Origin: Accumulibacter sp.
GTDB lineage: Bacteria > Pseudomonadota > Gammaproteobacteria > Burkholderiales > Rhodocyclaceae
Assembly: GCA_024235695.1 (NCBI GenBank)
Contig: JACKLX010000006.1
Coordinates: 62,001 to 126,000, forward strand
Direction of reading: 5' to 3'
DNA length: 64,000 nt
Below the pieces are notes generated by a model that saw nothing but the letters and a program-made list of their open reading frames with translations, did not search any database and had not been told where the DNA came from. The position numbers and the translations under genes were made by a program. Positions 1 to 64,000 of the stretch are shown one piece after another. Each line of letters opens with the position of its first letter. Positions within the stretch are counted from its first letter, which is position 1.

Positions 1-3000
1 CCGACGACGGTCGGCGCCTGGGTCGATTCGATCATCGTTTCGCCCGACGCCAACGCCAACCACGGCACGGTGCTCAAGGAGTTCGCGCATCAGGGTGCGC
101 TGGTGACCGGTGCCGGCTATTCGCGCAGCGAGACATTCCTGTTGCCGCCACAGTTCCAAACGCATTCTCACCTCTTCGTGCGCAGCGACGCCGGCGACGT
201 GGTATTCGAAAACAGTGTCGAAGCGAATAACGTCGGCGAAGCGGTCAACCTGTTCGACGTGACGCCGATACCCTATGCCGACCTCGCTGTCTCGGCGGTG
301 AGCGCGCCGCTTTCCGGCGCCAGCGGCCAGCCGATCCAGATCAGCTGGACGGTCACCAACCAGGCATTGCACGCGATCGGCACCACCAACAGCGGTACCT
401 GGGCGGACTCCGTTTATCTCGCGTCCGACGCCGCGGGCAAGAACATAGTCGCCGGCCTGGGCAGCTTCGATCACGTCGGCGCGCTGGCCATCGGCGGTAG
501 CTATACCCATACCGTCAGCGCTTCCCTGCCCGACGGTCTGAGCGGTAACTTCTACGTGGTCGTTGGCACCGGCGGCCCACACGAGTTCATCTACACCGAC
601 AATAACAGCGCCGTCTCGGGCCCACTGGCGGTGGCCTTTTCGGCGCCACCGGATTTGCTGCCAAGCCGGCTGGCGGCGACGACGCCGGGATCAAGCGCGG
701 CACTCACCATGGCCAGGGCCGGCGACAAGATCGACGTCAGCTGGAACGTTCAGAACGCCGGCAGTGGTGATACCAGGGGCGAATGGCTGGACCGCATCGT
801 TCTCAAGGAAGTCGGCGGAACCAGGTCGTTCACGCTCGGCGCGTTCAACTACGCAACGGCTTTGCAGGCCGGCAAGTTCTACGCCCGCACCGAGCAGCTG
901 CAGCTGCCGAGCAAGGTGCAGGGCGTCTTCCAGCTCGTGCTGACGACCAATGCAGGGCTGTTCCCGATCTTCGAGAACGGCGCCAGCGGCAACAACACGC
1001 TCACCGACACGCAGACCTTGACCCTGACGGTGCCGCCCAATCCGGACGTGCAGGTGTTCTCGATCGATAATGCGCCGGCGACGGCCAACGCCGGCGGAAC
1101 CGTCGCGCTCGACTACACAGTGATCAACCAGGGGAGCGTCGAGGCGCGTGGCCACTGGACCGACAACGTCTACCTGTCGCTCAAGGACCACCTCGACGGC
1201 AGCGCGATCTTCCTTGGTTCGTTCGACAACCAGTCGGCGCTTAAGCCGGGCGACAAGTATCAGGGACATTCCGACAATCTGGCGGTGCCCAAGCGACTTG
1301 GCGGGCCGGCGTATCTGATCGTCTACACCAATGCCGGCGGGGCGCTCGACGAATTCCCGCGCGGCGACAACAACACGCTCGTGCACTCGATCTACATCAA
1401 CCCTGAACCGCCAGCCGACCTGGTCACCAGCCTGGTCACCGCGCCGAACCAGACCTTCGACGGCACCACCATCGACGTCTCGTACCACGTCAGCAACCTC
1501 GGGCTGGAAAACACCGACCGGGCGAACTGGACCGACACCATCTGGCTGACCAGGGATGCGACACGCCCGAACGTGACCAAGGGGGACGTCTTGCTGGCGA
1601 CGCTGCCGCACGTCGGCGTCCTCGGCAACGACCCCTCGATCATCTCGCCGCCGGTCAGCTACGACGTCAGTACCCAGGTCACGCTGCCCAAGCACATCGC
1701 GGGGCAGTTCTATATCACGGCCTGGTCCGATTCCTTCGACGTCGTACTCAAGAGCACCCAGGACGTCAATGTCAATCCCGACGACCCGGGCCAGCTGAAC
1801 AACGACAACTACAAGGCTCGCCCGATCACCGTGCTGCTGACGCCGCCACCCGATCTGGTGGTCACGGTGGTGACCCCGCAGGCGTCGGCGGTCGGTGGCG
1901 ACGATTTCACCGTGCAATGGACGGTGCAGAACAAGGGGACCAGTCCGACCGAAGACAGCGTTCTCTTCGACCAGGTGTATCTCTCCGACAAACCGCTTTT
2001 TGTTCCTCCGTTCGGCGGCCGGGACGTCGGCAACCAATGGTTCCTGGGCAGCGTCGAGCACGATGGGGTAGTCGCCACCAACGGTAGCTACACCGCGCAG
2101 CGCACTTTCCAGCTCTCGCCCGAGATATCCGGCAAGTACGTCATCGTGGTCGCCAATACGGGCGGCATAGTGATCGATCCCAGTAAGGATCCGCGCTTCT
2201 CGGTCGAGGTCGGCACCTACTTCGCCCCGACCTGGGAAGGGCCGTACACGGACGACAATGTCGCTGTCGCCGCGACGCACGTCACGCCGCTGCCGCCGGC
2301 CGACCTGCAGGTGACCTCGGTCGTCGCGCAGGCGCCCAACTATTCGGGCGAGACAACGACCATCGTCTGGACCGTGCAGAACCTCGGTGCGGCAGCGTGG
2401 TCCGGCACGCGCTACTGGCTGGATGCGGTCTACTTCTCTCGCTATCCGACGCTCGACGCGTCCCGCGACATCTTCATCGGTGAGTTCGCCCACAGCAATG
2501 CCCAGCCGCTGGCGTCGGGGGCGAGCTATACGCAGTCGGCGGATTTCGTCTTGCCCAAGGGGATCGGCGGTACGGCCACCGATCCGCAGACGTTTTACGT
2601 GCATGTCGTTGCCGACGTGCGCGGTACCGTGAATACGCGCGGGCGGGACAACAGCGGCAGCCGCGCTACCTTCGCCACGGTCGGCTACGAGGATGCGAGC
2701 AACAATCGGGGAACGGGCACGCTGCCGGTCATCTACCGCGAACCGGACCTGCAGGTCACCGATCTGCTGGTGCCCGCCGCAGCGGTCCATTCCGGCGATA
2801 TCGTTCCCGTCACGTGGACGGTGACCAACCTCGGCAACCGCGATACGCGCGAGGGCAACTGGACCGACCGCGTATTCCTGTCCACCGACGCGTCGCTCGA
2901 TTCAGGCGATACCCAGTTGGGCGAGATCTCGCACAGCGCGATCCTCAGGACCGGCGATCAGTACTCGACGACGCTCGACGTCCGCCTGCCCGACGGGATC

Positions 3001-6000
3001 GGCGGCGACTTCCACGTCCTGGTATTCACCGACGCCACCGTACGGGGAACGAATGGCGTGCCAGGCGTCAGCGGCGGCACCTCGATGGGGTCGGTTCCCG
3101 AATTCCAGGGCGAAGGCAACAACCTGACCGCCGCTTTCATGCCGGTCACGCTGACCCCGCCGCCCGACCTGGAGGTGACGGCGCTCGTCGCCCTCGGGCC
3201 GGACCCGGCGCGGGCCGGCCACGTGCTGAGCGGTGAGTCGTTTACCGTCAGCTACACGGTCACCAACAACGGCACTGGCGAAACTCCCGACCGCCAGGCC
3301 GTGTGGGACGACCGGATCTACCTCTCGCGCGATCCGTATCTCAGCGACGCCGACGTGTACTTCGCCGACGACCGCCACACCGGCGGCCTCGCGGCCGGTG
3401 CCAGCTACTCGAGGTCGGTGACGCTCAAGGCGCCGCGCAACATGACCGGACCCTGGTACGTGTTCGTCCTCAGCGATGCGCCGACATCGACCTCACCGCG
3501 CGGCCTGGTGTTCGAGGGAGCCAACGAAGACAACAACGCGACGGCGACGGCGACGCCGCTGCTGATCGAGCTGCCTCCGCCGTCGGATCTGGTCGTCGAC
3601 AGCATTTCCTTGCCGCAGTCGGCGATGGCCGGCGACGCCGTGCACCTGAGCTGGGCGGTGAGCAACGTCGGCGTCAACGCGGCCAGCGGCACGTGGAGCG
3701 ACACCGCCTATCTGTCCGCCGACAACACCTGGGACATCAACGACCGGGCGATTGGCCGCTTCAGCTTCAGCGGCACGCTGCAACCGGGCGGTTCGTACAA
3801 CGCTTCCCTGGACGCCAAGCTGCCGCCGGCAACGCCCGGTTCGTACCGGGTGATCGTGCGCAGCGACATTTTCGACGACATCCTCGAGTCGCAGGAACTG
3901 AACAACACCACCACCTCCGCCGACCTGCTCAAGGTAAGCGTTCCCGAACTGCACCTGGGCGTGCCTCTGATCACCACGCTGGATACTGGAGAAGACCGGC
4001 TCTATCAAGTGACCGTCGGCCAGGGAGAGACCTTGCGGGTGGACCTGACTTCCGCAGATCCTGCCGCGGCCAACGTCCTGTTCCTGCGCTACGACGCCTT
4101 GCCGACCGCCTCGACCTACGACGCGGCGTACCAGCAAGCGCTGCAGGCCAACCAGTTCACGGTCATTCCGTCGACGACCGCCGGGACCTACTACGTGCTG
4201 ATCCATGGTCAGTCGGAGCCGTCCGCCGGGACGCCGATTACCGTGCTGGCGCATGTCCTGCCCTTCGCGATTACCGACGTCGCGCCCGACAAGGGCGGCG
4301 ACAGCCGCTACGTCACGACCACAATCCTGGGCGCACAGTTCGACGCGCAGGCGACGGTCAAGCTGCTTCGCCCGGGGTTCGCCGAATACGAGCCGGTCAG
4401 CTACCAGGTGATCGACAAGACGCGCATCATCGCCGTCTTCGATCTGCGCGGCGCGCCGCACGGCCTCTATGACGTCAAGGTGATCAACCCCAATGGAGAC
4501 ACGGCTGTCGCGCCGTATCGCTACCTGATCGAACAGGCCTTGCCGCCGGATGTCAGCATCGCCCTGGGTGGCCCGCGCGTCGTCTGGGCAGGGCAGAGCG
4601 GGCTCTATGGCTTCACGCTTACCAGCCGGACCAACGTCGACATCCCCTACGTCGAGTTCCAGTACGGCGTTCCCGGACTGCCGTTGAACGAAGGCGTTCC
4701 CTACCTGGGCTTCACGACCAACGTCAGCGGCGCGCCGGACGTCGCCAACGTTCCCTGGGCAGGCGTCCTGCCCAGCGCCAACACCGATGGCCAACTGCTG
4801 AGCACCGGTTACGCGATTGATTTCGCCGACCGCTCGAACACCACTTTCAGCTTCCTCGTCCAGACCTATCCCAATGGTCTGCCGCCGGGTGCGTACTCCG
4901 AGCAGCCCGGAGTGACGGCGTTTGCCTTCAACATCATGGGCGCGGCGACGCCGCTGACGCGCGACGAGTACGTCGCGCAACAGAGCGCCCTGGCGGCGAC
5001 CTTGCGCGCCAACATCATCAAGGACCCTGGCGCATCGTCGGCACTGCGCAACCTCGCCGCCGACCAGACCTTATGGACCGGCCTGTATCTGGAAGCGCTG
5101 GTTCAGGCGGGCCTTCTGCGTGCCGTGGATGAGCCGCCGGCGGTGCATGACAACGCGCTTCTGGTGAGCCTGCAGGCGATGCTGACGGCGGGTATCCTGG
5201 CCGGGCCAGCCGGTCAGCAGATCATCACCAACGGCAATCTGGTGCAGTTCTTCGACCAGGTGCGGACATGGTATGGCGAGGATCAGAACAAGACGACGCC
5301 TTACAGCACCGTCAAGCAGGACCTGGTCAGCCCCGACGACCCGACCAGCTACTGGAGCTTCGATCCGCCACCCGCCAGCGACTTCAACCTGCACCAATCG
5401 GCACCAACGCATTACGAGGGCTTCTACGTGTACGTGCCGTGGGCCAACGACTGGGACTTCCCGACGCACCCGGACGCCGGCGACTCGGACGAGACGCACC
5501 CCGAGAACCCGAACTTCCTCAACGTCCAGGCGCCGAATTTTGCTCCCTTCTTCACCGGCACGGGTCGGGGTGGGCAGGCGGCGGTGAACGGTCCGCTGGC
5601 CTTCGGTAGCGCGCAGTTCGTCCCGCAGGGCCAGCCCGAGCCGTACACCATACAGTTCCAGAACGGCGCCAATGCCGCGGCGACGGTCGGCCAGGTGCGC
5701 GTCGTCAGCCAGCTCGACGCCGGTCTCGACCCGCGCAGCTTCCGTCTTGGCGACCTCCAGCTCGGTGATCTGCAGGTCCACATTCCTTCTGACGTCGGCT
5801 CGTTCCAGGGCGATTTCGACTTCACCCGCAGTCGTGGATTCATTCTTCGCGTCAGTGCCGGCATCGACATCGGGTCGCATACCGTGACCTGGCTGTTGCA
5901 GGCCATCGACCCCCTGACCGGCGAAGTGGTCAGCGACCCGGCGCGAGGCCTGCTGCCGCCAGACAACGCCCAGGGCGCCGGGCGTGGCTTCGTCACCTAC

Positions 6001-9000
6001 ACCGCGGTGCCGCGTGACGGATTGGCCACCGGCACGCAGATCAGCGCGCAGGCGCGCGTGCTGTTCAATACCACGGCGCCGCTCGATACCGCGCAAATTA
6101 CCTACACGCTGGACGCACGCGCTCCGACCAGCACGCTGACTGCCAACCCGGTGGTCCAGGGTGGCAGCGATTACCGGGTGCAGTGGAGCGCACAGGACGA
6201 CAATGGCGGCAGCGGCGTCAAGAGCGTCAGCGTCTACGTCGCCGAGGATGGCGGCGACTATGCGATCTGGAAGAGCCAGAGCACCACTATCGCGGGCATC
6301 TACAACGGCCGCGCGGGACACAGTTACCAGTTTCTCGCCCTGGCGACCGACAACGCGGGCAACCAGGAACAACCGGCAGCCGGAAAGCCGGTGCCCAGCG
6401 ACGATTCCCGAGCCAACCTCGGTGGCTTGCCGACGGTCGCCGAGACCAGTCGCGATTTCGGCACGCCGCCGGCACCCAGTGCGCAAGCGGCGGTCAATCC
6501 GCTTTTCGTGCAGGCCGGGCAGGGGATTCCAGCGAGCCTGAGTCGCAGCCGCCTGCCCGAATTCCAGAGCGTCGTGTCGCCCTTCACCGGACAGGTCTTT
6601 GCCAGCGGATTCGTCCAGAGCGGGGCCGATATCGGCCCGCTGGCGATCCTGATCCTGCCCGACGGCTCGCTGCTGGCCAGCGGCGGCGCCGCGCGCAACC
6701 AGCTCTTCCGCTTCGACAGCGACGGTGGCAGGGCGGCAACGCCGCTGGCGACGCTCGCCCAGCCAATCTACGACATGGCCCTCGACGGGTCGGCGAACTT
6801 CATCTGGGCGACGACCGGCGGTGGGCCCTTGCTCAAGCTCGACGCGACGAGCGGCGAGATCGTCGCCCAGTTCGGTGACGGCCTGACGCAGAGCCTGGCC
6901 ATCCAGCCCGGCAGCGGCCTGGTCTACGCGTCGTCCGCCAATGGCATCGAGGTCTTCGACCCGGCCAGCGGGATGTTCACTCACTTCAGCGACATACGCG
7001 TCGGCAGCCTGGCCTTCGCGCCCGACGGCACGCTCTGGGCGGCGACCTGGCCGCACAACCAGGCGCAGGTCATCCAGTTCAGCGGAACGCCAGTGAAGCC
7101 GCGGCTGATGCTCGAATTCAACGCCGACGTCGACTCGCTGGCCTTCGGCCTGCCTGGCTCGCCGCTCGAAGGCCTGCTCTTCGTTTCGCACACCGAGGAG
7201 TCGCTGGCGGGCGCGGGCAGCGAACTGACGATGGTCGACCTGGCAACGCTCAAGACGGTGGTGCTGGCCAGCGGTGGTACACGTGGCGATCAGCTCAAGG
7301 CGGGCGCTGACGGCCGGGTGTTCATCAGCCAGTCGCACCAGATCGACGTGCTCAACCCGGTTCGCCCGCCGCACGTCGCGCGCATCAACCCGCCAGCGGA
7401 CGCGACGGTGGCCCTGCCGTTCACCAACGTCGCCGTGACCTTCGACGAGGATATGCTCGCCGGCAGCGCGGCCGACCCGAACTCGGTCCTCAATCCCGAC
7501 AATTACCGACTGCTGGGTGACTCGGCAGGCACCGTGTCGATCCGCGCCATCGCCTATGACCAGGCCAGCAGGACGGCAGTGCTGAGCTTCGCCCCGCTGC
7601 TGGCCGACCACTACCAGCTGCAGGTGCTGACGCGGCTACGGGGCAGCTCAGGCCTCGCACTGGCCGCACCGTACAGCAGCGGCTTCACGGCGATCAGCGA
7701 CCTCAGCGCAGTACTCGGCCTCGACTTCTCGCTGGCGCGCAGCGATCGCGCCAGCGGCACCGTCTCGTTTGATGTTACGCTCATCAACCACAGCCAGTAC
7801 CGGCTGTTGTTGCCGGTGGTCCTGCAATTGACGCCGCTGCAGCATTTCGAAGGCGAACCGCTGGGCAATCAGGGCCGCGCCGCCGATGGTTCGTGGCTGA
7901 TCGACCTGAGCGGCAACCTGCCGGCGAGCGGCATCCTCGATCCGGGCCAGACGACGACCGGCAGGACCATTTCCGTACTTGGCCCCGATCGCCATCCGGT
8001 CGCTTTCGACCCCCGCGTATCGGGCCGGCTGGCCGGCAACCACGCGCCCGCCTTTTCTTCGCTTCCGTCCGCGACAGCCGCCGCCGGTGCGGCGTACATC
8101 TACCAGCCTGTGGCTGCGGATGGCGATGGCGATCAGTTGTCGTACCTGCTGGTGCGCTCGCCGGCCGGAATGGTCGTGGACGCGACTACCGGTCTGCTCA
8201 GCTGGACGCCGTCGGCAGCAAGTCCCGAGCAGGCGACGGTGGTCTTGCAGGTCTACGATTCTGCCGGCGCGTACGATACGCAGTCGTTCACCGTGGCGGT
8301 AGACGGCGTCAACCGCGCGCCCTGGTTTGTCGCGTTCCCCGATCAGATCAGCGGCCGGGAAGGGCAGCTGCTGCAGGTGCCGATCGCAGCCACCGACCCG
8401 GAAGGCGATTCGCTCGTCTATTGGACGGAACACCTGCCGCCGGGCGCGGTGTTCGACGCTGCCGCGCACGCGCTGATCTGGACGCCCGACTTCCACGCCG
8501 CGGGAACCTACAGCGACGTGCGCTTCCTGGTCAGCGACGGGCTGCACACGCTGAGCGAGTCGACGACGTTGGTCATCGCGCCGACGCCGCAGCCGCCAAG
8601 CTTTGCCAAGCCAGCCAACTTCACCGGCCGTGAAGGCGACCCGATCCAGATCCAGTTGCGCGCCAGCGACGTGCACGGTGCAGCGCTTAGCTTCAGCAGT
8701 GACCTGCTGCCGCCAGGCGCGTTTCTCGACCCGCAGAGCGGCATGTTCCACTGGACCCCCGATGCGACCCAGCATGGTGTGTTCTCGGTGCCGATCAGCG
8801 TCAGCAACGGTCAGGCGAGCACCAGCCAGACCCTGGCTATCGTCGTGCTCAACGTCAATGCCGCGCCAGCATTCGAAAATCTCCGCGATTTCCAGATCCC
8901 CGAGGGCCAACAGATTCAGTTCCGGGCGCAGGCCTTCGACGCCGACAACCCGACCTGGGTCGCTCCCGACCGCGCCGCAGATGGCACGCTGGTGCGCAGC

Positions 9001-12000
9001 GAGGCGGGCAGGGCTTCGCTCAGCTACGTCGCCAGCGGCCTGCCGGCCGGAGCGACTTTCGATCCGGAGACGCTGATCTTCACGTGGACGCCGGGCTATG
9101 GCGACGCCGGTCGTCACTCGCTCACGATCACCGCTACCGACGACGGTGACGGTGCCGGGCAGCCGCTCAGCGCCGTCCAGACGGTCAGCCTCACGGTGCT
9201 CAACGTCAACCGCGCCCCGCAGGTGGACTTCATCGCCAACACCCACATGGACCACGACACGCGGCTGCGGATCCCAGTCCAGGCGGTAGACGCCGATGGC
9301 GATCCGCTGAGCCTTTCGCTGGTCGGATTGCCGGCCTTCGGCCAGTTCGTCGATCACGGCGACGGCACGGCTGAGCTCACTTTCGATCCCGGGCGCGATG
9401 ACCGGGGCAACTACACGCTGTCACTGCGCGCCGTGGACAACGGCGACGGCAACGGCTCCGCGGCGGTGCTGTCGGGCTCGCAATCCTTCGTGCTGACCGT
9501 CGACGCGGCCAACGTGCCGCCGCATCTGGCGCCGATCAGCAACAAGGTGGCGCTGGTCGGGCAAGCATTGCAGTTCACCATCCAGGCCGGCGACGGTGAT
9601 CAGGAGCCGCTCGCCTTCAGCGCCGTCGGGCTTCCCGGCAACGCCAGCATCACTCCCGCCCCGGCTTACGGCCGGGCGGTGGTCAACTGGACGCCGACGA
9701 CCGCCGACATCGGCAACTACACGATACTCGTCAAGGTGGCAGACGGCGGTAACGGCGACCCGGCACAATCACTCTCCGATCAGCAGACCTTCACGCTTGC
9801 CGTGCGTACCAGCAATCAGGCACCGGCGTGGATTTCGTCCGCCGACCCGCTCGCGCCCGCCGGGCAGACGCTGGCGCTGCCGCTGCTGGCGGTCGACGCC
9901 GACCACGATCCGCTGACCTATTCGGCGGCAAATCTGCCGGTCGGGGCGGTCCTCGATCCGCTCGCCGGCATTCTCACCTGGACGCCGCAACTGGTGCAGG
10001 TGGGCCGTTACGACAACATCGTGCTGACCGCGAGTGACGGTAATCTGGCGACCACGCGGAACATGAGCATCACCGTCACGCCGGTGAACGAGCCGCCGCG
10101 CTTCATCCCGCTACCCGCGCAGTCCGGCCGCGAGGGAACCTTGTTGCAGTTCACGCTCGGCGCCGCAGACCCCAACCAGGACCCGCTGATCTTCAGCGCA
10201 AGCTCGGCGCTGCCCGCCGGGGCGATGCTCGACGCACAGAGCGGGCGCCTGCAATGGACTCCGGATTACCAGCAGGCTGGCAACCATGTGCTTGACTTTG
10301 CGGTGACCGACCCGGCTGGTCTGACCGACAGTCTCGCTGTATTGCTGCAGATCGATAACGTGGACCGGCCGCCGACGCTGCAGGTCGACAATCACGGGCT
10401 GGTCGTCGGGCAGCCATTCAGCCTGCAGCTGACCGGCGCCGACCCCGATCTGGCGACGACCCTGAGCTACTCGGCGAACGGGTTGCCTGCCGGCGCGACG
10501 CTGGACGCAGCCAGCGGGCGCTTCGTGTGGACACCCGGACCATCGCAGACCGGCGATTTCGCCGTGCAGTTCACCGTCAGCGACGGCGAGCTGGTCGTTA
10601 CCCGGCCGTCGGTCCTGCGCGTCACGTTCGATCCGGTGCCGCCACCGGTGCTGATCGAGCTGACCCCCAGTTTCCCCGGTGTTCCGGGCTCCCCGGTGGT
10701 CGTCCATGCGGCGGCCAGCAGTATTGCGCCGATCGCCGGCCTGACGCTGGCAGTCGATGGACAGCCACTGCTTCTCGACGCACACGGTCGGGCGACCTAC
10801 GTGCCGGCAGCGCCTGGTCACTATGCGATCACCGCCACGGCCAGCGACGCCGATGGCCGTGGCGGCACTGCTGCCAGCGTGTTGAAGGTTCGCGACCCGA
10901 ACGACCAACTCCCGCCGCTGGTCTCCTTCGACAACCTCGCTGCCGGCAGCACGCTGACCAGCGCCCTGGATCTGCGCGGCACGGTCAGCGACAGCAACCT
11001 TGACACCTGGGTCCTCGATCTGGCGCCGCTCGGCTCCGACCGTTTCACGATCCTGGCCAGCGGCGACAGTTCGGTCAGCGGCGTGCTCTCCGCGCTCGAT
11101 CCGGGCAGTCTGGCGAACGGCGTTTATCGGCTGCGCCTGACGGCAAGCGACATCAGCGGTCGCACGACGAGTACTGCGACCGTCTTCGACGCCAATACGG
11201 TCAGCAAGCCGACACGCTACCAGCAAGCGGACGTCGACCTGTCGGTAAGCCTCGGCGGCACGGTGGTCGACCTCGTGCGTTCGTACGATTCGCAGCAGCG
11301 CGATATTGCCGGTACCTTCGGTGCGGGCTGGCGCCTGGTCAATCGCGACAGCGACATCCAGACCAGCGTCGAGCCGAGCGGCGAGGAAAGTCGCGGTATC
11401 TACAATCCTTTCCAGCAGGGCACGCGCGTGTACCTGACGCTGCCCGACGGGCGGCGCGTCGGCTATACCTTCGCCCCCGAGAAACACACGCTCTCCGGGA
11501 TCACCTACTACACCCCCGCATACCAGGCCGATGCCGGCGTCGACTACCGGCTCGATTCGGCCGGCGCGGTGCTGATTCGCGGTCCGAAGGGCTTCTACGA
11601 CGCGCAGACCGGGCAGGCTTACGATCCGGCCAGCGGGCAGTTTGACGGCCCCGAATACGCGCTTGCGGCGCCGGATGGAACGGTCTACCAGCTCAGCGCG
11701 GCCAACGGCGTCGAGCAGCAAGTCCTGCCCGGCGGCGTGCGCCTGACTTTCACCGACGACGGCATCACCAGTTCGACCGGCGACGCCGTCCACTTCGTTC
11801 GCGATGCATCGGGAAGGGTGACCGAGATTATCGGGCCCGACGGCCGGCGCGTGGTCTATGCTTTCGACTCCCTTGGCAACCTGACTTCGTTCCACGACAC
11901 CAGCACGCAGGAAACCAGCCGCTACGGCTACGCCGCCAACGATGCGCACCTGCTGATCCTGGCGACGTCGCCGTCGAGTAAGACGGGCAACGCGATCGCT

Positions 12001-15000
12001 TACGGGACAAGCGTGAACACCACGCCAGTGCTTGCCGACCTGGGCGGCCCCGGGCAGTTCTACGGCACGCCTTATCATGGCACCCTGTCAGCCGGTGCGA
12101 GCGACCTGCTGAGCTTCAACCTGCGGCCACTGGAGATCCAGTCGACTCTCAAAGGGACGGTTCTCGTGGGAGTTGAGCTGCGCGCCGACGCCGGCAGCGG
12201 ACTTCAACCCGCGCTGCCGACGATCGGCGGGCTGACGCCGCTGCTGCAGCGGAGCGGTAACGGGAGTGCCTTCGCGCTGTTCGCGGTCAGCGACGCGGGG
12301 CTCGATCTGATCCGCATCACCGGCATCGACGCGGGCACTGCCGGTGCGTACACGCTGCAACTGTTCGTCGCCGGCGACGCCAACCAGGACGGCAAGGTGG
12401 ACGGGCTAGACAGTGCCCTGGTCGCCCACTCCCTGGGCAGTTCGAGCGGGCAAGCGGCGTATGTCCGCGGCGCCGACGCCAACCGCGATGGCACCATCAA
12501 CGGCGACGACGCACAGCTACTCGGCAGCGATTTCGGTTTTTTTGCCATCGGGCCGCCGGTCGCCCAGTCGTCCGCAGTGCTGACGCACGTTGACCTGCCC
12601 GTGTCGATCGACCTCACGACGCTGGCCAGCGACCCCGCGGGCGATCCGCTGTTCTTCCGCATCGTCGGCGCGCAGGACGGGACGGCGACGCTGGCACCCG
12701 GCGGCCGCTCGGTGAACTTCCTTCCGGCGGTCGGCTTTGCCGGGCAGGGCAGCTTCCAGTTCATGGCTGACGATGGCTATGGCACTTCGGCTGTCGCCAC
12801 GGTCATCGTCGATGTCAGCGCGGCACCGTTGATCAACCTGGATTTCGAGCAGCGTCAGCCGCGCCTGCAACTGGGGGTTATCGGCAGCTGGGACGCGACC
12901 TGGGATGCGTCGGTCGGCGACTTCGTTCCCACCGGCCCGCCGCCGGTGATCACTCCGGTCGACTTTCAATTCAGCGTCTTCGGCGATTTCGCCGACCAGC
13001 TGGGCGTACCCTTGCCCAGCTCGTACCTCACCTTCCAATCGACCGACCTGTCCGTGGCCGGTGTCTCGTCGAGTGGCCTGCTGCACGCCGTGAACAGCGG
13101 CACAACGACGCTGGTGGTTTCCAGCCACGGTGTCGAGGCAGCCACTGCCGTTGCCATCGGCATACCTCAGGACACCTTGGGGCAGTACCTCTATGCCCTG
13201 GGGCTCAATGCCTACCCGGGGGCGGTGACCCTCAGCAGCAACGGCGGCAGTCGCCAGATGCAGGTCTTTGCAGAGGCGGACACGACGCTGTCGATGGACC
13301 TGACCGATGCGGCCGCTGGCACCCGCTATTTCGTCAACCATCCGGGAGTGGTGACGGTGAGCGCCGATGGCCTGATCACCGCCGTCGCCGAAGGCAGCGC
13401 GACGCTGACCGTGATCAATGGCCCGGCCGAATCGCTGCTGCCGGTGCGCGTCGTCGCGCCCGCAGCAACGGGGCCCGCCGTGCTGGGGGCTGCCGGCGGC
13501 GTGGTGACCTCCGCGGACGGTTCCTACGTCGCGGTACCGCCGGGCGGCCTGCTCGCCGACACCCCGGTCAGCCTGACGCCGGCGACGTTCGCGCAGCTGC
13601 CGCAAGGCGTTCCCGACGGCTTCCAGTTCGCCGCAGCGTTCAATCTCGACGTCGGCGACGAGGTTCTGGCGGTGCCCCTGCAACTCCACGTCAGGGTCGA
13701 TCCGTCGATTCCGGTCGGCGCGACGGTCTATTTCTACCAGGCGGGTGAATATCTCAACGACGACGGCACGACGCAGCCGATCTGGTGGCAGGTCGATAGC
13801 GGCGAGGTTGGCAGCGACGGACTGGCGCATACCCATTCGCGCCCCTTCCCGGGCATCAAGGACAAGTCACAATACCTGGTCGCGTACCCGACCGTGGATA
13901 TCGGGCGCCTGCAGCTCCAGGCTGCGCTCAACCAGCAGCTTGCACTGACCGTCGCGCTGGCCGGCGCAAGCGGTACGCTGATCGGTGCGGTGGGAATTCT
14001 GGCCACGCTGGCGGTGCCTTCTGCCCCCCATGCCCAGCCTTTCCGGATCCAGATCGTGCCGCAGGACGGCCTGCCGATCACGACGGTTTCCGATTTCCAG
14101 ATCAACCCGGGCCAGGTCAGCAACTATGCGACGACGATCACGCCGCCTCCGACGCTGCCGCCGACGGCGCCGCACATTACCTCGGTTTCGGTCGACCTGA
14201 CCAAGACCGATCCGGCCACCGGTGAATTGCTGCACGAGGTCGTGCTGACCGGCAGCCACTTCACCGACTCGGGTCAGAATCCCGACGAACTATCGGTCAG
14301 CTTCACCATGCCGGGACCGCTCAACAGCAAGAAGACGACCACCGTCAGTCCCTCGGCCGGCAGTACGGCGAACGAACTGCACGTGACCGTGCCGGCGTCG
14401 ATTGCCCTGGGCCTGGCGCAAATCAAGGTCACGCGGACCGATGCGCATCAGTCGTACAAGAACGGCAGTGTCGTCTACAACTTCTACCCTGTGGATAGCA
14501 ACGAGGCGACGATCGACTCGGAGGGAACCTACGTCTTTGTCGCGCTGCCCGAAGGCAAGTACACCCCTGCCGGCGTGGAAGGCGATCTCGCCGTCCTCAA
14601 CGGCAACCCGACTCTCGGCGAACTGGGCGATCTGATCGCCAGGATTCCTCTCGACTCGGCCGAGGACAATCCCTTCCCGAGAGACGTGGCGATTACCCCC
14701 GACAACACGCGCGCCTACGTCACCCTGCGCGGGTCCGGACGCGTGGCCGTGGTCGATACCGTCGCCCTGCAGCAAATCAATACCAATACCGCGCCGCCGA
14801 TCGCCAGCAACAAAGCGATCACCGGTCCGCTGCACGTCGACCCCGACCTGTTCGGGCTGGAGATCACGCGGGCGACGGCCATTCGCGCAACGATCGATAT
14901 TGCCAATCTTGCCAGCTGGACACTCAGTCTGCTGCCCCTGAACGGCGGCAGCTCGATGCAGCTGGCAACCGGCAGCGGCAAGGTAAACAGCGGTGTTCTG

Positions 15001-18000
15001 ACCACCTTCGACCCGAAGAGCCATGCGACAGGAAATTACCGCCTGGAGCTGGTAGCGACCAGGAAGGATGGACTGTCGTTCATCGATTCGTCGGTCTACA
15101 TCTACTCGAATCAGTTTCCCAGCGATTCGATTCGCCTACCCTTCGGTGCCCAGCCCTACGGCATCGCCATCGATCCGGGCGGGAAACACGCCTACGTGGC
15201 CGCGCAAAGCCCGTACCTGATCAAGGGCGTCGCGTCGTCTTACCTGTTCCAGATCGACATCGACCCGGCGTCGGTTAACTACAACAGGGTCGTTCAGAAC
15301 ATACGGGTGGGTGGGGAAGTGGCGCTTTCCGGCGTCGACCAGGGCAGCCAGCAAAGCTTCGCCAGTGCGTCCAAGGCGCCGTCTGGCCTGCGCAACGTCG
15401 CGGTTTCCGCCGACGGCCTGCACGTCTATGCGACCGCTCCGAACGAGAATACGGACCCGAACGGCGGCCATTCATGGACGAAACTGGCGGGTAATCTGGT
15501 CGATATCGATCTCAACAAGCTGAAGGCGGGTGATCCGGCCGCCATCACGTACATACCGGGCAGTCGCGAGACCTATGGCGTCGCCGTCACTCCGGGTCGC
15601 CAGGACGTTGGTTTCACCAATGCCGAGGCGGACGCCCTCGGCGTCTTCGTGACCAACTTCAGCGCTGGCCAGAAGCGGACCATCCCGCTCGACCTCGACA
15701 AGTTGGCGACCCGGCTCAACCCGCAACTCGCCGTTCACAACGCGAGCGGCATCGTGTTCACTCCCGACGGCAGCTACGCCTTCGTCGCCGCCCGCGCCGA
15801 CCAGGTGAACCAGGTTTTCGGCGGCGGATTCAACGGCGCCAGCCTCAATGCCAGCGGCGTCAGCGGTTATCTCGACCAGGCTGCCAATCCCCTCTACGAG
15901 GACGGCAACGTGGCGATCATCAAGGATCCGCTGAGTGACCATCCGCAGGTCGTGGCGGCAACACGACCGACGCCGCATGGTTTCCCGGTTGACCTGGCTC
16001 TGTCCGCCGACGGTCACTATCTGTACGTCAGCTACCAGGGGCTGCCGACGAGCGCTGGCTCGGGCGGCGTTTTCGTTTTCGACGCCAAGGCGATGATCCA
16101 GCAGGTCCAGTTGCAACTGGCGAAGGATCCGTCGGGCGCGGATATGCGCAAGTACGCCATCGATGACCTGCCGTTGGTCAATGGCAAGCGCACGGCGAAC
16201 GCCCAGATCGACGTGCGCGCCGACTATCTGCTGCATACCGACACCCTTGCCGACGGCAGTACGGTGACTGCCTTCGGAATCCCGGCGGGGAGCAACCGGC
16301 CGCCGGTGCTCACCGGCGGCTTTCCGGGCGGCATCGCGGTGCAGACGCGGTCGTATCCGCTGAGCGTTTACGACGCGTCGGGCGACAGCACGCCAGAAAC
16401 GGTGTTCCAGCATGGCGTCCTGAAAGTCAGCTTCGGCCTTCCGTCGTCGGGTCTTGCCGGTGTCGTGAAGAGCATACAGCTCAGGGCGAAACCGACCGCT
16501 GGCGGCGCCGATGTTCTCCTCAAGACCTACACCGGGCAGCAACTGCAGGTAAATGACGAACTCCTGAACCTCGATGCCCTGGTCGCAGGCCCGGCCGACG
16601 GCTTCTACAAGATCTACCTGCACATCGAGTTCGAGAATGGCGCGGCGGCGGAAGACGTCGGTTTCAAGTCGATGACCATCCAGGGTGACCGGTCCGTTTC
16701 TTCGGCGCCCAATGTCGCGTCAGATGGCATGATTCGCGGCTCGTTTGCGCCGCAGACCTATAATCTCTCTGACTACGTCAATGACGGTGTCGTCATCTTT
16801 GGCGGTGGTGGTACCGATACGCTGGCTCTCGGCGTGCTGCCTGCGCAGCTGACGAGCATCGACGGCAGGTCGCTTAGCGCTTTCAGCAGCGCCGCGAGTT
16901 CCGCGCCCAGTCAGGCGATCTACCGGGGAACGGCGTTTGACTACCTGTGTCTGGACAGCGGCCAGGAAATCTACTGCCAGGGCATCGAGCGACTGGTGTT
17001 CTCCGACGGAACGGTGAAGGAACTGCAGGTCCGTGCGACCGATCCTTTCTTCAATCAGCAATGGAATCTCGCCGCCACCGATATTCCGGACGCCTGGCGC
17101 TTCACGACCGGCTCCAGCCAGATCCTCATCGTGTCCATCGACAGCGGCCTCCCGGCCACGCCCGCGGCTGCCGACGATCTATTGCCGAGCCGACTGATCA
17201 CCAACTCGCAGTCGTACGTCGGCGGCGTGACCGACAACGTCCACGGCCACCAATCGATCAGCATCATGGCGTCGATCCCGCAGAACGCGCGGGGAGTTGC
17301 CGGCATCAATTGGGTCAGTCAGGTGATGATCCAGGATGTCGTCGAGCAGCCCGTCGTGAGCATGGACCAGGCGATCAAGGCGGGCCTCGACTTTGCCGTG
17401 GCAAATGGCATGAAGGTCGTTTTCCAGGCAAGCGTCGAGAGTGAAGCCGCAGCCGCACAGATCAGTGCCGTCACCGCTTTGCTCGGTGGCACAGATTCCT
17501 ACGCCCTTTATACCTACGCGGCCGGAAACCACGCTACCGACATCGATAACCCCGCCGGATCGCTTGGCGCATGGGCGCGCCTCTTTGGCGCGCAAAGCAA
17601 TGGTCTGGCGATTGGGGCAGTGATCTCCGGGACGGCCACCGTCTTCTCAAGTTCGCCAGCTTCATTCTTTACCACGTCGACGGGCGGTATCAACAACGCC
17701 ACCGCCATCAGCAGGGCGTCGTATTCAAACTTCGGCCCCAAACTTACCCTGGTCGCGCCGACGGATTCACCGGCAGTCAGGGGCGACGGCATTGTTCCGG
17801 TGGGCAACCCGCTGGCGAACCCGCCGCAAGCGCTTTACTTCAACGGAACCTCCGCCGCAACGCCAAATGTGGCAGGCATTGCCTCGCTGGTCTGGAGCGC
17901 CGCGCCGCAGCTTTCAGGCGCCGACCTGCGGCAGCTTCTGATCGACACGTCTAGCCCGCTTGTTGCCAGCAAGACCATCACGAACCTTGTCCTGAAAGCG

Positions 18001-19236
18001 GCGGTTCCGGACGCGACGACGACTTCGATCAGCGTTTCCGACGCGGCCTATACTCCGAACGGAAACACCTACCCACCACCGCAGCGCTGGGTGATCACGG
18101 TGGGTTCGGAAGACATGCTCGTCAGCGCGATGACACCCGTCGTCGGCGGTTCGACCTACACCGTGGTCCGCGGCTACAACGGCACTACGGCTGTCGCGCA
18201 CAGCAACGCCAGCAGCGTCGTCCGCTCCAATTATGACGGTGCGACCGCCAATGTCGGCAGCACGCCGGGAAGCGTTCGGGACGCGAGCTTCGGCTATGGT
18301 CTGATCGACGCTGGCACCGCCGTGCGTCGCGCTTTCGCCCTGACCAGCAATCCCGTTCTAGCCAATTTCTACCTCAACAACGGCACCAGGAATCTCGCCA
18401 TTGCCGACACCGGCACGGTGACCGTTCCAGGCGTCGGCGCAGACGTTCTGACGATGAACATGCTCGACGCCTCCGGCACCACTGCCCAGGCCGCTTTCGA
18501 CCTCTGGTCCAGCCGCCTGCAGGGCACCGCTTCGATGCAGATCGGCGTCAGCCTCGAAGACCTGCCGGACGGCCAACTCGGCGAGGCGCGCATCGATGCC
18601 GTCGGCGCAGACGGCCTGCCGACCGCCGGTACCATCGTCCTCGACCGCAACGCCAGCGGGGTCGGCTGGTTCGTCGATCCGACGCCGCTCGATAATTCGG
18701 AGTTCTCGACGACGCTCGATTCGACCGCCTTCCTGGCCAGCGGGGCTTCCGATGCCGCCGGCAAGTACGACCTGCTCACCGTTCTCCTGCACGAGGAAGG
18801 CCATCTGCTCGGATTCAACCCGCAGACGCCGGACTTTGCAGCCCGCGTTGGCACGGTCGCTGGCTCGCAGATCTTTGTCGGCCCGGGCTTCACGGCCCGC
18901 CTATCGGCGGACGGCCAGCATCTGACCAGCAGCAGTTACCCCGACGACCTGATGAACGATACCCTGGCGCCGTCGGTGCGGCGGCTGCCTTCGGCCAGGG
19001 ACGTGCAGATCGTGAATGCCATTCGTTCGCCGATCGTGGTTCCGTCTTTGCCGGATGTCGCCTTCCCGGATGCGGTGGCCACGGCGAACGATTCGATTCC
19101 AGTCGGTTACCGGAGGTCTTCTGTCTCTGCTCTCTTGCTTGCGGCCACGCAGACTTCCACGGCGGTCAACAGTGGTTTCTCGATCACCGGGGCAGGGGCG
19201 CGCAGCTTGGTTGGACGGAAAGCGGATCGGTGGTGA
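1..19236 (+). CDS. Giant multidomain secreted/surface protein, 5' partial, with subtilase domain
   Basis: The frame is open from base 1, so the true start lies upstream; 6411 residues fall inside the window. By nucleotide position the order is: the end of one CARDB-like unit, nine more CARDB-like units (about 283-3945, each with a W.D..YLS-type motif), an IPT/TIG-like segment (to about 4550), a propeller-like region (6580-7370), a Big_5-like domain, nine putative Ig repeats (8035-10625, motif D..SG...WTP), an Rhs-like segment (11200-11960), a dockerin-like pair of loops GDANQDGKVDG and ADANRDGTING (12370-12535), two BIG2-like units, a ZU5-like domain, an IPT/TIG, a YVTN-type propeller (14510-16300) and an S8 peptidase (17040-18310). 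The S8 residues are Asp 17140, His 17242 and Ser 17851 in NGTSAATP. A zincin-like HEEGHLLGF follows at 18790. Export is inferred. The frame ends abruptly at an apparent frameshift. Confidence 0.9.
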   Translation, partial: PTTVGAWVDSIIVSPDANANHGTVLKEFAHQGALVTGAGYSRSETFLLPPQFQTHSHLFVRSDAGDVVFENSVEANNVGEAVNLFDVTPIPYADLAVSAVSAPLSGASGQPIQISWTVTNQALHAIGTTNSGTWADSVYLASDAAGKNIVAGLGSFDHVGALAIGGSYTHTVSASLPDGLSGNFYVVVGTGGPHEFIYTDNNSAVSGPLAVAFSAPPDLLPSRLAATTPGSSAALTMARAGDKIDVSWNVQNAGSGDTRGEWLDRIVLKEVGGTRSFTLGAFNYATALQAGKFYARTEQLQLPSKVQGVFQLVLTTNAGLFPIFENGASGNNTLTDTQTLTLTVPPNPDVQVFSIDNAPATANAGGTVALDYTVINQGSVEARGHWTDNVYLSLKDHLDGSAIFLGSFDNQSALKPGDKYQGHSDNLAVPKRLGGPAYLIVYTNAGGALDEFPRGDNNTLVHSIYINPEPPADLVTSLVTAPNQTFDGTTIDVSYHVSNLGLENTDRANWTDTIWLTRDATRPNVTKGDVLLATLPHVGVLGNDPSIISPPVSYDVSTQVTLPKHIAGQFYITAWSDSFDVVLKSTQDVNVNPDDPGQLNNDNYKARPITVLLTPPPDLVVTVVTPQASAVGGDDFTVQWTVQNKGTSPTEDSVLFDQVYLSDKPLFVPPFGGRDVGNQWFLGSVEHDGVVATNGSYTAQRTFQLSPEISGKYVIVVANTGGIVIDPSKDPRFSVEVGTYFAPTWEGPYTDDNVAVAATHVTPLPPADLQVTSVVAQAPNYSGETTTIVWTVQNLGAAAWSGTRYWLDAVYFSRYPTLDASRDIFIGEFAHSNAQPLASGASYTQSADFVLPKGIGGTATDPQTFYVHVVADVRGTVNTRGRDNSGSRATFATVGYEDASNNRGTGTLPVIYREPDLQVTDLLVPAAAVHSGDIVPVTWTVTNLGNRDTREGNWTDRVFLSTDASLDSGDTQLGEISHSAILRTGDQYSTTLDVRLPDGIGGDFHVLVFTDATVRGTNGVPGVSGGTSMGSVPEFQGEGNNLTAAFMPVTLTPPPDLEVTALVALGPDPARAGHVLSGESFTVSYTVTNNGTGETPDRQAVWDDRIYLSRDPYLSDADVYFADDRHTGGLAAGASYSRSVTLKAPRNMTGPWYVFVLSDAPTSTSPRGLVFEGANEDNNATATATPLLIELPPPSDLVVDSISLPQSAMAGDAVHLSWAVSNVGVNAASGTWSDTAYLSADNTWDINDRAIGRFSFSGTLQPGGSYNASLDAKLPPATPGSYRVIVRSDIFDDILESQELNNTTTSADLLKVSVPELHLGVPLITTLDTGEDRLYQVTVGQGETLRVDLTSADPAAANVLFLRYDALPTASTYDAAYQQALQANQFTVIPSTTAGTYYVLIHGQSEPSAGTPITVLAHVLPFAITDVAPDKGGDSRYVTTTILGAQFDAQATVKLLRPGFAEYEPVSYQVIDKTRIIAVFDLRGAPHGLYDVKVINPNGDTAVAPYRYLIEQALPPDVSIALGGPRVVWAGQSGLYGFTLTSRTNVDIPYVEFQYGVPGLPLNEGVPYLGFTTNVSGAPDVANVPWAGVLPSANTDGQLLSTGYAIDFADRSNTTFSFLVQTYPNGLPPGAYSEQPGVTAFAFNIMGAATPLTRDEYVAQQSALAATLRANIIKDPGASSALRNLAADQTLWTGLYLEALVQAGLLRAVDEPPAVHDNALLVSLQAMLTAGILAGPAGQQIITNGNLVQFFDQVRTWYGEDQNKTTPYSTVKQDLVSPDDPTSYWSFDPPPASDFNLHQSAPTHYEGFYVYVPWANDWDFPTHPDAGDSDETHPENPNFLNVQAPNFAPFFTGTGRGGQAAVNGPLAFGSAQFVPQGQPEPYTIQFQNGANAAATVGQVRVVSQLDAGLDPRSFRLGDLQLGDLQVHIPSDVGSFQGDFDFTRSRGFILRVSAGIDIGSHTVTWLLQAIDPLTGEVVSDPARGLLPPDNAQGAGRGFVTYTAVPRDGLATGTQISAQARVLFNTTAPLDTAQITYTLDARAPTSTLTANPVVQGGSDYRVQWSAQDDNGGSGVKSVSVYVAEDGGDYAIWKSQSTTIAGIYNGRAGHSYQFLALATDNAGNQEQPAAGKPVPSDDSRANLGGLPTVAETSRDFGTPPAPSAQAAVNPLFVQAGQGIPASLSRSRLPEFQSVVSPFTGQVFASGFVQSGADIGPLAILILPDGSLLASGGAARNQLFRFDSDGGRAATPLATLAQPIYDMALDGSANFIWATTGGGPLLKLDATSGEIVAQFGDGLTQSLAIQPGSGLVYASSANGIEVFDPASGMFTHFSDIRVGSLAFAPDGTLWAATWPHNQAQVIQFSGTPVKPRLMLEFNADVDSLAFGLPGSPLEGLLFVSHTEESLAGAGSELTMVDLATLKTVVLASGGTRGDQLKAGADGRVFISQSHQIDVLNPVRPPHVARINPPADATVALPFTNVAVTFDEDMLAGSAADPNSVLNPDNYRLLGDSAGTVSIRAIAYDQASRTAVLSFAPLLADHYQLQVLTRLRGSSGLALAAPYSSGFTAISDLSAVLGLDFSLARSDRASGTVSFDVTLINHSQYRLLLPVVLQLTPLQHFEGEPLGNQGRAADGSWLIDLSGNLPASGILDPGQTTTGRTISVLGPDRHPVAFDPRVSGRLAGNHAPAFSSLPSATAAAGAAYIYQPVAADGDGDQLSYLLVRSPAGMVVDATTGLLSWTPSAASPEQATVVLQVYDSAGAYDTQSFTVAVDGVNRAPWFVAFPDQISGREGQLLQVPIAATDPEGDSLVYWTEHLPPGAVFDAAAHALIWTPDFHAAGTYSDVRFLVSDGLHTLSESTTLVIAPTPQPPSFAKPANFTGREGDPIQIQLRASDVHGAALSFSSDLLPPGAFLDPQSGMFHWTPDATQHGVFSVPISVSNGQASTSQTLAIVVLNVNAAPAFENLRDFQIPEGQQIQFRAQAFDADNPTWVAPDRAADGTLVRSEAGRASLSYVASGLPAGATFDPETLIFTWTPGYGDAGRHSLTITATDDGDGAGQPLSAVQTVSLTVLNVNRAPQVDFIANTHMDHDTRLRIPVQAVDADGDPLSLSLVGLPAFGQFVDHGDGTAELTFDPGRDDRGNYTLSLRAVDNGDGNGSAAVLSGSQSFVLTVDAANVPPHLAPISNKVALVGQALQFTIQAGDGDQEPLAFSAVGLPGNASITPAPAYGRAVVNWTPTTADIGNYTILVKVADGGNGDPAQSLSDQQTFTLAVRTSNQAPAWISSADPLAPAGQTLALPLLAVDADHDPLTYSAANLPVGAVLDPLAGILTWTPQLVQVGRYDNIVLTASDGNLATTRNMSITVTPVNEPPRFIPLPAQSGREGTLLQFTLGAADPNQDPLIFSASSALPAGAMLDAQSGRLQWTPDYQQAGNHVLDFAVTDPAGLTDSLAVLLQIDNVDRPPTLQVDNHGLVVGQPFSLQLTGADPDLATTLSYSANGLPAGATLDAASGRFVWTPGPSQTGDFAVQFTVSDGELVVTRPSVLRVTFDPVPPPVLIELTPSFPGVPGSPVVVHAAASSIAPIAGLTLAVDGQPLLLDAHGRATYVPAAPGHYAITATASDADGRGGTAASVLKVRDPNDQLPPLVSFDNLAAGSTLTSALDLRGTVSDSNLDTWVLDLAPLGSDRFTILASGDSSVSGVLSALDPGSLANGVYRLRLTASDISGRTTSTATVFDANTVSKPTRYQQADVDLSVSLGGTVVDLVRSYDSQQRDIAGTFGAGWRLVNRDSDIQTSVEPSGEESRGIYNPFQQGTRVYLTLPDGRRVGYTFAPEKHTLSGITYYTPAYQADAGVDYRLDSAGAVLIRGPKGFYDAQTGQAYDPASGQFDGPEYALAAPDGTVYQLSAANGVEQQVLPGGVRLTFTDDGITSSTGDAVHFVRDASGRVTEIIGPDGRRVVYAFDSLGNLTSFHDTSTQETSRYGYAANDAHLLILATSPSSKTGNAIAYGTSVNTTPVLADLGGPGQFYGTPYHGTLSAGASDLLSFNLRPLEIQSTLKGTVLVGVELRADAGSGLQPALPTIGGLTPLLQRSGNGSAFALFAVSDAGLDLIRITGIDAGTAGAYTLQLFVAGDANQDGKVDGLDSALVAHSLGSSSGQAAYVRGADANRDGTINGDDAQLLGSDFGFFAIGPPVAQSSAVLTHVDLPVSIDLTTLASDPAGDPLFFRIVGAQDGTATLAPGGRSVNFLPAVGFAGQGSFQFMADDGYGTSAVATVIVDVSAAPLINLDFEQRQPRLQLGVIGSWDATWDASVGDFVPTGPPPVITPVDFQFSVFGDFADQLGVPLPSSYLTFQSTDLSVAGVSSSGLLHAVNSGTTTLVVSSHGVEAATAVAIGIPQDTLGQYLYALGLNAYPGAVTLSSNGGSRQMQVFAEADTTLSMDLTDAAAGTRYFVNHPGVVTVSADGLITAVAEGSATLTVINGPAESLLPVRVVAPAATGPAVLGAAGGVVTSADGSYVAVPPGGLLADTPVSLTPATFAQLPQGVPDGFQFAAAFNLDVGDEVLAVPLQLHVRVDPSIPVGATVYFYQAGEYLNDDGTTQPIWWQVDSGEVGSDGLAHTHSRPFPGIKDKSQYLVAYPTVDIGRLQLQAALNQQLALTVALAGASGTLIGAVGILATLAVPSAPHAQPFRIQIVPQDGLPITTVSDFQINPGQVSNYATTITPPPTLPPTAPHITSVSVDLTKTDPATGELLHEVVLTGSHFTDSGQNPDELSVSFTMPGPLNSKKTTTVSPSAGSTANELHVTVPASIALGLAQIKVTRTDAHQSYKNGSVVYNFYPVDSNEATIDSEGTYVFVALPEGKYTPAGVEGDLAVLNGNPTLGELGDLIARIPLDSAEDNPFPRDVAITPDNTRAYVTLRGSGRVAVVDTVALQQINTNTAPPIASNKAITGPLHVDPDLFGLEITRATAIRATIDIANLASWTLSLLPLNGGSSMQLATGSGKVNSGVLTTFDPKSHATGNYRLELVATRKDGLSFIDSSVYIYSNQFPSDSIRLPFGAQPYGIAIDPGGKHAYVAAQSPYLIKGVASSYLFQIDIDPASVNYNRVVQNIRVGGEVALSGVDQGSQQSFASASKAPSGLRNVAVSADGLHVYATAPNENTDPNGGHSWTKLAGNLVDIDLNKLKAGDPAAITYIPGSRETYGVAVTPGRQDVGFTNAEADALGVFVTNFSAGQKRTIPLDLDKLATRLNPQLAVHNASGIVFTPDGSYAFVAARADQVNQVFGGGFNGASLNASGVSGYLDQAANPLYEDGNVAIIKDPLSDHPQVVAATRPTPHGFPVDLALSADGHYLYVSYQGLPTSAGSGGVFVFDAKAMIQQVQLQLAKDPSGADMRKYAIDDLPLVNGKRTANAQIDVRADYLLHTDTLADGSTVTAFGIPAGSNRPPVLTGGFPGGIAVQTRSYPLSVYDASGDSTPETVFQHGVLKVSFGLPSSGLAGVVKSIQLRAKPTAGGADVLLKTYTGQQLQVNDELLNLDALVAGPADGFYKIYLHIEFENGAAAEDVGFKSMTIQGDRSVSSAPNVASDGMIRGSFAPQTYNLSDYVNDGVVIFGGGGTDTLALGVLPAQLTSIDGRSLSAFSSAASSAPSQAIYRGTAFDYLCLDSGQEIYCQGIERLVFSDGTVKELQVRATDPFFNQQWNLAATDIPDAWRFTTGSSQILIVSIDSGLPATPAAADDLLPSRLITNSQSYVGGVTDNVHGHQSISIMASIPQNARGVAGINWVSQVMIQDVVEQPVVSMDQAIKAGLDFAVANGMKVVFQASVESEAAAAQISAVTALLGGTDSYALYTYAAGNHATDIDNPAGSLGAWARLFGAQSNGLAIGAVISGTATVFSSSPASFFTTSTGGINNATAISRASYSNFGPKLTLVAPTDSPAVRGDGIVPVGNPLANPPQALYFNGTSAATPNVAGIASLVWSAAPQLSGADLRQLLIDTSSPLVASKTITNLVLKAAVPDATTTSISVSDAAYTPNGNTYPPPQRWVITVGSEDMLVSAMTPVVGGSTYTVVRGYNGTTAVAHSNASSVVRSNYDGATANVGSTPGSVRDASFGYGLIDAGTAVRRAFALTSNPVLANFYLNNGTRNLAIADTGTVTVPGVGADVLTMNMLDASGTTAQAAFDLWSSRLQGTASMQIGVSLEDLPDGQLGEARIDAVGADGLPTAGTIVLDRNASGVGWFVDPTPLDNSEFSTTLDSTAFLASGASDAAGKYDLLTVLLHEEGHLLGFNPQTPDFAARVGTVAGSQIFVGPGFTARLSADGQHLTSSSYPDDLMNDTLAPSVRRLPSARDVQIVNAIRSPIVVPSLPDVAFPDAVATANDSIPVGYRRSSVSALLLAATQTSTAVNSGFSITGAGARSLVGRKADRW
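19192..19203 (+). other. Apparent -1 frameshift joining the two giant reading frames
   Basis: Upstream, frame 1 reads SGFSITGAG and then degenerates into RSLVGRKADRW before a TGA. Directly across the GC-rich string ggggcgcgcag, frame 3 reads AQLGWTESGSVV and runs on without interruption into the next module. Joining the two gives a continuous, sensible domain start. No X XXY YYZ slippery heptamer is visible, so loss of one base (mutation or sequencing error) is more likely than programmed frameshifting. Confidence 0.7.
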
Positions 19237-22200
19237 CCACCGCCAGCAGCGCAACGTTCAGCGAGAATCCGCTGGCCAACACCGGCTTGTCGCAAACGTT
19301 CATCGTTCCGGTTGGTGCCACGTCGCTGGAGTTCACCATCTCGGCCAGCGATTTCAGGGTCAACACCGACGGCAATCCGCCCGATGCCTTCGAGGCGGCC
19401 TTGCTCGACGCCAGCGGACGCCCGATCATCGGCGCGGCGACCGGACTCACCCTGACCGATGCGTTCCTGAATGTGCAGTCCCGCGGTGCCATCTTCTTCG
19501 GGCCGGGAGTCAGCGTCTCGGGAAGATCGGTCTCGGGTCAGCACGGGTCCCTGGCTTCGCCGATCACGGTGAGCGCGGACCTCGCTGGCGTGGCGGCGGG
19601 AACACAGGTCACGCTCTACTTCGACCTGCTCGGATTCGGCCCGTACGACAGTTCGCTGACCCTCGACGACCTGCAATTCGGCCTTGTCAACGGCAACCAC
19701 GCGCCGGTGGCGGTCGACGACCAGTTTGCGGTGATTGAAGACGTGGCGGCGGTGCTCGACGTGCTGGGCAACGACAGCGACGCCGAGCACAGCCCGCTGA
19801 GCGTGATGCTGGTCGCTGCGCCTGGCCACGGCACGGTGACGCAGCCTGCTGCTGGCGGCAACTTCACCTACACGCCGGCGGCGAACTACAACGGCGTAGA
19901 CGCGTTCACCTACCGGGTCAGCGACGGATTGCTCGATTCGCGCGTGGCGACCGTCAGCTTGAGCATCGGCGCGGTCAACGACGCCCCGCACGGCAGCAGT
20001 GGCCGTATCGTCACGCTGGCAGACACGCCTGCTGTGCTCACGGCCGGCGACTTCGCTTTCGCCGATCCCGACGACACGCCGGCGAACGCCTTCAAGGCGG
20101 TGATCATCGACAGCCTGCCGAAGGCCGGGACATTGAGCCTCAACAACGTCGTGCTGAGCGCTGGCGCCGTCGTCCAGGTCAGCGATATCGATGCCAACGC
20201 GCTGCTGTTCACTCCGGCAGCCAACGCCGGCGGCACCGGCTACGCGCAGCTCAGCTTCCGGGTGCAGGACGACGGCGGCACCGCCAACGGTGGTGTCGAT
20301 ACCGACCCGACAGCGAAGACGCTGAGCTTCGACGTTACCGCGGTCAACCACGCGCCGGTGGCGGTCGACGACCAGTTTGCGGTGATTGAAGACGTGGCGG
20401 CGGTGCTCGACGTGCTGGGCAACGACAGCGACGCCGAGCACAGCCCGCTGAGCGTGATGCTGGTCGCTGCGCCTGGCCACGGCACGGTGACGCAGCCTGC
20501 TGCTGGCGGCAACTTCACCTACACGCCGGCGGCGAACTACAACGGCGTAGACGCGTTCACCTACCGGGTCAGCGACGGATTGCTCGATTCGCGCGTGGCG
20601 ACCGTCAGCTTGAGCATCGGCGCGGTCAACGACGCCCCGCACGGCAGCAGTGGCCGTATCGTCACGCTGGCAGACACGCCTGCTGTGCTCACGGCCGGCG
20701 ACTTCGCTTTCGCCGATCCCGACGACACGCCGGCGAACGCCTTCAAGGCGGTGATCATCGACAGCCTGCCGAAGGCCGGGACATTGAGCCTCAACAACGT
20801 CGTGCTGAGCGCTGGCGCCGTCGTCCAGGTCAGCGATATCGATGCCAACGCGCTGCTGTTCACTCCGGCAGCCAACGCCGGCGGCACCGGCTACGCGCAG
20901 CTCAGCTTCCGGGTGCAGGACGACGGCGGCACCGCCAACGGTGGCGTCGATTCCGACCCGACAGCGAAGACGCTGAGCTTCGACGTTACCGCGGTCAACC
21001 ACGCGCCGGTGGCGGTCGACGACAGCGCCACGGTCGACGCGGGAGATTCAGTGCTGATTGACGTCCTGGCCAACGACAGCGACGCCGAACATCAATTGTT
21101 GACCCTGGCGGTGGTCAGCCAACCGCTGCACGGTACGGCGGTCATCGAGCGCGGGCAGGTGCGCTACACGCCGAGCGCTGGCAACTTCGCCGCCGACAGC
21201 TTCCGGTACGTGGTCGCCGACAGCGCCGGCGCCACCGCCACAGGCAACGTTCATGTGGCCGTTGGCGCCGGGCCAAACCACGCACCGACGCTGGACACGA
21301 TGGCCGACGCGAGCGTCAAGGAAGGAGAGATCCTGACCGTCTTGGCAAAGGCTCATGACGTCGATGGCGGCGACACGCTGCGTTATGCGCTGGACGCCCC
21401 CTTCGCGGCGGGAGCACGCATCGATCCGATCAGCGGCGTGATCAGTTGGCGAGCGACCGACGGCGACAATCACTATGGCTTCTCCGTTCGCGTCAACGAC
21501 TCGGCTGGTGCTTCGGCGACGCGCAGTTTCACGGTGAACGTAGTCAACGTCGCGCCGACGCTGACCGCCGGCGGTCTGCCGGTAGCGTACGCGGGCGAGC
21601 GCTTCACGCTGAACCTGGGCAGTGCCGACCCTGGCGACGACAGCATCCGCTACTGGCGAATCGACTGGGGTGACGGGCAGCTTATCGACTACGCGGGTAA
21701 CCCGCGTCAGCTTGTCCACCGCTACAACGGCGTTTTGGGGCCGCTGCAGATCCGGGCGATGGCCGCCGATGAGGATGGCAGCTATCTCGTCGAACCGCTG
21801 CAGGTCGTGGTCCTGCCGCGGCCGCTGCAACTTGGCTCTTTCGCTCGCGACGCCTCCAGCATCGCCGGCAGCGCCGGAGTCGGGCAGGACAGGAACACCG
21901 TCAGCCCATTGCCGGGTACGGCCGCACGAACAGCCGCGACGCCCCAGAACGTCCCGGCCGGTCCGCTGCCGGCTGTTGCCTCCGAGCCGATCGGGCTGAG
22001 GGCGGACGTGTCGTTCGGAAGTCTTCCGCAGATCGACTTTCAGCCGCGGCCGGCGGGTTTCCGGTTGCCCGTGCGGCATCTGCGCGGCGAGCCTGGCGAG
22101 CGCGGCGCGCGCGGTGCGCGCGACGACTGGCGGCAGTCGTTCGTGACCGATTTGGCGAGGAAATCGACCAACCCGAACAACGACTTGCGGGTAATGCCCG

Positions 22201-22538
22201 GACCTTCGCTACAATCCCCGGTGACACCTGAACAGCTTCCTGAAGACGTGCCAGAGGGTACGCAGGACGGCATGACAAACCGCCGCGCGCAGCACGGGCA
22301 GGGAGGCGTGCTGGCAGGCGGTGTGCAGGCTGCGCAAGAGGGCACGCAAGAGCGCACTCGGGAAGGTGCCGAGGACGGCAAGAGCGACGTCATGCCGGAC
22401 CAGTTGCTGCTGGTGCTGCCGCTGGCACCGTGCGAAGCGGTATTTTTCAGGAGCATTCTAGGGAGAACAACGTGGCAGACGAAAAAGTCGAAACCCCGGC
22501 ACCGGCTGCCGGCGACGAGGCACAGCGCATCCGGATGA
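19230..22538 (+). CDS. C-terminal part of the giant protein (frameshifted continuation)
   Basis: The first possible start is GTG 19230, which overlaps the upstream stop. There is no signal peptide and no convincing ribosome site, so this is best read as the displaced C-terminus of the preceding gene. Modules are: a 'DAFEAALLDASG' domain (19255-19690), two nearly identical copies of a cadherin/tandem-95-like pair of domains beginning NHAPVAVDD (19695-20996), a third diverged tandem-95 unit (to about 21270), a cadherin-like unit and a PKD-like unit ending near 21815. The stretch DWRQSFVTDLAR then NPNNDLRVMPG at 22125-22200 looks like a natural C-terminus. The roughly 110 residues after it look non-coding and overlap the next gene by 67 bases, so the true stop may have been lost. 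Confidence 0.7.
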   Translation: MVTTASSATFSENPLANTGLSQTFIVPVGATSLEFTISASDFRVNTDGNPPDAFEAALLDASGRPIIGAATGLTLTDAFLNVQSRGAIFFGPGVSVSGRSVSGQHGSLASPITVSADLAGVAAGTQVTLYFDLLGFGPYDSSLTLDDLQFGLVNGNHAPVAVDDQFAVIEDVAAVLDVLGNDSDAEHSPLSVMLVAAPGHGTVTQPAAGGNFTYTPAANYNGVDAFTYRVSDGLLDSRVATVSLSIGAVNDAPHGSSGRIVTLADTPAVLTAGDFAFADPDDTPANAFKAVIIDSLPKAGTLSLNNVVLSAGAVVQVSDIDANALLFTPAANAGGTGYAQLSFRVQDDGGTANGGVDTDPTAKTLSFDVTAVNHAPVAVDDQFAVIEDVAAVLDVLGNDSDAEHSPLSVMLVAAPGHGTVTQPAAGGNFTYTPAANYNGVDAFTYRVSDGLLDSRVATVSLSIGAVNDAPHGSSGRIVTLADTPAVLTAGDFAFADPDDTPANAFKAVIIDSLPKAGTLSLNNVVLSAGAVVQVSDIDANALLFTPAANAGGTGYAQLSFRVQDDGGTANGGVDSDPTAKTLSFDVTAVNHAPVAVDDSATVDAGDSVLIDVLANDSDAEHQLLTLAVVSQPLHGTAVIERGQVRYTPSAGNFAADSFRYVVADSAGATATGNVHVAVGAGPNHAPTLDTMADASVKEGEILTVLAKAHDVDGGDTLRYALDAPFAAGARIDPISGVISWRATDGDNHYGFSVRVNDSAGASATRSFTVNVVNVAPTLTAGGLPVAYAGERFTLNLGSADPGDDSIRYWRIDWGDGQLIDYAGNPRQLVHRYNGVLGPLQIRAMAADEDGSYLVEPLQVVVLPRPLQLGSFARDASSIAGSAGVGQDRNTVSPLPGTAARTAATPQNVPAGPLPAVASEPIGLRADVSFGSLPQIDFQPRPAGFRLPVRHLRGEPGERGARGARDDWRQSFVTDLARKSTNPNNDLRVMPGPSLQSPVTPEQLPEDVPEGTQDGMTNRRAQHGQGGVLAGGVQAAQEGTQERTREGAEDGKSDVMPDQLLLVLPLAPCEAVFFRSILGRTTWQTKKSKPRHRLPATRHSASG
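19695..20996 (+). repeat. 651-bp tandem duplication inside the giant gene
   Basis: Copy 1 is 19695-20345 and copy 2 is 20346-20996, exactly 217 codons each. By eye they differ at only two bases near the end (GGT/GGC, and ACC/TCC changing Thr to Ser in GGVDTDP/GGVDSDP). Synonymous positions are identical elsewhere, so the duplication or gene conversion is recent. A third, diverged unit with the same NHAPVAVDD opening begins at 20997. Confidence 0.95.
22185..22215 (+). promoter_or_regulatory. Possible sigma70-type promoter for the export locus
   Basis: TTGCGG at 22185-22190 and TACAAT at 22210-22215 are separated by 19 bases. They lie inside the doubtful 3' tail of the giant gene, about 255 bases before the DUF3467 start. 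The spacing is long, so this is only a candidate. Confidence 0.25.
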
Positions 22539-22768
22539 ACACTGCGTCGGTGAAGAGCAGCTACTGCAACATGGTCAATGTGACGACGACGCGCGAGGAG
22601 GTGGTGATGAACTTCGGCGTCAATGAGAGCTGGGATCGCGCCGCGGCGGAGTACGATGTTCGTCTGGAGCATCGCATCGTGATGAGTCCGTTCGCTGCCA
22701 AGCGCCTGGCGACGATGCTTGGCAAGCTGGTAGACGAGTACCAAGGGCGTTACGGCGAGCTGAAGTAG
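22472..22768 (+). CDS. DUF3467-family protein
   Basis: This is a 98-residue cytoplasmic protein beginning at GTG 22472, chosen because AGGGAG sits six bases upstream. It has an acidic, Pro/Ala-rich N-terminus (MADEKVETPAPAAG) followed by a compact domain: 'SYCNMVNVTTTREEVVMNFG', a central Ala/Glu segment, then 'RIVMSPFAAKRLATMLGKLV'. That layout matches the DUF3467 family, whose function is unknown. It lies between the giant protein gene and the SecA/HlyD genes on the same strand, so a role in the same export process is possible but not shown. Confidence 0.8.
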   Translation: MADEKVETPAPAAGDEAQRIRMNTASVKSSYCNMVNVTTTREEVVMNFGVNESWDRAAAEYDVRLEHRIVMSPFAAKRLATMLGKLVDEYQGRYGELK

Positions 22769-22899
22769 GGCCAGGCGCTCCGCCGGCGACGCGGTCGTCT
22801 CACCGTGCAGTGGCCGGCGCGCCCTTGGCGTGCTTCCCGTTCTGCTCGTTCTTCTCGTCCCCGTCCGTTCCCTCGCGCACCAGATACTGAGTCCCGCAC

Positions 22900-23382
22900 G
22901 TGAGTTCAAGCTCGTATTCCTCGAGTCCGCAGCGCGCCGGCGTGCTGCCGGGAGTCGGCGTGCCGATCGTCGAGCACGACCGCGGCACGACCTTCGTCGC
23001 GGCGGTACGCAGCGCGCCCAAGCAGGTGCGGCCGCAGGACCCGCCATGCCCTTTGGTGACGAGGGGCGACGCCACGATCGCCGACCGCCGGCAGCGGACC
23101 TGTCCGGCACGCTTGATCCGCGCGCTGCCCGGCACGCACGAGCGGCTGCCGGGCAAGGCGCAGGCGGTTCGCAGCGGCGGCAGACAAGCCACCGATGCGT
23201 GCGACCCGGCGGGACTGAGGACACTGCGACGGTTGTTTCAGTCCGACCGCGAATTCCCCGGGGGGCTTGCTCCGGTGTACCTCGGGACGCCCGTCCTGAT
23301 GCGCTTTCGGCACCGCTCGGAGGCGCTTGCACAGTGGCGGCGACGTTTGCGCCAGCGCTTCCTGTCGCGCTTCGATGTCTAG
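22900..23382 (+). CDS. Short protein resembling the C-terminal tail of M50-peptidase/HlyD hybrid adaptors
   Basis: This frame has about 160 codons with strong G/C third-position bias, so it is probably coding. Its end overlaps the next start (ATGTCTAG), suggesting translational coupling. The C-terminal half, 'GGRQATDACDPAGLRTL..LFQSDREFPGG' then 'VYLGTPVLMRFRH' and a final 'RRLRQRFLSRFDV', resembles the end of proteins that fuse a site-2-type M50 peptidase to a HlyD-like barrel. The membrane peptidase part is absent: only 131 bases separate it from DUF3467, with a TGA in frame at about 22886. It is therefore either a remnant or a freestanding barrel domain. The GTG start at 22900 has no clear ribosome site. 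The family match is from memory of the pattern and needs a profile search. Confidence 0.5.
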   Translation: MSSSSYSSSPQRAGVLPGVGVPIVEHDRGTTFVAAVRSAPKQVRPQDPPCPLVTRGDATIADRRQRTCPARLIRALPGTHERLPGKAQAVRSGGRQATDACDPAGLRTLRRLFQSDREFPGGLAPVYLGTPVLMRFRHRSEALAQWRRRLRQRFLSRFDV

Positions 23383-25384
23383 GGCATTGCTCGAGAGCTG
23401 GCGGGTGGACGAGTTGGCCAGCGGCCTCTACGCCGAGCGGCGTGACCTCAAGGACAGTCGGGTCGATCGCTTGATCGCTCGCCTGATCGGCCGCTGGGGG
23501 CGCGGCGGGCTGCCGTTGCGCCTGCGGCGCCTGCGCCGCTTCGCCGATCGCGTCGAGGCGCTGGCCGGCGATCTCGGCAGCCTCGATACGGAACAGTTGC
23601 GGCAACGGGCGGCGGCGTTGCGTGCAACGCTGACGGTTGCCGGGCCGACCGACGCCGCGGCCGCCGAAAGCTTCGCGCTGGTGCGCGAAGTTTGCTCGCG
23701 GCAGCTCGGACTGCGTCACTACCCGGTCCAGCTGATCGGTGGCTACGCGATGCTGCGCGGCGCACTGGCCGAGATGCAAACCGGCGAAGGCAAAACGCTG
23801 ACCGCAGTGTTGCCGGCGGTAACCGTTGCGCTGGCCGGTGCGCCGGTGCATGTGATCACGGTGAACGCCTATCTGGCGGCGCGCGACGCCGAGTATCTGA
23901 CGCCGGTCTACGCCTTCTTCGGCCTGCGTGTCGGGCTGGTCGTTCCCGACCAGGAGAGCGCGCAGCGCGTCGAGTCCTACGGCGCCGACGTCACCTACTG
24001 CGTCAACAAGGACCTGGTTTTCGACTACCTGCGCGATCGCATCACGCAGAAGCGGGTCCGGGCGCGTACTCGTGCGCTGCTCGATGGCTGGCTGGCGGGC
24101 GGGCGCCAGCCGACGAAGCCGGCCGCGCTGTTGCGCGGACTGTATTTCGCCATCGTCGACGAGGCCGACAGCGTCCTGATCGACGAGGCGCGAACGCCGC
24201 TGATCATCGCCAGCGACGTCGATGACGCCAACGGACGGGCGCTCTACGAGCAGGCACTGGCGCTTGCCGGCAGCCTGTTGAGCAGGGAGCACTACCGGCT
24301 GCGGCCGAACGAGCGGAGCATCGAACTGACCGACGCCGGACGGGCGGCGGTCGCCGAGTTCTCGGCGGGTCTGGCGGGCCTGTGGAACATCGCGCGCGCC
24401 CGCGAGGAACTGCTCGAGCAGGCCTTGTCGGCGCTGCACCTGTTCCAGCGCGATCGGCACTACATCATTGCTGACGACAAGGTGCAGATCGTGGACGAGT
24501 ATACCGGTCGGGTGATGGCCGATCGCTCCTGGGAGCGCGGTCTGCACCAGATGATCGAGGTCAAGGAGCAGCTCGAGATCAGCAAGCGGCGCGACACCAT
24601 CTCGCGCATCACCTATCAGCGTTTCTTTCGACGCTACCTGTGCCTGGCCGGGATGACCGGCACGGCCGTCGAGGTGGCGCCCGAGATGCGCTCGGTGTTT
24701 GCCATGGACGTCGTCCGGATACCCCCGAATCGACCGTCGGTGCGCCGCGACCTCGGCCAGCGCGTCTTTCTCGACGGGCCACGGCGCTGGGCGGCGGTGG
24801 TCGAGCGGGCCAGGGAAATGCGCGCCGCCGGCCGCGCGCTGCTGATCGGCACGCGTTCGGTGGCGGCGTCGGAGGCGGCCAGCCTATCCTTGACGGCTGC
24901 CGGTCTGCCGCATGAAATACTCAACGCCCGTCAGGATCAGCGCGAGGCCGAGATCATCTCCCAGGCCGGCCAGCCGGGCCGCATCACGGTGGCGACCAAC
25001 ATGGCCGGACGCGGCACCGACATCCTCTTGAGTCCCGAAGTGCGACAGGCGGGCGGCCTGCACGTGATCCTTTCCGAATTCCACGATGCCGCGCGCATCG
25101 ATCGCCAGCTGTTCGGTCGCGCCGGTCGTCAGGGCGATCCCGGGTCGTGCGAAGCGATCGTTTCACTTGATGACGAGTTGTTTCTCGCCCATGCTTCACG
25201 CTGGCTCGGCTGGCTGCGCGGGCGGGTTTCGCCGGCAGGCGTTCTGCCGGCGCATCTCGGCCGTTTGCTGCGACAGTCGGCGCAAGCGGCGGCCGAGCGG
25301 CAGCACTCGCGGATTCGTCAGCTGACGGTGGAAATGGACAAGCGCATGCAACAGTCTCTGGCCTTTGCCGGAAGAGGAGAGTAG
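23375..25384 (+). CDS. Shortened SecA-like translocase ATPase (accessory SecA paralogue)
   Basis: A 669-residue protein. ATG 23375 overlaps the upstream stop. The motor is intact: Walker A MQTGEGKTL, VITVNAYLA, the DEAD box VDEADSVLIDEARTPLII, GMTGTA, TNMAGRGTDI and FGRAGRQGDPGS. E. coli SecA is 901 residues; here only about 80 residues follow the RGRAGRQGDPG-type motif. The helical wing domain, the two-helix finger and the Zn/SecB-binding tail are therefore missing, and only a stub of the scaffold helix (ending RIRQLTVEMDKRMQQ) remains. It is unlikely to be the housekeeping SecA. Its place between an M50/HlyD-like fragment and a HlyD adaptor suggests a specialised export role, possibly for the giant protein. 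Confidence 0.9.
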   Translation: MSRALLESWRVDELASGLYAERRDLKDSRVDRLIARLIGRWGRGGLPLRLRRLRRFADRVEALAGDLGSLDTEQLRQRAAALRATLTVAGPTDAAAAESFALVREVCSRQLGLRHYPVQLIGGYAMLRGALAEMQTGEGKTLTAVLPAVTVALAGAPVHVITVNAYLAARDAEYLTPVYAFFGLRVGLVVPDQESAQRVESYGADVTYCVNKDLVFDYLRDRITQKRVRARTRALLDGWLAGGRQPTKPAALLRGLYFAIVDEADSVLIDEARTPLIIASDVDDANGRALYEQALALAGSLLSREHYRLRPNERSIELTDAGRAAVAEFSAGLAGLWNIARAREELLEQALSALHLFQRDRHYIIADDKVQIVDEYTGRVMADRSWERGLHQMIEVKEQLEISKRRDTISRITYQRFFRRYLCLAGMTGTAVEVAPEMRSVFAMDVVRIPPNRPSVRRDLGQRVFLDGPRRWAAVVERAREMRAAGRALLIGTRSVAASEAASLSLTAAGLPHEILNARQDQREAEIISQAGQPGRITVATNMAGRGTDILLSPEVRQAGGLHVILSEFHDAARIDRQLFGRAGRQGDPGSCEAIVSLDDELFLAHASRWLGWLRGRVSPAGVLPAHLGRLLRQSAQAAAERQHSRIRQLTVEMDKRMQQSLAFAGRGE

Positions 25385-25387
25385 CGA

Positions 25388-26293
25388 ATGACGAGTCGGA
25401 TGGTGGCGGCGGTGCGCGGCGCTGTCGCGCTGGCGCTGGCGTCGGCGGGCACGGGCTTCGCTGGCGAGTTCGATTGCATCATCGAACCCAGCAAGACGGT
25501 CGATGTGCGGGCGGCGAGCGAAGGCCTGATCGAGAAGATCTGGGTTGACCGGGGCGACATGGTCAAGAAGGATCAGGTGCTGGTGACCCTGGATTCGGGA
25601 GTCGAACGCGCGGCGGCCGAATCGGCGCGCTATCGCGCGACGATGCAGGGCAAGATCAGGACCGGCCAGAGCCGCGTCGAGTTTTCGACGACCAAGTACA
25701 AGCGCCGCGAACAACTGGCCAGCCAGTCGTTCATCTCGCTGAGCGACCGCGACGAGGCCCTGACCGAAAAACAGCTCGCCGAGTCGGAGTTGCTCGAGGC
25801 GAGGGATGAACGCCGCCTGGCGGAAATCGAGCACCGACGCTTGTCCGAGCAGCTGCGGCTGCGAACGATCAAGAGCCCGGTCGACGGCGTGGTCGTCGAC
25901 CGCCTGCTCAACGCCGGCGAACTCGCCGATAACCGTGACCTGCGCAAGCCGATCCTCCGGCTGGCCGACATCGGCACGCTGCACGTCGAGGTGCTGATGC
26001 CGATCGAGGCCTTCGGCAAGCTGTCCCCTGGCCAGAGGGTCGAGGTCTTGCCCGAGGCGCCGGTCGGCGGTCGCTATACGGCGACGGTGACGGTCATCGA
26101 CCGTGTGCTTGATGCCGCCAGCGGCACTTTCGGCGTTCGCCTGGAGCTGGCCAATCCAGCGCTGAAGCTGCCCGCCGGCATCAAGTGCCGGGCCAGCTTT
26201 CCGGCGGTCACCGGCCGCGGGGCGACGCCGGCGGCGAGCGCCCCGCGGCCGGTCCAGAAACCGGCGCCGGTGCCGTCCGGCAAACCGATGTAG
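25388..26293 (+). CDS. HlyD/RND-type periplasmic adaptor (membrane fusion protein)
   Basis: A 301-residue protein starting three bases after the secA-like stop, with a GGAAGAGGAGAG ribosome site inside that gene, so the two are co-translated. It has a cleavable signal peptide (residues 1-25, ending TGFAG). A biotinyl-lipoyl half-motif follows ('ASEGLIEKIWVDRGDMVKKDQVL'-like region, residues 37-62), then a short alpha-hairpin (about 75-150), the second lipoyl half ('TIKSPVDGVVVDRLLNAGE') and a beta-barrel ending near residue 275. A Pro/Ala-rich tail closes it. Such adaptors bridge an inner-membrane motor or transporter and an outer-membrane channel. No RND pump, ABC exporter or TolC-like gene lies nearby. 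Confidence 0.85.
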   Translation: MTSRMVAAVRGAVALALASAGTGFAGEFDCIIEPSKTVDVRAASEGLIEKIWVDRGDMVKKDQVLVTLDSGVERAAAESARYRATMQGKIRTGQSRVEFSTTKYKRREQLASQSFISLSDRDEALTEKQLAESELLEARDERRLAEIEHRRLSEQLRLRTIKSPVDGVVVDRLLNAGELADNRDLRKPILRLADIGTLHVEVLMPIEAFGKLSPGQRVEVLPEAPVGGRYTATVTVIDRVLDAASGTFGVRLELANPALKLPAGIKCRASFPAVTGRGATPAASAPRPVQKPAPVPSGKPM

Positions 26294-26442
26294 CGCCGGC
26301 AGGCGACGAAGGCGACGGCAATGCGATGTTCGCGCTTGTGCCTGCCTGCCAGGCCGATGTATGGTGATTGCGAGTGTGGCGTCGAGCGGTGCTTTGCGTC
26401 GCCGGAACGTCGCCCAGGCGACCTTTCGCGAAGGAGTGATGA

Positions 26443-27189
26443 ATGACCAAGCCGCCGATGCCACCGCCGGAACGCAAGCCCGTCGCGGCCAGACGACCGG
26501 CCGGCAAGCCGTCGTCGGCCGCCGCGCCCAGGGGCACGGGCAGCGCCTCTGGCGTGGTCGATCAAGTACGCAGCATGGCCGGCAAGCTGCTTGACGTCAG
26601 TTCGGCGGCCGCCGTTGCCGGGCGAACGCTCGATGCCGCCAGCAAGGTCTCGCGGGCGCTGTGGGACGGCCAGGCGATCGAGGCCGCTGCCGAGGTGCTG
26701 CGCGTGGTCTTGCCAAGTGCCGCGGAATCGGCCGCCTGGACGAAGACCGGTGCCGCGATCCGTGCCATGCGCGAGTCTGCCGGCCTGACGATTGCCGAAG
26801 TCGGCGCCGCGATCGACCTCAAGGATCCGTCGCTGATCGAGGCACTGGAGAACGGCCGGGTGGCGCTGTCGTTCGAGCTGATCCTGCGCCTGGCGGCGGT
26901 CTTCGGGCGCAAGGATCCGATCGGTTTCGTGATGAGCCTGACGCGCACCGCCAATCCCGAGCTGTGGAAGAGTCTTGAAGCGCTCGGAGTCGGCAAGCTG
27001 GTGCTGCAATCGGTTCGCGAACACCAGTTCGTCAACGTCTATCGCAGCAACGACGCGGCGCGGGGTTTGAGTGACGAGGAATTCGCCGAGATTCTGAGCT
27101 TCACGCAGGTGGCGTTCGAGATGGCGATGGCCCAGCGCGAACGCTACCGGGGCCGCCGTAACAGGACGGCGGCGGGCAAGCAAGGTTGA
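26443..27189 (+). CDS. XRE-family helix-turn-helix protein
   Basis: A 248-residue protein with a good ribosome site (AAGGAG seven bases before ATG). Residues 1-35 are rich in Pro, Lys, Arg and Ala. Residues 35-95 are an Ala-rich helical segment (RSMAGKLLDVSSAAAVAG). A typical XRE/Cro helix-turn-helix follows at about 103-165 (IRAMRESAGLTIAEVGAAID ... ALENGRVALSFELILRLAAV). A helical C-terminus ends in a basic tail. It follows the adaptor gene by 149 bases on the same strand and could regulate the locus. The disordered basic N-terminus is unusual for a simple repressor. Confidence 0.75.
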   Translation: MTKPPMPPPERKPVAARRPAGKPSSAAAPRGTGSASGVVDQVRSMAGKLLDVSSAAAVAGRTLDAASKVSRALWDGQAIEAAAEVLRVVLPSAAESAAWTKTGAAIRAMRESAGLTIAEVGAAIDLKDPSLIEALENGRVALSFELILRLAAVFGRKDPIGFVMSLTRTANPELWKSLEALGVGKLVLQSVREHQFVNVYRSNDAARGLSDEEFAEILSFTQVAFEMAMAQRERYRGRRNRTAAGKQG

Positions 27190-27262
27190 CTCCCGACGCG
27201 CGGCAAAGACGCGTCTCGTCCGTGTGCGCGTCGGCGGTGATCGCCGGCAAGCGGGCCGCGGC

Positions 27263-27291
27263 TTGCACGATGGCGCCATTTCTGCTATTTA
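27263..27291 (+). promoter_or_regulatory. Probable dksA promoter
   Basis: TTGCAC (27263-27268) and TATTTA (27286-27291) are spaced 17 bases apart, about 37 bases before the dksA ATG. A T-rich stretch follows. Assigned from consensus match and position only. Confidence 0.4.
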
Positions 27292-27328
27292 GTCGTCTCT
27301 TTTTTCTTGCAAACCAAGGTCTTCGAAA

Positions 27329-27754
27329 ATGGCTGACGAGTTGAGCTACAAACACTTCACCCCTTACGTGCCGCAAGCTGGCGAGGATTACATGAACCGC
27401 GCTCAGCTCGATCATTTCCGCGGCATCCTTGAGGCGCTCAAACAGCAGCTGATCGACGACATCGAGCGCACGGTCCACACCATGAAGGACGAAGCGACCG
27501 TCTTCGCCGATCCCAACGACCGCGCGAGTCAGGAGACCGACATCGCCATCGAGCTGCGCAACCGCGACCGCGAGCGCAAACTGATCAAGAAGATCGAGGA
27601 AACGATGGACCTGATCGATAGCGGCGACTACGGCTACTGCGCTGCTTGCGGCGTCGAGATCGGCATCAAGCGTCTGGAAGCACGGCCGACGGCGACGCTG
27701 TGCATCGACTGCAAGACGCTCGAAGAGGTGCGCGAGAAACAGATCGCCAAGTAG
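27329..27754 (+). CDS. dksA: RNA polymerase-binding transcription factor DksA
   Basis: A 141-residue DksA. It binds the RNA polymerase secondary channel and works with ppGpp to adjust rRNA and amino-acid promoters. Visible features are the coiled coil (residues about 30-105) with the tip motif [11 protein letters not shown] carrying the two functional Asp residues. The C4 zinc finger (CAACG ... CIDCK) follows at residues 109-135, and a C-terminal helix ends in EKQIAK. Length and motifs match the family. It has its own upstream promoter candidate and ends at a bidirectional terminator shared with pnp. Confidence 0.97.
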
Positions 27755-27823
27755 TTGGCCGGTCTTCCGGGCAGGCGAGCGCGCGCCGCGCGACGGTATC
27801 GGTTTCGGCTCGCGGAGGACAAG

Positions 27824-27849
27824 AAAAAGGACGCCGAGGCGTCCTTTTT
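27824..27849. terminator. Bidirectional intrinsic terminator between dksA and pnp
   Basis: A perfect 12-base inverted repeat, AAAAAGGACGCC and GGCGTCCTTTTT, with a two-base centre. It is A-flanked on one side and T-flanked on the other, so it can stop transcription from dksA (+) and from the convergent rpsO-pnp operon (-). Confidence 0.9.
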
Positions 27850-27877
27850 CGGTCTGCATCGTTGATCTGCGAGCGTG

Positions 27878-29995
27878 CTACGACACCGGCGTCGCGGCGG
27901 TGCCGCCTTCTTCGACGGTCAGCGCTTTCATCGACAGGCGGACGCGTCCCTTTTCGTCCGCCTCGAGAACCTTGACCCGGACCTTCTGGCCGTCCTTGAG
28001 ATAATCGGCCACCGCATTGACGCGTTCGTTGGCGATCTGCGAAATGTGCAACAGGCCGTCGCGCCCGGGCAGGATGCTGACAATGGCGCCGAAGTCGAGC
28101 AGCTTGAGTACCGTGCCGTCATAGACCTTGCCGACTTCGACGTCGGCGGTGATCGACTCGATGCGAGCTTTGGCGGCGTCGGCAGCGTCGCCGCTAACCG
28201 AGGCGATGGTGATCGTGCCGTCGTCCTTGATGTCGATCGTCGTACCGGTCTCCTCGGTGATGGCGCGAATCACCGCGCCGCCCTTGCCGATCACGTCGCG
28301 GATCTTCTCGGGGTTGATCTTCATCGTGTACAGGCGCGGCGCGTAGGTCGAAACCTCGTCGCGATGGCCGGACATCGACCCCTGCATCTGCTTGAGGATG
28401 TGCAGGCGCGCTTCGCTCGCCTGGGCCAGCGCGACCTGCATGATTTCCTGGGTGATACCCTGAATCTTGATATCCATCTGCAGGGCGGTGACGCCGAACT
28501 CGGTGCCGGCGACCTTGAAGTCCATGTCGCCCAGATGATCCTCGTCGCCGAGAATGTCGGTCAACACGGCAACGCGATTGCCTTCCTTGATCAAGCCCAT
28601 GGCGATGCCCGCGACGTGTGCCTTGAGCGGCACGCCGGCGTCCATCAGCGCCAGCGATGCGCCGCAGACCGAGGCCATCGAACTGGAGCCGTTCGATTCG
28701 GTGATTTCGGAGACGACGCGAATGGTGTAGGAGAAGTCTTCCGGCGAGGGTAGTACCGCGACCAGCGCCCGCTTCGCCAGGCGGCCGTGACCGATCTCGC
28801 GACGCTTCGGTGTGCCGACGCGTCCGCATTCGCCGGTGGCGTAGGGCGGGAAGTTGTAGTGGAACATGAAGCGCTCGCGGTATTCGCCCGAGAGCGCGTC
28901 GATGATCTGCTCGTCACGACCTGTGCCGAGCGTCGCGACGACGATGGCCTGCGTTTCGCCGCGGGTGAACAGTGACGAACCGTGCGCACGCGGCAGCACG
29001 CCGGAGCGGATCGCGATCGGTCGTACGGTGCGCGTGTCGCGACCGTCGATGCGCGGTTCTCCGGCAAGGATCCGGCCACGGACGATGCGCGCTTCGGCGT
29101 CGGAAACCATTCGCCGGATCGCGCTGGCGTCGGGGGCGTTGTCGTCGGCGGTCAGCGCCTCGACCGCGTAGGCGGTGATCTCCTTGAGACGCTGGCTGCG
29201 CAGCGACTTGCTGGTGATCCGATAGGCTTCCTCGAGTTCGCCTTCGACCAGTTGGTTGAGTTTGCCGTGGACGGCCTCGTTTCTTGCCGCGGCGGTCCAT
29301 TCCCAGTCGGGCTTGCCTGCTTCGTCGACCAGATCGTTGATCGCGTTGACCACCGTCTGCATCTGCTGGTGTCCGAAGACAACGGCGCCGAGCATGACTT
29401 CCTCGGACAGCTCCCTGGCTTCGGATTCAACCATCAGTACCGCCGCCTGGGTGCCGGCGACGACCAGGTTGAGCTGGCTCGATTGCAGCTGGCTGCTGGT
29501 CGGGTTGACCACGTACTGACCGTCGAGGTAGCCGACGCGGGCGGCGCCAATCGGTCCGTCGAAGGGGATGCCCGAGATCGCCAGTGCGGCCGATGCGCCG
29601 ATCATTGCCGGAATGTCGGGATCGATTTCCGGATTCAGCGACATCACCATCGCGACGATCTGGACTTCGTGGTAGAAACCCTCGGGGAACAGCGGGCGGA
29701 GAGGACGATCGATCAGTCGCGAGGTCAGCGTTTCCTTCTCGGAGGGGCGGCCCTCACGCTTGAAGAAGCCACCCGGGATCTTGCCGGCGGCGTAGGTTTT
29801 CTCGATGTAGTCGACGGTCAGCGGGAAGAAGTCCTGGCCGGGTTTGGCGGTCTTGTTGCCGACGGCGCTGACCAGCACGACCGTGTCGTCCATTGAAACG
29901 ATTACCGCGCCGCCGGCCTGACGCGCGATTTCACCGGTTTCCAGGGTCACCTGATGGGCGCCGTAGTTGAAGCTCTTCTTGACGATATTGAACAT
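27878..29995 (-). CDS. pnp: Polyribonucleotide nucleotidyltransferase (PNPase)
   Basis: A 705-residue phosphorolytic 3'-5' exoribonuclease of the RNA degradosome. The start at 29995 gives MFNIVKKSF and has GAGAAAGG upstream; an in-frame codon five residues earlier is less likely. It has two RNase PH domains, the second with FTRGETQA and the [18 protein letters not shown] active-site region. A KH domain with [12 protein letters not shown] follows near residue 560, then an S1 domain with [14 protein letters not shown] near 640. Gene order rpsO-pnp is the conserved proteobacterial one. A hairpin between the genes probably reduces read-through. Confidence 0.98.
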
Positions 29996-30071
29996 TGTTG
30001 CCTTTCTCATTGGTCTGGCACGCGCCTGCCCACGACTCCGGCAGGCAATTCAACAGGCGCGCCAATTTGGC

Positions 30072-30101
30072 AAAAAAGCCGCCGCAGCAAAAACAGCGGC
30101 G
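30072..30101 (-). terminator. Intrinsic terminator/attenuator between rpsO and pnp
   Basis: Read on the minus strand, CGCCGC, a ten-base loop (TGTTTTTGCT), GCGGCG and then a run of six T. It lies about 80 bases after the rpsO stop and about 80 before the pnp start, a usual place for partial termination in this operon. Confidence 0.65.
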
Positions 30102-30179
30102 CAGCCCGCGAGGGGCTGGCCGCTGACGGCTTATGGAATCGCCCGCATCTCCGACCGCGGTGCGGATCGGCGAGCGGTC

Positions 30180-30449
30180 TTATTTGCGCAGGCCGAGACG
30201 CTGAATCAGCGTACGGTACGAGTCGACGTTGGTGCGCTTCAGATAGTCCAGCAACTTGCGGCGCCGGCTGACCATGCGCAGCAGACCGCGCCGCGAGTGG
30301 TTGTCTTTCTTGTGCTCCCGGAAATGGCCGGTAAGGTCGTTGATGCGTGCGGTCAGCAAGGCTACCTGCACTTCGGAAGATCCCGAGTCGCCGGCGGCGC
30401 GCTGGTAATCGGTCATGATCTGCGCTTTTTGCGCAACATTGATCGCCAT
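30180..30449 (-). CDS. rpsO: 30S ribosomal protein S15
   Basis: An 89-residue S15, a primary 16S rRNA-binding protein of the platform. The start at 30449 gives [12 protein letters not shown] with GAAAGAGAG upstream; a longer open frame reaching 30500 is not used. Family hallmarks are [33 protein letters not shown] and the C-terminal [12 protein letters not shown]. It heads the rpsO-pnp operon. The 224 bases upstream to mobA hold no recognisable gene. Confidence 0.97.
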
Positions 30450-30673
30450 GTCAAACTCTCTTTCATGAAGAACGGCGCCGCCCCAGTTTGATAGAGCCAA
30501 CGCCAGATGGATAGATGGTGCATCGCTTGGCGAAGCGAACCGGGGATTCTAACGCCTGACCGACTCGGCGGCAAGTAGCGCGAAGGGGCCAGGGAAGATG
30601 CCAGGGCCCTGGGTCAATGCACGCCAGGCACCCTTGATCGCGCGGCGCGCGCCATCGCCCGGCTGCCACGCCT

Positions 30674-31264
30674 CTAAGCCTCGCCTTGGCGTGCGTTGGC
30701 GAGCTCGGCGGCGGTATTGATGTTGCTGAAGGCGGCCTCCTGGTCGTCGAAAGAGACTTCGACCGCTTTCAGCGTGCGGTACCACAGCGCAAGCTTGCGA
30801 CCGCCACCTTCCAGAAAATGGCTCAGCTGCGGCAGCAGTTCGCGTCGACAGAGGCAGAACGCCGGCTGCGGCTGGTTGAAGGTACGGGCCATTGCCAGCT
30901 GCGCGTCATTGCAGAGCAGCGCGGCCTGCAGGCGGGCGACGAGATCGCTCGGCAGAAACGGCGAGTCGCACGGCACGGTTGCGACCAGCGGGTGGCTGGC
31001 GCTGCTCAGGGCGACGTGCAGACCAGCCAGCGGTCCGGCAAAGCCGGGGAATCGGTCGGCGATTACCGAGCAGCCGAAGGTCTCATAGTGCACGCGGTTC
31101 TGATTGGCATTGACCAGCAACTCGTCGACCTGGGGAGCGAAACGTTCGAGCACGTGTTGCACCAGCGCCTTGCCGTCGAGCAGTTGCAGGCCCTTGTCGG
31201 CACCGCCCATGCGACGGCCCAGGCCACCAGCCAGGATCACGCCGGTGACGCTTTCGCCAGTCAT
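30674..31264 (-). CDS. mobA: Molybdenum cofactor guanylyltransferase MobA
   Basis: About 196 residues. It transfers GMP from GTP to molybdopterin to form the bis-MGD precursor in the cytoplasm. The N-terminal nucleotide-binding motif LAGGLGRRMGGADKGL is complete. ATVPCDSPFLP (the metal-binding Asp) and the late NINTAAEL motif are also present. The ATG at 31264 is chosen; a GTG three codons upstream at 31273 is possible, and neither has a strong ribosome site. No other molybdopterin gene is nearby. Confidence 0.93.
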   Translation of the reverse strand: MTGESVTGVILAGGLGRRMGGADKGLQLLDGKALVQHVLERFAPQVDELLVNANQNRVHYETFGCSVIADRFPGFAGPLAGLHVALSSASHPLVATVPCDSPFLPSDLVARLQAALLCNDAQLAMARTFNQPQPAFCLCRRELLPQLSHFLEGGGRKLALWYRTLKAVEVSFDDQEAAFSNINTAAELANARQGEA

Positions 31265-31364
31265 CGCGGCCACCGGCGCCCGTTGCCGCCAACCATCGCC
31301 TGCCGCTCGCCGACTACAGCCTGGCCATTGCCGCTGGCGGCAACTGTCGCCGACTGCCGCTCTC

Positions 31365-31925
31365 TCATGCGAAACCGGGCAGCCAGCCGCTCTGCTGAGG
31401 CGAGACGACGGTTTCCAGGGTGCCCTGGAAAAGCGCTTCGATCACCGGTGGCTCTCGCCAGCGTTCGTTCATGAAGGTCAGACCGACTTCCTCGACCAGC
31501 GCGCCCTTCCAGTAATGGTTGGCGATTTCGTCGAGGGTTGACAGGCTGAGGCTGTGCGGCAGGCGAAGGTAGTCCAGCCAGCTGCAATCGTGGAACGAGC
31601 AGACGTAAGCCCCCTTGCTGCGAGCGCAGGTCAGCGCTTTGCCGAAAACACGTGCCGGATGCTTGGCGCGGAAGGTTTCGGCGTCGACGCGTGTGGCGAA
31701 GAGCAATACCGCGTGCAGCCGACTGGGAAAGTGCCGGTAGAGCCGCTGGCGGAAATACTCGAGGTGATACTCGGCAAAGTAGTTCTGCACCGTCGTGATC
31801 CGGTCTTCCGGGAGCGACTCGCCGAACGGGTTGCCGACCAGAACGTCCCAACCCGGCAGCTCGGCGTCGTCGTCCAGCCATGCGTACAATTCGAGTGTAC
31901 TGTTGTCCCGGAGCAGGTGGTCCAT
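31365..31925 (-). CDS. Conserved hypothetical protein, possibly DUF2441-like
   Basis: A 186-residue cytoplasmic protein with no signal peptide or membrane segment. Recognisable blocks are 'HFPSRLHAVLLFATRVDAETF', 'VCSFHDCSWLDYLRLPHSL' and 'NHYWKGALVEEVGLTF'. The pattern of an R-rich 'PSR.. .LF' block followed much later by a 'YW.G' block recalls DUF2441, but this is a weak resemblance from memory and no function is assigned. It stands between mobA and the proQ-like gene on the same strand; gaps of 100-170 bases argue against a tight operon. Confidence 0.7.
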   Translation of the reverse strand: MDHLLRDNSTLELYAWLDDDAELPGWDVLVGNPFGESLPEDRITTVQNYFAEYHLEYFRQRLYRHFPSRLHAVLLFATRVDAETFRAKHPARVFGKALTCARSKGAYVCSFHDCSWLDYLRLPHSLSLSTLDEIANHYWKGALVEEVGLTFMNERWREPPVIEALFQGTLETVVSPQQSGWLPGFA

Positions 31926-32095
31926 GCGCTGCTGTTCGGCCGGTCAGCCTGGCGAGCGCTGGGCGCGGGCTGCAGTCCGGCGGGCCGCGGCAGTGCTCGG
32001 CCGAGCGCAGGCCAGGTGGGACGACTTGCCGAAGCAGTCGTCATCCGCGGCCGGGCCCGAGCGTCGTCGGCATCGGGGCGATGCTGGCCAGCGGC

Positions 32096-32551
32096 TCACT
32101 TGTGGCGGCCGAACTTCTCGACCAGCTGGCCCAACTTCTCGGCGTGCTGGCGCGCCAGCGCTTCGCTGGCGCGTTGTTGCCGGCGCTGCTCGGCCTGTCT
32201 TTGCAAACGTTCCTTGAGCAGATCCGAGGCATGCGCGCGATGGATGGCGGTAATCTCGCCGGCCGGATGGCCATCGAGATCGACGCGCGTGGTCGCCCTG
32301 GCGACCGCTTTAAGGTAGCGCAGCGAGTGGGTGTGGATGCCGAGCGCGATCCGCAAGGGCTTGCGATCAAGGCCGGACATCCGCGACAGCAACTGCTTGT
32401 CGATGCCGATGGCGAGCGGCAGGCAGTCGCGAAAAACCGGGAACTTCGCCTGCAATTCCTGCAGCAACTGGCGAGCGTTCGGGCCAGCGATCGGAGCGGG
32501 TTTCGGATCCGACGTCGGCGATGACGGCGAATCGGAGGTGGGCGTGTTCAT
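32096..32551 (-). CDS. ProQ/FinO-domain RNA-binding protein
   Basis: A 151-residue protein. After a disordered Pro/Ser/Asp-rich N-terminus, a compact ProQ/FinO domain runs from about residue 25 to 105 (LLQELQAKFPVF, PLAIGIDKQLL, LRIALGIHTHSLRYLKAV, RVDLDGHPAGEIT). A charged Gln/Arg-rich helical tail (ERLQRQAEQRRQQRAS) follows. Family members are global RNA chaperones acting on sRNAs and mRNA 3' ends. It is shorter than E. coli ProQ (232 residues) and lacks the Tudor-like C-terminal domain, like minimal ProQ proteins of other betaproteobacteria. Confidence 0.88.
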   Translation of the reverse strand: MNTPTSDSPSSPTSDPKPAPIAGPNARQLLQELQAKFPVFRDCLPLAIGIDKQLLSRMSGLDRKPLRIALGIHTHSLRYLKAVARATTRVDLDGHPAGEITAIHRAHASDLLKERLQRQAEQRRQQRASEALARQHAEKLGQLVEKFGRHK

Positions 32552-32745
32552 CGATGGTGTGAGGCGGTAAGGGGGAGGGGAAAAGGAGGTGCGGGATGTC
32601 CGGGGCCGATCGCTCGGTCGCCGCTATCTTACATCGACCGCGTGCGTTTGCCGTCGCGGCGGCCCGATCTTGCCTGCTCGACGGCGGTCACCGGCGCCAG
32701 CCGCCGTCATGCTGTTCGCGGACACGGCTGGCGCTGGTCTGGCGG

Positions 32746-34731
32746 TCAGAAATGAATCCCGCGCATCATCTGCGAGAAGGCGATCTGGTCTGCCGTCTGT
32801 GGCGTCGCTTTCTCGACCTGATGCGATGCGGCGCTGGAATCGGAGAACATCCGGAAGCTGGTGTTCATCACGATCTGGGCGACTTTCGGCGTCAGCGAGT
32901 GGAGCAGGGCGCCGAAGATGCCCAGCCGGGTGGCGATCCGCACCGGTTTGTGGATGATCGCCTCGACGACCAGATCGGCTGCGTCTTCCGGCGACAGCGT
33001 TGGGACCTGATCGTAGATCTTGGTGGGCGCAATCATCGGCGTCCGGACGAGTGGCATGTTGATGGTCGTGAATTCGATTCCGCGATCGGCAAACTCGGAC
33101 GCCGCGCAGCGTGCCCAGGCGTCCATCGCCGCCTTTGATGCCACGTAGGCAGAGAAACGGGGAGCATTGGTGAGGACGCCGATCGACGAGATGTTGATCA
33201 CCTGTCCCTTGCGCTTGGCGATCATTCCCGGCAGTAGACCCATGGTCAGGCGCAGGGCGCCGAAATAGTTGACTTCCATGGTGCGCTCGAAGTCGTGAAA
33301 GCGATCGAACGAGTTCTCGATGCCGCGGCGAATCGAGCGACCGGCGTTGTTGACCAGGATGTCGACGCCACCGTACTGGTCATTGAGCAAGGTGACGAAA
33401 GCCGCGCACTGCTGTGGATCGGCGATGTCGACCACGTGCGTGATCAGCCGCAGGCCGGCGGCTTCGAATTCGGCGCGCGTTTCATCGAGCGTCTTCGGGT
33501 CGCGGGCGATGGTAATCGCAATCGCGCCGGCCTCGGCCATCTTGCGAACCGTCGCCTTGCCGATTCCCGACGAACCGCCGGTGACCAGGACGACCCGGCC
33601 TTCGACCTTGCCGCGCAGCGTGCGGTCGATGAACAGGTCGGGATCGAGATGACGTTCCCAGTAGTCCCACAGCCGCCAGGCATAGCTGTCGAGCGGCGGC
33701 ACGACGATGCCGGTACCCTTCAGTGCGCGCTGCGTTTCGCGGCAATCGAAGCGGGTCGGGTAGTTGATGAAATCAAGGATGTCGTCGGGCAGACCGAGGT
33801 CCTTCATCACGGCGTTGCGAATGCGGCGAACCGGTGTCAGCGCGAACATCGCCTTGCGTACCGAGCGCGGGATGAAGCCAAGCAGCGCAGCGTTGATGCG
33901 CATCGCCATTTCCGGCGCGTGCGCTGCGCGCGCAAAGGTGTTGAGCAGATCGCCGACACGCATCGGCGTCGGGTCGGTGAGATGGAAGCAGTGACCGTCT
34001 TCGTTCTTCAGGTGGGCGATGTGGTCCATTGCCGCGACGACGAAGTCGACCGGTACGACGTTGATGCGCCCACCTTCGATGCCGACGGTCGGCATCCAGG
34101 ACGGAAGAGCCTTGCGAATCTTCTGGATCAGCTTGAAGAAGTAGTAGGGGCCGTCGATCTTGTCCATTTCGCCGGTGCGCGAGTCGCCGACGACGATCGC
34201 CGGCCGAAAGACGCGCCACGGAATGCTGCATTCCTTGCGGACGATCGCTTCGGAATCGTGCTTGGTGCGGAAGTAGGGATTGTCGAGATTCTCCGCCTCG
34301 TCGAACATGTCCTCGCGAAACAGCCCTTCGAAAAGCCCGGCCGCGGCAATCGAGCTGACCAGGTGGAAATGCCTGGCGCCGATCGCCTCGGCCAGGCGCA
34401 CGGTGTTGCGCGTGCCGTCCACATTGGCGCGCTGCTGCTCTTCGGCGCTGGCCTTGAGATCATAAACGGCCGCCAGATGAAAGAAGTGTTCGACCTTGCC
34501 TTTCAGCTTGCGAATATCGGCTTTGGAAACGCCAAGGTCGGGCTGCGTCAGGTCGCCGAGAACCGCGACGACGCGCTTTTCGTCGCAATCCCAGTAGTCG
34601 TGCAGTTCCTGGAGTCCACCTGCTTCAAGCGAGCGGGTCAGGAAATAGACGGTACTTCCCGGGCGACTCAGCAGCCTGGCGACCAGTCTCTTGCCGATAA
34701 AACCGGTGGCGCCGGTAACGAAGTAAGTCAT
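32746..34731 (-). CDS. Bifunctional fatty acyl-CoA reductase (two SDR domains)
   Basis: A 661-residue protein. The N-terminal extended SDR (1-370) begins TYFVTGATGFIGKRL and carries the YFRTK catalytic pair. A C-terminal classical SDR (about 375-640) has VLVTGGSSGIGKA, NNAGRSI, a Ser in INISSIG and the YVASK catalytic Tyr/Lys. This two-SDR architecture and size match the Marinobacter fatty acyl-CoA reductase that takes acyl-CoA through aldehyde to fatty alcohol for wax esters. A general 'SDR family oxidoreductase' label is the alternative. It is transcribed away from the phasin gene across a 179-base region. A wax ester synthase gene 4 kb away supports the alcohol-forming role. Confidence 0.85.
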   Translation of the reverse strand: MTYFVTGATGFIGKRLVARLLSRPGSTVYFLTRSLEAGGLQELHDYWDCDEKRVVAVLGDLTQPDLGVSKADIRKLKGKVEHFFHLAAVYDLKASAEEQQRANVDGTRNTVRLAEAIGARHFHLVSSIAAAGLFEGLFREDMFDEAENLDNPYFRTKHDSEAIVRKECSIPWRVFRPAIVVGDSRTGEMDKIDGPYYFFKLIQKIRKALPSWMPTVGIEGGRINVVPVDFVVAAMDHIAHLKNEDGHCFHLTDPTPMRVGDLLNTFARAAHAPEMAMRINAALLGFIPRSVRKAMFALTPVRRIRNAVMKDLGLPDDILDFINYPTRFDCRETQRALKGTGIVVPPLDSYAWRLWDYWERHLDPDLFIDRTLRGKVEGRVVLVTGGSSGIGKATVRKMAEAGAIAITIARDPKTLDETRAEFEAAGLRLITHVVDIADPQQCAAFVTLLNDQYGGVDILVNNAGRSIRRGIENSFDRFHDFERTMEVNYFGALRLTMGLLPGMIAKRKGQVINISSIGVLTNAPRFSAYVASKAAMDAWARCAASEFADRGIEFTTINMPLVRTPMIAPTKIYDQVPTLSPEDAADLVVEAIIHKPVRIATRLGIFGALLHSLTPKVAQIVMNTSFRMFSDSSAASHQVEKATPQTADQIAFSQMMRGIHF

Positions 34732-34788
34732 TGCTGTCTCCCGAAATCCATTGTCTGAAGCCCTTCGCGGCAGGTGCTGGACCAGCGG

Positions 34789-34847
34789 ACTCTAGAGGCG
34801 ATACTCTAGGCCTTTAGTGTGCGTCCTCTAGATATTGTCACTAGACT
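34789..34847. promoter_or_regulatory. CTAG-rich putative operator region between the acyl-CoA reductase and phasin genes
   Basis: Four CTAG tetranucleotides occur within 53 bases (34792, 34806, 34828, 34841), three of them in the context (A/C)CTCTAG. CTAG is usually rare in proteobacterial DNA, so the cluster in a divergent promoter region may mark binding sites for a regulator. No experimental motif is known to me. Confidence 0.35.
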
Positions 34848-34910
34848 GGCTTTCCAGGGCAAGCGAAAAACTTGTTGACCTTTTTGATTACTACCTTCAA
34901 GGAGAAGGAA

Positions 34911-35519
34911 ATGGGCAAGAAACTCAAGGAACTGGCGGGTGACGTAACGGAAAACCAACTGGCTGCGACGGTCAAGGATTCTGCCCAGCAGATCTGGTTG
35001 GCGGGTCTCGGCGCATTTGCCAAGGCGCAGGAAGAGGGCGGCAAGGTATTCGATGCGCTGGTCAAGGAGGGCGAGAGCATTCAGTCGAAGACCCGCAAGA
35101 TGACCGACGAGAAGATCGCGCAGGTCGCCGGCAAGGCCAGTGGGACCTGGGATCGGCTCGAGCAGGTGTTCGAGGATCGCGTTGCGCGGGCGCTGGGTAG
35201 CCTGGGCGTGCCGAGCAAGCAGGATATCGACAAGCTTTCCAGGCGTGTTGTCGACCTGAGCGCTGCGGTCCAGGCGCTCACCGAAGGCAAGCCGGCCGCC
35301 AAGGCGCCTGCCAAGGCCGCGCCGCGGGCGACCGTTGGTGCCGCCAAGGAAGTCGTGAAAACCGTTGCGGTGGCAGTTGACGAAGCGCCCGCGAAAGCCG
35401 CTGCGGCGGTCCGCAAGCCGGCCGTCCGCAAACCGGCGATTCGCAAGACCGCCGCCAAGCCGGTGGCGCCGGTGACCCCCGCCGATGTGCTGAGCACGCT
35501 GCCGCAGACCGGCGAATAA
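34911..35519 (+). CDS. Phasin family / PHA granule-associated protein
   Basis: A 202-residue protein. ATG 34911 is chosen for the strong AAGGAGAAGG immediately upstream. Residues 1-125 form the helical granule-binding domain seen in PhaF/PhaI-type proteins (QQIWLAGLGAFAKAQEEGGKV, then KTRKMTDEKIAQVAG, then a heptad-like DKLSRRVVDLSAAVQAL). Residues 126-195 are a histone-H1-like Ala/Lys/Pro tail with repeats such as KPAVRKPAIRKTAAKP. Such tails bind DNA and help share granules between daughter cells. It lies opposite the fatty acyl-CoA reductase gene and could coat PHA granules, wax-ester bodies or both. Confidence 0.9.
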   Translation: MGKKLKELAGDVTENQLAATVKDSAQQIWLAGLGAFAKAQEEGGKVFDALVKEGESIQSKTRKMTDEKIAQVAGKASGTWDRLEQVFEDRVARALGSLGVPSKQDIDKLSRRVVDLSAAVQALTEGKPAAKAPAKAAPRATVGAAKEVVKTVAVAVDEAPAKAAAAVRKPAVRKPAIRKTAAKPVAPVTPADVLSTLPQTGE

Positions 35520-35779
35520 GCCAACCCGCCTCCGGCTGTCCCGACTCACCGTCGGTGGGACTCGGGCTGCGGGAGGTGTGGGAGAATGCCACGTCCCTCG
35601 CGGACGAGCGAGTACGGTGGCGTCGATGACGCGACGCCGCTCGTCGATGTGCTGCGGCGCGCTGCCAGCGGTGGCCTGCAGCGGCGCACGAAGAATCGAG
35701 GGTGTCAAGACACGAAGGCGCAAGAAGGCGGCCTCGCACGCCGCCCGGGAGGGCGTTTTCCTGCATAAGGGGCGGCTGG

Positions 35780-36994
35780 ATGATGGCTGCAGCAACCGAG
35801 CGTTCGAAGATCGGGCTGGCGCTTGCGGGTGGCGGTCCGGTCGGCGGTATCTATGAAGTCGGCGCGATGGCCGCGCTGGCCGAGGCACTTGATGGCGTCG
35901 ACTTTACCGACTTCGATATCTACGTCGGCGTCAGTTCCGGTGCTTTCATTTCGGCTGCAGTGGCCAATGGACTGGCGCCCGCGACACTGGCGCGGATGCT
36001 TGTCGAGAATGATACCGACGACGTTTTCGACCCCGAAATGCTGCTCCGCCCGGCGTTTGGCGAGTACGTCCGGCGAGCCTTGTCGGTACCGGTTCTGATG
36101 TGGTCGTCGCTGCGGCAGTATCTTTCCGACCCCTGGCACCTTCGTCTGGTGGAGTCCTTCCAGGGCCTCAGTCATGCCATTCCGACCGGCGTCTTCAACA
36201 ATGCCGGCATTGACCACTTGCTCAGCAAACTGCTCTCGACGGGTGGGCGAAGCAACGATTTTCGGCGGCTCAAGCACCGCCTGTTCCTGGTGGCGACGGA
36301 CCTCGATACCGGTGAGTCGGTGGCTTTCGGTTCCGAAGGCCATGACGACGTGCCGATCTCGGTCGCCGTGCAGGCGAGCGCGGCCTTGCCGGGCCTCTTC
36401 CCGCCGGTCAAGATCGGTGAGCGTTATTTCGTTGATGGCGCCTTGATCAAGACGTTGCATGCTTCCGTCGCGCTGCACCAGGGCGCCGAACTGGTGATCT
36501 GCATCAATCCGTTGGTGCCATTCGATTCGCGACTGGCTGCGCAGCGTTCACCGCCACACACGGCGGCACCGGCGCATCTGGTGGAGGGGGGGCTGCCGGT
36601 CGTTCTGGCGCAGACTTTCCGGGCCATCATCCACTCGCGGATGCGGACCGGCATGGATCGCTACCGGCACGAGTTCGCCAATGCCGATGTGGTGCTTTTC
36701 GAGCCGACGCGCGATGACGCAGAGATGTTCTTTACCAATGTCTTCAGCTATCGCGGCCGCAGCCGCCTGTGCGAACACGCTTACCAGCGCACGCGCAAGG
36801 AGCTGTACGCGCGCCGCCACGAGCTGCGGCCAGTTCTCGAGCGACACGGGATCGGCCTGAACCTGGCGGTGCTCAAGGACCACAGTCGCTCACTGCTGTC
36901 GCGCAAGCGCCGGCCCGATCTGGCGACCAGCGCCAGCGCGCTGGATGCTTCGCTGCACGACCTCGAGGCCTGGCTGCAGAAGCAGGAGGCCTAG
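35780..36994 (+). CDS. Patatin-like phospholipase/lipase
   Basis: A 404-residue protein. The start at ATG 35780 follows AAGGGG; a longer frame from 35702 has no ribosome site. The patatin fold is clear: oxyanion-hole motif LALAGGGPVGG at residues 11-21, nucleophile elbow GVSSG near residue 55 (GxSxG), and catalytic Asp in VDGALI near residue 217. A roughly 150-residue C-terminal region follows that is absent from minimal patatins. No signal peptide is present, so it probably acts on intracellular lipids or granule surfaces. Neighbouring phasin, acyl-CoA reductase and wax synthase genes suggest turnover of stored lipid. Confidence 0.88.
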   Translation: MMAAATERSKIGLALAGGGPVGGIYEVGAMAALAEALDGVDFTDFDIYVGVSSGAFISAAVANGLAPATLARMLVENDTDDVFDPEMLLRPAFGEYVRRALSVPVLMWSSLRQYLSDPWHLRLVESFQGLSHAIPTGVFNNAGIDHLLSKLLSTGGRSNDFRRLKHRLFLVATDLDTGESVAFGSEGHDDVPISVAVQASAALPGLFPPVKIGERYFVDGALIKTLHASVALHQGAELVICINPLVPFDSRLAAQRSPPHTAAPAHLVEGGLPVVLAQTFRAIIHSRMRTGMDRYRHEFANADVVLFEPTRDDAEMFFTNVFSYRGRSRLCEHAYQRTRKELYARRHELRPVLERHGIGLNLAVLKDHSRSLLSRKRRPDLATSASALDASLHDLEAWLQKQEA

Positions 36995-37088
36995 GCAGGC
37001 AGCGAACCAGCCAGCGGTTATTGGTAACGGCATTTCCTGCGCTTGCCGGCGGTGCTATGCTGGCTGGCAGCAGCAATCGCGATCGGGC

Positions 37089-37097
37089 GGGGGGGGG
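37089..37097 (+). promoter_or_regulatory. Poly(G)9 tract in the ribosome-binding position of the TetR gene
   Basis: Nine consecutive G residues lie five bases before the ATG at 37103. They occupy the place of the Shine-Dalgarno sequence. Homopolymers of this length can slip during replication, which would alter spacing, or reflect a sequencing weak point. Confidence 0.35.
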
Positions 37098-37102
37098 CAC
37101 TG

Positions 37103-37750
37103 ATGGAACGGAAACCGAAGAGGCGGACGCGCGAAAGGATCGTCGAGACCAGCCTGCGGCTGTTCAACGATTTCGGCGAGCCGAACGTGACCACCACGGT
37201 CATTTCGGACGAGATGAACATCAGTCCCGGCAATCTCTACTACCACTTTCACAACAAGGACGAGATCATCGAGGCGATCTTTGCCGTGTTCGAGCGGGAG
37301 ATCGAGGAAACGCTTGCCGCACCGACACGCCGGCTGGCGAACGTCGAAGACATCTGGCTATTTCTCCACCTGTTGTTCGAACAAATCTGGAAATACCGCT
37401 TCTTCTACCGCGACCTCAACGATCTGCTGACGCGTAATCGGGTTCTCGAGATCCACTTCAAGCAGATCATGGCGCACAAGGTGCACACCGCGACGGTCTT
37501 GTGCGAGGGTCTGGTGTCAACCGGCGCGATGCGTGCGACGAGCGAGGAGCTGCGGGCGCTGGCGACGAACATGGCGGTGATCGCCAGCTACTGGCTGTCT
37601 TTCGAGTACGCCTGCGATCCCCGCGGCAAGGTCGAGAGTGGCCGCATCGGGCGCGGCGTCTATCAGGTCATGGCGATGCTGTCACCGTTTCTGCTCGATG
37701 AATCGAAAGGCCTGCTCGAGAAATTGTCCCGCGAGTACGTCAGACCGTAG
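37103..37750 (+). CDS. TetR/AcrR-family transcriptional regulator
   Basis: A 215-residue regulator. The N-terminal helix-turn-helix (residues 8-55) reads RTRERIVETSLRLFNDFGEPNVTTTVISDEMNISPGNLYYHF in overlapping blocks, a standard TetR DNA-binding region with the conserved LYYHF. The C-terminal ligand-binding domain is rich in aromatic residues (IWLFLHLLFEQIWKYRFFYRDL), fitting a hydrophobic ligand such as an acyl-CoA. The domain resembles TetR proteins found beside PHA and fatty-acid genes. Position between the patatin and TPR-like genes makes it a candidate regulator of this lipid locus. An upstream TTG at 37043 is a less likely start. Confidence 0.85.
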   Translation: MERKPKRRTRERIVETSLRLFNDFGEPNVTTTVISDEMNISPGNLYYHFHNKDEIIEAIFAVFEREIEETLAAPTRRLANVEDIWLFLHLLFEQIWKYRFFYRDLNDLLTRNRVLEIHFKQIMAHKVHTATVLCEGLVSTGAMRATSEELRALATNMAVIASYWLSFEYACDPRGKVESGRIGRGVYQVMAMLSPFLLDESKGLLEKLSREYVRP

Positions 37751-37793
37751 CATCGCTCCTGCCGGCAGCAAGAGACCCATCTGGAGGAAGATC

Positions 37794-38567
37794 ATGGACT
37801 GGAAGAAGTTTCCGTATCCCGAAAAAGCGTACGCCTACCCCGGCGCGGCGCTGCAGAAGAACTGGGCGCGCCTGCATCGTGGCGACTGCGAGCCGTTTCC
37901 CGACGATCCGAAGGTGCAGGACGCCTGGCGCAGCTATCACGCTGGCGACTTCGGCAAAGCTGTCGACGGCGGTCTGGCTTGCGGCATGGCGGGTTACAAT
38001 GCCGCCAACAAGGCCGCCGCGATCTATGCCAATTACCTCGAAACGGACGAGCAGCGCAAATGCAGCCTGTTGATGGAGGTGGCGCAGCGTTGCGAGGAGC
38101 AGCAGCAGAAGACCCCCGGCGACGCCAACGCCTGGTACCTCCACGCCTATGCACTGGGCCGCTATAGTCAGAGCATTTCAGTGGTCAAGGCGCTGGCCCA
38201 GGGTCTCGGCGGCAAGATCAAGCAGAGCCTGGCGCAGGCGCTGGAAATCGAGCCCCGGCACGCCGACGCGCACGTCGCGCTCGGCGCTTATCATGCCGAG
38301 GTGATCGACAAGGTCGGCGCGCTGGTCGGCGGGCTCACCTACGGTGCCAAGAAGAGTACCGGCAACGAGTTGCTGGAAGCCGCCCTGAAGCTCAATCCCG
38401 ACTCCGCGATTGGCCGCATCGAGTACGCCAATGCCCTGGTGATGATGTTCGGCAAGGCTAAGATGAAGGACGCCGAGCGCCTCTATCAGGAGGCAGCGGC
38501 GGTGACGCCGATGGACGCGATGGAACGTCTCGACGTCGAAGCGGCGAGGGCCGAGCTGGCAGATTGA
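37794..38567 (+). CDS. TPR-like conserved hypothetical protein
   Basis: A 257-residue protein starting at ATG 37794 after GGAGGA. No signal peptide. The N-terminus (MDWKKFPYPEKAYAYPGAAL) is followed by helical repeats with TPR character, for example AWYLHAYALGRYSQS, LAQALEIEPRHADAHVALGAYHAE and LLEAALKLNPDSAIGRIEYANAL. These probably form a protein-interaction scaffold. It follows the TetR gene by 43 bases and may be co-transcribed with it. Function is unknown. Confidence 0.8.
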   Translation: MDWKKFPYPEKAYAYPGAALQKNWARLHRGDCEPFPDDPKVQDAWRSYHAGDFGKAVDGGLACGMAGYNAANKAAAIYANYLETDEQRKCSLLMEVAQRCEEQQQKTPGDANAWYLHAYALGRYSQSISVVKALAQGLGGKIKQSLAQALEIEPRHADAHVALGAYHAEVIDKVGALVGGLTYGAKKSTGNELLEAALKLNPDSAIGRIEYANALVMMFGKAKMKDAERLYQEAAAVTPMDAMERLDVEAARAELAD

Positions 38568-38644
38568 AGCATCGTCGGGTCCCCGCGACGCTTATCGTAC
38601 GACGCCGTAGAACGCGGCGAACAAGCCCTTCGATCAACCATCGC

Positions 38645-40123
38645 TCAGGCGGTGAGATGTGCTTCGACCGCTGCCGGATCGCCAAGCAGATCGGCTGGCA
38701 GCAGCAGCGCCAGCCAGAGCAGCTTTTCGAATTCGCCGGCAAAGCGATCGACGATGTCTTGCGGGTCGTTGACCATGCCCTTGTCGGTGATCACGCCGAA
38801 CTGCACCCGGCCGTTGTACGAGAGGATGCTCACGCCCATGCCGATGTCGCCGGTTTGCGGAACCCAGACCATCTCCTGATCGATCCTGCTGCCCGCGAAG
38901 TAGCGTGGCTGCTGCGCACCGGGGACGTTGGTCATCACCGCCGTTGTCTTGCCGGCCAGCACCTTGAGTAGCTGCTCCTCGACGAAGCCGGGCGCCATGC
39001 CGGCAGCGCCGAGCAGCGCAAAGGTCAGCATCGCCTGATAGGACCCCTTCAGGGCCGCCATCCTGTCACGTGTGGCATACAGCCTGGCCAACGGATTCTC
39101 GATGCCGATCGGGAGTTCGAGCGCGACCAGGCCGAAGCGATTGCCGAGATCGTCCACGTCGCCCGCAGCGCGCAGATTGACCGGGACCATGACCCGAATC
39201 TCGGCAGCAGCGACTGCGTCGCCTTTGGCCACCAGGTACCCGCGCAAGGCGCCGGCCACCGCCGAGAGCAAGGTGTCGTTCACCGAGCAGCCGAGCAGTT
39301 TGCCGCAGGCCTTGATTTCCGCCAGCGAAATCGGCGTAGACCAGGCGACGCGCTTGACCGTCCCTGGCTTGCCCTTGAAGCGCGTCGTGCTGTCCGCCGG
39401 CAGCAGCGCCAGCTTGCCCGCTTCGCGGGCGATTGCGCCAGCCACCCGGCTGTAATCGGCGATCGCCCCGGGCTCCCTGCGCAGGCCCAGATATTGCCCC
39501 CAGAGATTGCCGCCGACGCCGATCGCCGTCTGCGCGAGATCGCTGAGCGGCTCGAGAATCAAGTGCCAGAAGGCGCTGCCCCGATCGCTGTCGTCCTCGG
39601 TGCCGCCGCGTCTGCAGGCTGCGTCACGGCCAACGGTCTTCGGCTTGCCAGCTACCGGGGCATCGACCTGCTCGTCGGTAAGCGAGTCGATGACGCCGAT
39701 CAGGGCGATGCCGTCGGCGATCGCGTGGTGAATGCGAACGACCAGCGCCGAATTGCCGTCGGCCATCTCGACCAGGTTGAACGCCCAAAGCGGTCGCGCC
39801 GGGTTGAGCGGCGTGCTGGCGGCGTCGGCAACCAGCTTCTGCAACTCGCGCGAACCCCCCGGAGCCGGGAGCAGCGAGTGCCACAGGTGTCGGTCGATAT
39901 CGAAGTCCGGGTCGTCAACCCACCATGCACCGTCAGCGTCATGCACGGCAAGCTGCCGGAAGCGTCGATAGCGCGACAGGCGATGGGCGAGCGTGCGCCG
40001 CAGGCGTTCGGCGTCGACCCGGCCGACGAAGATCATCACGCCGACGATCTGCATCAGGTTTTCCGGCCGGTCCATGCGCAGCCAGGCGGTGTCGACGTGG
40101 GAAACTCTTTGCCGCGAAGTCAT
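38645..40123 (-). CDS. Wax ester synthase/acyl-CoA:diacylglycerol acyltransferase (WS/DGAT)
   Basis: A 492-residue acyltransferase. The start at 40123 follows GGGGAG by eight bases. The catalytic HHxxxDG motif reads HHAIADG at about residue 138. The start region SHVDTAWLRMDRPENLMQI, the NDTLLSAVAGALRGYL block, the MVPVNLR and LGNRFGLV blocks and the late ILSYNGRVQFG motif are all typical. Members esterify fatty alcohols or diacylglycerol with acyl-CoA at the membrane or lipid-body surface. With the acyl-CoA reductase gene 4 kb away it completes a two-step route from acyl-CoA to wax ester. Substrate preference (alcohol or diacylglycerol) cannot be read from sequence. Confidence 0.93.
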   Translation of the reverse strand: MTSRQRVSHVDTAWLRMDRPENLMQIVGVMIFVGRVDAERLRRTLAHRLSRYRRFRQLAVHDADGAWWVDDPDFDIDRHLWHSLLPAPGGSRELQKLVADAASTPLNPARPLWAFNLVEMADGNSALVVRIHHAIADGIALIGVIDSLTDEQVDAPVAGKPKTVGRDAACRRGGTEDDSDRGSAFWHLILEPLSDLAQTAIGVGGNLWGQYLGLRREPGAIADYSRVAGAIAREAGKLALLPADSTTRFKGKPGTVKRVAWSTPISLAEIKACGKLLGCSVNDTLLSAVAGALRGYLVAKGDAVAAAEIRVMVPVNLRAAGDVDDLGNRFGLVALELPIGIENPLARLYATRDRMAALKGSYQAMLTFALLGAAGMAPGFVEEQLLKVLAGKTTAVMTNVPGAQQPRYFAGSRIDQEMVWVPQTGDIGMGVSILSYNGRVQFGVITDKGMVNDPQDIVDRFAGEFEKLLWLALLLPADLLGDPAAVEAHLTA

Positions 40124-40204
40124 CGCCGCTGCTCCCCGGGGAAATGGCAAGCCCCTATAATACCAAGCCAATTGATCAGCACATCGACCGGAGGAGGAAT
40201 CAGC

Positions 40205-40465
40205 GTGAACGACTTGCAAGCCCAGTTCGAGGCCGCCGTGGCCAGTTCCAGGGATCTGCCGGAGCGTCCGGACAATGCCACTTTGCTGAAGCTCTACGCG
40301 CTCTACAAGCAGGCCAGCGATGGCGACGTCGAGGGCCGTCGTCCAGGGTTTGCCGACATGGTCGGGCGCGCCAAGTACGATGCCTGGGCGGCCCTCAAGG
40401 GCACCGAGTCAGCCGCCGCGATGACCGAATACGTGGCGCTCATCGAGAATCTGAAAGCGGGCTGA
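40205..40465 (+). CDS. Acyl-CoA-binding protein (ACBP)
   Basis: An 86-residue protein from GTG 40205, chosen because GGAGGAGGAA precedes it by five bases. It is a complete ACBP four-helix domain: NDLQAQFEAAVASS, then LLKLYALYKQASDGD with the CoA-contacting Tyr and Lys, and GRAKYDAWAALKG as the classical YxAWxxLKG-type motif. It binds medium- and long-chain acyl-CoA in the cytosol and could deliver substrate to the divergently transcribed wax synthase, whose start is 81 bases away. Stand-alone ACBPs are common in eukaryotes and sporadic in bacteria. Confidence 0.93.
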   Translation: MNDLQAQFEAAVASSRDLPERPDNATLLKLYALYKQASDGDVEGRRPGFADMVGRAKYDAWAALKGTESAAAMTEYVALIENLKAG

Positions 40466-40499
40466 AGGCGTTCCTGGCCAGCCCGGCGGGTCGGGCCGC

Positions 40500-40778
40500 T
40501 CAGGCCGGGAAGTTCTCGTCGAAGAACTTGTGGACTTCGCGCTCGATGCTCGGCTTGAGCGCAAACAGCAGCAAGCCCAGACGGATGTTGAGTACCACTT
40601 CCCGGTGGTCCAGCGACAGCTCGCCGCTGACTCCGGGGCGCTTGAACTTCATCACGTCGCCATCCCATGCGTAGTCCAGGTCGAATTCATCCTTCAGCTC
40701 TGAGGCCATGTGTTCGGCCGAAGCCCGTGCCGCGGCGCGGGTCTTGCCATGTTGGCGGCGAATGCTGATGTCGCTCAT
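40500..40778 (-). CDS. Polyhydroxyalkanoic acid system family protein
   Basis: A 92-residue protein matching the small family annotated as 'polyhydroxyalkanoic acid system protein' (PHA_gran_rgn). The conserved pattern is visible: ISIRRQHGKTRAAARASAE, a polar DYAWDGDVMKFKRPG region with beta strands, and a hydrophobic LRLGLLLFALKPSIEREV segment. A C-terminal HKFFDENF closes it. Its function is unproven but it is associated with PHA granules. It ends convergently 34 bases from the ACBP gene, so two storage-related genes adjoin. Confidence 0.85.
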   Translation of the reverse strand: MSDISIRRQHGKTRAAARASAEHMASELKDEFDLDYAWDGDVMKFKRPGVSGELSLDHREVVLNIRLGLLLFALKPSIEREVHKFFDENFPA

Positions 40779-40796
40779 TGGGAGAGTCCTCGGAGG

Positions 40797-41663
40797 TTAG
40801 CCGATGTCGGCACAAAGTGAGCGAAACGCCGCATATCGGCGCGGGTCGATGGCGCCGTGCCGCAGCGCGGCGTGCACGCTGCAGTCCGGTTCGCGGTCGT
40901 GCCGGCAGTTGCGGAAGCGGCATTGACCGAGCAGCGGTCTCAGTTCGAGGAATGCCTGCGTGATTTCCTCCGCCGACAGGTGGTGCAGGCCGAACTCGGT
41001 CAGGCCGGGCGAATCGATCAGCGCGGTGGCTTCGCCCAGGCGATAGAGCCTGGCATGGGTGGTGGTGTGCTTGCCGGTGTTCAGCGCCTGCGAGATCTCG
41101 CGGGTTGGCGCTCTGGCATCGGGCACCAGGGCGTTGGTGAGCGTCGATTTACCCATTCCCGACGGGCCGATCAGCAGGCTGAGGTGACCGGCAAGATGGG
41201 GCAGCAGGCGCGCGCTGTCGTGGCGCGCGGAGAGCTTCAGCAGCGGGTAACCGAGCTTCTCGTACTGTGCCAGCATCGCGCCGGCGGCAGCGACGCGATC
41301 GCCAAGGTCGCACTTGTTGAGGATCAGCAAGACCCGGATGTCCTGACTCTCGGCGGCGACGATGCAGCGCGTGATCAACTCGTCGGAGAAGGGCGGTTCG
41401 GTGGCGACGACGACGATCACCTGCGTAACGTTGGCCGCAATCAGCTTCTGCTTGAAGGGGTCGGAACGATAGAGCAGCGTCTGGCGTGCATCGACCGCGC
41501 TGATCACGCCCTGGGCGGCGCCCGTTTGGCGGACGGTCACGTGGTCGCCGCAGGCCAGGTCGCTCTTCTTGCCACGCGGGAAACAGAGCAACGCCGTGCC
41601 GTCGGCCAGTTCGACGCGGTACTGCCGGCCGTAGGCGGCGATGACGGTGCCCGCGACGTTCAA
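40797..41663 (-). CDS. rsgA: Ribosome small subunit-dependent GTPase A
   Basis: A 288-residue circularly permuted GTPase that helps late 30S maturation. It has an N-terminal OB fold (GTVIAAYGRQYRVELADG), then permuted G motifs in the order NKCD, GPSGMGKST and DSPG. A C-terminal zinc knuckle reads CRFRNCRHDREPDC. TTG 41663 is chosen because it forms a TTGA overlap with the pterin dehydratase stop; a further TTG at 41696 is also in frame. The four-base overlap implies coupled translation with the upstream gene. Confidence 0.95.
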   Translation of the reverse strand: MNVAGTVIAAYGRQYRVELADGTALLCFPRGKKSDLACGDHVTVRQTGAAQGVISAVDARQTLLYRSDPFKQKLIAANVTQVIVVVATEPPFSDELITRCIVAAESQDIRVLLILNKCDLGDRVAAAGAMLAQYEKLGYPLLKLSARHDSARLLPHLAGHLSLLIGPSGMGKSTLTNALVPDARAPTREISQALNTGKHTTTHARLYRLGEATALIDSPGLTEFGLHHLSAEEITQAFLELRPLLGQCRFRNCRHDREPDCSVHAALRHGAIDPRRYAAFRSLCADIG

Positions 41664-42001
41664 ATCCGTGCCAGCGCCTCGATCTTGGCCGCGCAAACGA
41701 AGTCGTTCCGGGACAGGCCGCCGACGTCGTGCGTGCTGTAAGCGACCTGCACACGGCCATAGCCGACGGTCAGGTCAGGGTGATGGTTCTCGCGTTCGGC
41801 AAGGCCGGCGACGGTATTGACGAAGAGCAGGGTCGCGGCATAACTGGCGAAGGAAAATTCCTTCTGCAGGACACCGCCTTCGGAAATTTGCCAGCCGGAC
41901 AGGTCGGCCAGCAATGCCGAGATCTGCGGACCGTCGAGCAAGTGTTCGCTGCCGTGCAATGGGCGGCAATGTTCAAGAGCGAGTTCCTGTGCAGTGGTCA
42001 T
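41660..42001 (-). CDS. 4a-hydroxytetrahydrobiopterin (pterin carbinolamine) dehydratase
   Basis: A 113-residue PCD/DCoH-family enzyme that dehydrates 4a-hydroxy-tetrahydropterin. The signature ENHHPDL is present with both active-site His, followed by VQVAYSTHDVGGLSRNDF, which contributes the third conserved His. Length is normal for bacterial members. No phenylalanine hydroxylase gene is in the window, so another role, such as in pterin metabolism, is possible. It is placed between the M48 protease gene (21 bases upstream) and rsgA (overlapping), suggesting one operon. Confidence 0.93.
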   Translation of the reverse strand: MTTAQELALEHCRPLHGSEHLLDGPQISALLADLSGWQISEGGVLQKEFSFASYAATLLFVNTVAGLAERENHHPDLTVGYGRVQVAYSTHDVGGLSRNDFVCAAKIEALARI

Positions 42002-42022
42002 GGTAGTCCTCTGACCGCACGC

Positions 42023-43261
42023 TCACGCGGCTTGCAGGCGGGCGATGCGCAACGCGGCGGGTGGGTGGGAGTCGTAGAACAGCGAATGCAAGGGGTCGGG
42101 AGTCAAGGTCGCGGCGTTGTCTTCGTACAGCTTCACCAGCGCCGTGATGAGATTGCTCGCCGACGTGTTTTCGGCCGCGTAGCGGTCAGCTTCAAACTCG
42201 TCGCGCCGTGACAGGAGGCTCAGCAAGGGCGTCAGCAGGAAGGTGAAAACCGGTCCGGCAAGGACGAAAATGATCAGGCCGAGTACCGTGTTCGGGGTCT
42301 CGACTCCCAGACCGTTGTAGAACCAGGTAGCGTCGATCAACTGGCCAAGCACGGCGAGAAATGCGAGGGACATGGCAAACAGCAGCGCGATCCGCCTGAG
42401 GACGTGCCGGTGCCTGAAATGACCAAGTTCGTGGGCCAGCACGGCTTCCACCTCTGGCGGCTGCAGCCGGCCAAGCAGCGTATCGAAAAAAACGATCCGC
42501 TTGTTCTTGCCGAAGCCTGTGAAATAGGCGTTGCCGTGGCTGGACCGTCTGGAACCATCCATCACGAACAGGCCGGAACTGGCAAAGCCGCAACGTGCCA
42601 GGAGCGCTTCGATGCGCGCCTTGAGCGGCGCGTCGTCGAGCGCGATGAAGCTGTTGAACAGCGGCGCGATCCAGGTCGGGTAGATGAACAGCAACAGCAG
42701 ATTGAAGGCGCACCAGAAGAGCCAGACGTAGAGCCACCAGAAGCTCCCCATCCTGGCCATCAGCCAGAGCACGGCAAGGACCACCGGCGCGCCGATGGCG
42801 ACGGCCAGGGTGGCCTGCTTGAGAAGGTCGAAGACGAAGAGCTTCAGGCTCATGCGGTTGAAACCAAAACGCTGTTCGATGACGAACTGATGGTAGAGCG
42901 CCAGCGGCAGGTCGACCAGGGCGGAAATCAGCAGAACGCTGAAAATCAGCAGCAGGCCGTAGAGCAGGCCGTCGACGCGCACCGACCAGAAGTCGTGCAG
43001 TGCCTGCAAGCCGCCAGCGAGGGTGAAGGCGAGCAGCAACACCACCTCCACGGCCAGGCCGATCCTGCCCAGCCGCGTGCGCGCAACGGTGTAGTCGGCC
43101 GCCTTGTGGTGCGCCACGAGCTCGATGCGGCCGGCGAAACCCGATGGTACCTGCGCCCGGTGAGCGATGACATGGGCAGTCTGCCGGCCAGCCAGCCAGA
43201 GGCGCAGAGCGCACATCAGGAGCAGGGCAGCGAGGAAGACCAGGGAGAAGGAATTGGGCAT
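42023..43261 (-). CDS. M48-family (Ste24-like) membrane metallopeptidase
   Basis: A 412-residue integral membrane protease. The start at 43261 gives [10 protein letters not shown] with an immediate membrane segment; a longer frame to 43321 lacks support. About seven hydrophobic segments are visible. The zinc motif is HELGH near residue 283, and the third ligand Glu lies in DEFEADRYA near residue 355, the classic Ste24/M48 arrangement. The family cleaves membrane or misfolded proteins. It is divergent from orn, with start codons 44 bases apart. Confidence 0.93.
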
Positions 43262-43305
43262 GCGAGTGTGACACAATGATGTCTTGTCAGGTTCAGGCAG
43301 ATTAT

Positions 43306-43851
43306 ATGGCACAGGATGCAAATCACCTCGTTTGGCTGGACATGGAAATGAGTGGTCTCGAGCCTGAACGCGACCGGATCATCGAGTTGGCGATGATCGT
43401 CACCGACAGCCGCTTGACGACGATTGCCGAGTCACCGGTGTGGGTGGTGCATCAGGACGACGCTTGCCTGGACGCGATGGACGAATGGAACCGCAAGACG
43501 CACGGGCGGTCGGGTCTGATCGACCGGGTGCGCGCGTCCGCCCTCGACGAAGTGGCCGTCGAGGCTGCGGCGCTGGCTTTCATGCAGGAGTACGTCGCCC
43601 GGGCCGTCAGTCCGATGTGCGGCAACTCGATCGGCCAGGATCGTCGCTTCATGGTCAGGTACATGCCACAGCTCGAGGCGTGGTTCCACTACCGCAACCT
43701 CGACGTCAGCACCCTGAAGGAGCTGTGCCGGCGCTGGAAGCCCGAGGTGGCGAAGGGCTTCGTGAAGAAGTCCGAGCACACGGCGCTGGCCGATATTCGC
43801 GAGTCGATCGCCGAACTGGGCTACTACCGGGAGCATTTCATCAAGCTCTGA
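43306..43851 (+). CDS. orn: Oligoribonuclease
   Basis: A 181-residue DEDDh 3'-5' exoribonuclease that degrades di- to short oligoribonucleotides, including pGpG from c-di-GMP. The start at 43306 gives [18 protein letters not shown], the Exo I motif with Asp and Glu. Exo II lies in [11 protein letters not shown] and Exo III in [11 protein letters not shown]. Length matches the family. It is transcribed divergently from the M48 protease gene. Only a weak purine-rich ribosome site is visible. Confidence 0.96.
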
Positions 43852-43882
43852 GAGCCGAGTCGCCGAGCGTGCCGGCGTGCGG

Positions 43883-45526
43883 TCAGTTGCCGGGGTGACT
43901 CTTCCTCGTCTCGCGCCGGTAGAGGCGCAGCTTTTCGTTGTCGCGACGCTCGCCCGGTCGCCCACCTTCCCACAGCTTTTGCCAGCCGCCACTTCGTGGC
44001 GCGCCTTGGATCAGCAGCAGGTCGCAGTCCTTGCCGGCGGCCGACTGCGCCGCCACGGTGCGTATACCGTCAAAATAATCGAGCGAGGCGAGCAGCGAGT
44101 CGGGCAGGTTGCCGTCGGCGATGCACCCACGCTTGGCGGGTAGCGCTTTGGCGAGCGATGCGGAGAGCGGCCGGTAGGTCTTGCCATAGTCGATCCATGG
44201 CATCCAGAGCGTTGCGATCAACAACCAGAACAGGGTCAGTCCAGCCATCCAGTGCATGATTCCGCGCATCGGCGAACGTGGGCTGGTAACGATCAACCAG
44301 CACCAGGCGAGCGTTCCGAGCAGGGCGAAGGCGACGTTGAACGAGCTGAACTGACCGACGAAACCCGGTTCAAGACGACTGGCCTGGCGCGCAAGCCTCG
44401 CTGGCCAGCCGAAGACCATCGCCGACCAACCCAGCCATGCCAGCGCGGCAAGGAAGCTGAAGGTGATCATGTTGAACCAGTCGAAAGCATTCGCCGCGCC
44501 GCGCCGCAGCGACGCGACCCCTGGTACTGCGAGCAGCACCAGCGGCGGTAGCAGCAGCAAGGCCGGTGCGCTGCGCGCTCCCAGGTAGGCGCTGTTCACC
44601 GCCAGCGTCACCAGAAAAGCGAAAATCGGCAAGGCCAGCGGCGTCGAGGCCAATTGTCTGCGTTTCACCCAAAGCGTCCACCCCGCGAGTGGGAGGGCTG
44701 GCCACGCGTACCAGGGAAGCAGAGTCGAGAAGTGCAACAGGCTGAGCAGGGGTTGCGCGCCGTCGCTGAGTTGAGCCAGCTCGACTTGCCAGAAGGCGGC
44801 CAGGTAGGCGGGCGAGCTGAGCAACAAGCCAAGCAGCCACGTGCCGGCCACAGCGCTGGCCAGGAGCAGAGAGGCAAGCACCGACAGCGCTGCCCGCTGG
44901 CGCTTCTCCGAGCGCCAGACGACAAAGGCGGCGATCGGCAGCAGCGGCAGCATTGGGACCAGCCCGTTGGCCAGGAAACCGAGTCCCAGCGCCAGGCCGA
45001 AGCAGCTCGCGCCGCGCAGCGGTCGCCTCGAGAGCTGGCTCAGTCCCCAGTAAGCGGCGGTGTGTGCGGTCAGCGTCGCCAACATTGGCTGCGCCTCATG
45101 CGCGTGGAACAGAAAACCGATGCTGCCGGCAAGCAGCAGCGGCGCCGCCGGTGCCTGTTCGCGGCCATGCAGTTCGCGGGCAGCGAGGTGGATGAAGGTC
45201 AGAGCGAGCAGGGTGAACACGCCGCTCGCCAGTCGCGCCGCTTCGTGTACCGGCAAAGCCCAGGCGAACAGCTGACTGCTGATCGCGGCCAGCCAGTAGT
45301 GCAGCGGCGCGTCGGGGTAGGGGCGTCCGGCCAGGCTTGGTGTCAGCCAGTGGCCGCCGGTGACCAGGTCATACACCACGCCGATGGTTACCGCATCATC
45401 GTTCTTCCACGGGTCGTGGCCGATCAGGCCGGTAAAGATGTACAGGCCGAGCAGGATCGCCAGGGCCCAGCCGCTGGGCGGCAGTGGCATCCCCTTCAAG
45501 TGTCTGTGTTCCGGCTGAGCTGGCAT
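43883..45526 (-). CDS. ArnT/PMT-type (GT39/GT83-like) membrane glycosyltransferase
   Basis: About 547 residues from ATG 45526 (MPAQPEHRHLKG); a longer frame to 45730 covers the rpmE terminator and is rejected. After the first membrane helix the periplasmic loop has GHDPWKNDDAV and a PYPDAPLHYWLAA motif, like the acidic catalytic loop of lipid-dependent ArnT/PMT transferases. Ten or more hydrophobic segments follow, with a soluble C-terminal domain (about 440-547). The family moves sugars from polyprenyl-phosphate donors to lipid A or proteins. Donor and acceptor here are unknown. Confidence 0.8.
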   Translation of the reverse strand: MPAQPEHRHLKGMPLPPSGWALAILLGLYIFTGLIGHDPWKNDDAVTIGVVYDLVTGGHWLTPSLAGRPYPDAPLHYWLAAISSQLFAWALPVHEAARLASGVFTLLALTFIHLAARELHGREQAPAAPLLLAGSIGFLFHAHEAQPMLATLTAHTAAYWGLSQLSRRPLRGASCFGLALGLGFLANGLVPMLPLLPIAAFVVWRSEKRQRAALSVLASLLLASAVAGTWLLGLLLSSPAYLAAFWQVELAQLSDGAQPLLSLLHFSTLLPWYAWPALPLAGWTLWVKRRQLASTPLALPIFAFLVTLAVNSAYLGARSAPALLLLPPLVLLAVPGVASLRRGAANAFDWFNMITFSFLAALAWLGWSAMVFGWPARLARQASRLEPGFVGQFSSFNVAFALLGTLAWCWLIVTSPRSPMRGIMHWMAGLTLFWLLIATLWMPWIDYGKTYRPLSASLAKALPAKRGCIADGNLPDSLLASLDYFDGIRTVAAQSAAGKDCDLLLIQGAPRSGGWQKLWEGGRPGERRDNEKLRLYRRETRKSHPGN

Positions 45527-45564
45527 CTCGAGACTGGTGCTCACACTCGTCTGCTGGCGGAAAT

Positions 45565-45592
45565 GAAAAAGGCAGCCATGCGGCTGCCTTTT
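45565..45592 (-). terminator. Intrinsic terminator after rpmE
   Basis: The inverted repeat AAAAGGCAGCC and GGCTGCCTTTT has a four-base loop. On the minus strand it is followed by a T run, 32 bases after the rpmE stop. It also carries T residues on the plus side but no plus-strand gene ends there. Confidence 0.85.
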
Positions 45593-45623
45593 CTGTTGAC
45601 GCCAGTCGACCTCGCGCGACGGC

Positions 45624-45839
45624 CTAGGCCGACTTGCGCATGGCGCCGTACTTCTGGTTGAACTTCTCGACACGGCCAGCGGTGTCGATGATCTTCTGCT
45701 TGCCGGTGTAGAAAGGATGGCAGGCGGCACACACCTCGACGTGCAGTGCCTTCTTCATCGTCGATCGGGTATTGAAGACGCTGCCGCAGGAGCAGGTCAC
45801 CGTGATTTCGTTGTATGCAGGATGGACGTTGGCTTTCAT
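45624..45839 (-). CDS. rpmE: 50S ribosomal protein L31 (zinc-binding type)
   Basis: A 71-residue L31 from ATG 45839 ([16 protein letters not shown]). The four zinc ligands of the C+ form are present: two in CSC near residues 16-18 and two in CAAC near 37-40. [20 protein letters not shown] is typical. The Cys-containing form serves as a zinc store and is replaced under zinc limitation in other bacteria. It follows rho, 125 bases away, and ends at a clear terminator. Confidence 0.96.
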
Positions 45840-45920
45840 CTGGTGCATTTCCTGTATGTTAGATCAGTGGGTCCATTGCCGGGGGGCGGCGAACAGGACG
45901 TGAGGCTTTTCTGGCAAGAC

Positions 45921-45958
45921 GCGGATTATCGGCGATTTTTCGATTCGCCGCAATCCGC
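45921..45958 (-). other. Long hairpin just after the rho stop codon
   Basis: Arms GCGGATTATCGGCGA and TCGCCGCAATCCGC pair through 13 of 15 positions around a nine-base loop. It lies 6 bases past the rho stop. There is no T run beyond it on the minus strand, so it may protect the transcript end rather than terminate it. Confidence 0.55.
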
Positions 45959-45964
45959 TGTTGT

Positions 45965-47221
45965 TCAGCGGCGCATCGAGTCGAAGAACTCACCGTTGTT
46001 CTTGGTCGCCTTGATCTTGTCGAGCAGAAACTCCATTGCTTCGAGATCGTCCATGTTGTACAGCAGTTTGCGCAGGACCCACATCTTTTGCAGAACATCG
46101 GGCTTGAGCAGCAGTTCCTCGCGGCGGGTGCCCGAGCGATTGACGTTGATCGCCGGATAGACGCGCTTCTCGGCCATGCGGCGATCAAGGTGGATTTCCA
46201 TGTTCCCCGTACCCTTGAACTCCTCGTAGATCACGTCGTCCATGCGGCTGCCGGTATCGATCAGCGCCGTGGCGATGATGGTCAAGGAGCCACCCTCCTC
46301 GATGTTGCGTGCAGCGCCGAAAAAGCGCTTCGGCTTCTGTAGAGCATTGGCATCGACGCCGCCGGTCAACACCTTGCCGGATGCCGGCTGCACGGTATTG
46401 TAGGCACGCGCCAGGCGGGTGATCGAGTCGAGCAGGATGACCACGTCGCGCTTGTGTTCGATCAGGCGCTTGGCTTTCTCGATGACCATCTCGGCGACCT
46501 GCACGTGGCGCGTCGCGGGTTCGTCAAAGGTCGACGCGACGACTTCGCCACGAACCGAGCGCGTCATTTCGGTGACTTCCTCGGGGCGTTCGTCGATCAG
46601 CAGCACGATCACCGTCACGTCGGGATGGTTGGTGGTAATGGCATGGGCAATGTGCTGCATCATCACCGTCTTGCCGCTCTTTGGGCTGGCGACCAGCAGG
46701 CCACGCTGACCCTTGCCGATCGGCGCGATGATGTCGATGATTCGGCTGGTGATGTTCTCTTCGCCGCGGATATCGCGCTCGAGTTTGAGGTGCTCGGCGG
46801 GATGCAGCGGCGTCAGGTTCTCGAAGAGGATCTTGTTTTTCGACGCCTCGGGCACTTCTCCGTTGATCTTGTCGACCTTGACCAGCGCAAAATAGCGTTC
46901 GCCGTCCTTCGGCGTACGGATTTCGCCCTCGATCGTGTCGCCCGTGTGCAGGTTGAAACGCCTGATCTGGCTCGGGCTGACATAGATGTCGTCGGTGCTG
47001 GCGAGGTACGAGGTGTCAGGCGAGCGCAAGAAGCCGAAACCGTCAGACAGCGTTTCCAGCGTGCCGTCGCCGAAGATGCTTTCGCCTTTCCGGGCCTGAT
47101 TCTTGAGCAGTGCGAAGATCAGCTCGTGCTTGCGCAGGCGGTTCGCACCTTCGACGTTGTTGGTGATCGCCATGTCAAGAAGCTGGCTTACGTGGAGTGC
47201 TTTGAGTTCGGATAAGTGCAT
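45965..47221 (-). CDS. rho: Transcription termination factor Rho
   Basis: A 418-residue hexameric RNA helicase. The N-terminal Rho domain is followed by the RNA-binding cold-shock-like fold ([15 protein letters not shown]). The ATPase core has Walker A ASPKSGKT near residue 180, [13 protein letters not shown], Walker [17 protein letters not shown] and the Q-loop/R-loop region [30 protein letters not shown]. Length and motifs are standard for a proteobacterial Rho. Gene order trxA-rho-rpmE on one strand is common in betaproteobacteria. The 211-base leader to trxA shows no gene. Confidence 0.98.
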
Positions 47222-47432
47222 GTGTTGGCGACGGAGAGGGGGATGGCGGAAGGGAGCGAGCGAGAGCGCCGTGCGCTGTCACGGACGAAACGCGTACCGG
47301 GGGACTGCGGCGGGGCCGGGCGGAAGCTGCTAAAGGGAGAGGGTGCCTGAAGGTTTCGAGCGGGCTCGTGAGCTGCCATGGGCCGGATGCTGTAGCCGCA
47401 GCCGGCCAACCTTCAGGGCAAGGGTATCGACT

Positions 47433-47759
47433 TTAGAGGTTGTTGTCAATGAACGTGGTCAGCTGCAGTCTCGACAGCGCGCCGACCTTGGTCGCCTGCA
47501 CCTGGCCGTTCTTGAAGATCATCAGCGTCGGGATGCCACGGATTCCATAGCTCGCCGGCGTTTTCTGGTTGTCATCGATGTTCAGCTTGACCACCTTCAG
47601 ACGCCCGGCATAATCGTTGGCGATGTCTTCAAGCAGTGGGGCAATCATCTTGCAGGGGCCGCACCACTCGGCCCAGTAATCAACCAGGACAGGCTGCTCC
47701 GATTCAATTACATCGGCGCCGAAGCTGGCGTCCGTTACGTGATGGATGTGTTCGCTCAT
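47433..47759 (-). CDS. trxA: Thioredoxin 1
   Basis: A 108-residue cytoplasmic thioredoxin starting at 47759 ([13 protein letters not shown]). The active site is WCGPCK near residues 32-37, the buried Asp lies in VLVDYWAEW, and the cis-Pro loop is [11 protein letters not shown]. It reduces protein disulfides for ribonucleotide reductase and peroxiredoxins, and could serve the peroxiredoxin at 58494. It is divergent from fdxA, with starts 190 bases apart. Confidence 0.97.
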
Positions 47760-47949
47760 TGAGAAGCCTCGTGCGGGGGAAACCGGGGTGGAAAGCGTAA
47801 GGAGAGTGGGTGGCGCGCCGTATCGCGTATCGAGCTCAGCCAACGGCGCAATGCTAGCGAAAAAACCTCGCGAAGGGAAGTCGCGGACCTGTCTGGCTGC
47901 TCGCAAGTAGGCTATAGTGTTTCGCGTTTCAATTTCCAGAATGGCGCCA

Positions 47950-48273
47950 ATGACCTACGTTGTTACTGAGAACTGCATCAAGTGCAAATTCACGGACTGC
48001 GTCGACGTCTGTCCGGTCGATTGCTTCCGCGAAGGGCCCAATTGCCTGGTCATCGACCCCGACGAGTGCATCGATTGCACCCTCTGTGTTCCGGAGTGTC
48101 CGGCCGAGGCCATCTTCGCCGAGGACGATGTACCCGACGCGCAGCGCGCGTTCATCGCGCTCAATGCCGAACTGGCCCAGATCTGGCCGACCATCGCCGA
48201 GCGCAAAGAGCCGCCGGATGATGCCGAACAGTGGAATAACAAGCCCGACAAGCTGAAATACCTGCAGCGGTAA
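47950..48273 (+). CDS. fdxA: 7Fe ferredoxin (3Fe-4S/4Fe-4S)
   Basis: A 107-residue FdxA. ATG 47950 gives [18 protein letters not shown]. The first cluster region has Cys in [14 protein letters not shown]. The second is the standard [12 protein letters not shown], and the tail [15 protein letters not shown] is typical of FdxA. It is a low-potential electron carrier in the cytoplasm. The 289 bases after it, to fadD, hold only AT-rich promoter-like sequence near 48430 and no gene. Confidence 0.96.
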
Positions 48274-48562
48274 GCGGCTGCCACTGCCGCGATGTGCCGC
48301 GCGACGCTTTGCCACAAACTGCCGGCCGTGATGCCGACGTGACCCGGAGGCCGTTGCGCGTGCGGTTGGCGCGGCAAGACACGGGCCCCATAGATGATCG
48401 TCGTGGAAGTGCCAACGGAGCGCGAAAAATCCATTAGAATTAAAAGAGTAGCGTCAGGAATTTGGCAGTTGACTGGCGCTGGATCGGCAGCGGGTCAGCG
48501 AGGCGGCGTCGCGATTGCCGGTTTGCATACCATACCAACAGCGTGACTCAGGAGGAGAGCAG

Positions 48563-50239
48563 GTGGATAAGATATGGCTCAAGAGCTACCAGCAGGGCGT
48601 GCCCGCCGAGATCGAGTTGAGCGAGTTCGAGTCGCTGGGCGAGCTCTTTGAAAAGAGCGTGGCGCAATATCGTGATCGTGTCGCCTATATCAACATGGGG
48701 GTCGAGCTGACCTACGGCGAGCTGGACAAGTTGTCGCGGGATTTTGCGGCGTATCTGCAATCGGTGCTGAAGCTGCCGTTGGGCGCGCGCGTGGCGGTGA
48801 TGATGCCGAACACGCTGCAGTACCCGATCTGTATCTTTGGTGCCTTGCGGGCCGGCTATGTGGTGGTTAACGTCAACCCGTTGTACACGCCGCGCGAGCT
48901 GGAGCATCAACTGAAGGATTCGGGCGCCGAGGTCATCGTCATCCTCGAGAATTTTGCCGACGTCCTGCAGCAGGTGCTGTCGAAGACGCCGGTCAAGCAC
49001 ATCGTGCTGGCACGCCTGGGCGACATGCTCGGCTTCCCGAAAGGCGCCGTCGTCAACTTTGTCGTCAAGTACGTCAAGAAGATGGTTCCGACCTTTACCC
49101 TGCCGCGCGCGGTCATTTTCCGCGCGGCGCTCGCCAAGGGAGCATCCGCGGAACTGAAGTCGGTGGCTGTGGCCCAGGAAGACCTGGCTTTTCTGCAATA
49201 TACCGGCGGGACGACCGGCGTTTCGAAAGGGGCGATGCTGACCCATCGCAACATCCTGGCGAATCTGGCACAGGCCCATGCCTGGATCAGGCCGGCGTTG
49301 GGCACGGAGCAGCACCTGGTGGTTACCGCCTTGCCGCTCTACCATATCTTCGCCCTGACGGCGAATTGCTTCACCTTCTTCAAGGTCGGTGCCAGCAACC
49401 TGCTGATCACCAACCCGCGCGATATCCCGGCGTTTGTCGCCGAGTTGGCCAAACATCCGTTCACCGTGATTACCGGCGTCAATACGCTGTTCAACGCGCT
49501 GCTCAACAACGATGCTTTCCGCGCACTCGACTTCGGCAAGCTGAAGGTCACCCTCGGTGGCGGCATGGCGGTACAGAAAGCGGTGGCGGAAAAGTGGAAG
49601 CAGGTGACCGGCAAGCCGCTGATCGAGGCTTACGGTCTGACCGAGACGTCGCCGGCGGCGACCATCAATCCGCTGGACATTCCCGAGTACAACGGTTCGA
49701 TTGGCCTGCCAATATCGTCAACCGAAGTGGTGATTCGCAGCGAAGCGGGCGAGGACGTTCCTCTCGGCGAACGCGGCGAACTTTGTGTGCGCGGTCCGCA
49801 GGTGATGAAGGGCTACTACAATCGCCCCGAGGAGACGGCCAAGGTGATCATGCCCGACGGCTTCCTGCTCACCGGCGACATCGCAGTCATGGACGAAAAG
49901 GGCTTCGTTCGCATCGTTGATCGCAAGAAGGACATGATTCTCGTCTCCGGCTTCAATGTCTATCCGAACGAGGTCGAGGATGTCGTCGCACAGCATCCGG
50001 GCGTGCTGGAGGTGGCGGCCGTTGGCGTGCCGCACAACAAATCGGGAGAGGCGGTCAAGATCTTCGTCGTCAAGAAGGATCAGGCGCTGACCGCCGAGGC
50101 GTTGATCGCCCACTGCCGGGAGCATCTGACCGGCTACAAGGTCCCCGGCCAGGTCGAGTTTCGCAGCGAGTTGCCGAAGACCAACGTCGGCAAGATCCTG
50201 CGCCGCGAACTGCGTGACGAGACGCTGAAGAAAGCCTGA
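48563..50239 (+). CDS. fadD: Long-chain-fatty-acid--CoA ligase
   Basis: A 558-residue AMP-forming ligase. GTG 48563 is chosen because GGAGGAG lies five bases upstream. Adenylation motifs are [18 protein letters not shown] near residue 213, [16 protein letters not shown] near 355, and the hinge/A8 region [25 protein letters not shown] near 435. The acyl-CoA linker lysine sits in [15 protein letters not shown] near the end. It activates exogenous or recycled fatty acids to acyl-CoA, the shared substrate of beta-oxidation and of the wax-ester enzymes encoded upstream. Confidence 0.95.
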
Positions 50240-50395
50240 GCGCGTCGATCGTGGCGGCGCGCTTTGCTGCGGGCCGCGTCACCGGATCAACCGCTCTTGC
50301 CGAGCCGCCGGTTGTCTGCGCAGGGCTTGTCTTGCGTGGACGTCGATCCGGCGGTGGCCATGCTAGCGCATGCCCAGGCGTTTCTTGGTCGTCTC

Positions 50396-51013
50396 TCAGT
50401 CGTTCCGGGCGTACTTCTGGAGGACGCCGGTGGTGACCGGATGGCCGTTTCTCGAGGCGTAGAAGAGCGGCGTCTTGCCGTCCTGGTCCTTGCTCTGCGG
50501 GTCGGCGCCTTGTTCTATGAGGTACTGCGACAGCTTCGGCTGGCCGGTCGCCGCAGCGAGGTGGAGCGGCGTTTGGCCGGTATCGGTGCGCGCGTGCACG
50601 TCGGCGTTTCTCTCGATCAGCGCTTCCACCACACGTCTGCCGCCGGACAGCACCGCCGCGTGCAGGGGGGTCATGCCGATGCGGTCCCGTGCTTCGAGGT
50701 TCGCGCCGCGGGCGATAAGGAACGCCGAGGTCTTGGGGTGACCGTAGAAGGCCGCCATGTGCAGGGGCGTTCTGCCGAGCGCATCGGTGACGTCGATGTC
50801 GATCTCGGCGTTGGCGTCAAGCAGCGACCTGATCTCCGCCAGGTCGCCACGGCTGGCTGCGCTGACCAGCGGTGCGGTCGTTGGCACGGGCTCGGCGACC
50901 ACCGCCGGTCGGGTCGGCGGGGCCTCGTCGCCAGGCTGTTCGCTGCAGCCGTTCAAGGTCAGCGACAAGACGGCGATGGCGACCAGCGCTGTGCGCGATG
51001 CGGCTGTTTTCAT
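50396..51013 (-). CDS. Ankyrin-repeat lipoprotein
   Basis: A 205-residue protein from ATG 51013. The N-terminus MKTAASRTALVAIAVLSLTL followed by NGCSEQ is a lipoprotein signal with Cys about residue 23. A Pro/Thr-rich linker follows. From residue 55 there are four to five ankyrin repeats, recognisable by GRTPLHMAAFYGH, GMTPLHAAVLSGG, GQTPLHLAAATGQ and GKTPLFYASRNGH. It probably anchors in the outer membrane facing the periplasm and binds another protein. It is convergent with fadD; partner unknown. Confidence 0.9.
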   Translation of the reverse strand: MKTAASRTALVAIAVLSLTLNGCSEQPGDEAPPTRPAVVAEPVPTTAPLVSAASRGDLAEIRSLLDANAEIDIDVTDALGRTPLHMAAFYGHPKTSAFLIARGANLEARDRIGMTPLHAAVLSGGRRVVEALIERNADVHARTDTGQTPLHLAAATGQPKLSQYLIEQGADPQSKDQDGKTPLFYASRNGHPVTTGVLQKYARND

Positions 51014-51248
51014 CCGAGAGACTCTCCTGCCACGATGAAACTGCTCTTGACTTGTTCCGAGGGTCCAGTTTGACGGTGCCGGTGGCCGCATGTCGACCCC
51101 GGGACGCCGTCTTGTCCGGCAAGGGTACGCGGAATTCTGCCCCGAGCGAGCCCGTTGCGTGCGCAGGGCGATGGTCTCGTGGGCCGTCCGGGCGGCAAGT
51201 CCGGCTTCCCCTTGGCGCCTGGCGTCGCGCATATTACCATCGCTGCCG

Positions 51249-52388
51249 ATGACTACGTTCCCTTCGCGCCGGGCGATCGTCCATCGCACGCGTTTCCGGA
51301 CCCGGCTCTTGCACCTGTTGGCGATCGTTCTCGCCGGCGGCAGCCTGCTCGGCGTGCTGCCGCCGGCCGGCGCGCAGGAGTCGTCCGGCCGGTCCGTCGG
51401 CGCTTCGACCCGGGTGGCCGTGCAGCTGTCAGGGCGCTACCAGTTCGAATTCTCGGCCTTCCTGGCGGCGCTGGAAAAGGGCTTTTATCGCGACGCCGGG
51501 CTGGACGTCTCGCTCAGGGAGTGGTCTCCCGGCATCGACGTCGCCAGGGAGGTCGGTGACCGGAACGCAGATTTCGGCACGCTCGATTCGTCGCTCATCG
51601 TCGACCGCGCGAACGGCCGGCCGGTGGTCGCCGTCGCGGCACTGCTGCAGCATTCGGCGGTTGCCCTGCTGCTGCGCCGGCAGGCGGGCGTCACCTCCGC
51701 GGCTGACCTCGCCGGCAAACGCGTCGGAACGACGCGGGCCACCGAAACCGAAGTTGGCGCCTACCTAATGGCCAGCGGCGTTTCGTCAGACCGCTATCGG
51801 CATTTCCCGGACCTCACTGATGCGGGTCGCGCCTTGCGCGATGACGAGGTCGACGCGGTGGGCGTTTTCGTCGGCGACGAAGTGGTCCGCGAACTGGCGG
51901 GGGGCGGTGACTATCTGCTGTTGTCACCGCGCAGCGCAGCGATCGACCCATACGGTACCCTGCTATTGACCTCCGAAGGCTTGCTCGAGTCGCAACCCGC
52001 GCTGGTGCAGGCTTTTCTCGCGGCGACACTCAAGGGGCTCGACTACGCGCTTGATCATCCCCAGGAACTGGTCGACCTGATCGTCACGAAGTACAACACC
52101 CAGAACAAGAGCCGCGAGCAACTCTTGTTCGAGGCACGGCAACTCGGTGATCTGGCGCGCCCGGCAGACGTTGCGCCAGGAACGATGAGCATCGCCCGCT
52201 GGCAGCACGTCGTCGACATCTATGCCGGGCAGGGCCGCATCAAACCCGCGACCGACCTGCTCGGTTTCGTTTACGATCCCGGGGCGGGCAGTCTCGGGCC
52301 GTTTGTGCCGTGGCTGCTGGGTGGAGGATTGCTGGGCCTGCTGGCGGTCGGCTGGGGGGTGCGCAGGTTTCTTGCCACGAAGCGTTGA
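51249..52388 (+). CDS. THI5/NMT1-like periplasmic substrate-binding protein with C-terminal membrane anchor
   Basis: A 379-residue protein from ATG 51249, giving a signal peptide that ends PPAGAQ. The body is a two-lobe binding domain of the NMT1/THI5 or SsuA type: FSAFLAALEKGFYRDAGLDVSLREW, then DFGTLDSSLIVDRANGRPV and LAGKRVGTTRATETEVGAYL. Residues about 350-372 form a hydrophobic segment (PFVPWLLGGGLLGLLAVGWGV) with a basic end. Ordinary soluble binding proteins lack this, and it may tether a sensor. No ABC permease or ATPase is adjacent. Ligand unknown. Confidence 0.82.
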   Translation: MTTFPSRRAIVHRTRFRTRLLHLLAIVLAGGSLLGVLPPAGAQESSGRSVGASTRVAVQLSGRYQFEFSAFLAALEKGFYRDAGLDVSLREWSPGIDVAREVGDRNADFGTLDSSLIVDRANGRPVVAVAALLQHSAVALLLRRQAGVTSAADLAGKRVGTTRATETEVGAYLMASGVSSDRYRHFPDLTDAGRALRDDEVDAVGVFVGDEVVRELAGGGDYLLLSPRSAAIDPYGTLLLTSEGLLESQPALVQAFLAATLKGLDYALDHPQELVDLIVTKYNTQNKSREQLLFEARQLGDLARPADVAPGTMSIARWQHVVDIYAGQGRIKPATDLLGFVYDPGAGSLGPFVPWLLGGGLLGLLAVGWGVRRFLATKR

Positions 52389-52407
52389 TCGTCTGGAGGA
52401 GAATGAC

Positions 52408-52950
52408 ATGTTGATCCGTACCGACCGTTCGGTATTGTTGCTGGTCGATTTGCAGGCGCGCCTGCAGCCGGCAATTCACGAGGCCGAGAAAGTGCTGGAA
52501 GCCAGCGTCTGGTTGACCCGGGTGGCGCAGCGACTGGCGATTCCGGTGATCTGCACCGAGCAATATCCGCAAGGACTTGGGCCAACCATGCCTGCCTTGC
52601 GTCGCCTGCTGCCTGATGACTGCGTGGTCGAAAAGATCCACTTCTCGGCGGTCGCCGAGGGTGCTTTGTTCCGGACGGCGGGCGGCGATCGTGCGCAGTT
52701 CGTCGTTGCCGGAACCGAGGCGCATGTCTGCGTTCAGCAGACGGTGCTCGATCTGATTGCCGCAGGGCGACGCGTCTTCGTCGTTGACGAAGCGGTCGGG
52801 TCGCGACGAAGCGCCGACAAGGCGCTGGCGCTGGAGCGCATGCGCGGTCACGGCGCCGACATCGTTTCGCGTGAAATGGTCGCCTTCGAGTGGTTGCGGC
52901 AGGCCGGAACCGATCTCTTCCGCGGCATCAGCCGCGAGTTCCTCCGCTGA
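52408..52950 (+). CDS. Isochorismatase-like cysteine hydrolase
   Basis: A 180-residue cytoplasmic enzyme from ATG 52408, with GGAGGAGAA upstream. The catalytic Asp is in LLLVDLQARLQPAI, the Lys in VVEKIHFSAV and the Cys in VAGTEAHVCVQQT, the D-K-C triad of the family. It resembles the YcaC/hydrolase branch rather than true isochorismatases of siderophore pathways. It starts 19 bases after the binding-protein gene and probably shares its transcript. Substrate unknown. Confidence 0.88.
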   Translation: MLIRTDRSVLLLVDLQARLQPAIHEAEKVLEASVWLTRVAQRLAIPVICTEQYPQGLGPTMPALRRLLPDDCVVEKIHFSAVAEGALFRTAGGDRAQFVVAGTEAHVCVQQTVLDLIAAGRRVFVVDEAVGSRRSADKALALERMRGHGADIVSREMVAFEWLRQAGTDLFRGISREFLR

Positions 52951-53014
52951 CCGTGGAGTCGGTGCTGCGCGCATCTGCCGTTTTCCGCTGGTTTCGTACG
53001 GCTTGCCTCGCGGT

Positions 53015-55545
<2,531 letters not shown>

Positions 55546-55546
<1 letters not shown>

Positions 55547-55842
55547 TGGCTGCCTATCTGCTGGCCGAAGCGGGGGTTGCCGACCCGCTGGCATGCGAGA
55601 TCTTCGAGCCGTTGGCGCCGGCCGCGCTAGCGCACTACGGGGGGCGCTACCGCGCGTGTGGCGGCCGCATCGAAGTTCTCGAGGGTGGCTGGTCGACGCC
55701 GGAACGGCTGGTGATCGTCGAGTTCGATTCGCTCGAACAGGCCAGGAAGTTCTATCATTCACCCGAGTACCAGGCCGCGCGGGCGGCGCGCAACGATGCG
55801 GCGGAAATGAACGTCCTGATCGTCGAGGGATTACCAATCTAG
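55546..55842 (+). CDS. DUF1330-family protein
   Basis: A 98-residue protein from GTG 55546, overlapping the kdsA TAG by one base. It has the dimeric alpha/beta-barrel pattern of DUF1330: AAYLLAEAGVADP, HYGGRYRACGGRIEVLEGGW, RLVIVEFDSLEQARKFYHSPEYQ and a final strand MNVLIVEGL. The family has no assigned function. It sits between kdsA and eno in what is otherwise a conserved cluster. Confidence 0.9.
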
Positions 55843-57153
<1,311 letters not shown>

Positions 57154-57179
57154 ACCGACGCTGATTGACGTCGCCTGCC

Positions 57180-57515
57180 GTGCGTTGGCTCGCTGTCGCG
57201 CTGTTGCTGGTGATCGGCTTGCTGCAGCATCCCTTGTGGCTCGGCAAGGGTGGCTGGCTGCGGGTATGGGACGTTGACCGGCAGCTGCAGCAACAGAAGG
57301 AAATCAACCGGTCGCTGGAGATGCGCAATGCCGGCCTTGACGCCGAAGCGCGCGACCTCAAACAGGGCTACGACGCGATCGAGGAGCGGGCGCGTTTCGA
57401 ACTCGGGATGATCAAGCGGAACGAAGTCTTCATCCAGATTCCCGATCGGCCACGGACCGGGCAAGCGACCCTCCCGCCGACCGGCGACGTCGTGGCAGCT
57501 CCTGGCAAGCCGTAG
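57180..57515 (+). CDS. ftsB: Cell division protein FtsB
   Basis: A 111-residue bitopic protein. GTG 57180 gives [20 protein letters not shown], a short cytoplasmic tip and one membrane helix; TTG 57165 is the alternative start. A conserved [15 protein letters not shown] follows, then a periplasmic coiled coil ([20 protein letters not shown]) and the [19 protein letters not shown] motif typical of FtsB/DivIC. It forms the FtsQLB divisome complex. Position directly after eno is the usual one. Confidence 0.93.
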
Positions 57516-57533
57516 GCAGGGCCCGGTCTCGGC

Positions 57534-57550
57534 GCCAGCGTTGCGCTGGC
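57534..57550. other. Short perfect hairpin between convergent ftsB and SIMPL genes
   Basis: GCCAGCG and CGCTGGC are separated by TTG in the 59-base gap between two converging genes. No T run follows on either strand, so it is not a standard terminator, though it may mark the transcript ends. Confidence 0.45.
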
Positions 57551-57574
57551 GGCCTGCGCCGATGTGCCCTGCGG

Positions 57575-58273
57575 CTAGTCCAGAAGCTCGATCTGGCCCG
57601 AGATGCTGACGTTGATTGGCGTCTCGCCGGCTTCGATCGGCATCGGTGCGGCCTCGGCCGACGCTGACAGGCTTACCGAGCGCATCACCGGCATGATCGG
57701 TGGCCGGCCAGCGCTGTTGATCGCCAGCTGCTTGATTCGGTAAGGCTTGCCCAGCGCCTCGGCAATCACCCCGGCGCGCGCCTTGAAGGCGGCAATGGCA
57801 GCGACGATCGCCTCGCTTTCAACTTTCTCTCGGGTTTCCTCTGCCGGCAGCATGACCAGGCTGGCAACGCCCATCGTCGCCTGCAGCTTGCCCAGCAACT
57901 CGGAGAGTGCCGCCGGGTCACGCGACTCCAGGGTCAGCGCCGAGCGCATCCGCCAGCCTTCGATCTGTCGGTCCTTCGCGTAGACCGGATAGGTGTGCGT
58001 GGCGCCGCTCTGTGCCTTGATGGCCGGGTAGGTCCTGGCGGTCTTAAGCGCTGCGGCGATCATGCCGTTGACCTGTTTGGCGAGTTCGCCAGGCGTTGCG
58101 CCGGAGGCCTCGGCAAATACCGTAGCGCGTGCCAGGTCGTTTTCTGCCGGTCGCACGGCATCGGCGGCAAGCTCGATGGTCGTTGCGTTGCCGGTCGCGG
58201 CGGCCAGCACCGGCGCTCCGTGCAAGACGGCAAGCAGGGGCAGGACGTACAGTAGTGGTCGCAAATGCGTCAT
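57575..58273 (-). CDS. SIMPL-domain (DUF541) periplasmic protein
   Basis: A 232-residue protein from ATG 58273, with AGGAGA upstream. The signal peptide ends HGAPVLAAA. The rest is a SIMPL/DUF541 domain: TIELAADAVRPAENDLARATVFAE, then TYPVYAKDRQIEGWRMRSALTLESRD and a repeated-strand C-terminus ending in VSISGQIELLD. Members are periplasmic or outer-membrane-associated and include oxidative-stress proteins, but their biochemistry is unknown. It diverges from the peroxiredoxin gene by 220 bases. Confidence 0.88.
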   Translation of the reverse strand: MTHLRPLLYVLPLLAVLHGAPVLAAATGNATTIELAADAVRPAENDLARATVFAEASGATPGELAKQVNGMIAAALKTARTYPAIKAQSGATHTYPVYAKDRQIEGWRMRSALTLESRDPAALSELLGKLQATMGVASLVMLPAEETREKVESEAIVAAIAAFKARAGVIAEALGKPYRIKQLAINSAGRPPIMPVMRSVSLSASAEAAPMPIEAGETPINVSISGQIELLD

Positions 58274-58493
58274 GGTGTCTCCTGGTTGGCGAGTTCGGGG
58301 ATGACGGGTATTCTTCGGCGTCCGGGCCAGGCGACGTCGAAAACGCCGGCCAGGGCCATCGCCTGCTTCGCCGAAGGTGCATTGTAGCGTGATCGGCGTG
58401 TCGCTTTCTGGTGGCCAGTTGGCGGAAGCTTGGTTAGAATCTGCCTCTCTCGCTCGCTTCCGTGCGAGCGGGAAGGGTCTTTGAGGTGTCCCC

Positions 58494-58964
58494 ATGCTGA
58501 AAGCAGGACAGGCAGCACCGATGTTCGTCCTTCCCGACGCGGATATGGAACTCATTGATCTTGCCAGCTTTCGTGGCAAGAACAACGTCATTCTCTTTTT
58601 CTATCCGAGAGATGACGCACCATGCTGCACCTTGCAGGCCACCGACTTCTCGGATCACGAGGATGAGTTCGCGCGCCACGACTGCTCGATCATCGGCATC
58701 AGCCGTGACGATTGCATAAGTCACGCGGAATTCAGGGACAAGCATGGCATTTCCGTGTCCCTTCTCTCGGACGCCGAGGGCACGGCGTGCAAGCAGTACG
58801 GTGTCTGGCAGGCGAAAGAAGTGAACGGTGCCCGCAAATTCGCTATCGTTCGTTCGACTTTTGTCATCGACAAACAGGGCGTTCTTCGTCTCGTGCTCTA
58901 CGGGGTGACCGCCAAGGGCCACGCGCTCGAGATGCTGCGCGCGGTCAAGGAAATCAATTCATGA
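58494..58964 (+). CDS. Peroxiredoxin (Bcp/PrxQ-type)
   Basis: A 156-residue thiol peroxidase with the AhpC-TSA fold: AGQAAPMFVLPDADME, then ILFFYPRDDAPCCTLQATDF. In PrxQ the usual motif is PGCT; here it is PCCT, an extra Cys next to the peroxidatic one. ARKFAIVRSTFVIDKQG is standard. It reduces peroxides with thioredoxin as donor. Its stop overlaps the slyD-like start (ATGA), so the two are co-translated. Confidence 0.93.
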   Translation: MLKAGQAAPMFVLPDADMELIDLASFRGKNNVILFFYPRDDAPCCTLQATDFSDHEDEFARHDCSIIGISRDDCISHAEFRDKHGISVSLLSDAEGTACKQYGVWQAKEVNGARKFAIVRSTFVIDKQGVLRLVLYGVTAKGHALEMLRAVKEINS

Positions 58965-59467
58965 ACATGCAAGTTGCCAAGAATACTGTCGTCACCCTCG
59001 ACTACAGCGTCGCCGATTTCGAAGGAGCGCTGGTCGACGCGGGTCAGGAACCGCTCGTCTACCTGCACGGTGGCTATGACGACATTTTCCCGTTGATCGA
59101 GGAGGCTGTGCAGGGAAAGAAGGTCGGCGAGTCGGTGATCGTCAAGATGCAGCCCGACGATGCTTTCGGCGAGTACGATGCAGCGCTCGTTCAGGTCGAG
59201 CCGCGCAGCCAGTTCCCCGAGGAGCTGCAGGTGGGCATGCAGTTCGAGGGCGTGCCGGAGGGCGACGACGATGACAGCGACGAGGATGTGCTGATCTATC
59301 GGGTGACCGAAATGGCCGACGACAAGGTGGTTCTCGACGGCAATCACCCGCTGGCCGGGATGGCGCTGGTGTTCACCTGTACCGTCACCGGCGTTCGGCC
59401 CGCCACCGCGGAAGAAATCAGCCACGGTCATACGCACGACGGCAGTTGCGACGACGACGACGAGTGA
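58961..59467 (+). CDS. slyD: FKBP-type peptidyl-prolyl isomerase, SlyD-like
   Basis: A 168-residue SlyD. It has the FKBP half (VVTLDYSVADFEG), the insert-in-flap chaperone domain (residues about 70-130) and the second FKBP strand block NHPLAGMALVFTCTVTGVRPAT. The C-terminus ISHGHTHDGSC then DDDDE has only three His and one Cys, so it is a shortened version of the nickel-binding tail of E. coli SlyD. An acidic GDDDDSDED loop near residue 102 is unusual. It overlaps the peroxiredoxin gene. Confidence 0.93.
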   Translation: MNMQVAKNTVVTLDYSVADFEGALVDAGQEPLVYLHGGYDDIFPLIEEAVQGKKVGESVIVKMQPDDAFGEYDAALVQVEPRSQFPEELQVGMQFEGVPEGDDDDSDEDVLIYRVTEMADDKVVLDGNHPLAGMALVFTCTVTGVRPATAEEISHGHTHDGSCDDDDE

Positions 59468-59555
59468 GGCCACGCTGGCGACCGTCGGGCCGCTGGAGCG
59501 TCCCTGCTGGCCGGCGGCTGTTGGGCGAGGCGGCGGTCGTGGCGTGGCGCTTCGC

Positions 59556-60695
59556 CTAGCGCAGAAGCTTGCCGGCGCGATTGAGGATGGTGATGTCGAC
59601 GAAACGTGAGCCGGCGTGCCGGTTGGCCGAGAAGCTGATGAACACCTCGCCGGCGTCGTAGTTCTGCAGGGATTCCAGCGCTTCCCGGAGCTTCTGGCGG
59701 GTCGGGTTCGGCCCGGCCCGGCGCAGCGCTTCAACCAGTACCTTGGCACCGAGATAGCCTTCGACGAAGGTGTGATTGGCCGTCACGTCCTTGGGTTTGA
59801 ATTTCGCGAAGTTCGCCTGTACTTCCTTGATCAGCGGCACGGTCGGACTGTTCGGGTCAGGTACCACCTGGGTCAGGACCAGTCCCTCGGCCTTGTCTGC
59901 GCCGATCCGCTTGACTACCTGTGCGGCGTCGGTAACCGACAGCGCGACGTATTGGGCGAGATTGCCGGCCTCGCGCGACTGCTTGAGGAACTCGGAGCTG
60001 GCCGCCGTGTTGGCGATCATGATCACCGCTTGCGGCCTGGCGGCGGCAATCGTCTTGACCGCCGCGCCGACGTCGGTGGTGTTCTTGGCGTAGGAGCCGG
60101 TGGCGACCAGCGTGCCGCCGGCCGTGCTGATCGCCTGTTCGGCGCTACCCAGCACATCGCGCCCGAAAGCGTCGTCCTGATAGAGGATGGCAAAGCTGCT
60201 GTAACCGGTGGTGGCGTACTGGTCGATGATCTTCTGCACTTCCTCGGCATAGCTGGCACGGGTCAGGAACAGCAGCGGGTCGTTGCGTCGCACCACCGAC
60301 GCCGCGCCGGTGCGTACCGCGACCAGCGGAATGCCTGCTTCGCTGAGCACCTTCTTTTCAAGCATCGCCTCGACGTTGCCGGTTCCGACGAAGCCGATGA
60401 AGGCCAGTGGCCGTGACTCCTTCAGCATTTCGCGGGCCAGCCGAACCGTTTCTTCGGTCTTGTAGCCGTCATCCTTGGAAACCAGGTGAATCCTGGCACC
60501 GTGAACGCCGCCCGCGGCATTCACCGCGTCGAAGTACAACTGTGCTCCGGCGCGCATGTGCGTCCCGGTCGGTGCCAGCGGGCCACTGAACGCGGCAACC
60601 TGGCCGACGACGATATCGGCGGCAGTAGCCGTCGCTGGTACGAGGCCGACGAGGACGGTGGCCAGGGCGCTGCGCAACAAGGAGACCAGCTTCAT
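59556..60695 (-). CDS. Branched-chain amino acid-type ABC substrate-binding protein
   Basis: A 379-residue periplasmic protein with a signal peptide ending ATATAA. It is of the Peripla_BP_6 fold: IVVGQVAAFSGPLAPTGTHM, then GARIHLVSKDDGYKTEETV, AFIGFVGTGNVEAML and FAILYQDDAFGRDVL. Members bind branched-chain amino acids, amides or aromatic acids. No livHMGF-like permease genes adjoin, so it is an orphan or is served from elsewhere. Ligand not predictable. Confidence 0.9.
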   Translation of the reverse strand: MKLVSLLRSALATVLVGLVPATATAADIVVGQVAAFSGPLAPTGTHMRAGAQLYFDAVNAAGGVHGARIHLVSKDDGYKTEETVRLAREMLKESRPLAFIGFVGTGNVEAMLEKKVLSEAGIPLVAVRTGAASVVRRNDPLLFLTRASYAEEVQKIIDQYATTGYSSFAILYQDDAFGRDVLGSAEQAISTAGGTLVATGSYAKNTTDVGAAVKTIAAARPQAVIMIANTAASSEFLKQSREAGNLAQYVALSVTDAAQVVKRIGADKAEGLVLTQVVPDPNSPTVPLIKEVQANFAKFKPKDVTANHTFVEGYLGAKVLVEALRRAGPNPTRQKLREALESLQNYDAGEVFISFSANRHAGSRFVDITILNRAGKLLR

Positions 60696-60797
60696 GGTTC
60701 ACCTCTCCGGAGGCTGAATGGCGTTCCAAGTCTAGGGCTTGCGATGAGGCCTGTCGACGTTATCGTGCGGCGCTTGTCTTCGGTGGTTGCGGGCCAG

Positions 60798-61739
60798 TCA
60801 GCGGCGCTGGTGCGGATGGACTTCGAAGCGGAATAGCTCGGCCTGTTCGCTGTCGACGATGACCTTCACCCAGCCCAGCAGTGGGTAGCCGAAGGTTTCC
60901 AGGCGAGTGAAGTTGGCGATCGGCAACTTGCTGACCGGATCGCGCAGCGGTTGGTCGATGCGGCGCCAGTGCGTGTCGCCGTGAATCAGCAGAACCTGTC
61001 CCGGGAAGCCCAGGGTTTCGCGGCGCAGGGTGTCGAGCAACTGCCGGTAGCCGGCGTGCCCGAGGCCGGCGGCATAGTGCTTGAATCCCGGGTTGGCCTG
61101 CATGACGATGACGATGGCCGCCGCCTGCTCGCGCCGAGCCTTGGCGAATGCCTGCTCGAGCCACTCGATGACCTGCGGGTTGCGGGCGAGATACTCCGCA
61201 CCTGGTTTGGCGCCCATCCCCCAGTTGTTGGTCGGGCCGGGGACGTTCAGTGACACGAAGAGCACCGGACCCAGCCGCCAGCGAAGCTGTTCGGGGTAGG
61301 CGCCAGGCTGTCGCTCGACGGCGATCGTCCGCTTGCCAAGCGAGCGCGGTGCGGCGAAGAAGATTTCGCGCAGTTTCTGCAGACGTTCGAGCGGGTCGTA
61401 ATGGCCGGCGGTCAACTGATGGCAGTCGGCCCAATCGTTGTCGCCGGGGACGTAGATCAGCGGCACGCGCGAAGCGTCGAAGAGCGCCCGGCGTTCGAGA
61501 AACAGCTGGTCGCTGCAGCGCATCCGGCTGTCCTTGAAGTCGCCGGCGTGAACGATCAACTGCGGGTTCTCGGCGGCGATGTCGTCGAGCATGAGCGGCA
61601 ACTCCTGCTCCTCGTAGCTGTTGTAGGGCGTGTCACCGATGACCGCGAAGCGCCAGGTTTCGGCCTGCGTCAGGTTGGCCAGCAGCAGGCCGGCCGCGGC
61701 GAGCAGGCCGGCAAGTACGTTGGTCAGGCGACTGGTCAA
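60798..61739 (-). CDS. Exported calcineurin-like metallophosphoesterase
   Basis: A 313-residue protein from TTG 61739, which overlaps the mutS stop as TTGA. The signal peptide ends NLTQA. Metallophosphoesterase motifs are present: [11 protein letters not shown] (D-x-H position has D-x-P), VHAGDFKDS (GD), [11 protein letters not shown] (GDND in place of GNHD) and a late [10 protein letters not shown] (GHxH-like). The substitution of His by Thr-Pro and Asp resembles a known exported subgroup. Substrate unknown. It is probably translated with mutS. Confidence 0.85.
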
Positions 61740-64000
61740 AGCAGCGATCGCAGTTCGTAAAGGGTGGCGAGCGCCTCGCGCGGCGTCAGCTGGTCCGGAT
61801 CGACGCGTTGCAGCCGGTCGACTGCCGGATGGCTGGCCGGCTCGCTCGCTTCGGCGGCGTTCGCCAGGGCAGTGGCGAACAGGTCGGGCTGCAGCGGGTT
61901 GATCGACGCCCGCTGCTCGAACTCGCGCAACTGCCGGCGGGCCGCCCTGACCACCGAAGACGGGATGCCGGCCAGCGCCGCGACCTGAATGCCGTAACTC
62001 TGGCTGGCCGGACCTTCCTCGACCGCGTGCAGAAAGACGATGCGCTCGCCGTGCTCGATGGCACCGAGGTGGACATTGGCCAGTTCGGCGTATTCGTTGG
62101 CGAGCAGGGTCAGCTCGAAGTAGTGTGTCGCGAACAGCGTCAGGCAGCGGTTCTTCTCGATCAGCTGGCGACAGATCGCGAAAGCCAGCGCCATGCCGTC
62201 AAAGGTCGAGGTGCCGCGTCCCACTTCGTCCATCAGCACCAGGCTGCGCTCGGTCGCGTGATGGAGGATCGCTGCCGATTCGGTCATTTCGACCATGAAG
62301 GTCGAGCGACCACCGGCGAGATCGTCGGCCGCGCCGATACGCGTGAAGATCTGGTCGAGCGGGCCGAGGACGGCGCTGCTGGCCGGCACGTAGCTGCCGA
62401 CGTGGGCGAGCAGTGCGATCAACGCCGTCTGCCGCATGTAGGTCGACTTGCCGCCCATGTTCGGGCCGGTGATCAGCAGCAGTCGCCGGTGGTCGTCGAG
62501 GCGTGTCTGGTTGGCGATGAAGGGTTCGCCGTCGGCAAGCTGGTCCTCGACGACCGGATGGCGTCCAGCTTCGATCAGCAGGCCCGGCTCGGACGAAAAC
62601 AGCGGCCGGCAATAGTTGCGCCGCAGCGCCGTGTCGGCGAAAGCCGCCAGCAGATCGACGTTGGCCACCGCCTGCGCGATCTGCTGCAGGCGCGGCAGAT
62701 CGCCCTGCAATTCGCCCAGCAGACCGTCGTAGAGCAGCTTCTCGCGGGCCAGCGAGCGGTCCCTGGCCGACAGGGCCTTGTCTTCGAAAGCCTTTAGCTC
62801 GGGCGTCAGATAGCGCTCGGCGTTCTTCAGTGTTTGCCGGCGACGGTAGTCGTCGGGGATCCGGGCAGCATTGGCGTGCGTCACCTCGATGAAGAAACCA
62901 TGCACGCGGTTGTACTCGACCTTGAGGTTGGCGATACCCGTGCGTTCGCGTTCGCGCGCCTCGAGTGCGAGCAGGAAGGCGCCACAGTTGTCGTTCAGGG
63001 CGCGCAATTCGTCGAGTTCGGCGTCGTAGCCGCCAGCGATGACGCCGCCGTCGCGGATCAGGCTCGCCGGTTCCGGCATGATCGCTCGACGCAGACGGTC
63101 GAGCGCCTCGACCGGTGTCGCCAGTTGCTCGCGCAGTTCGGCGAGCAGCGGCGCGGCGCTCGCCACCAGCGGCAAGCGCAGCTCGTCGAGAGCAAGCAGG
63201 CTGTCGCGCAGACTCGACAGGTCGCGCGGCCGGGCGCTGCAGAGCGCGATGCGACCGGCGATCCGTTCGATGTCGGCAATCCCGCGCAAGGCCTGGCGCA
63301 GCGCTCGCAGCGTGCGATCACCATCGTCGAGCAGCATCGCGATTGCGGCATGGCGGGCAGTCGGGATCGCCGGATCGCGCAGAGGGTGATGAAGCGCGTG
63401 CCGCAGCAGCCGCGAGCCCATCGAGGTGATGCAGTTGTCGAGCAGGCTGTACAAGGTTGGCGCGGTCTGGCCACGCAAGGTTTCGGTGAGTTCGAGATTG
63501 CGCCGGGTGGCGGTGTCCAGGCCGAGGAAGGTCGCGTCGCGTTCGACGATCAGCGCCTGCAGGTGCGGCAGGGCGCGCGCCTGCGTCGCCTGCGCGTAAC
63601 GCAGCAGGGCGCCGGCAGCGGCTATCGCCGGTCGCAGTCCGTCGGCGCCGAAACCGGCCAGCGAGCGGGTGGCGAAATGCGCACACAGTTCGCGGCTGGC
63701 CGCCTCGACGTCGAAGTGCCATGCCGGCTGACGCGTCAGCGCCGCCTCGACCGCAATCCCCGGGTCAAAGCCATCGGCAACGATGATTTCAGCCGGCCGA
63801 ATGCGCTCCAGGGTCGTCGCCAGTCGCGCCGCCGTGACTTCGCAGACGCGGAACTCGCCGCTGGCCAGATTGATCCAGGCCAGCCCGACGACTTGCCGCG
63901 TGGCGTGGATGGCGAGCAGCAGGGTGTCGCGTTTTTCGTCGAGCAGCGCCGCGTCGGTCAGCGTTCCGGGCGTAACGATCCGTGCCACCGCTCGCTCGAC
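61736..64000 (-). CDS. mutS: DNA mismatch repair protein MutS (N-terminus beyond the window)
   Basis: The frame is open to base 64000 (reading [20 protein letters not shown]), so the mismatch-reading domain I with its FxE motif, roughly the first 100 residues, lies outside. The 754 residues here cover connector, core, clamp and ATPase domains. Motifs are [16 protein letters not shown] (Walker A), [15 protein letters not shown] (Walker B/D-loop) and FATHYFELT. The C-terminal helix-turn-helix region [18 protein letters not shown] is also visible. MutS recognises mismatches and recruits MutL. Its stop overlaps the phosphoesterase start. Confidence 0.98.

Follow-up and report, generated by a model that had tools for sequence, protein, structure and literature searches.

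Type I secretion serves giant adhesins in the case of LapBCE, and accessory Sec pathways operate either with SecA2 only or with SecA2-SecY2, the latter for serine-rich adhesins. A further arrangement, the secondary SecA_DEAD or type I-related locus, was described by Kamneva, Poudel and Ward in 2015, whose authors proposed that SecA acts as ATPase in a type I-like system (PMC4452313). The loci considered here share with the published one a SecA_DEAD protein without wing and scaffold domains, M50/HlyD, GAF/HlyD and HlyD proteins and sometimes an OEP; the main text of that paper names no substrate, and the words giant, LEPR, cadherin and PqqD do not occur in it (PMC4452313). The window, i.e., the whole analysed stretch of 64,000 nucleotides from Accumulibacter sp., carries genes that, judging from sequence comparison, reasonably likely form the downstream half of a system dedicated to exporting and processing giant surface proteins with N-terminal LEPR-XLL leaders.

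Table 1. Features of the locus. Plain positions count from base 1 of the window, which is C6:62001; C6 denotes the numbering of contig JACKLX010000006.1.
Feature	Position	Strand	Remarks
Intact GAF/HlyD	C6:48092-49957		upstream of window
Intact M50/HlyD	C6:49970-52117		upstream of window
Giant multi-repeat protein, C-terminal two thirds	70..19236	+	ORF C6:52836-81236, 9466 aa, starts upstream of window
Last part of same giant protein, other frame; Big_9/cadherin-like repeats	19230..22538	+	1102-aa ORF
DUF3467 protein, 98 aa, GTG start	22472..22768	+	Pfam PF11950, 68.8 bits
Deletion scar: GAF/HlyD gene start fused to M50/HlyD gene end	22900..23382	+	
Short SecA ATPase, 669 aa	23375..25384	+	SecA_DEAD 327.8 bits
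HlyD-type periplasmic adaptor, 301 aa	25388..26293	+	HlyD_D23 69.8; RND_mfp 123.2 bits (cut-off 94.9)
XRE-type helix-turn-helix protein, 248 aa	26443..27189	+	HTH_3 37.6

The five predicted genes behind the giant gene all lie on the forward strand, as the initial annotation had proposed; an ORF and Pfam check found all five to be real as reading frames, and Pfam confirmed DUF3467, SecA, HlyD and XRE (Table 1). The reading frames of the scar gene and of secA share 8 bases, and 3 bases separate the secA stop from the hlyD start. The intact GAF/HlyD and M50/HlyD genes are found on the same contig, 10-14 kb before the window and 33-37 kb upstream of secA, the operon being split into a part that precedes the giant gene (GAF/HlyD, M50/HlyD) and a part that follows it (DUF3467, SecA, HlyD, XRE), unlike in relatives, where it is contiguous. 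Since it is not one contiguous operon, the locus is a rearranged form of the secondary SecA_DEAD locus and not the canonical one. Two features that characterise the published locus, as its description goes, are present: a SecA_DEAD in which the wing/scaffold domain is missing or reduced to a fragment, and M50/HlyD and GAF/HlyD encoded with SecA, here intact on the same contig. The earlier statement that the stretch has no RND, ABC or TolC gene agrees with the motif search and Pfam, which returned no ABC-signature ORF in window positions 19001-30000 and no RND or TolC match among the Pfam-tested genes of the stretch; the locus has no TolC gene, and 12 OEP matches in 6 ORFs occur elsewhere in the genome. 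The XRE-type protein of 248 aa is probably a regulator, with a downstream match in 5 of 17 relative loci (L033-L049, some of them cut by contig ends), and DUF3467 precedes the operon in 29 of the 66 named loci with enough flank. Compared with the relative G017, dN/dS is 0.08 for DUF3467, 0.14 for HlyD and 0.16-0.18 for the short SecA, the parts overall spanning 0.08-0.18.

What had been taken for a small protein resembling the end of M50/HlyD hybrids turns out to be a fusion scar. Its product has no Pfam or NCBIfam match at E<=1; its first 22 residues correspond to the N-terminus of the GAF/HlyD protein of the same genome (17/22) and its last ~100 to the last ~100 of the M50/HlyD protein, and the DNA of the two ends is 76% and 79% identical to the intact copies. 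Relatives carry full-length GAF/HlyD and M50/HlyD genes where this genome has the scar. On present evidence, the sequence similarities identify it as a deletion scar, at which another GAF-M50 copy was lost, and not as a working component; a working small M50/HlyD-tail protein is accordingly rejected. The inner-membrane partner thought to be absent is the intact M50/HlyD protein just outside the window, and the notion of a missing partner is accordingly rejected.

In addition to SecA_DEAD, the short SecA has SecA_PP_bind (96.3 bits) and P-loop_SecA (161.9 bits in two stretches) domains, and no Pfam match to the SecA wing or scaffold at E<=1. Its model comprises NBD1, the preprotein-binding domain, NBD2 and one long helix; by domain search, structure alignment and model, the wing domain, the two-helix finger and the C-tail are absent, which bears out the initial view of a SecA paralogue without the parts for standard SecYEG work. 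The Walker A motif TGEGK and the DEAD residues are invariant in 24 of 24 short SecA sequences, and in a tree built by a quick method with a midpoint root, one branch with support 100 splits 30 short from 29 canonical SecA sequences. These comparisons set the short SecA apart as a separate lineage under constraint, and a decayed housekeeping copy, which had been considered from the outset, is rejected by that branch and by the low dN/dS, indicative of purifying selection. Short SecA matches of 74-82% identity occur in 16 of the 27 relatives from the same genus (partial in G023), and this genome has the gene as well. No short SecA was found in 23 of the 46 M50/HlyD genomes, and 16 of these 23 have tags over the cut-off; the tag link follows M50/HlyD more than SecA, and the motor role of SecA is not general. 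SecA as a universal motor is contradicted by the same count, and SecA is not indispensable; on the best reading of the sequence data, it is a putative motor that is often present but not required.

The M50/HlyD protein keeps HExxH in all members of three sets (12/12, 28/28 and 20/20) and a second motif of the NxxPxxxxDG type in 18 of 20; these motifs sit in its membrane part, as is characteristic of M50 intramembrane metalloproteases. With Pfam Peptidase_M50 (cut-off 27.2), the type I protein tested scored 18.0, below the cut-off, and the sister-type proteins of L167 and L175 scored 39.8 (above) and 25.6 (below). Type I M50/HlyD also appears to have a PqqD-like domain, a candidate leader binder, on which sequence and predicted fold agree: PqqD was matched in the G011 protein (Pfam, 29.1 bits; cut-off 23.4), profile A1 matched the PqqD structure 3g2b in the PDB at E=1.7e-5, and three strands and three helices are predicted for this region. 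Pfam did not detect the domain in the two sister-type proteins tested, and in 8 of 20 second-set loci the profile match starts no earlier than position 63, beyond the greater part of the PqqD-like domain; one of these late-starting loci, L170, lies 187 bases from a tag. Among the 50 Foldseek matches listed there was no site-2 protease or PqqD structure; the adaptor fold resembles MacA/MexA.

The giant itself qualifies as a LEPR-XLL protein (NCBIfam NF012209, above the cut-off of 17 bits): its tag, near the N-terminus at C6:53055, scores 34.6 bits. The leaders are mostly basic, with the consensus F-E-x-L-E-P-R-x-L-L-S-A-D, the central letters of which are partly circular, the tags having been chosen by pattern or by NF012209. 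Of 14 control genomes, 1 also has a match above the cut-off of the tag model. Among 323 genomes of the class, with only three M50/HlyD candidates scored in each, 35 have both M50/HlyD and a tag, 11 M50/HlyD only, 12 a tag only and 265 neither (p=4.6e-27). In at least 16 of the 35 genomes with both, hand-picked positions place a tag no more than 15 kb from M50/HlyD, and 13 families hold one genome with both (M50/HlyD at >=500 bits) and one with neither, with five more when the sister type is counted (hand count). The two often lie in neighbouring genes. Of 40 named genomes, 30 likewise have tags over the cut-off, among them members of the Alphaproteobacteria, Desulfobacteraceae, Nitrospira and Omnitrophota; these 40 were the author's choice from the 80 named loci, and the two sets overlap in one genome (that of L123, which by identical hit positions is G357 of the class sample). 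Kamneva and co-workers report the operon from Methylobacterium extorquens AM1 (PMC4452313), and the genome of L118, M. oryzihabitans, combines the operon with a LEPR-XLL tag. A repeated search for M50/HlyD in the 12 tag-only genomes gave only one weak partial match of 26 bits, and two of them, G249 and G126, have strong tags. The 11 M50/HlyD genomes without a tag over the cut-off count against the main reading, as do the 12 tag-only genomes.

The 80 named loci are a biased sample, being the best-scoring 80 of 471 candidates, and the genes of relatives are longest-ORF picks. Within this sample GAF/HlyD stands beside M50/HlyD in 72 of 74 loci and the short SecA in 72 of 75, and, where the flank suffices, HlyD is present in 50 of 64 and a forward-strand ORF of 1200 aa or more precedes the operon in 21 of 42; most giants in named loci run off the locus end, and their tags are not visible there. 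In a matched control on 20 author-selected genomes of the 28 with M50/HlyD at >=500 bits, ORFs of at least 1500 aa occur near 8 of 20 M50/HlyD loci and 0 of 20 canonical secA loci of the same genomes, by which chance is rejected as the cause of giant neighbours. OEP/TolC genes were recorded in 15 of 80 named and 8 of 20 second-set loci with home-made profiles, so that these counts may be low, and ABC-ATPase-like ORFs, defined by two short motifs only (an LSGG signature plus Walker A), in 5 of 80; an ABC motor may operate in those five. L055 holds a partial ABC-like ORF end, too short for the two-motif search. GGDEF/EAL genes adjoin in two loci. Of the initial reading as a whole, the conserved cluster, its frequent position beside giants and the constrained SecA stand, so that neither of the two outcomes named there as refuting it has come about; the missing partner, the working small gene, an indispensable SecA and the unprecedented composition do not.

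From direct observations, namely the gene identities, the intact partners, the scar, constraint, the protease and ATPase motifs, PqqD-like similarity and the co-occurrence and linkage with LEPR-XLL, we infer export as such, leader recognition, cleavage, the motor role of SecA and the conduit. The LEPR-XLL leader would keep the giant from ordinary signal-peptide handling. Binding of this leader would fall to the PqqD-like domain that the inner-membrane M50/HlyD protein has on its cytoplasmic side, in keeping with the peptide-leader binding of such domains. In genomes with a short SecA, this ATPase may hold the chain unfolded and feed it by ATP hydrolysis, the M50 intramembrane zinc protease would cut the leader near LLSA-D, and the HlyD parts of M50/HlyD, GAF/HlyD and HlyD, together with a channel of the TolC family whose gene lies close by or in another part of the genome, would form the periplasmic conduit. 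The genes belong to a widespread and barely studied machine, which probably recognises, trims and exports giants with a short shared start tag. More tentatively, a RiPP-type leader logic, familiar from small peptide natural products, may serve to export the largest bacterial proteins, with the PqqD-like domain reading LEPR-XLL, the protease removing the tag and HlyD/TolC threading the chain; one branch would have added a stripped-down SecA as motor, and most of the sister branch would do without a dedicated one. Our confidence here is held down because the PqqD-like domain is undetected in part of the sister type.

Part of this evidence could be accommodated by ordinary SecA/SecYEG transport of the giants across the inner membrane, with the locus acting later: M50/HlyD would trim or retain the protein, HlyD and TolC would pass it out, and the short SecA would be an accessory chaperone or unrelated to crossing. 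Tags in 16 of the 23 M50/HlyD genomes where no short SecA was found, in which another motor must serve, and the second, full-length SecA of this genome (a frame of 947 aa) fit such a course, but the 30 tagged leaders read from DNA have no strong hydrophobic core on the hydropathy scale used (maximum 12-residue Kyte-Doolittle mean before the tag 1.62; L151 and L159, included in the 30, fit less well), the short SecA is constrained and regularly adjoins M50/HlyD, and tags at 22 bits are commoner with it (17/23 against 8/23 M50/HlyD genomes without, p=0.017). We regard this course as rather unlikely.

It is more doubtful still that the locus has another job, such as envelope sensing or efflux through its GAF, M50 and HlyD parts, and that LEPR-XLL giants merely share its large-genome hosts. 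The GAF domain, the GGDEF/EAL neighbours and the unassigned roles of DUF3467 and XRE would agree with it, whereas the close spacing of tag and M50/HlyD indicates linkage beyond shared hosts, the two vary together in 13 families, and in the matched comparison giants adjoin 8 of 20 M50/HlyD loci and none of 20 canonical secA loci. The scar, the split operon and the frame change near 19230 might mean that this particular locus is decaying and its function lost, as could the short SecA broken by two stops in G010, a single-contig genome of the same genus. This we consider very improbable: SecA, HlyD, DUF3467, GAF/HlyD and M50/HlyD are open at the low dN/dS given above, the intact pair persists 33 kb away, and the frame change may be a frameshift or an assembly error, a single uninterrupted ORF in G017 (L034) spanning both giant pieces at 79% and 72% identity.

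The co-occurrence joins three questions, the export of proteins of 5,000-15,000 residues, the role of the LEPR-XLL tag and the purpose of secondary SecA in Gram-negatives, in one testable system; it suggests a candidate reader and a candidate protease for the tag, and marks M50/HlyD as the more constant part. The composition, for which the initial annotation knew of no precedent, has been in print since 2015 (PMC4452313) and is not new; the substrate link to LEPR-XLL giants is new as far as searches reach, those of the literature having yielded nothing useful on giants in Accumulibacter, on CARDB giants or on M50, HlyD, SecA, GAF and giant together. Relative to that account, as far as its text goes, the present reading links the locus with LEPR-XLL giants, takes the M50 protein for a putative leader-reading protease instead of a pore, and adds a sister type in which SecA is mostly missing.

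With type I secretion of the HlyB-HlyD-TolC kind the system shares HlyD adaptors, a TolC-family channel in some loci and very large, repeat-rich substrates, but it has no regular ABC partner, its candidate signal is N-terminal and not C-terminal, and a SecA-like ATPase and an M50 protease stand instead; with no ABC-signature ORF in window positions 19001-30000, the Accumulibacter locus is not classed as T1SS. Accessory Sec with SecA2 likewise has a second SecA, possibly for large surface proteins, and the best solved-structure match of the short SecA is a SecA2 (6t4h, presumably from C. difficile), the alignment stopping at residue 608 of 781. Unlike SecA2, the short SecA has neither helical wing domain nor two-helix finger, is linked to HlyD proteins and, in its matches to four NCBIfam SecA2 models, stays under each cut-off. 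RiPP leader processing shares the order of a PqqD-like domain followed by an M50 HExxH protease, the NCBIfam daptide intramembrane metalloprotease model NF041824 being matched at 151.1 bits (cut-off 300), but here a C-terminal HlyD adaptor part is added, and the candidate substrates are not peptides but proteins of thousands of residues.

The genes for DUF3467, a small protein, a short SecA, HlyD and an XRE protein are confirmed to lie on one strand where the initial annotation had placed them, in the window (contig C6, bases 62001-126000) of a 3.83 Mb genome of 32 contigs. The same annotation took the small protein for an M50/HlyD-like component and found no inner-membrane partner, and neither reading survives comparison with relatives and with the remainder of C6. 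In relatives two genes occupy the small-gene position, one for a GAF/HlyD protein (621 aa in both G011 and G017) and one for an M50/HlyD protein of roughly 715 aa, and an intact pair of such hybrids, the missing partner included, is encoded on the same contig outside the window, 33-37 kb upstream of secA. The N-terminus of the small protein resembles the start of this GAF/HlyD (17 of 22 residues alike) and its C-terminus the final hundred residues of this M50/HlyD; it is 55% identical over 102 residues to a protein of the G017 locus (L034). In DNA, window 22601-22965 matches C6:47793-48157, around the GAF/HlyD start, at 76%, and window 23064-23382 matches the M50/HlyD end at 79%. The simplest account is a deletion scar, the remnant of a second GAF-M50 copy whose middle was lost.

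Features of the locus and its surroundings (C6, contig numbering; window, window numbering)
Feature	Position	Length	Remark
Second LEPR-XLL giant	C6:11197-47730	12,177 aa	immediately upstream of GAF/HlyD
Intact GAF/HlyD	C6:48092-49957		own contig, upstream of window
Intact M50/HlyD	C6:49970-52117		own contig, upstream of window
Giant gene, ORF	C6:52836-81236	9466 aa	between intact GAF/HlyD-M50/HlyD pair and secA
Following ORF	window 19230-22538	1102 aa	frame differs from giant ORF
Small gene	window 22900-23382
Short SecA	window 23375-25384	669 aa
Probable DksA/TraR-like zinc-finger protein	window 27329-27754		ordinary flanking gene
Probable polynucleotide phosphorylase	window 27878-30010		ordinary flanking gene

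The giant ORF stops at window 19236, and the ORF that follows is regarded as its continuation because a single ORF in G017 (L034) spans both pieces; the frame change near window 19230 is either a real frameshift or an assembly error. The giant carries at C6:53055 (34.6 bits) a LEPR-XLL tag, a short N-terminal leader. Five such tags exceed the cut-off in this genome, four of them, this one included, in frames of 9,505 to 12,593 aa; the giants at C18:37355 and C24:38657 have frames of about 12,200-12,600 aa, like the second giant on C6. With several LEPR-XLL giants in this genome, one export locus may serve more than one of them.

The LEPR-XLL model of NCBIfam (NF012209, short name LEPR-8K) matches proteins adjoining the locus, and the suggested co-occurrence of M50/HlyD hybrids with LEPR-XLL proteins was found in a tool-drawn sample of 323 class genomes, each searched for both. 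At the curated tag cut-off 35 genomes had both, 11 M50/HlyD only, 12 the tag only and 265 neither (p=4.6e-27); with tags at 22 bits the counts were 25, 21, 2 and 275 (p=1.6e-22), both p-values being inflated by relatedness of the genomes. By hand count, 13 families (f59, f64, f73, f74, f75, f87, f93, f116, f133, f142, f149, f153, f161) each have at least one genome that carries both, its M50/HlyD scoring no less than 500 bits, alongside one that carries neither, and counting the sister type, a diverged M50/HlyD branch, adds five (f56, f113, f124, f127, f170). One of 14 control genomes also yields a tag above the model's cut-off, so some of the isolated tags scoring close to 17 bits are noise. 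The distance between tag and M50/HlyD is 15 kb or less in at least 16 of the 35 genomes that have both. An ORF of at least 1500 aa was nearby in 8 of 20 M50/HlyD loci and in none of 20 canonical secA loci taken as matched controls from the genomes of those loci (11 versus none at 1200 aa or more).

The named M50/HlyD loci are the best 80 of at least 471 from one scan, and more exist; these 80 span Pseudomonadota, Desulfobacteraceae and kin, Nitrospira, Rokubacteria and Omnitrophota. Tags exceed the cut-off in 30 of 40 named genomes, our own choice from the best 80, with open frames up to 15,167 aa, and of 42 named loci from the same 80, 21 have a plus-strand ORF of at least 1200 aa whose end precedes the operon (by no more than 1 kb in 17). 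Where the flank sufficed, GAF/HlyD adjoins M50/HlyD in 72 of 74 loci, and HlyD was present in 50/64, DUF3467 in 29/66 and short SecA in 72/75, the last share being biased upwards because the loci are the closest matches to the type I (query-like) M50/HlyD. OEP/TolC genes occur in 15 of the 80; in G041, OEP, HlyD and an RTX protein are grouped by the locus. ABC-ATPase-like ORFs with the LSGG signature and Walker A occur in 5 of the 80 and are not regular partners. Such ORFs lie near L139 (14257-15318, directly behind SecA), L112 and L120, and a partial one was noted by eye in L055 (1-2813). GGDEF/EAL genes flank the operon in L059 (G030) and L183 (G230; 3021-6146), hinting at c-di-GMP control; in L059 the SecA-like match lies inside a 1419-aa ORF (10036-14295).

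SecA works on SecY through its wing domain and two-helix finger. In Pfam the window SecA hits SecA_DEAD as well as the preprotein cross-linking domain and, in two stretches, the P-loop domain, with no match to the scaffold/wing domain. Its alignment with the SecA2 structure 6t4h stops at residue 608/781, and the structure predicted for it, at a mean pLDDT of 82.7, terminates in a single long helix, 626-664. Neither the Walker A letters TGEGK nor the DEAD box varies in 24/24 short SecA proteins. The protein thus retains the ATPase and the preprotein-binding domain without the SecY-working parts, and the description of it as a paralogue lacking what standard SecYEG work needs holds. The conserved C-terminal tail of short SecA proteins (consensus LAFSGRxE, near residues 660-669 of the window SecA) is possibly a docking motif. 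A tree of 59 SecAs splits into 30 short and 29 canonical ones along a single branch whose support is 100. Nei-Gojobori dN/dS against G017 was 0.16 for SecA (0.18 against G011), 0.14 for HlyD, 0.08 for DUF3467 and 0.17 for both M50/HlyD and GAF/HlyD. Short SecA occurs in 16 of 27 same-genus relatives at 74-82% identity, the match in G023 being partial at a contig end. In the single-contig genome G010 (L050) of this genus the short SecA has two stops beside an open HlyD gene; single-contig G016 (L046, L047) has two short-SecA genes, each 75% identical to the window's and each accompanied by M50/HlyD and HlyD.

Short SecA was found in 23 of 46 M50/HlyD genomes and, at E<=1e-30, not in the other 23. 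Tags exceed the cut-off in 19/23 genomes with it, in 16/23 without it and in 12/277 genomes lacking M50/HlyD (the last two groups differ at p=4e-14). These 16 genomes are the main counter-result to the proposal that short SecA is the energy source for export of the giants: it is common in tagged M50/HlyD genomes, not required. Strong tags are commoner with short SecA (17/23 versus 8/23 at 22 bits; p=0.017). Six genomes with M50/HlyD at 500 bits or more yielded no short SecA, though contig breaks may hide some, and 18 of the 46 have only the sister type (191-382 bits). Its loci contain OEP, HlyD, GAF/HlyD and M50/HlyD genes (by Pfam in L167 and partly in L175 and L177), with OEP, HlyD and GAF/HlyD in several of L167-L186 (except L183), and a LEPR-x-MFD-tagged protein adjoins L167, L168 and L170. 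No short SecA was found in this set except in L181 (G114, one of the 18), where a very diverged 571-aa SecA-like protein (5599-7314) adjoins M50/HlyD; a tyrosinase-domain gene lies beside it, and G114 has no LEPR-XLL tag over the cut-off.

Type I M50/HlyD combines an N-terminal PqqD-like domain (Pfam 29.1 bits, cut-off 23.4, G011 protein; profile 18-102 against PDB 3g2b, E=1.7e-5) with a membrane region that bears HExxH and NPLLRYDG-type motifs and with an adaptor region resembling MacA/MexA. The AlphaFold model of the L069 protein (28 sequences; mean pLDDT 85) begins with three strands and three helices (block pLDDT 60-87), followed by long helices, a barrel and a hairpin; the 50 Foldseek matches listed are adaptor or efflux entries throughout, with no PqqD or site-2 protease among them. 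PqqD-like domains are established binders of peptide leaders (see PMC12710340 and PMC7470986). Thirty tags read from DNA have E1 and R3 in all 30, L0, L5 and E-2 in 26, P2 in 25, A8 in 24, S7 in 20 and D9 in 19; the stretches that precede them, up to 60 residues long, carry a net charge of -1 to +12 and lack a strong hydrophobic core. From the PqqD-like domain, the protease motifs and these leader features we infer that the PqqD-like domain of M50/HlyD may recognise the LEPR-XLL leader and that M50/HlyD may then cleave it. Pfam detected no PqqD domain in the two sister-type proteins tested, and in one set of 20 loci 8 match the M50/HlyD profile from position 63 or later only; for this reason the specific leader-reading mechanism is rated lower, as a tentative and rather doubtful proposal. 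That the locus is an export-and-processing system for giants is the reading we moderately favour.

Literature searches, with subscription papers mostly outside their scope, listed no paper tying LEPR-XLL to this locus. A published Vibrio giant of about 8000 aa combines LEPR-XLL and RTX parts, according to the portion of the source consulted. Kamneva et al. 2015 (PMC4452313), in the parts consulted, describe a secondary SecA_DEAD locus with M50/HlyD, HlyD, GAF/HlyD and sometimes OEP, and propose that SecA is the ATPase and that M50 might form a pore; a term search of the main text returned no giant, LEPR, cadherin or PqqD. The locus itself is already known, and what is new, as far as these searches reach, is its probable substrate and its more constant core.
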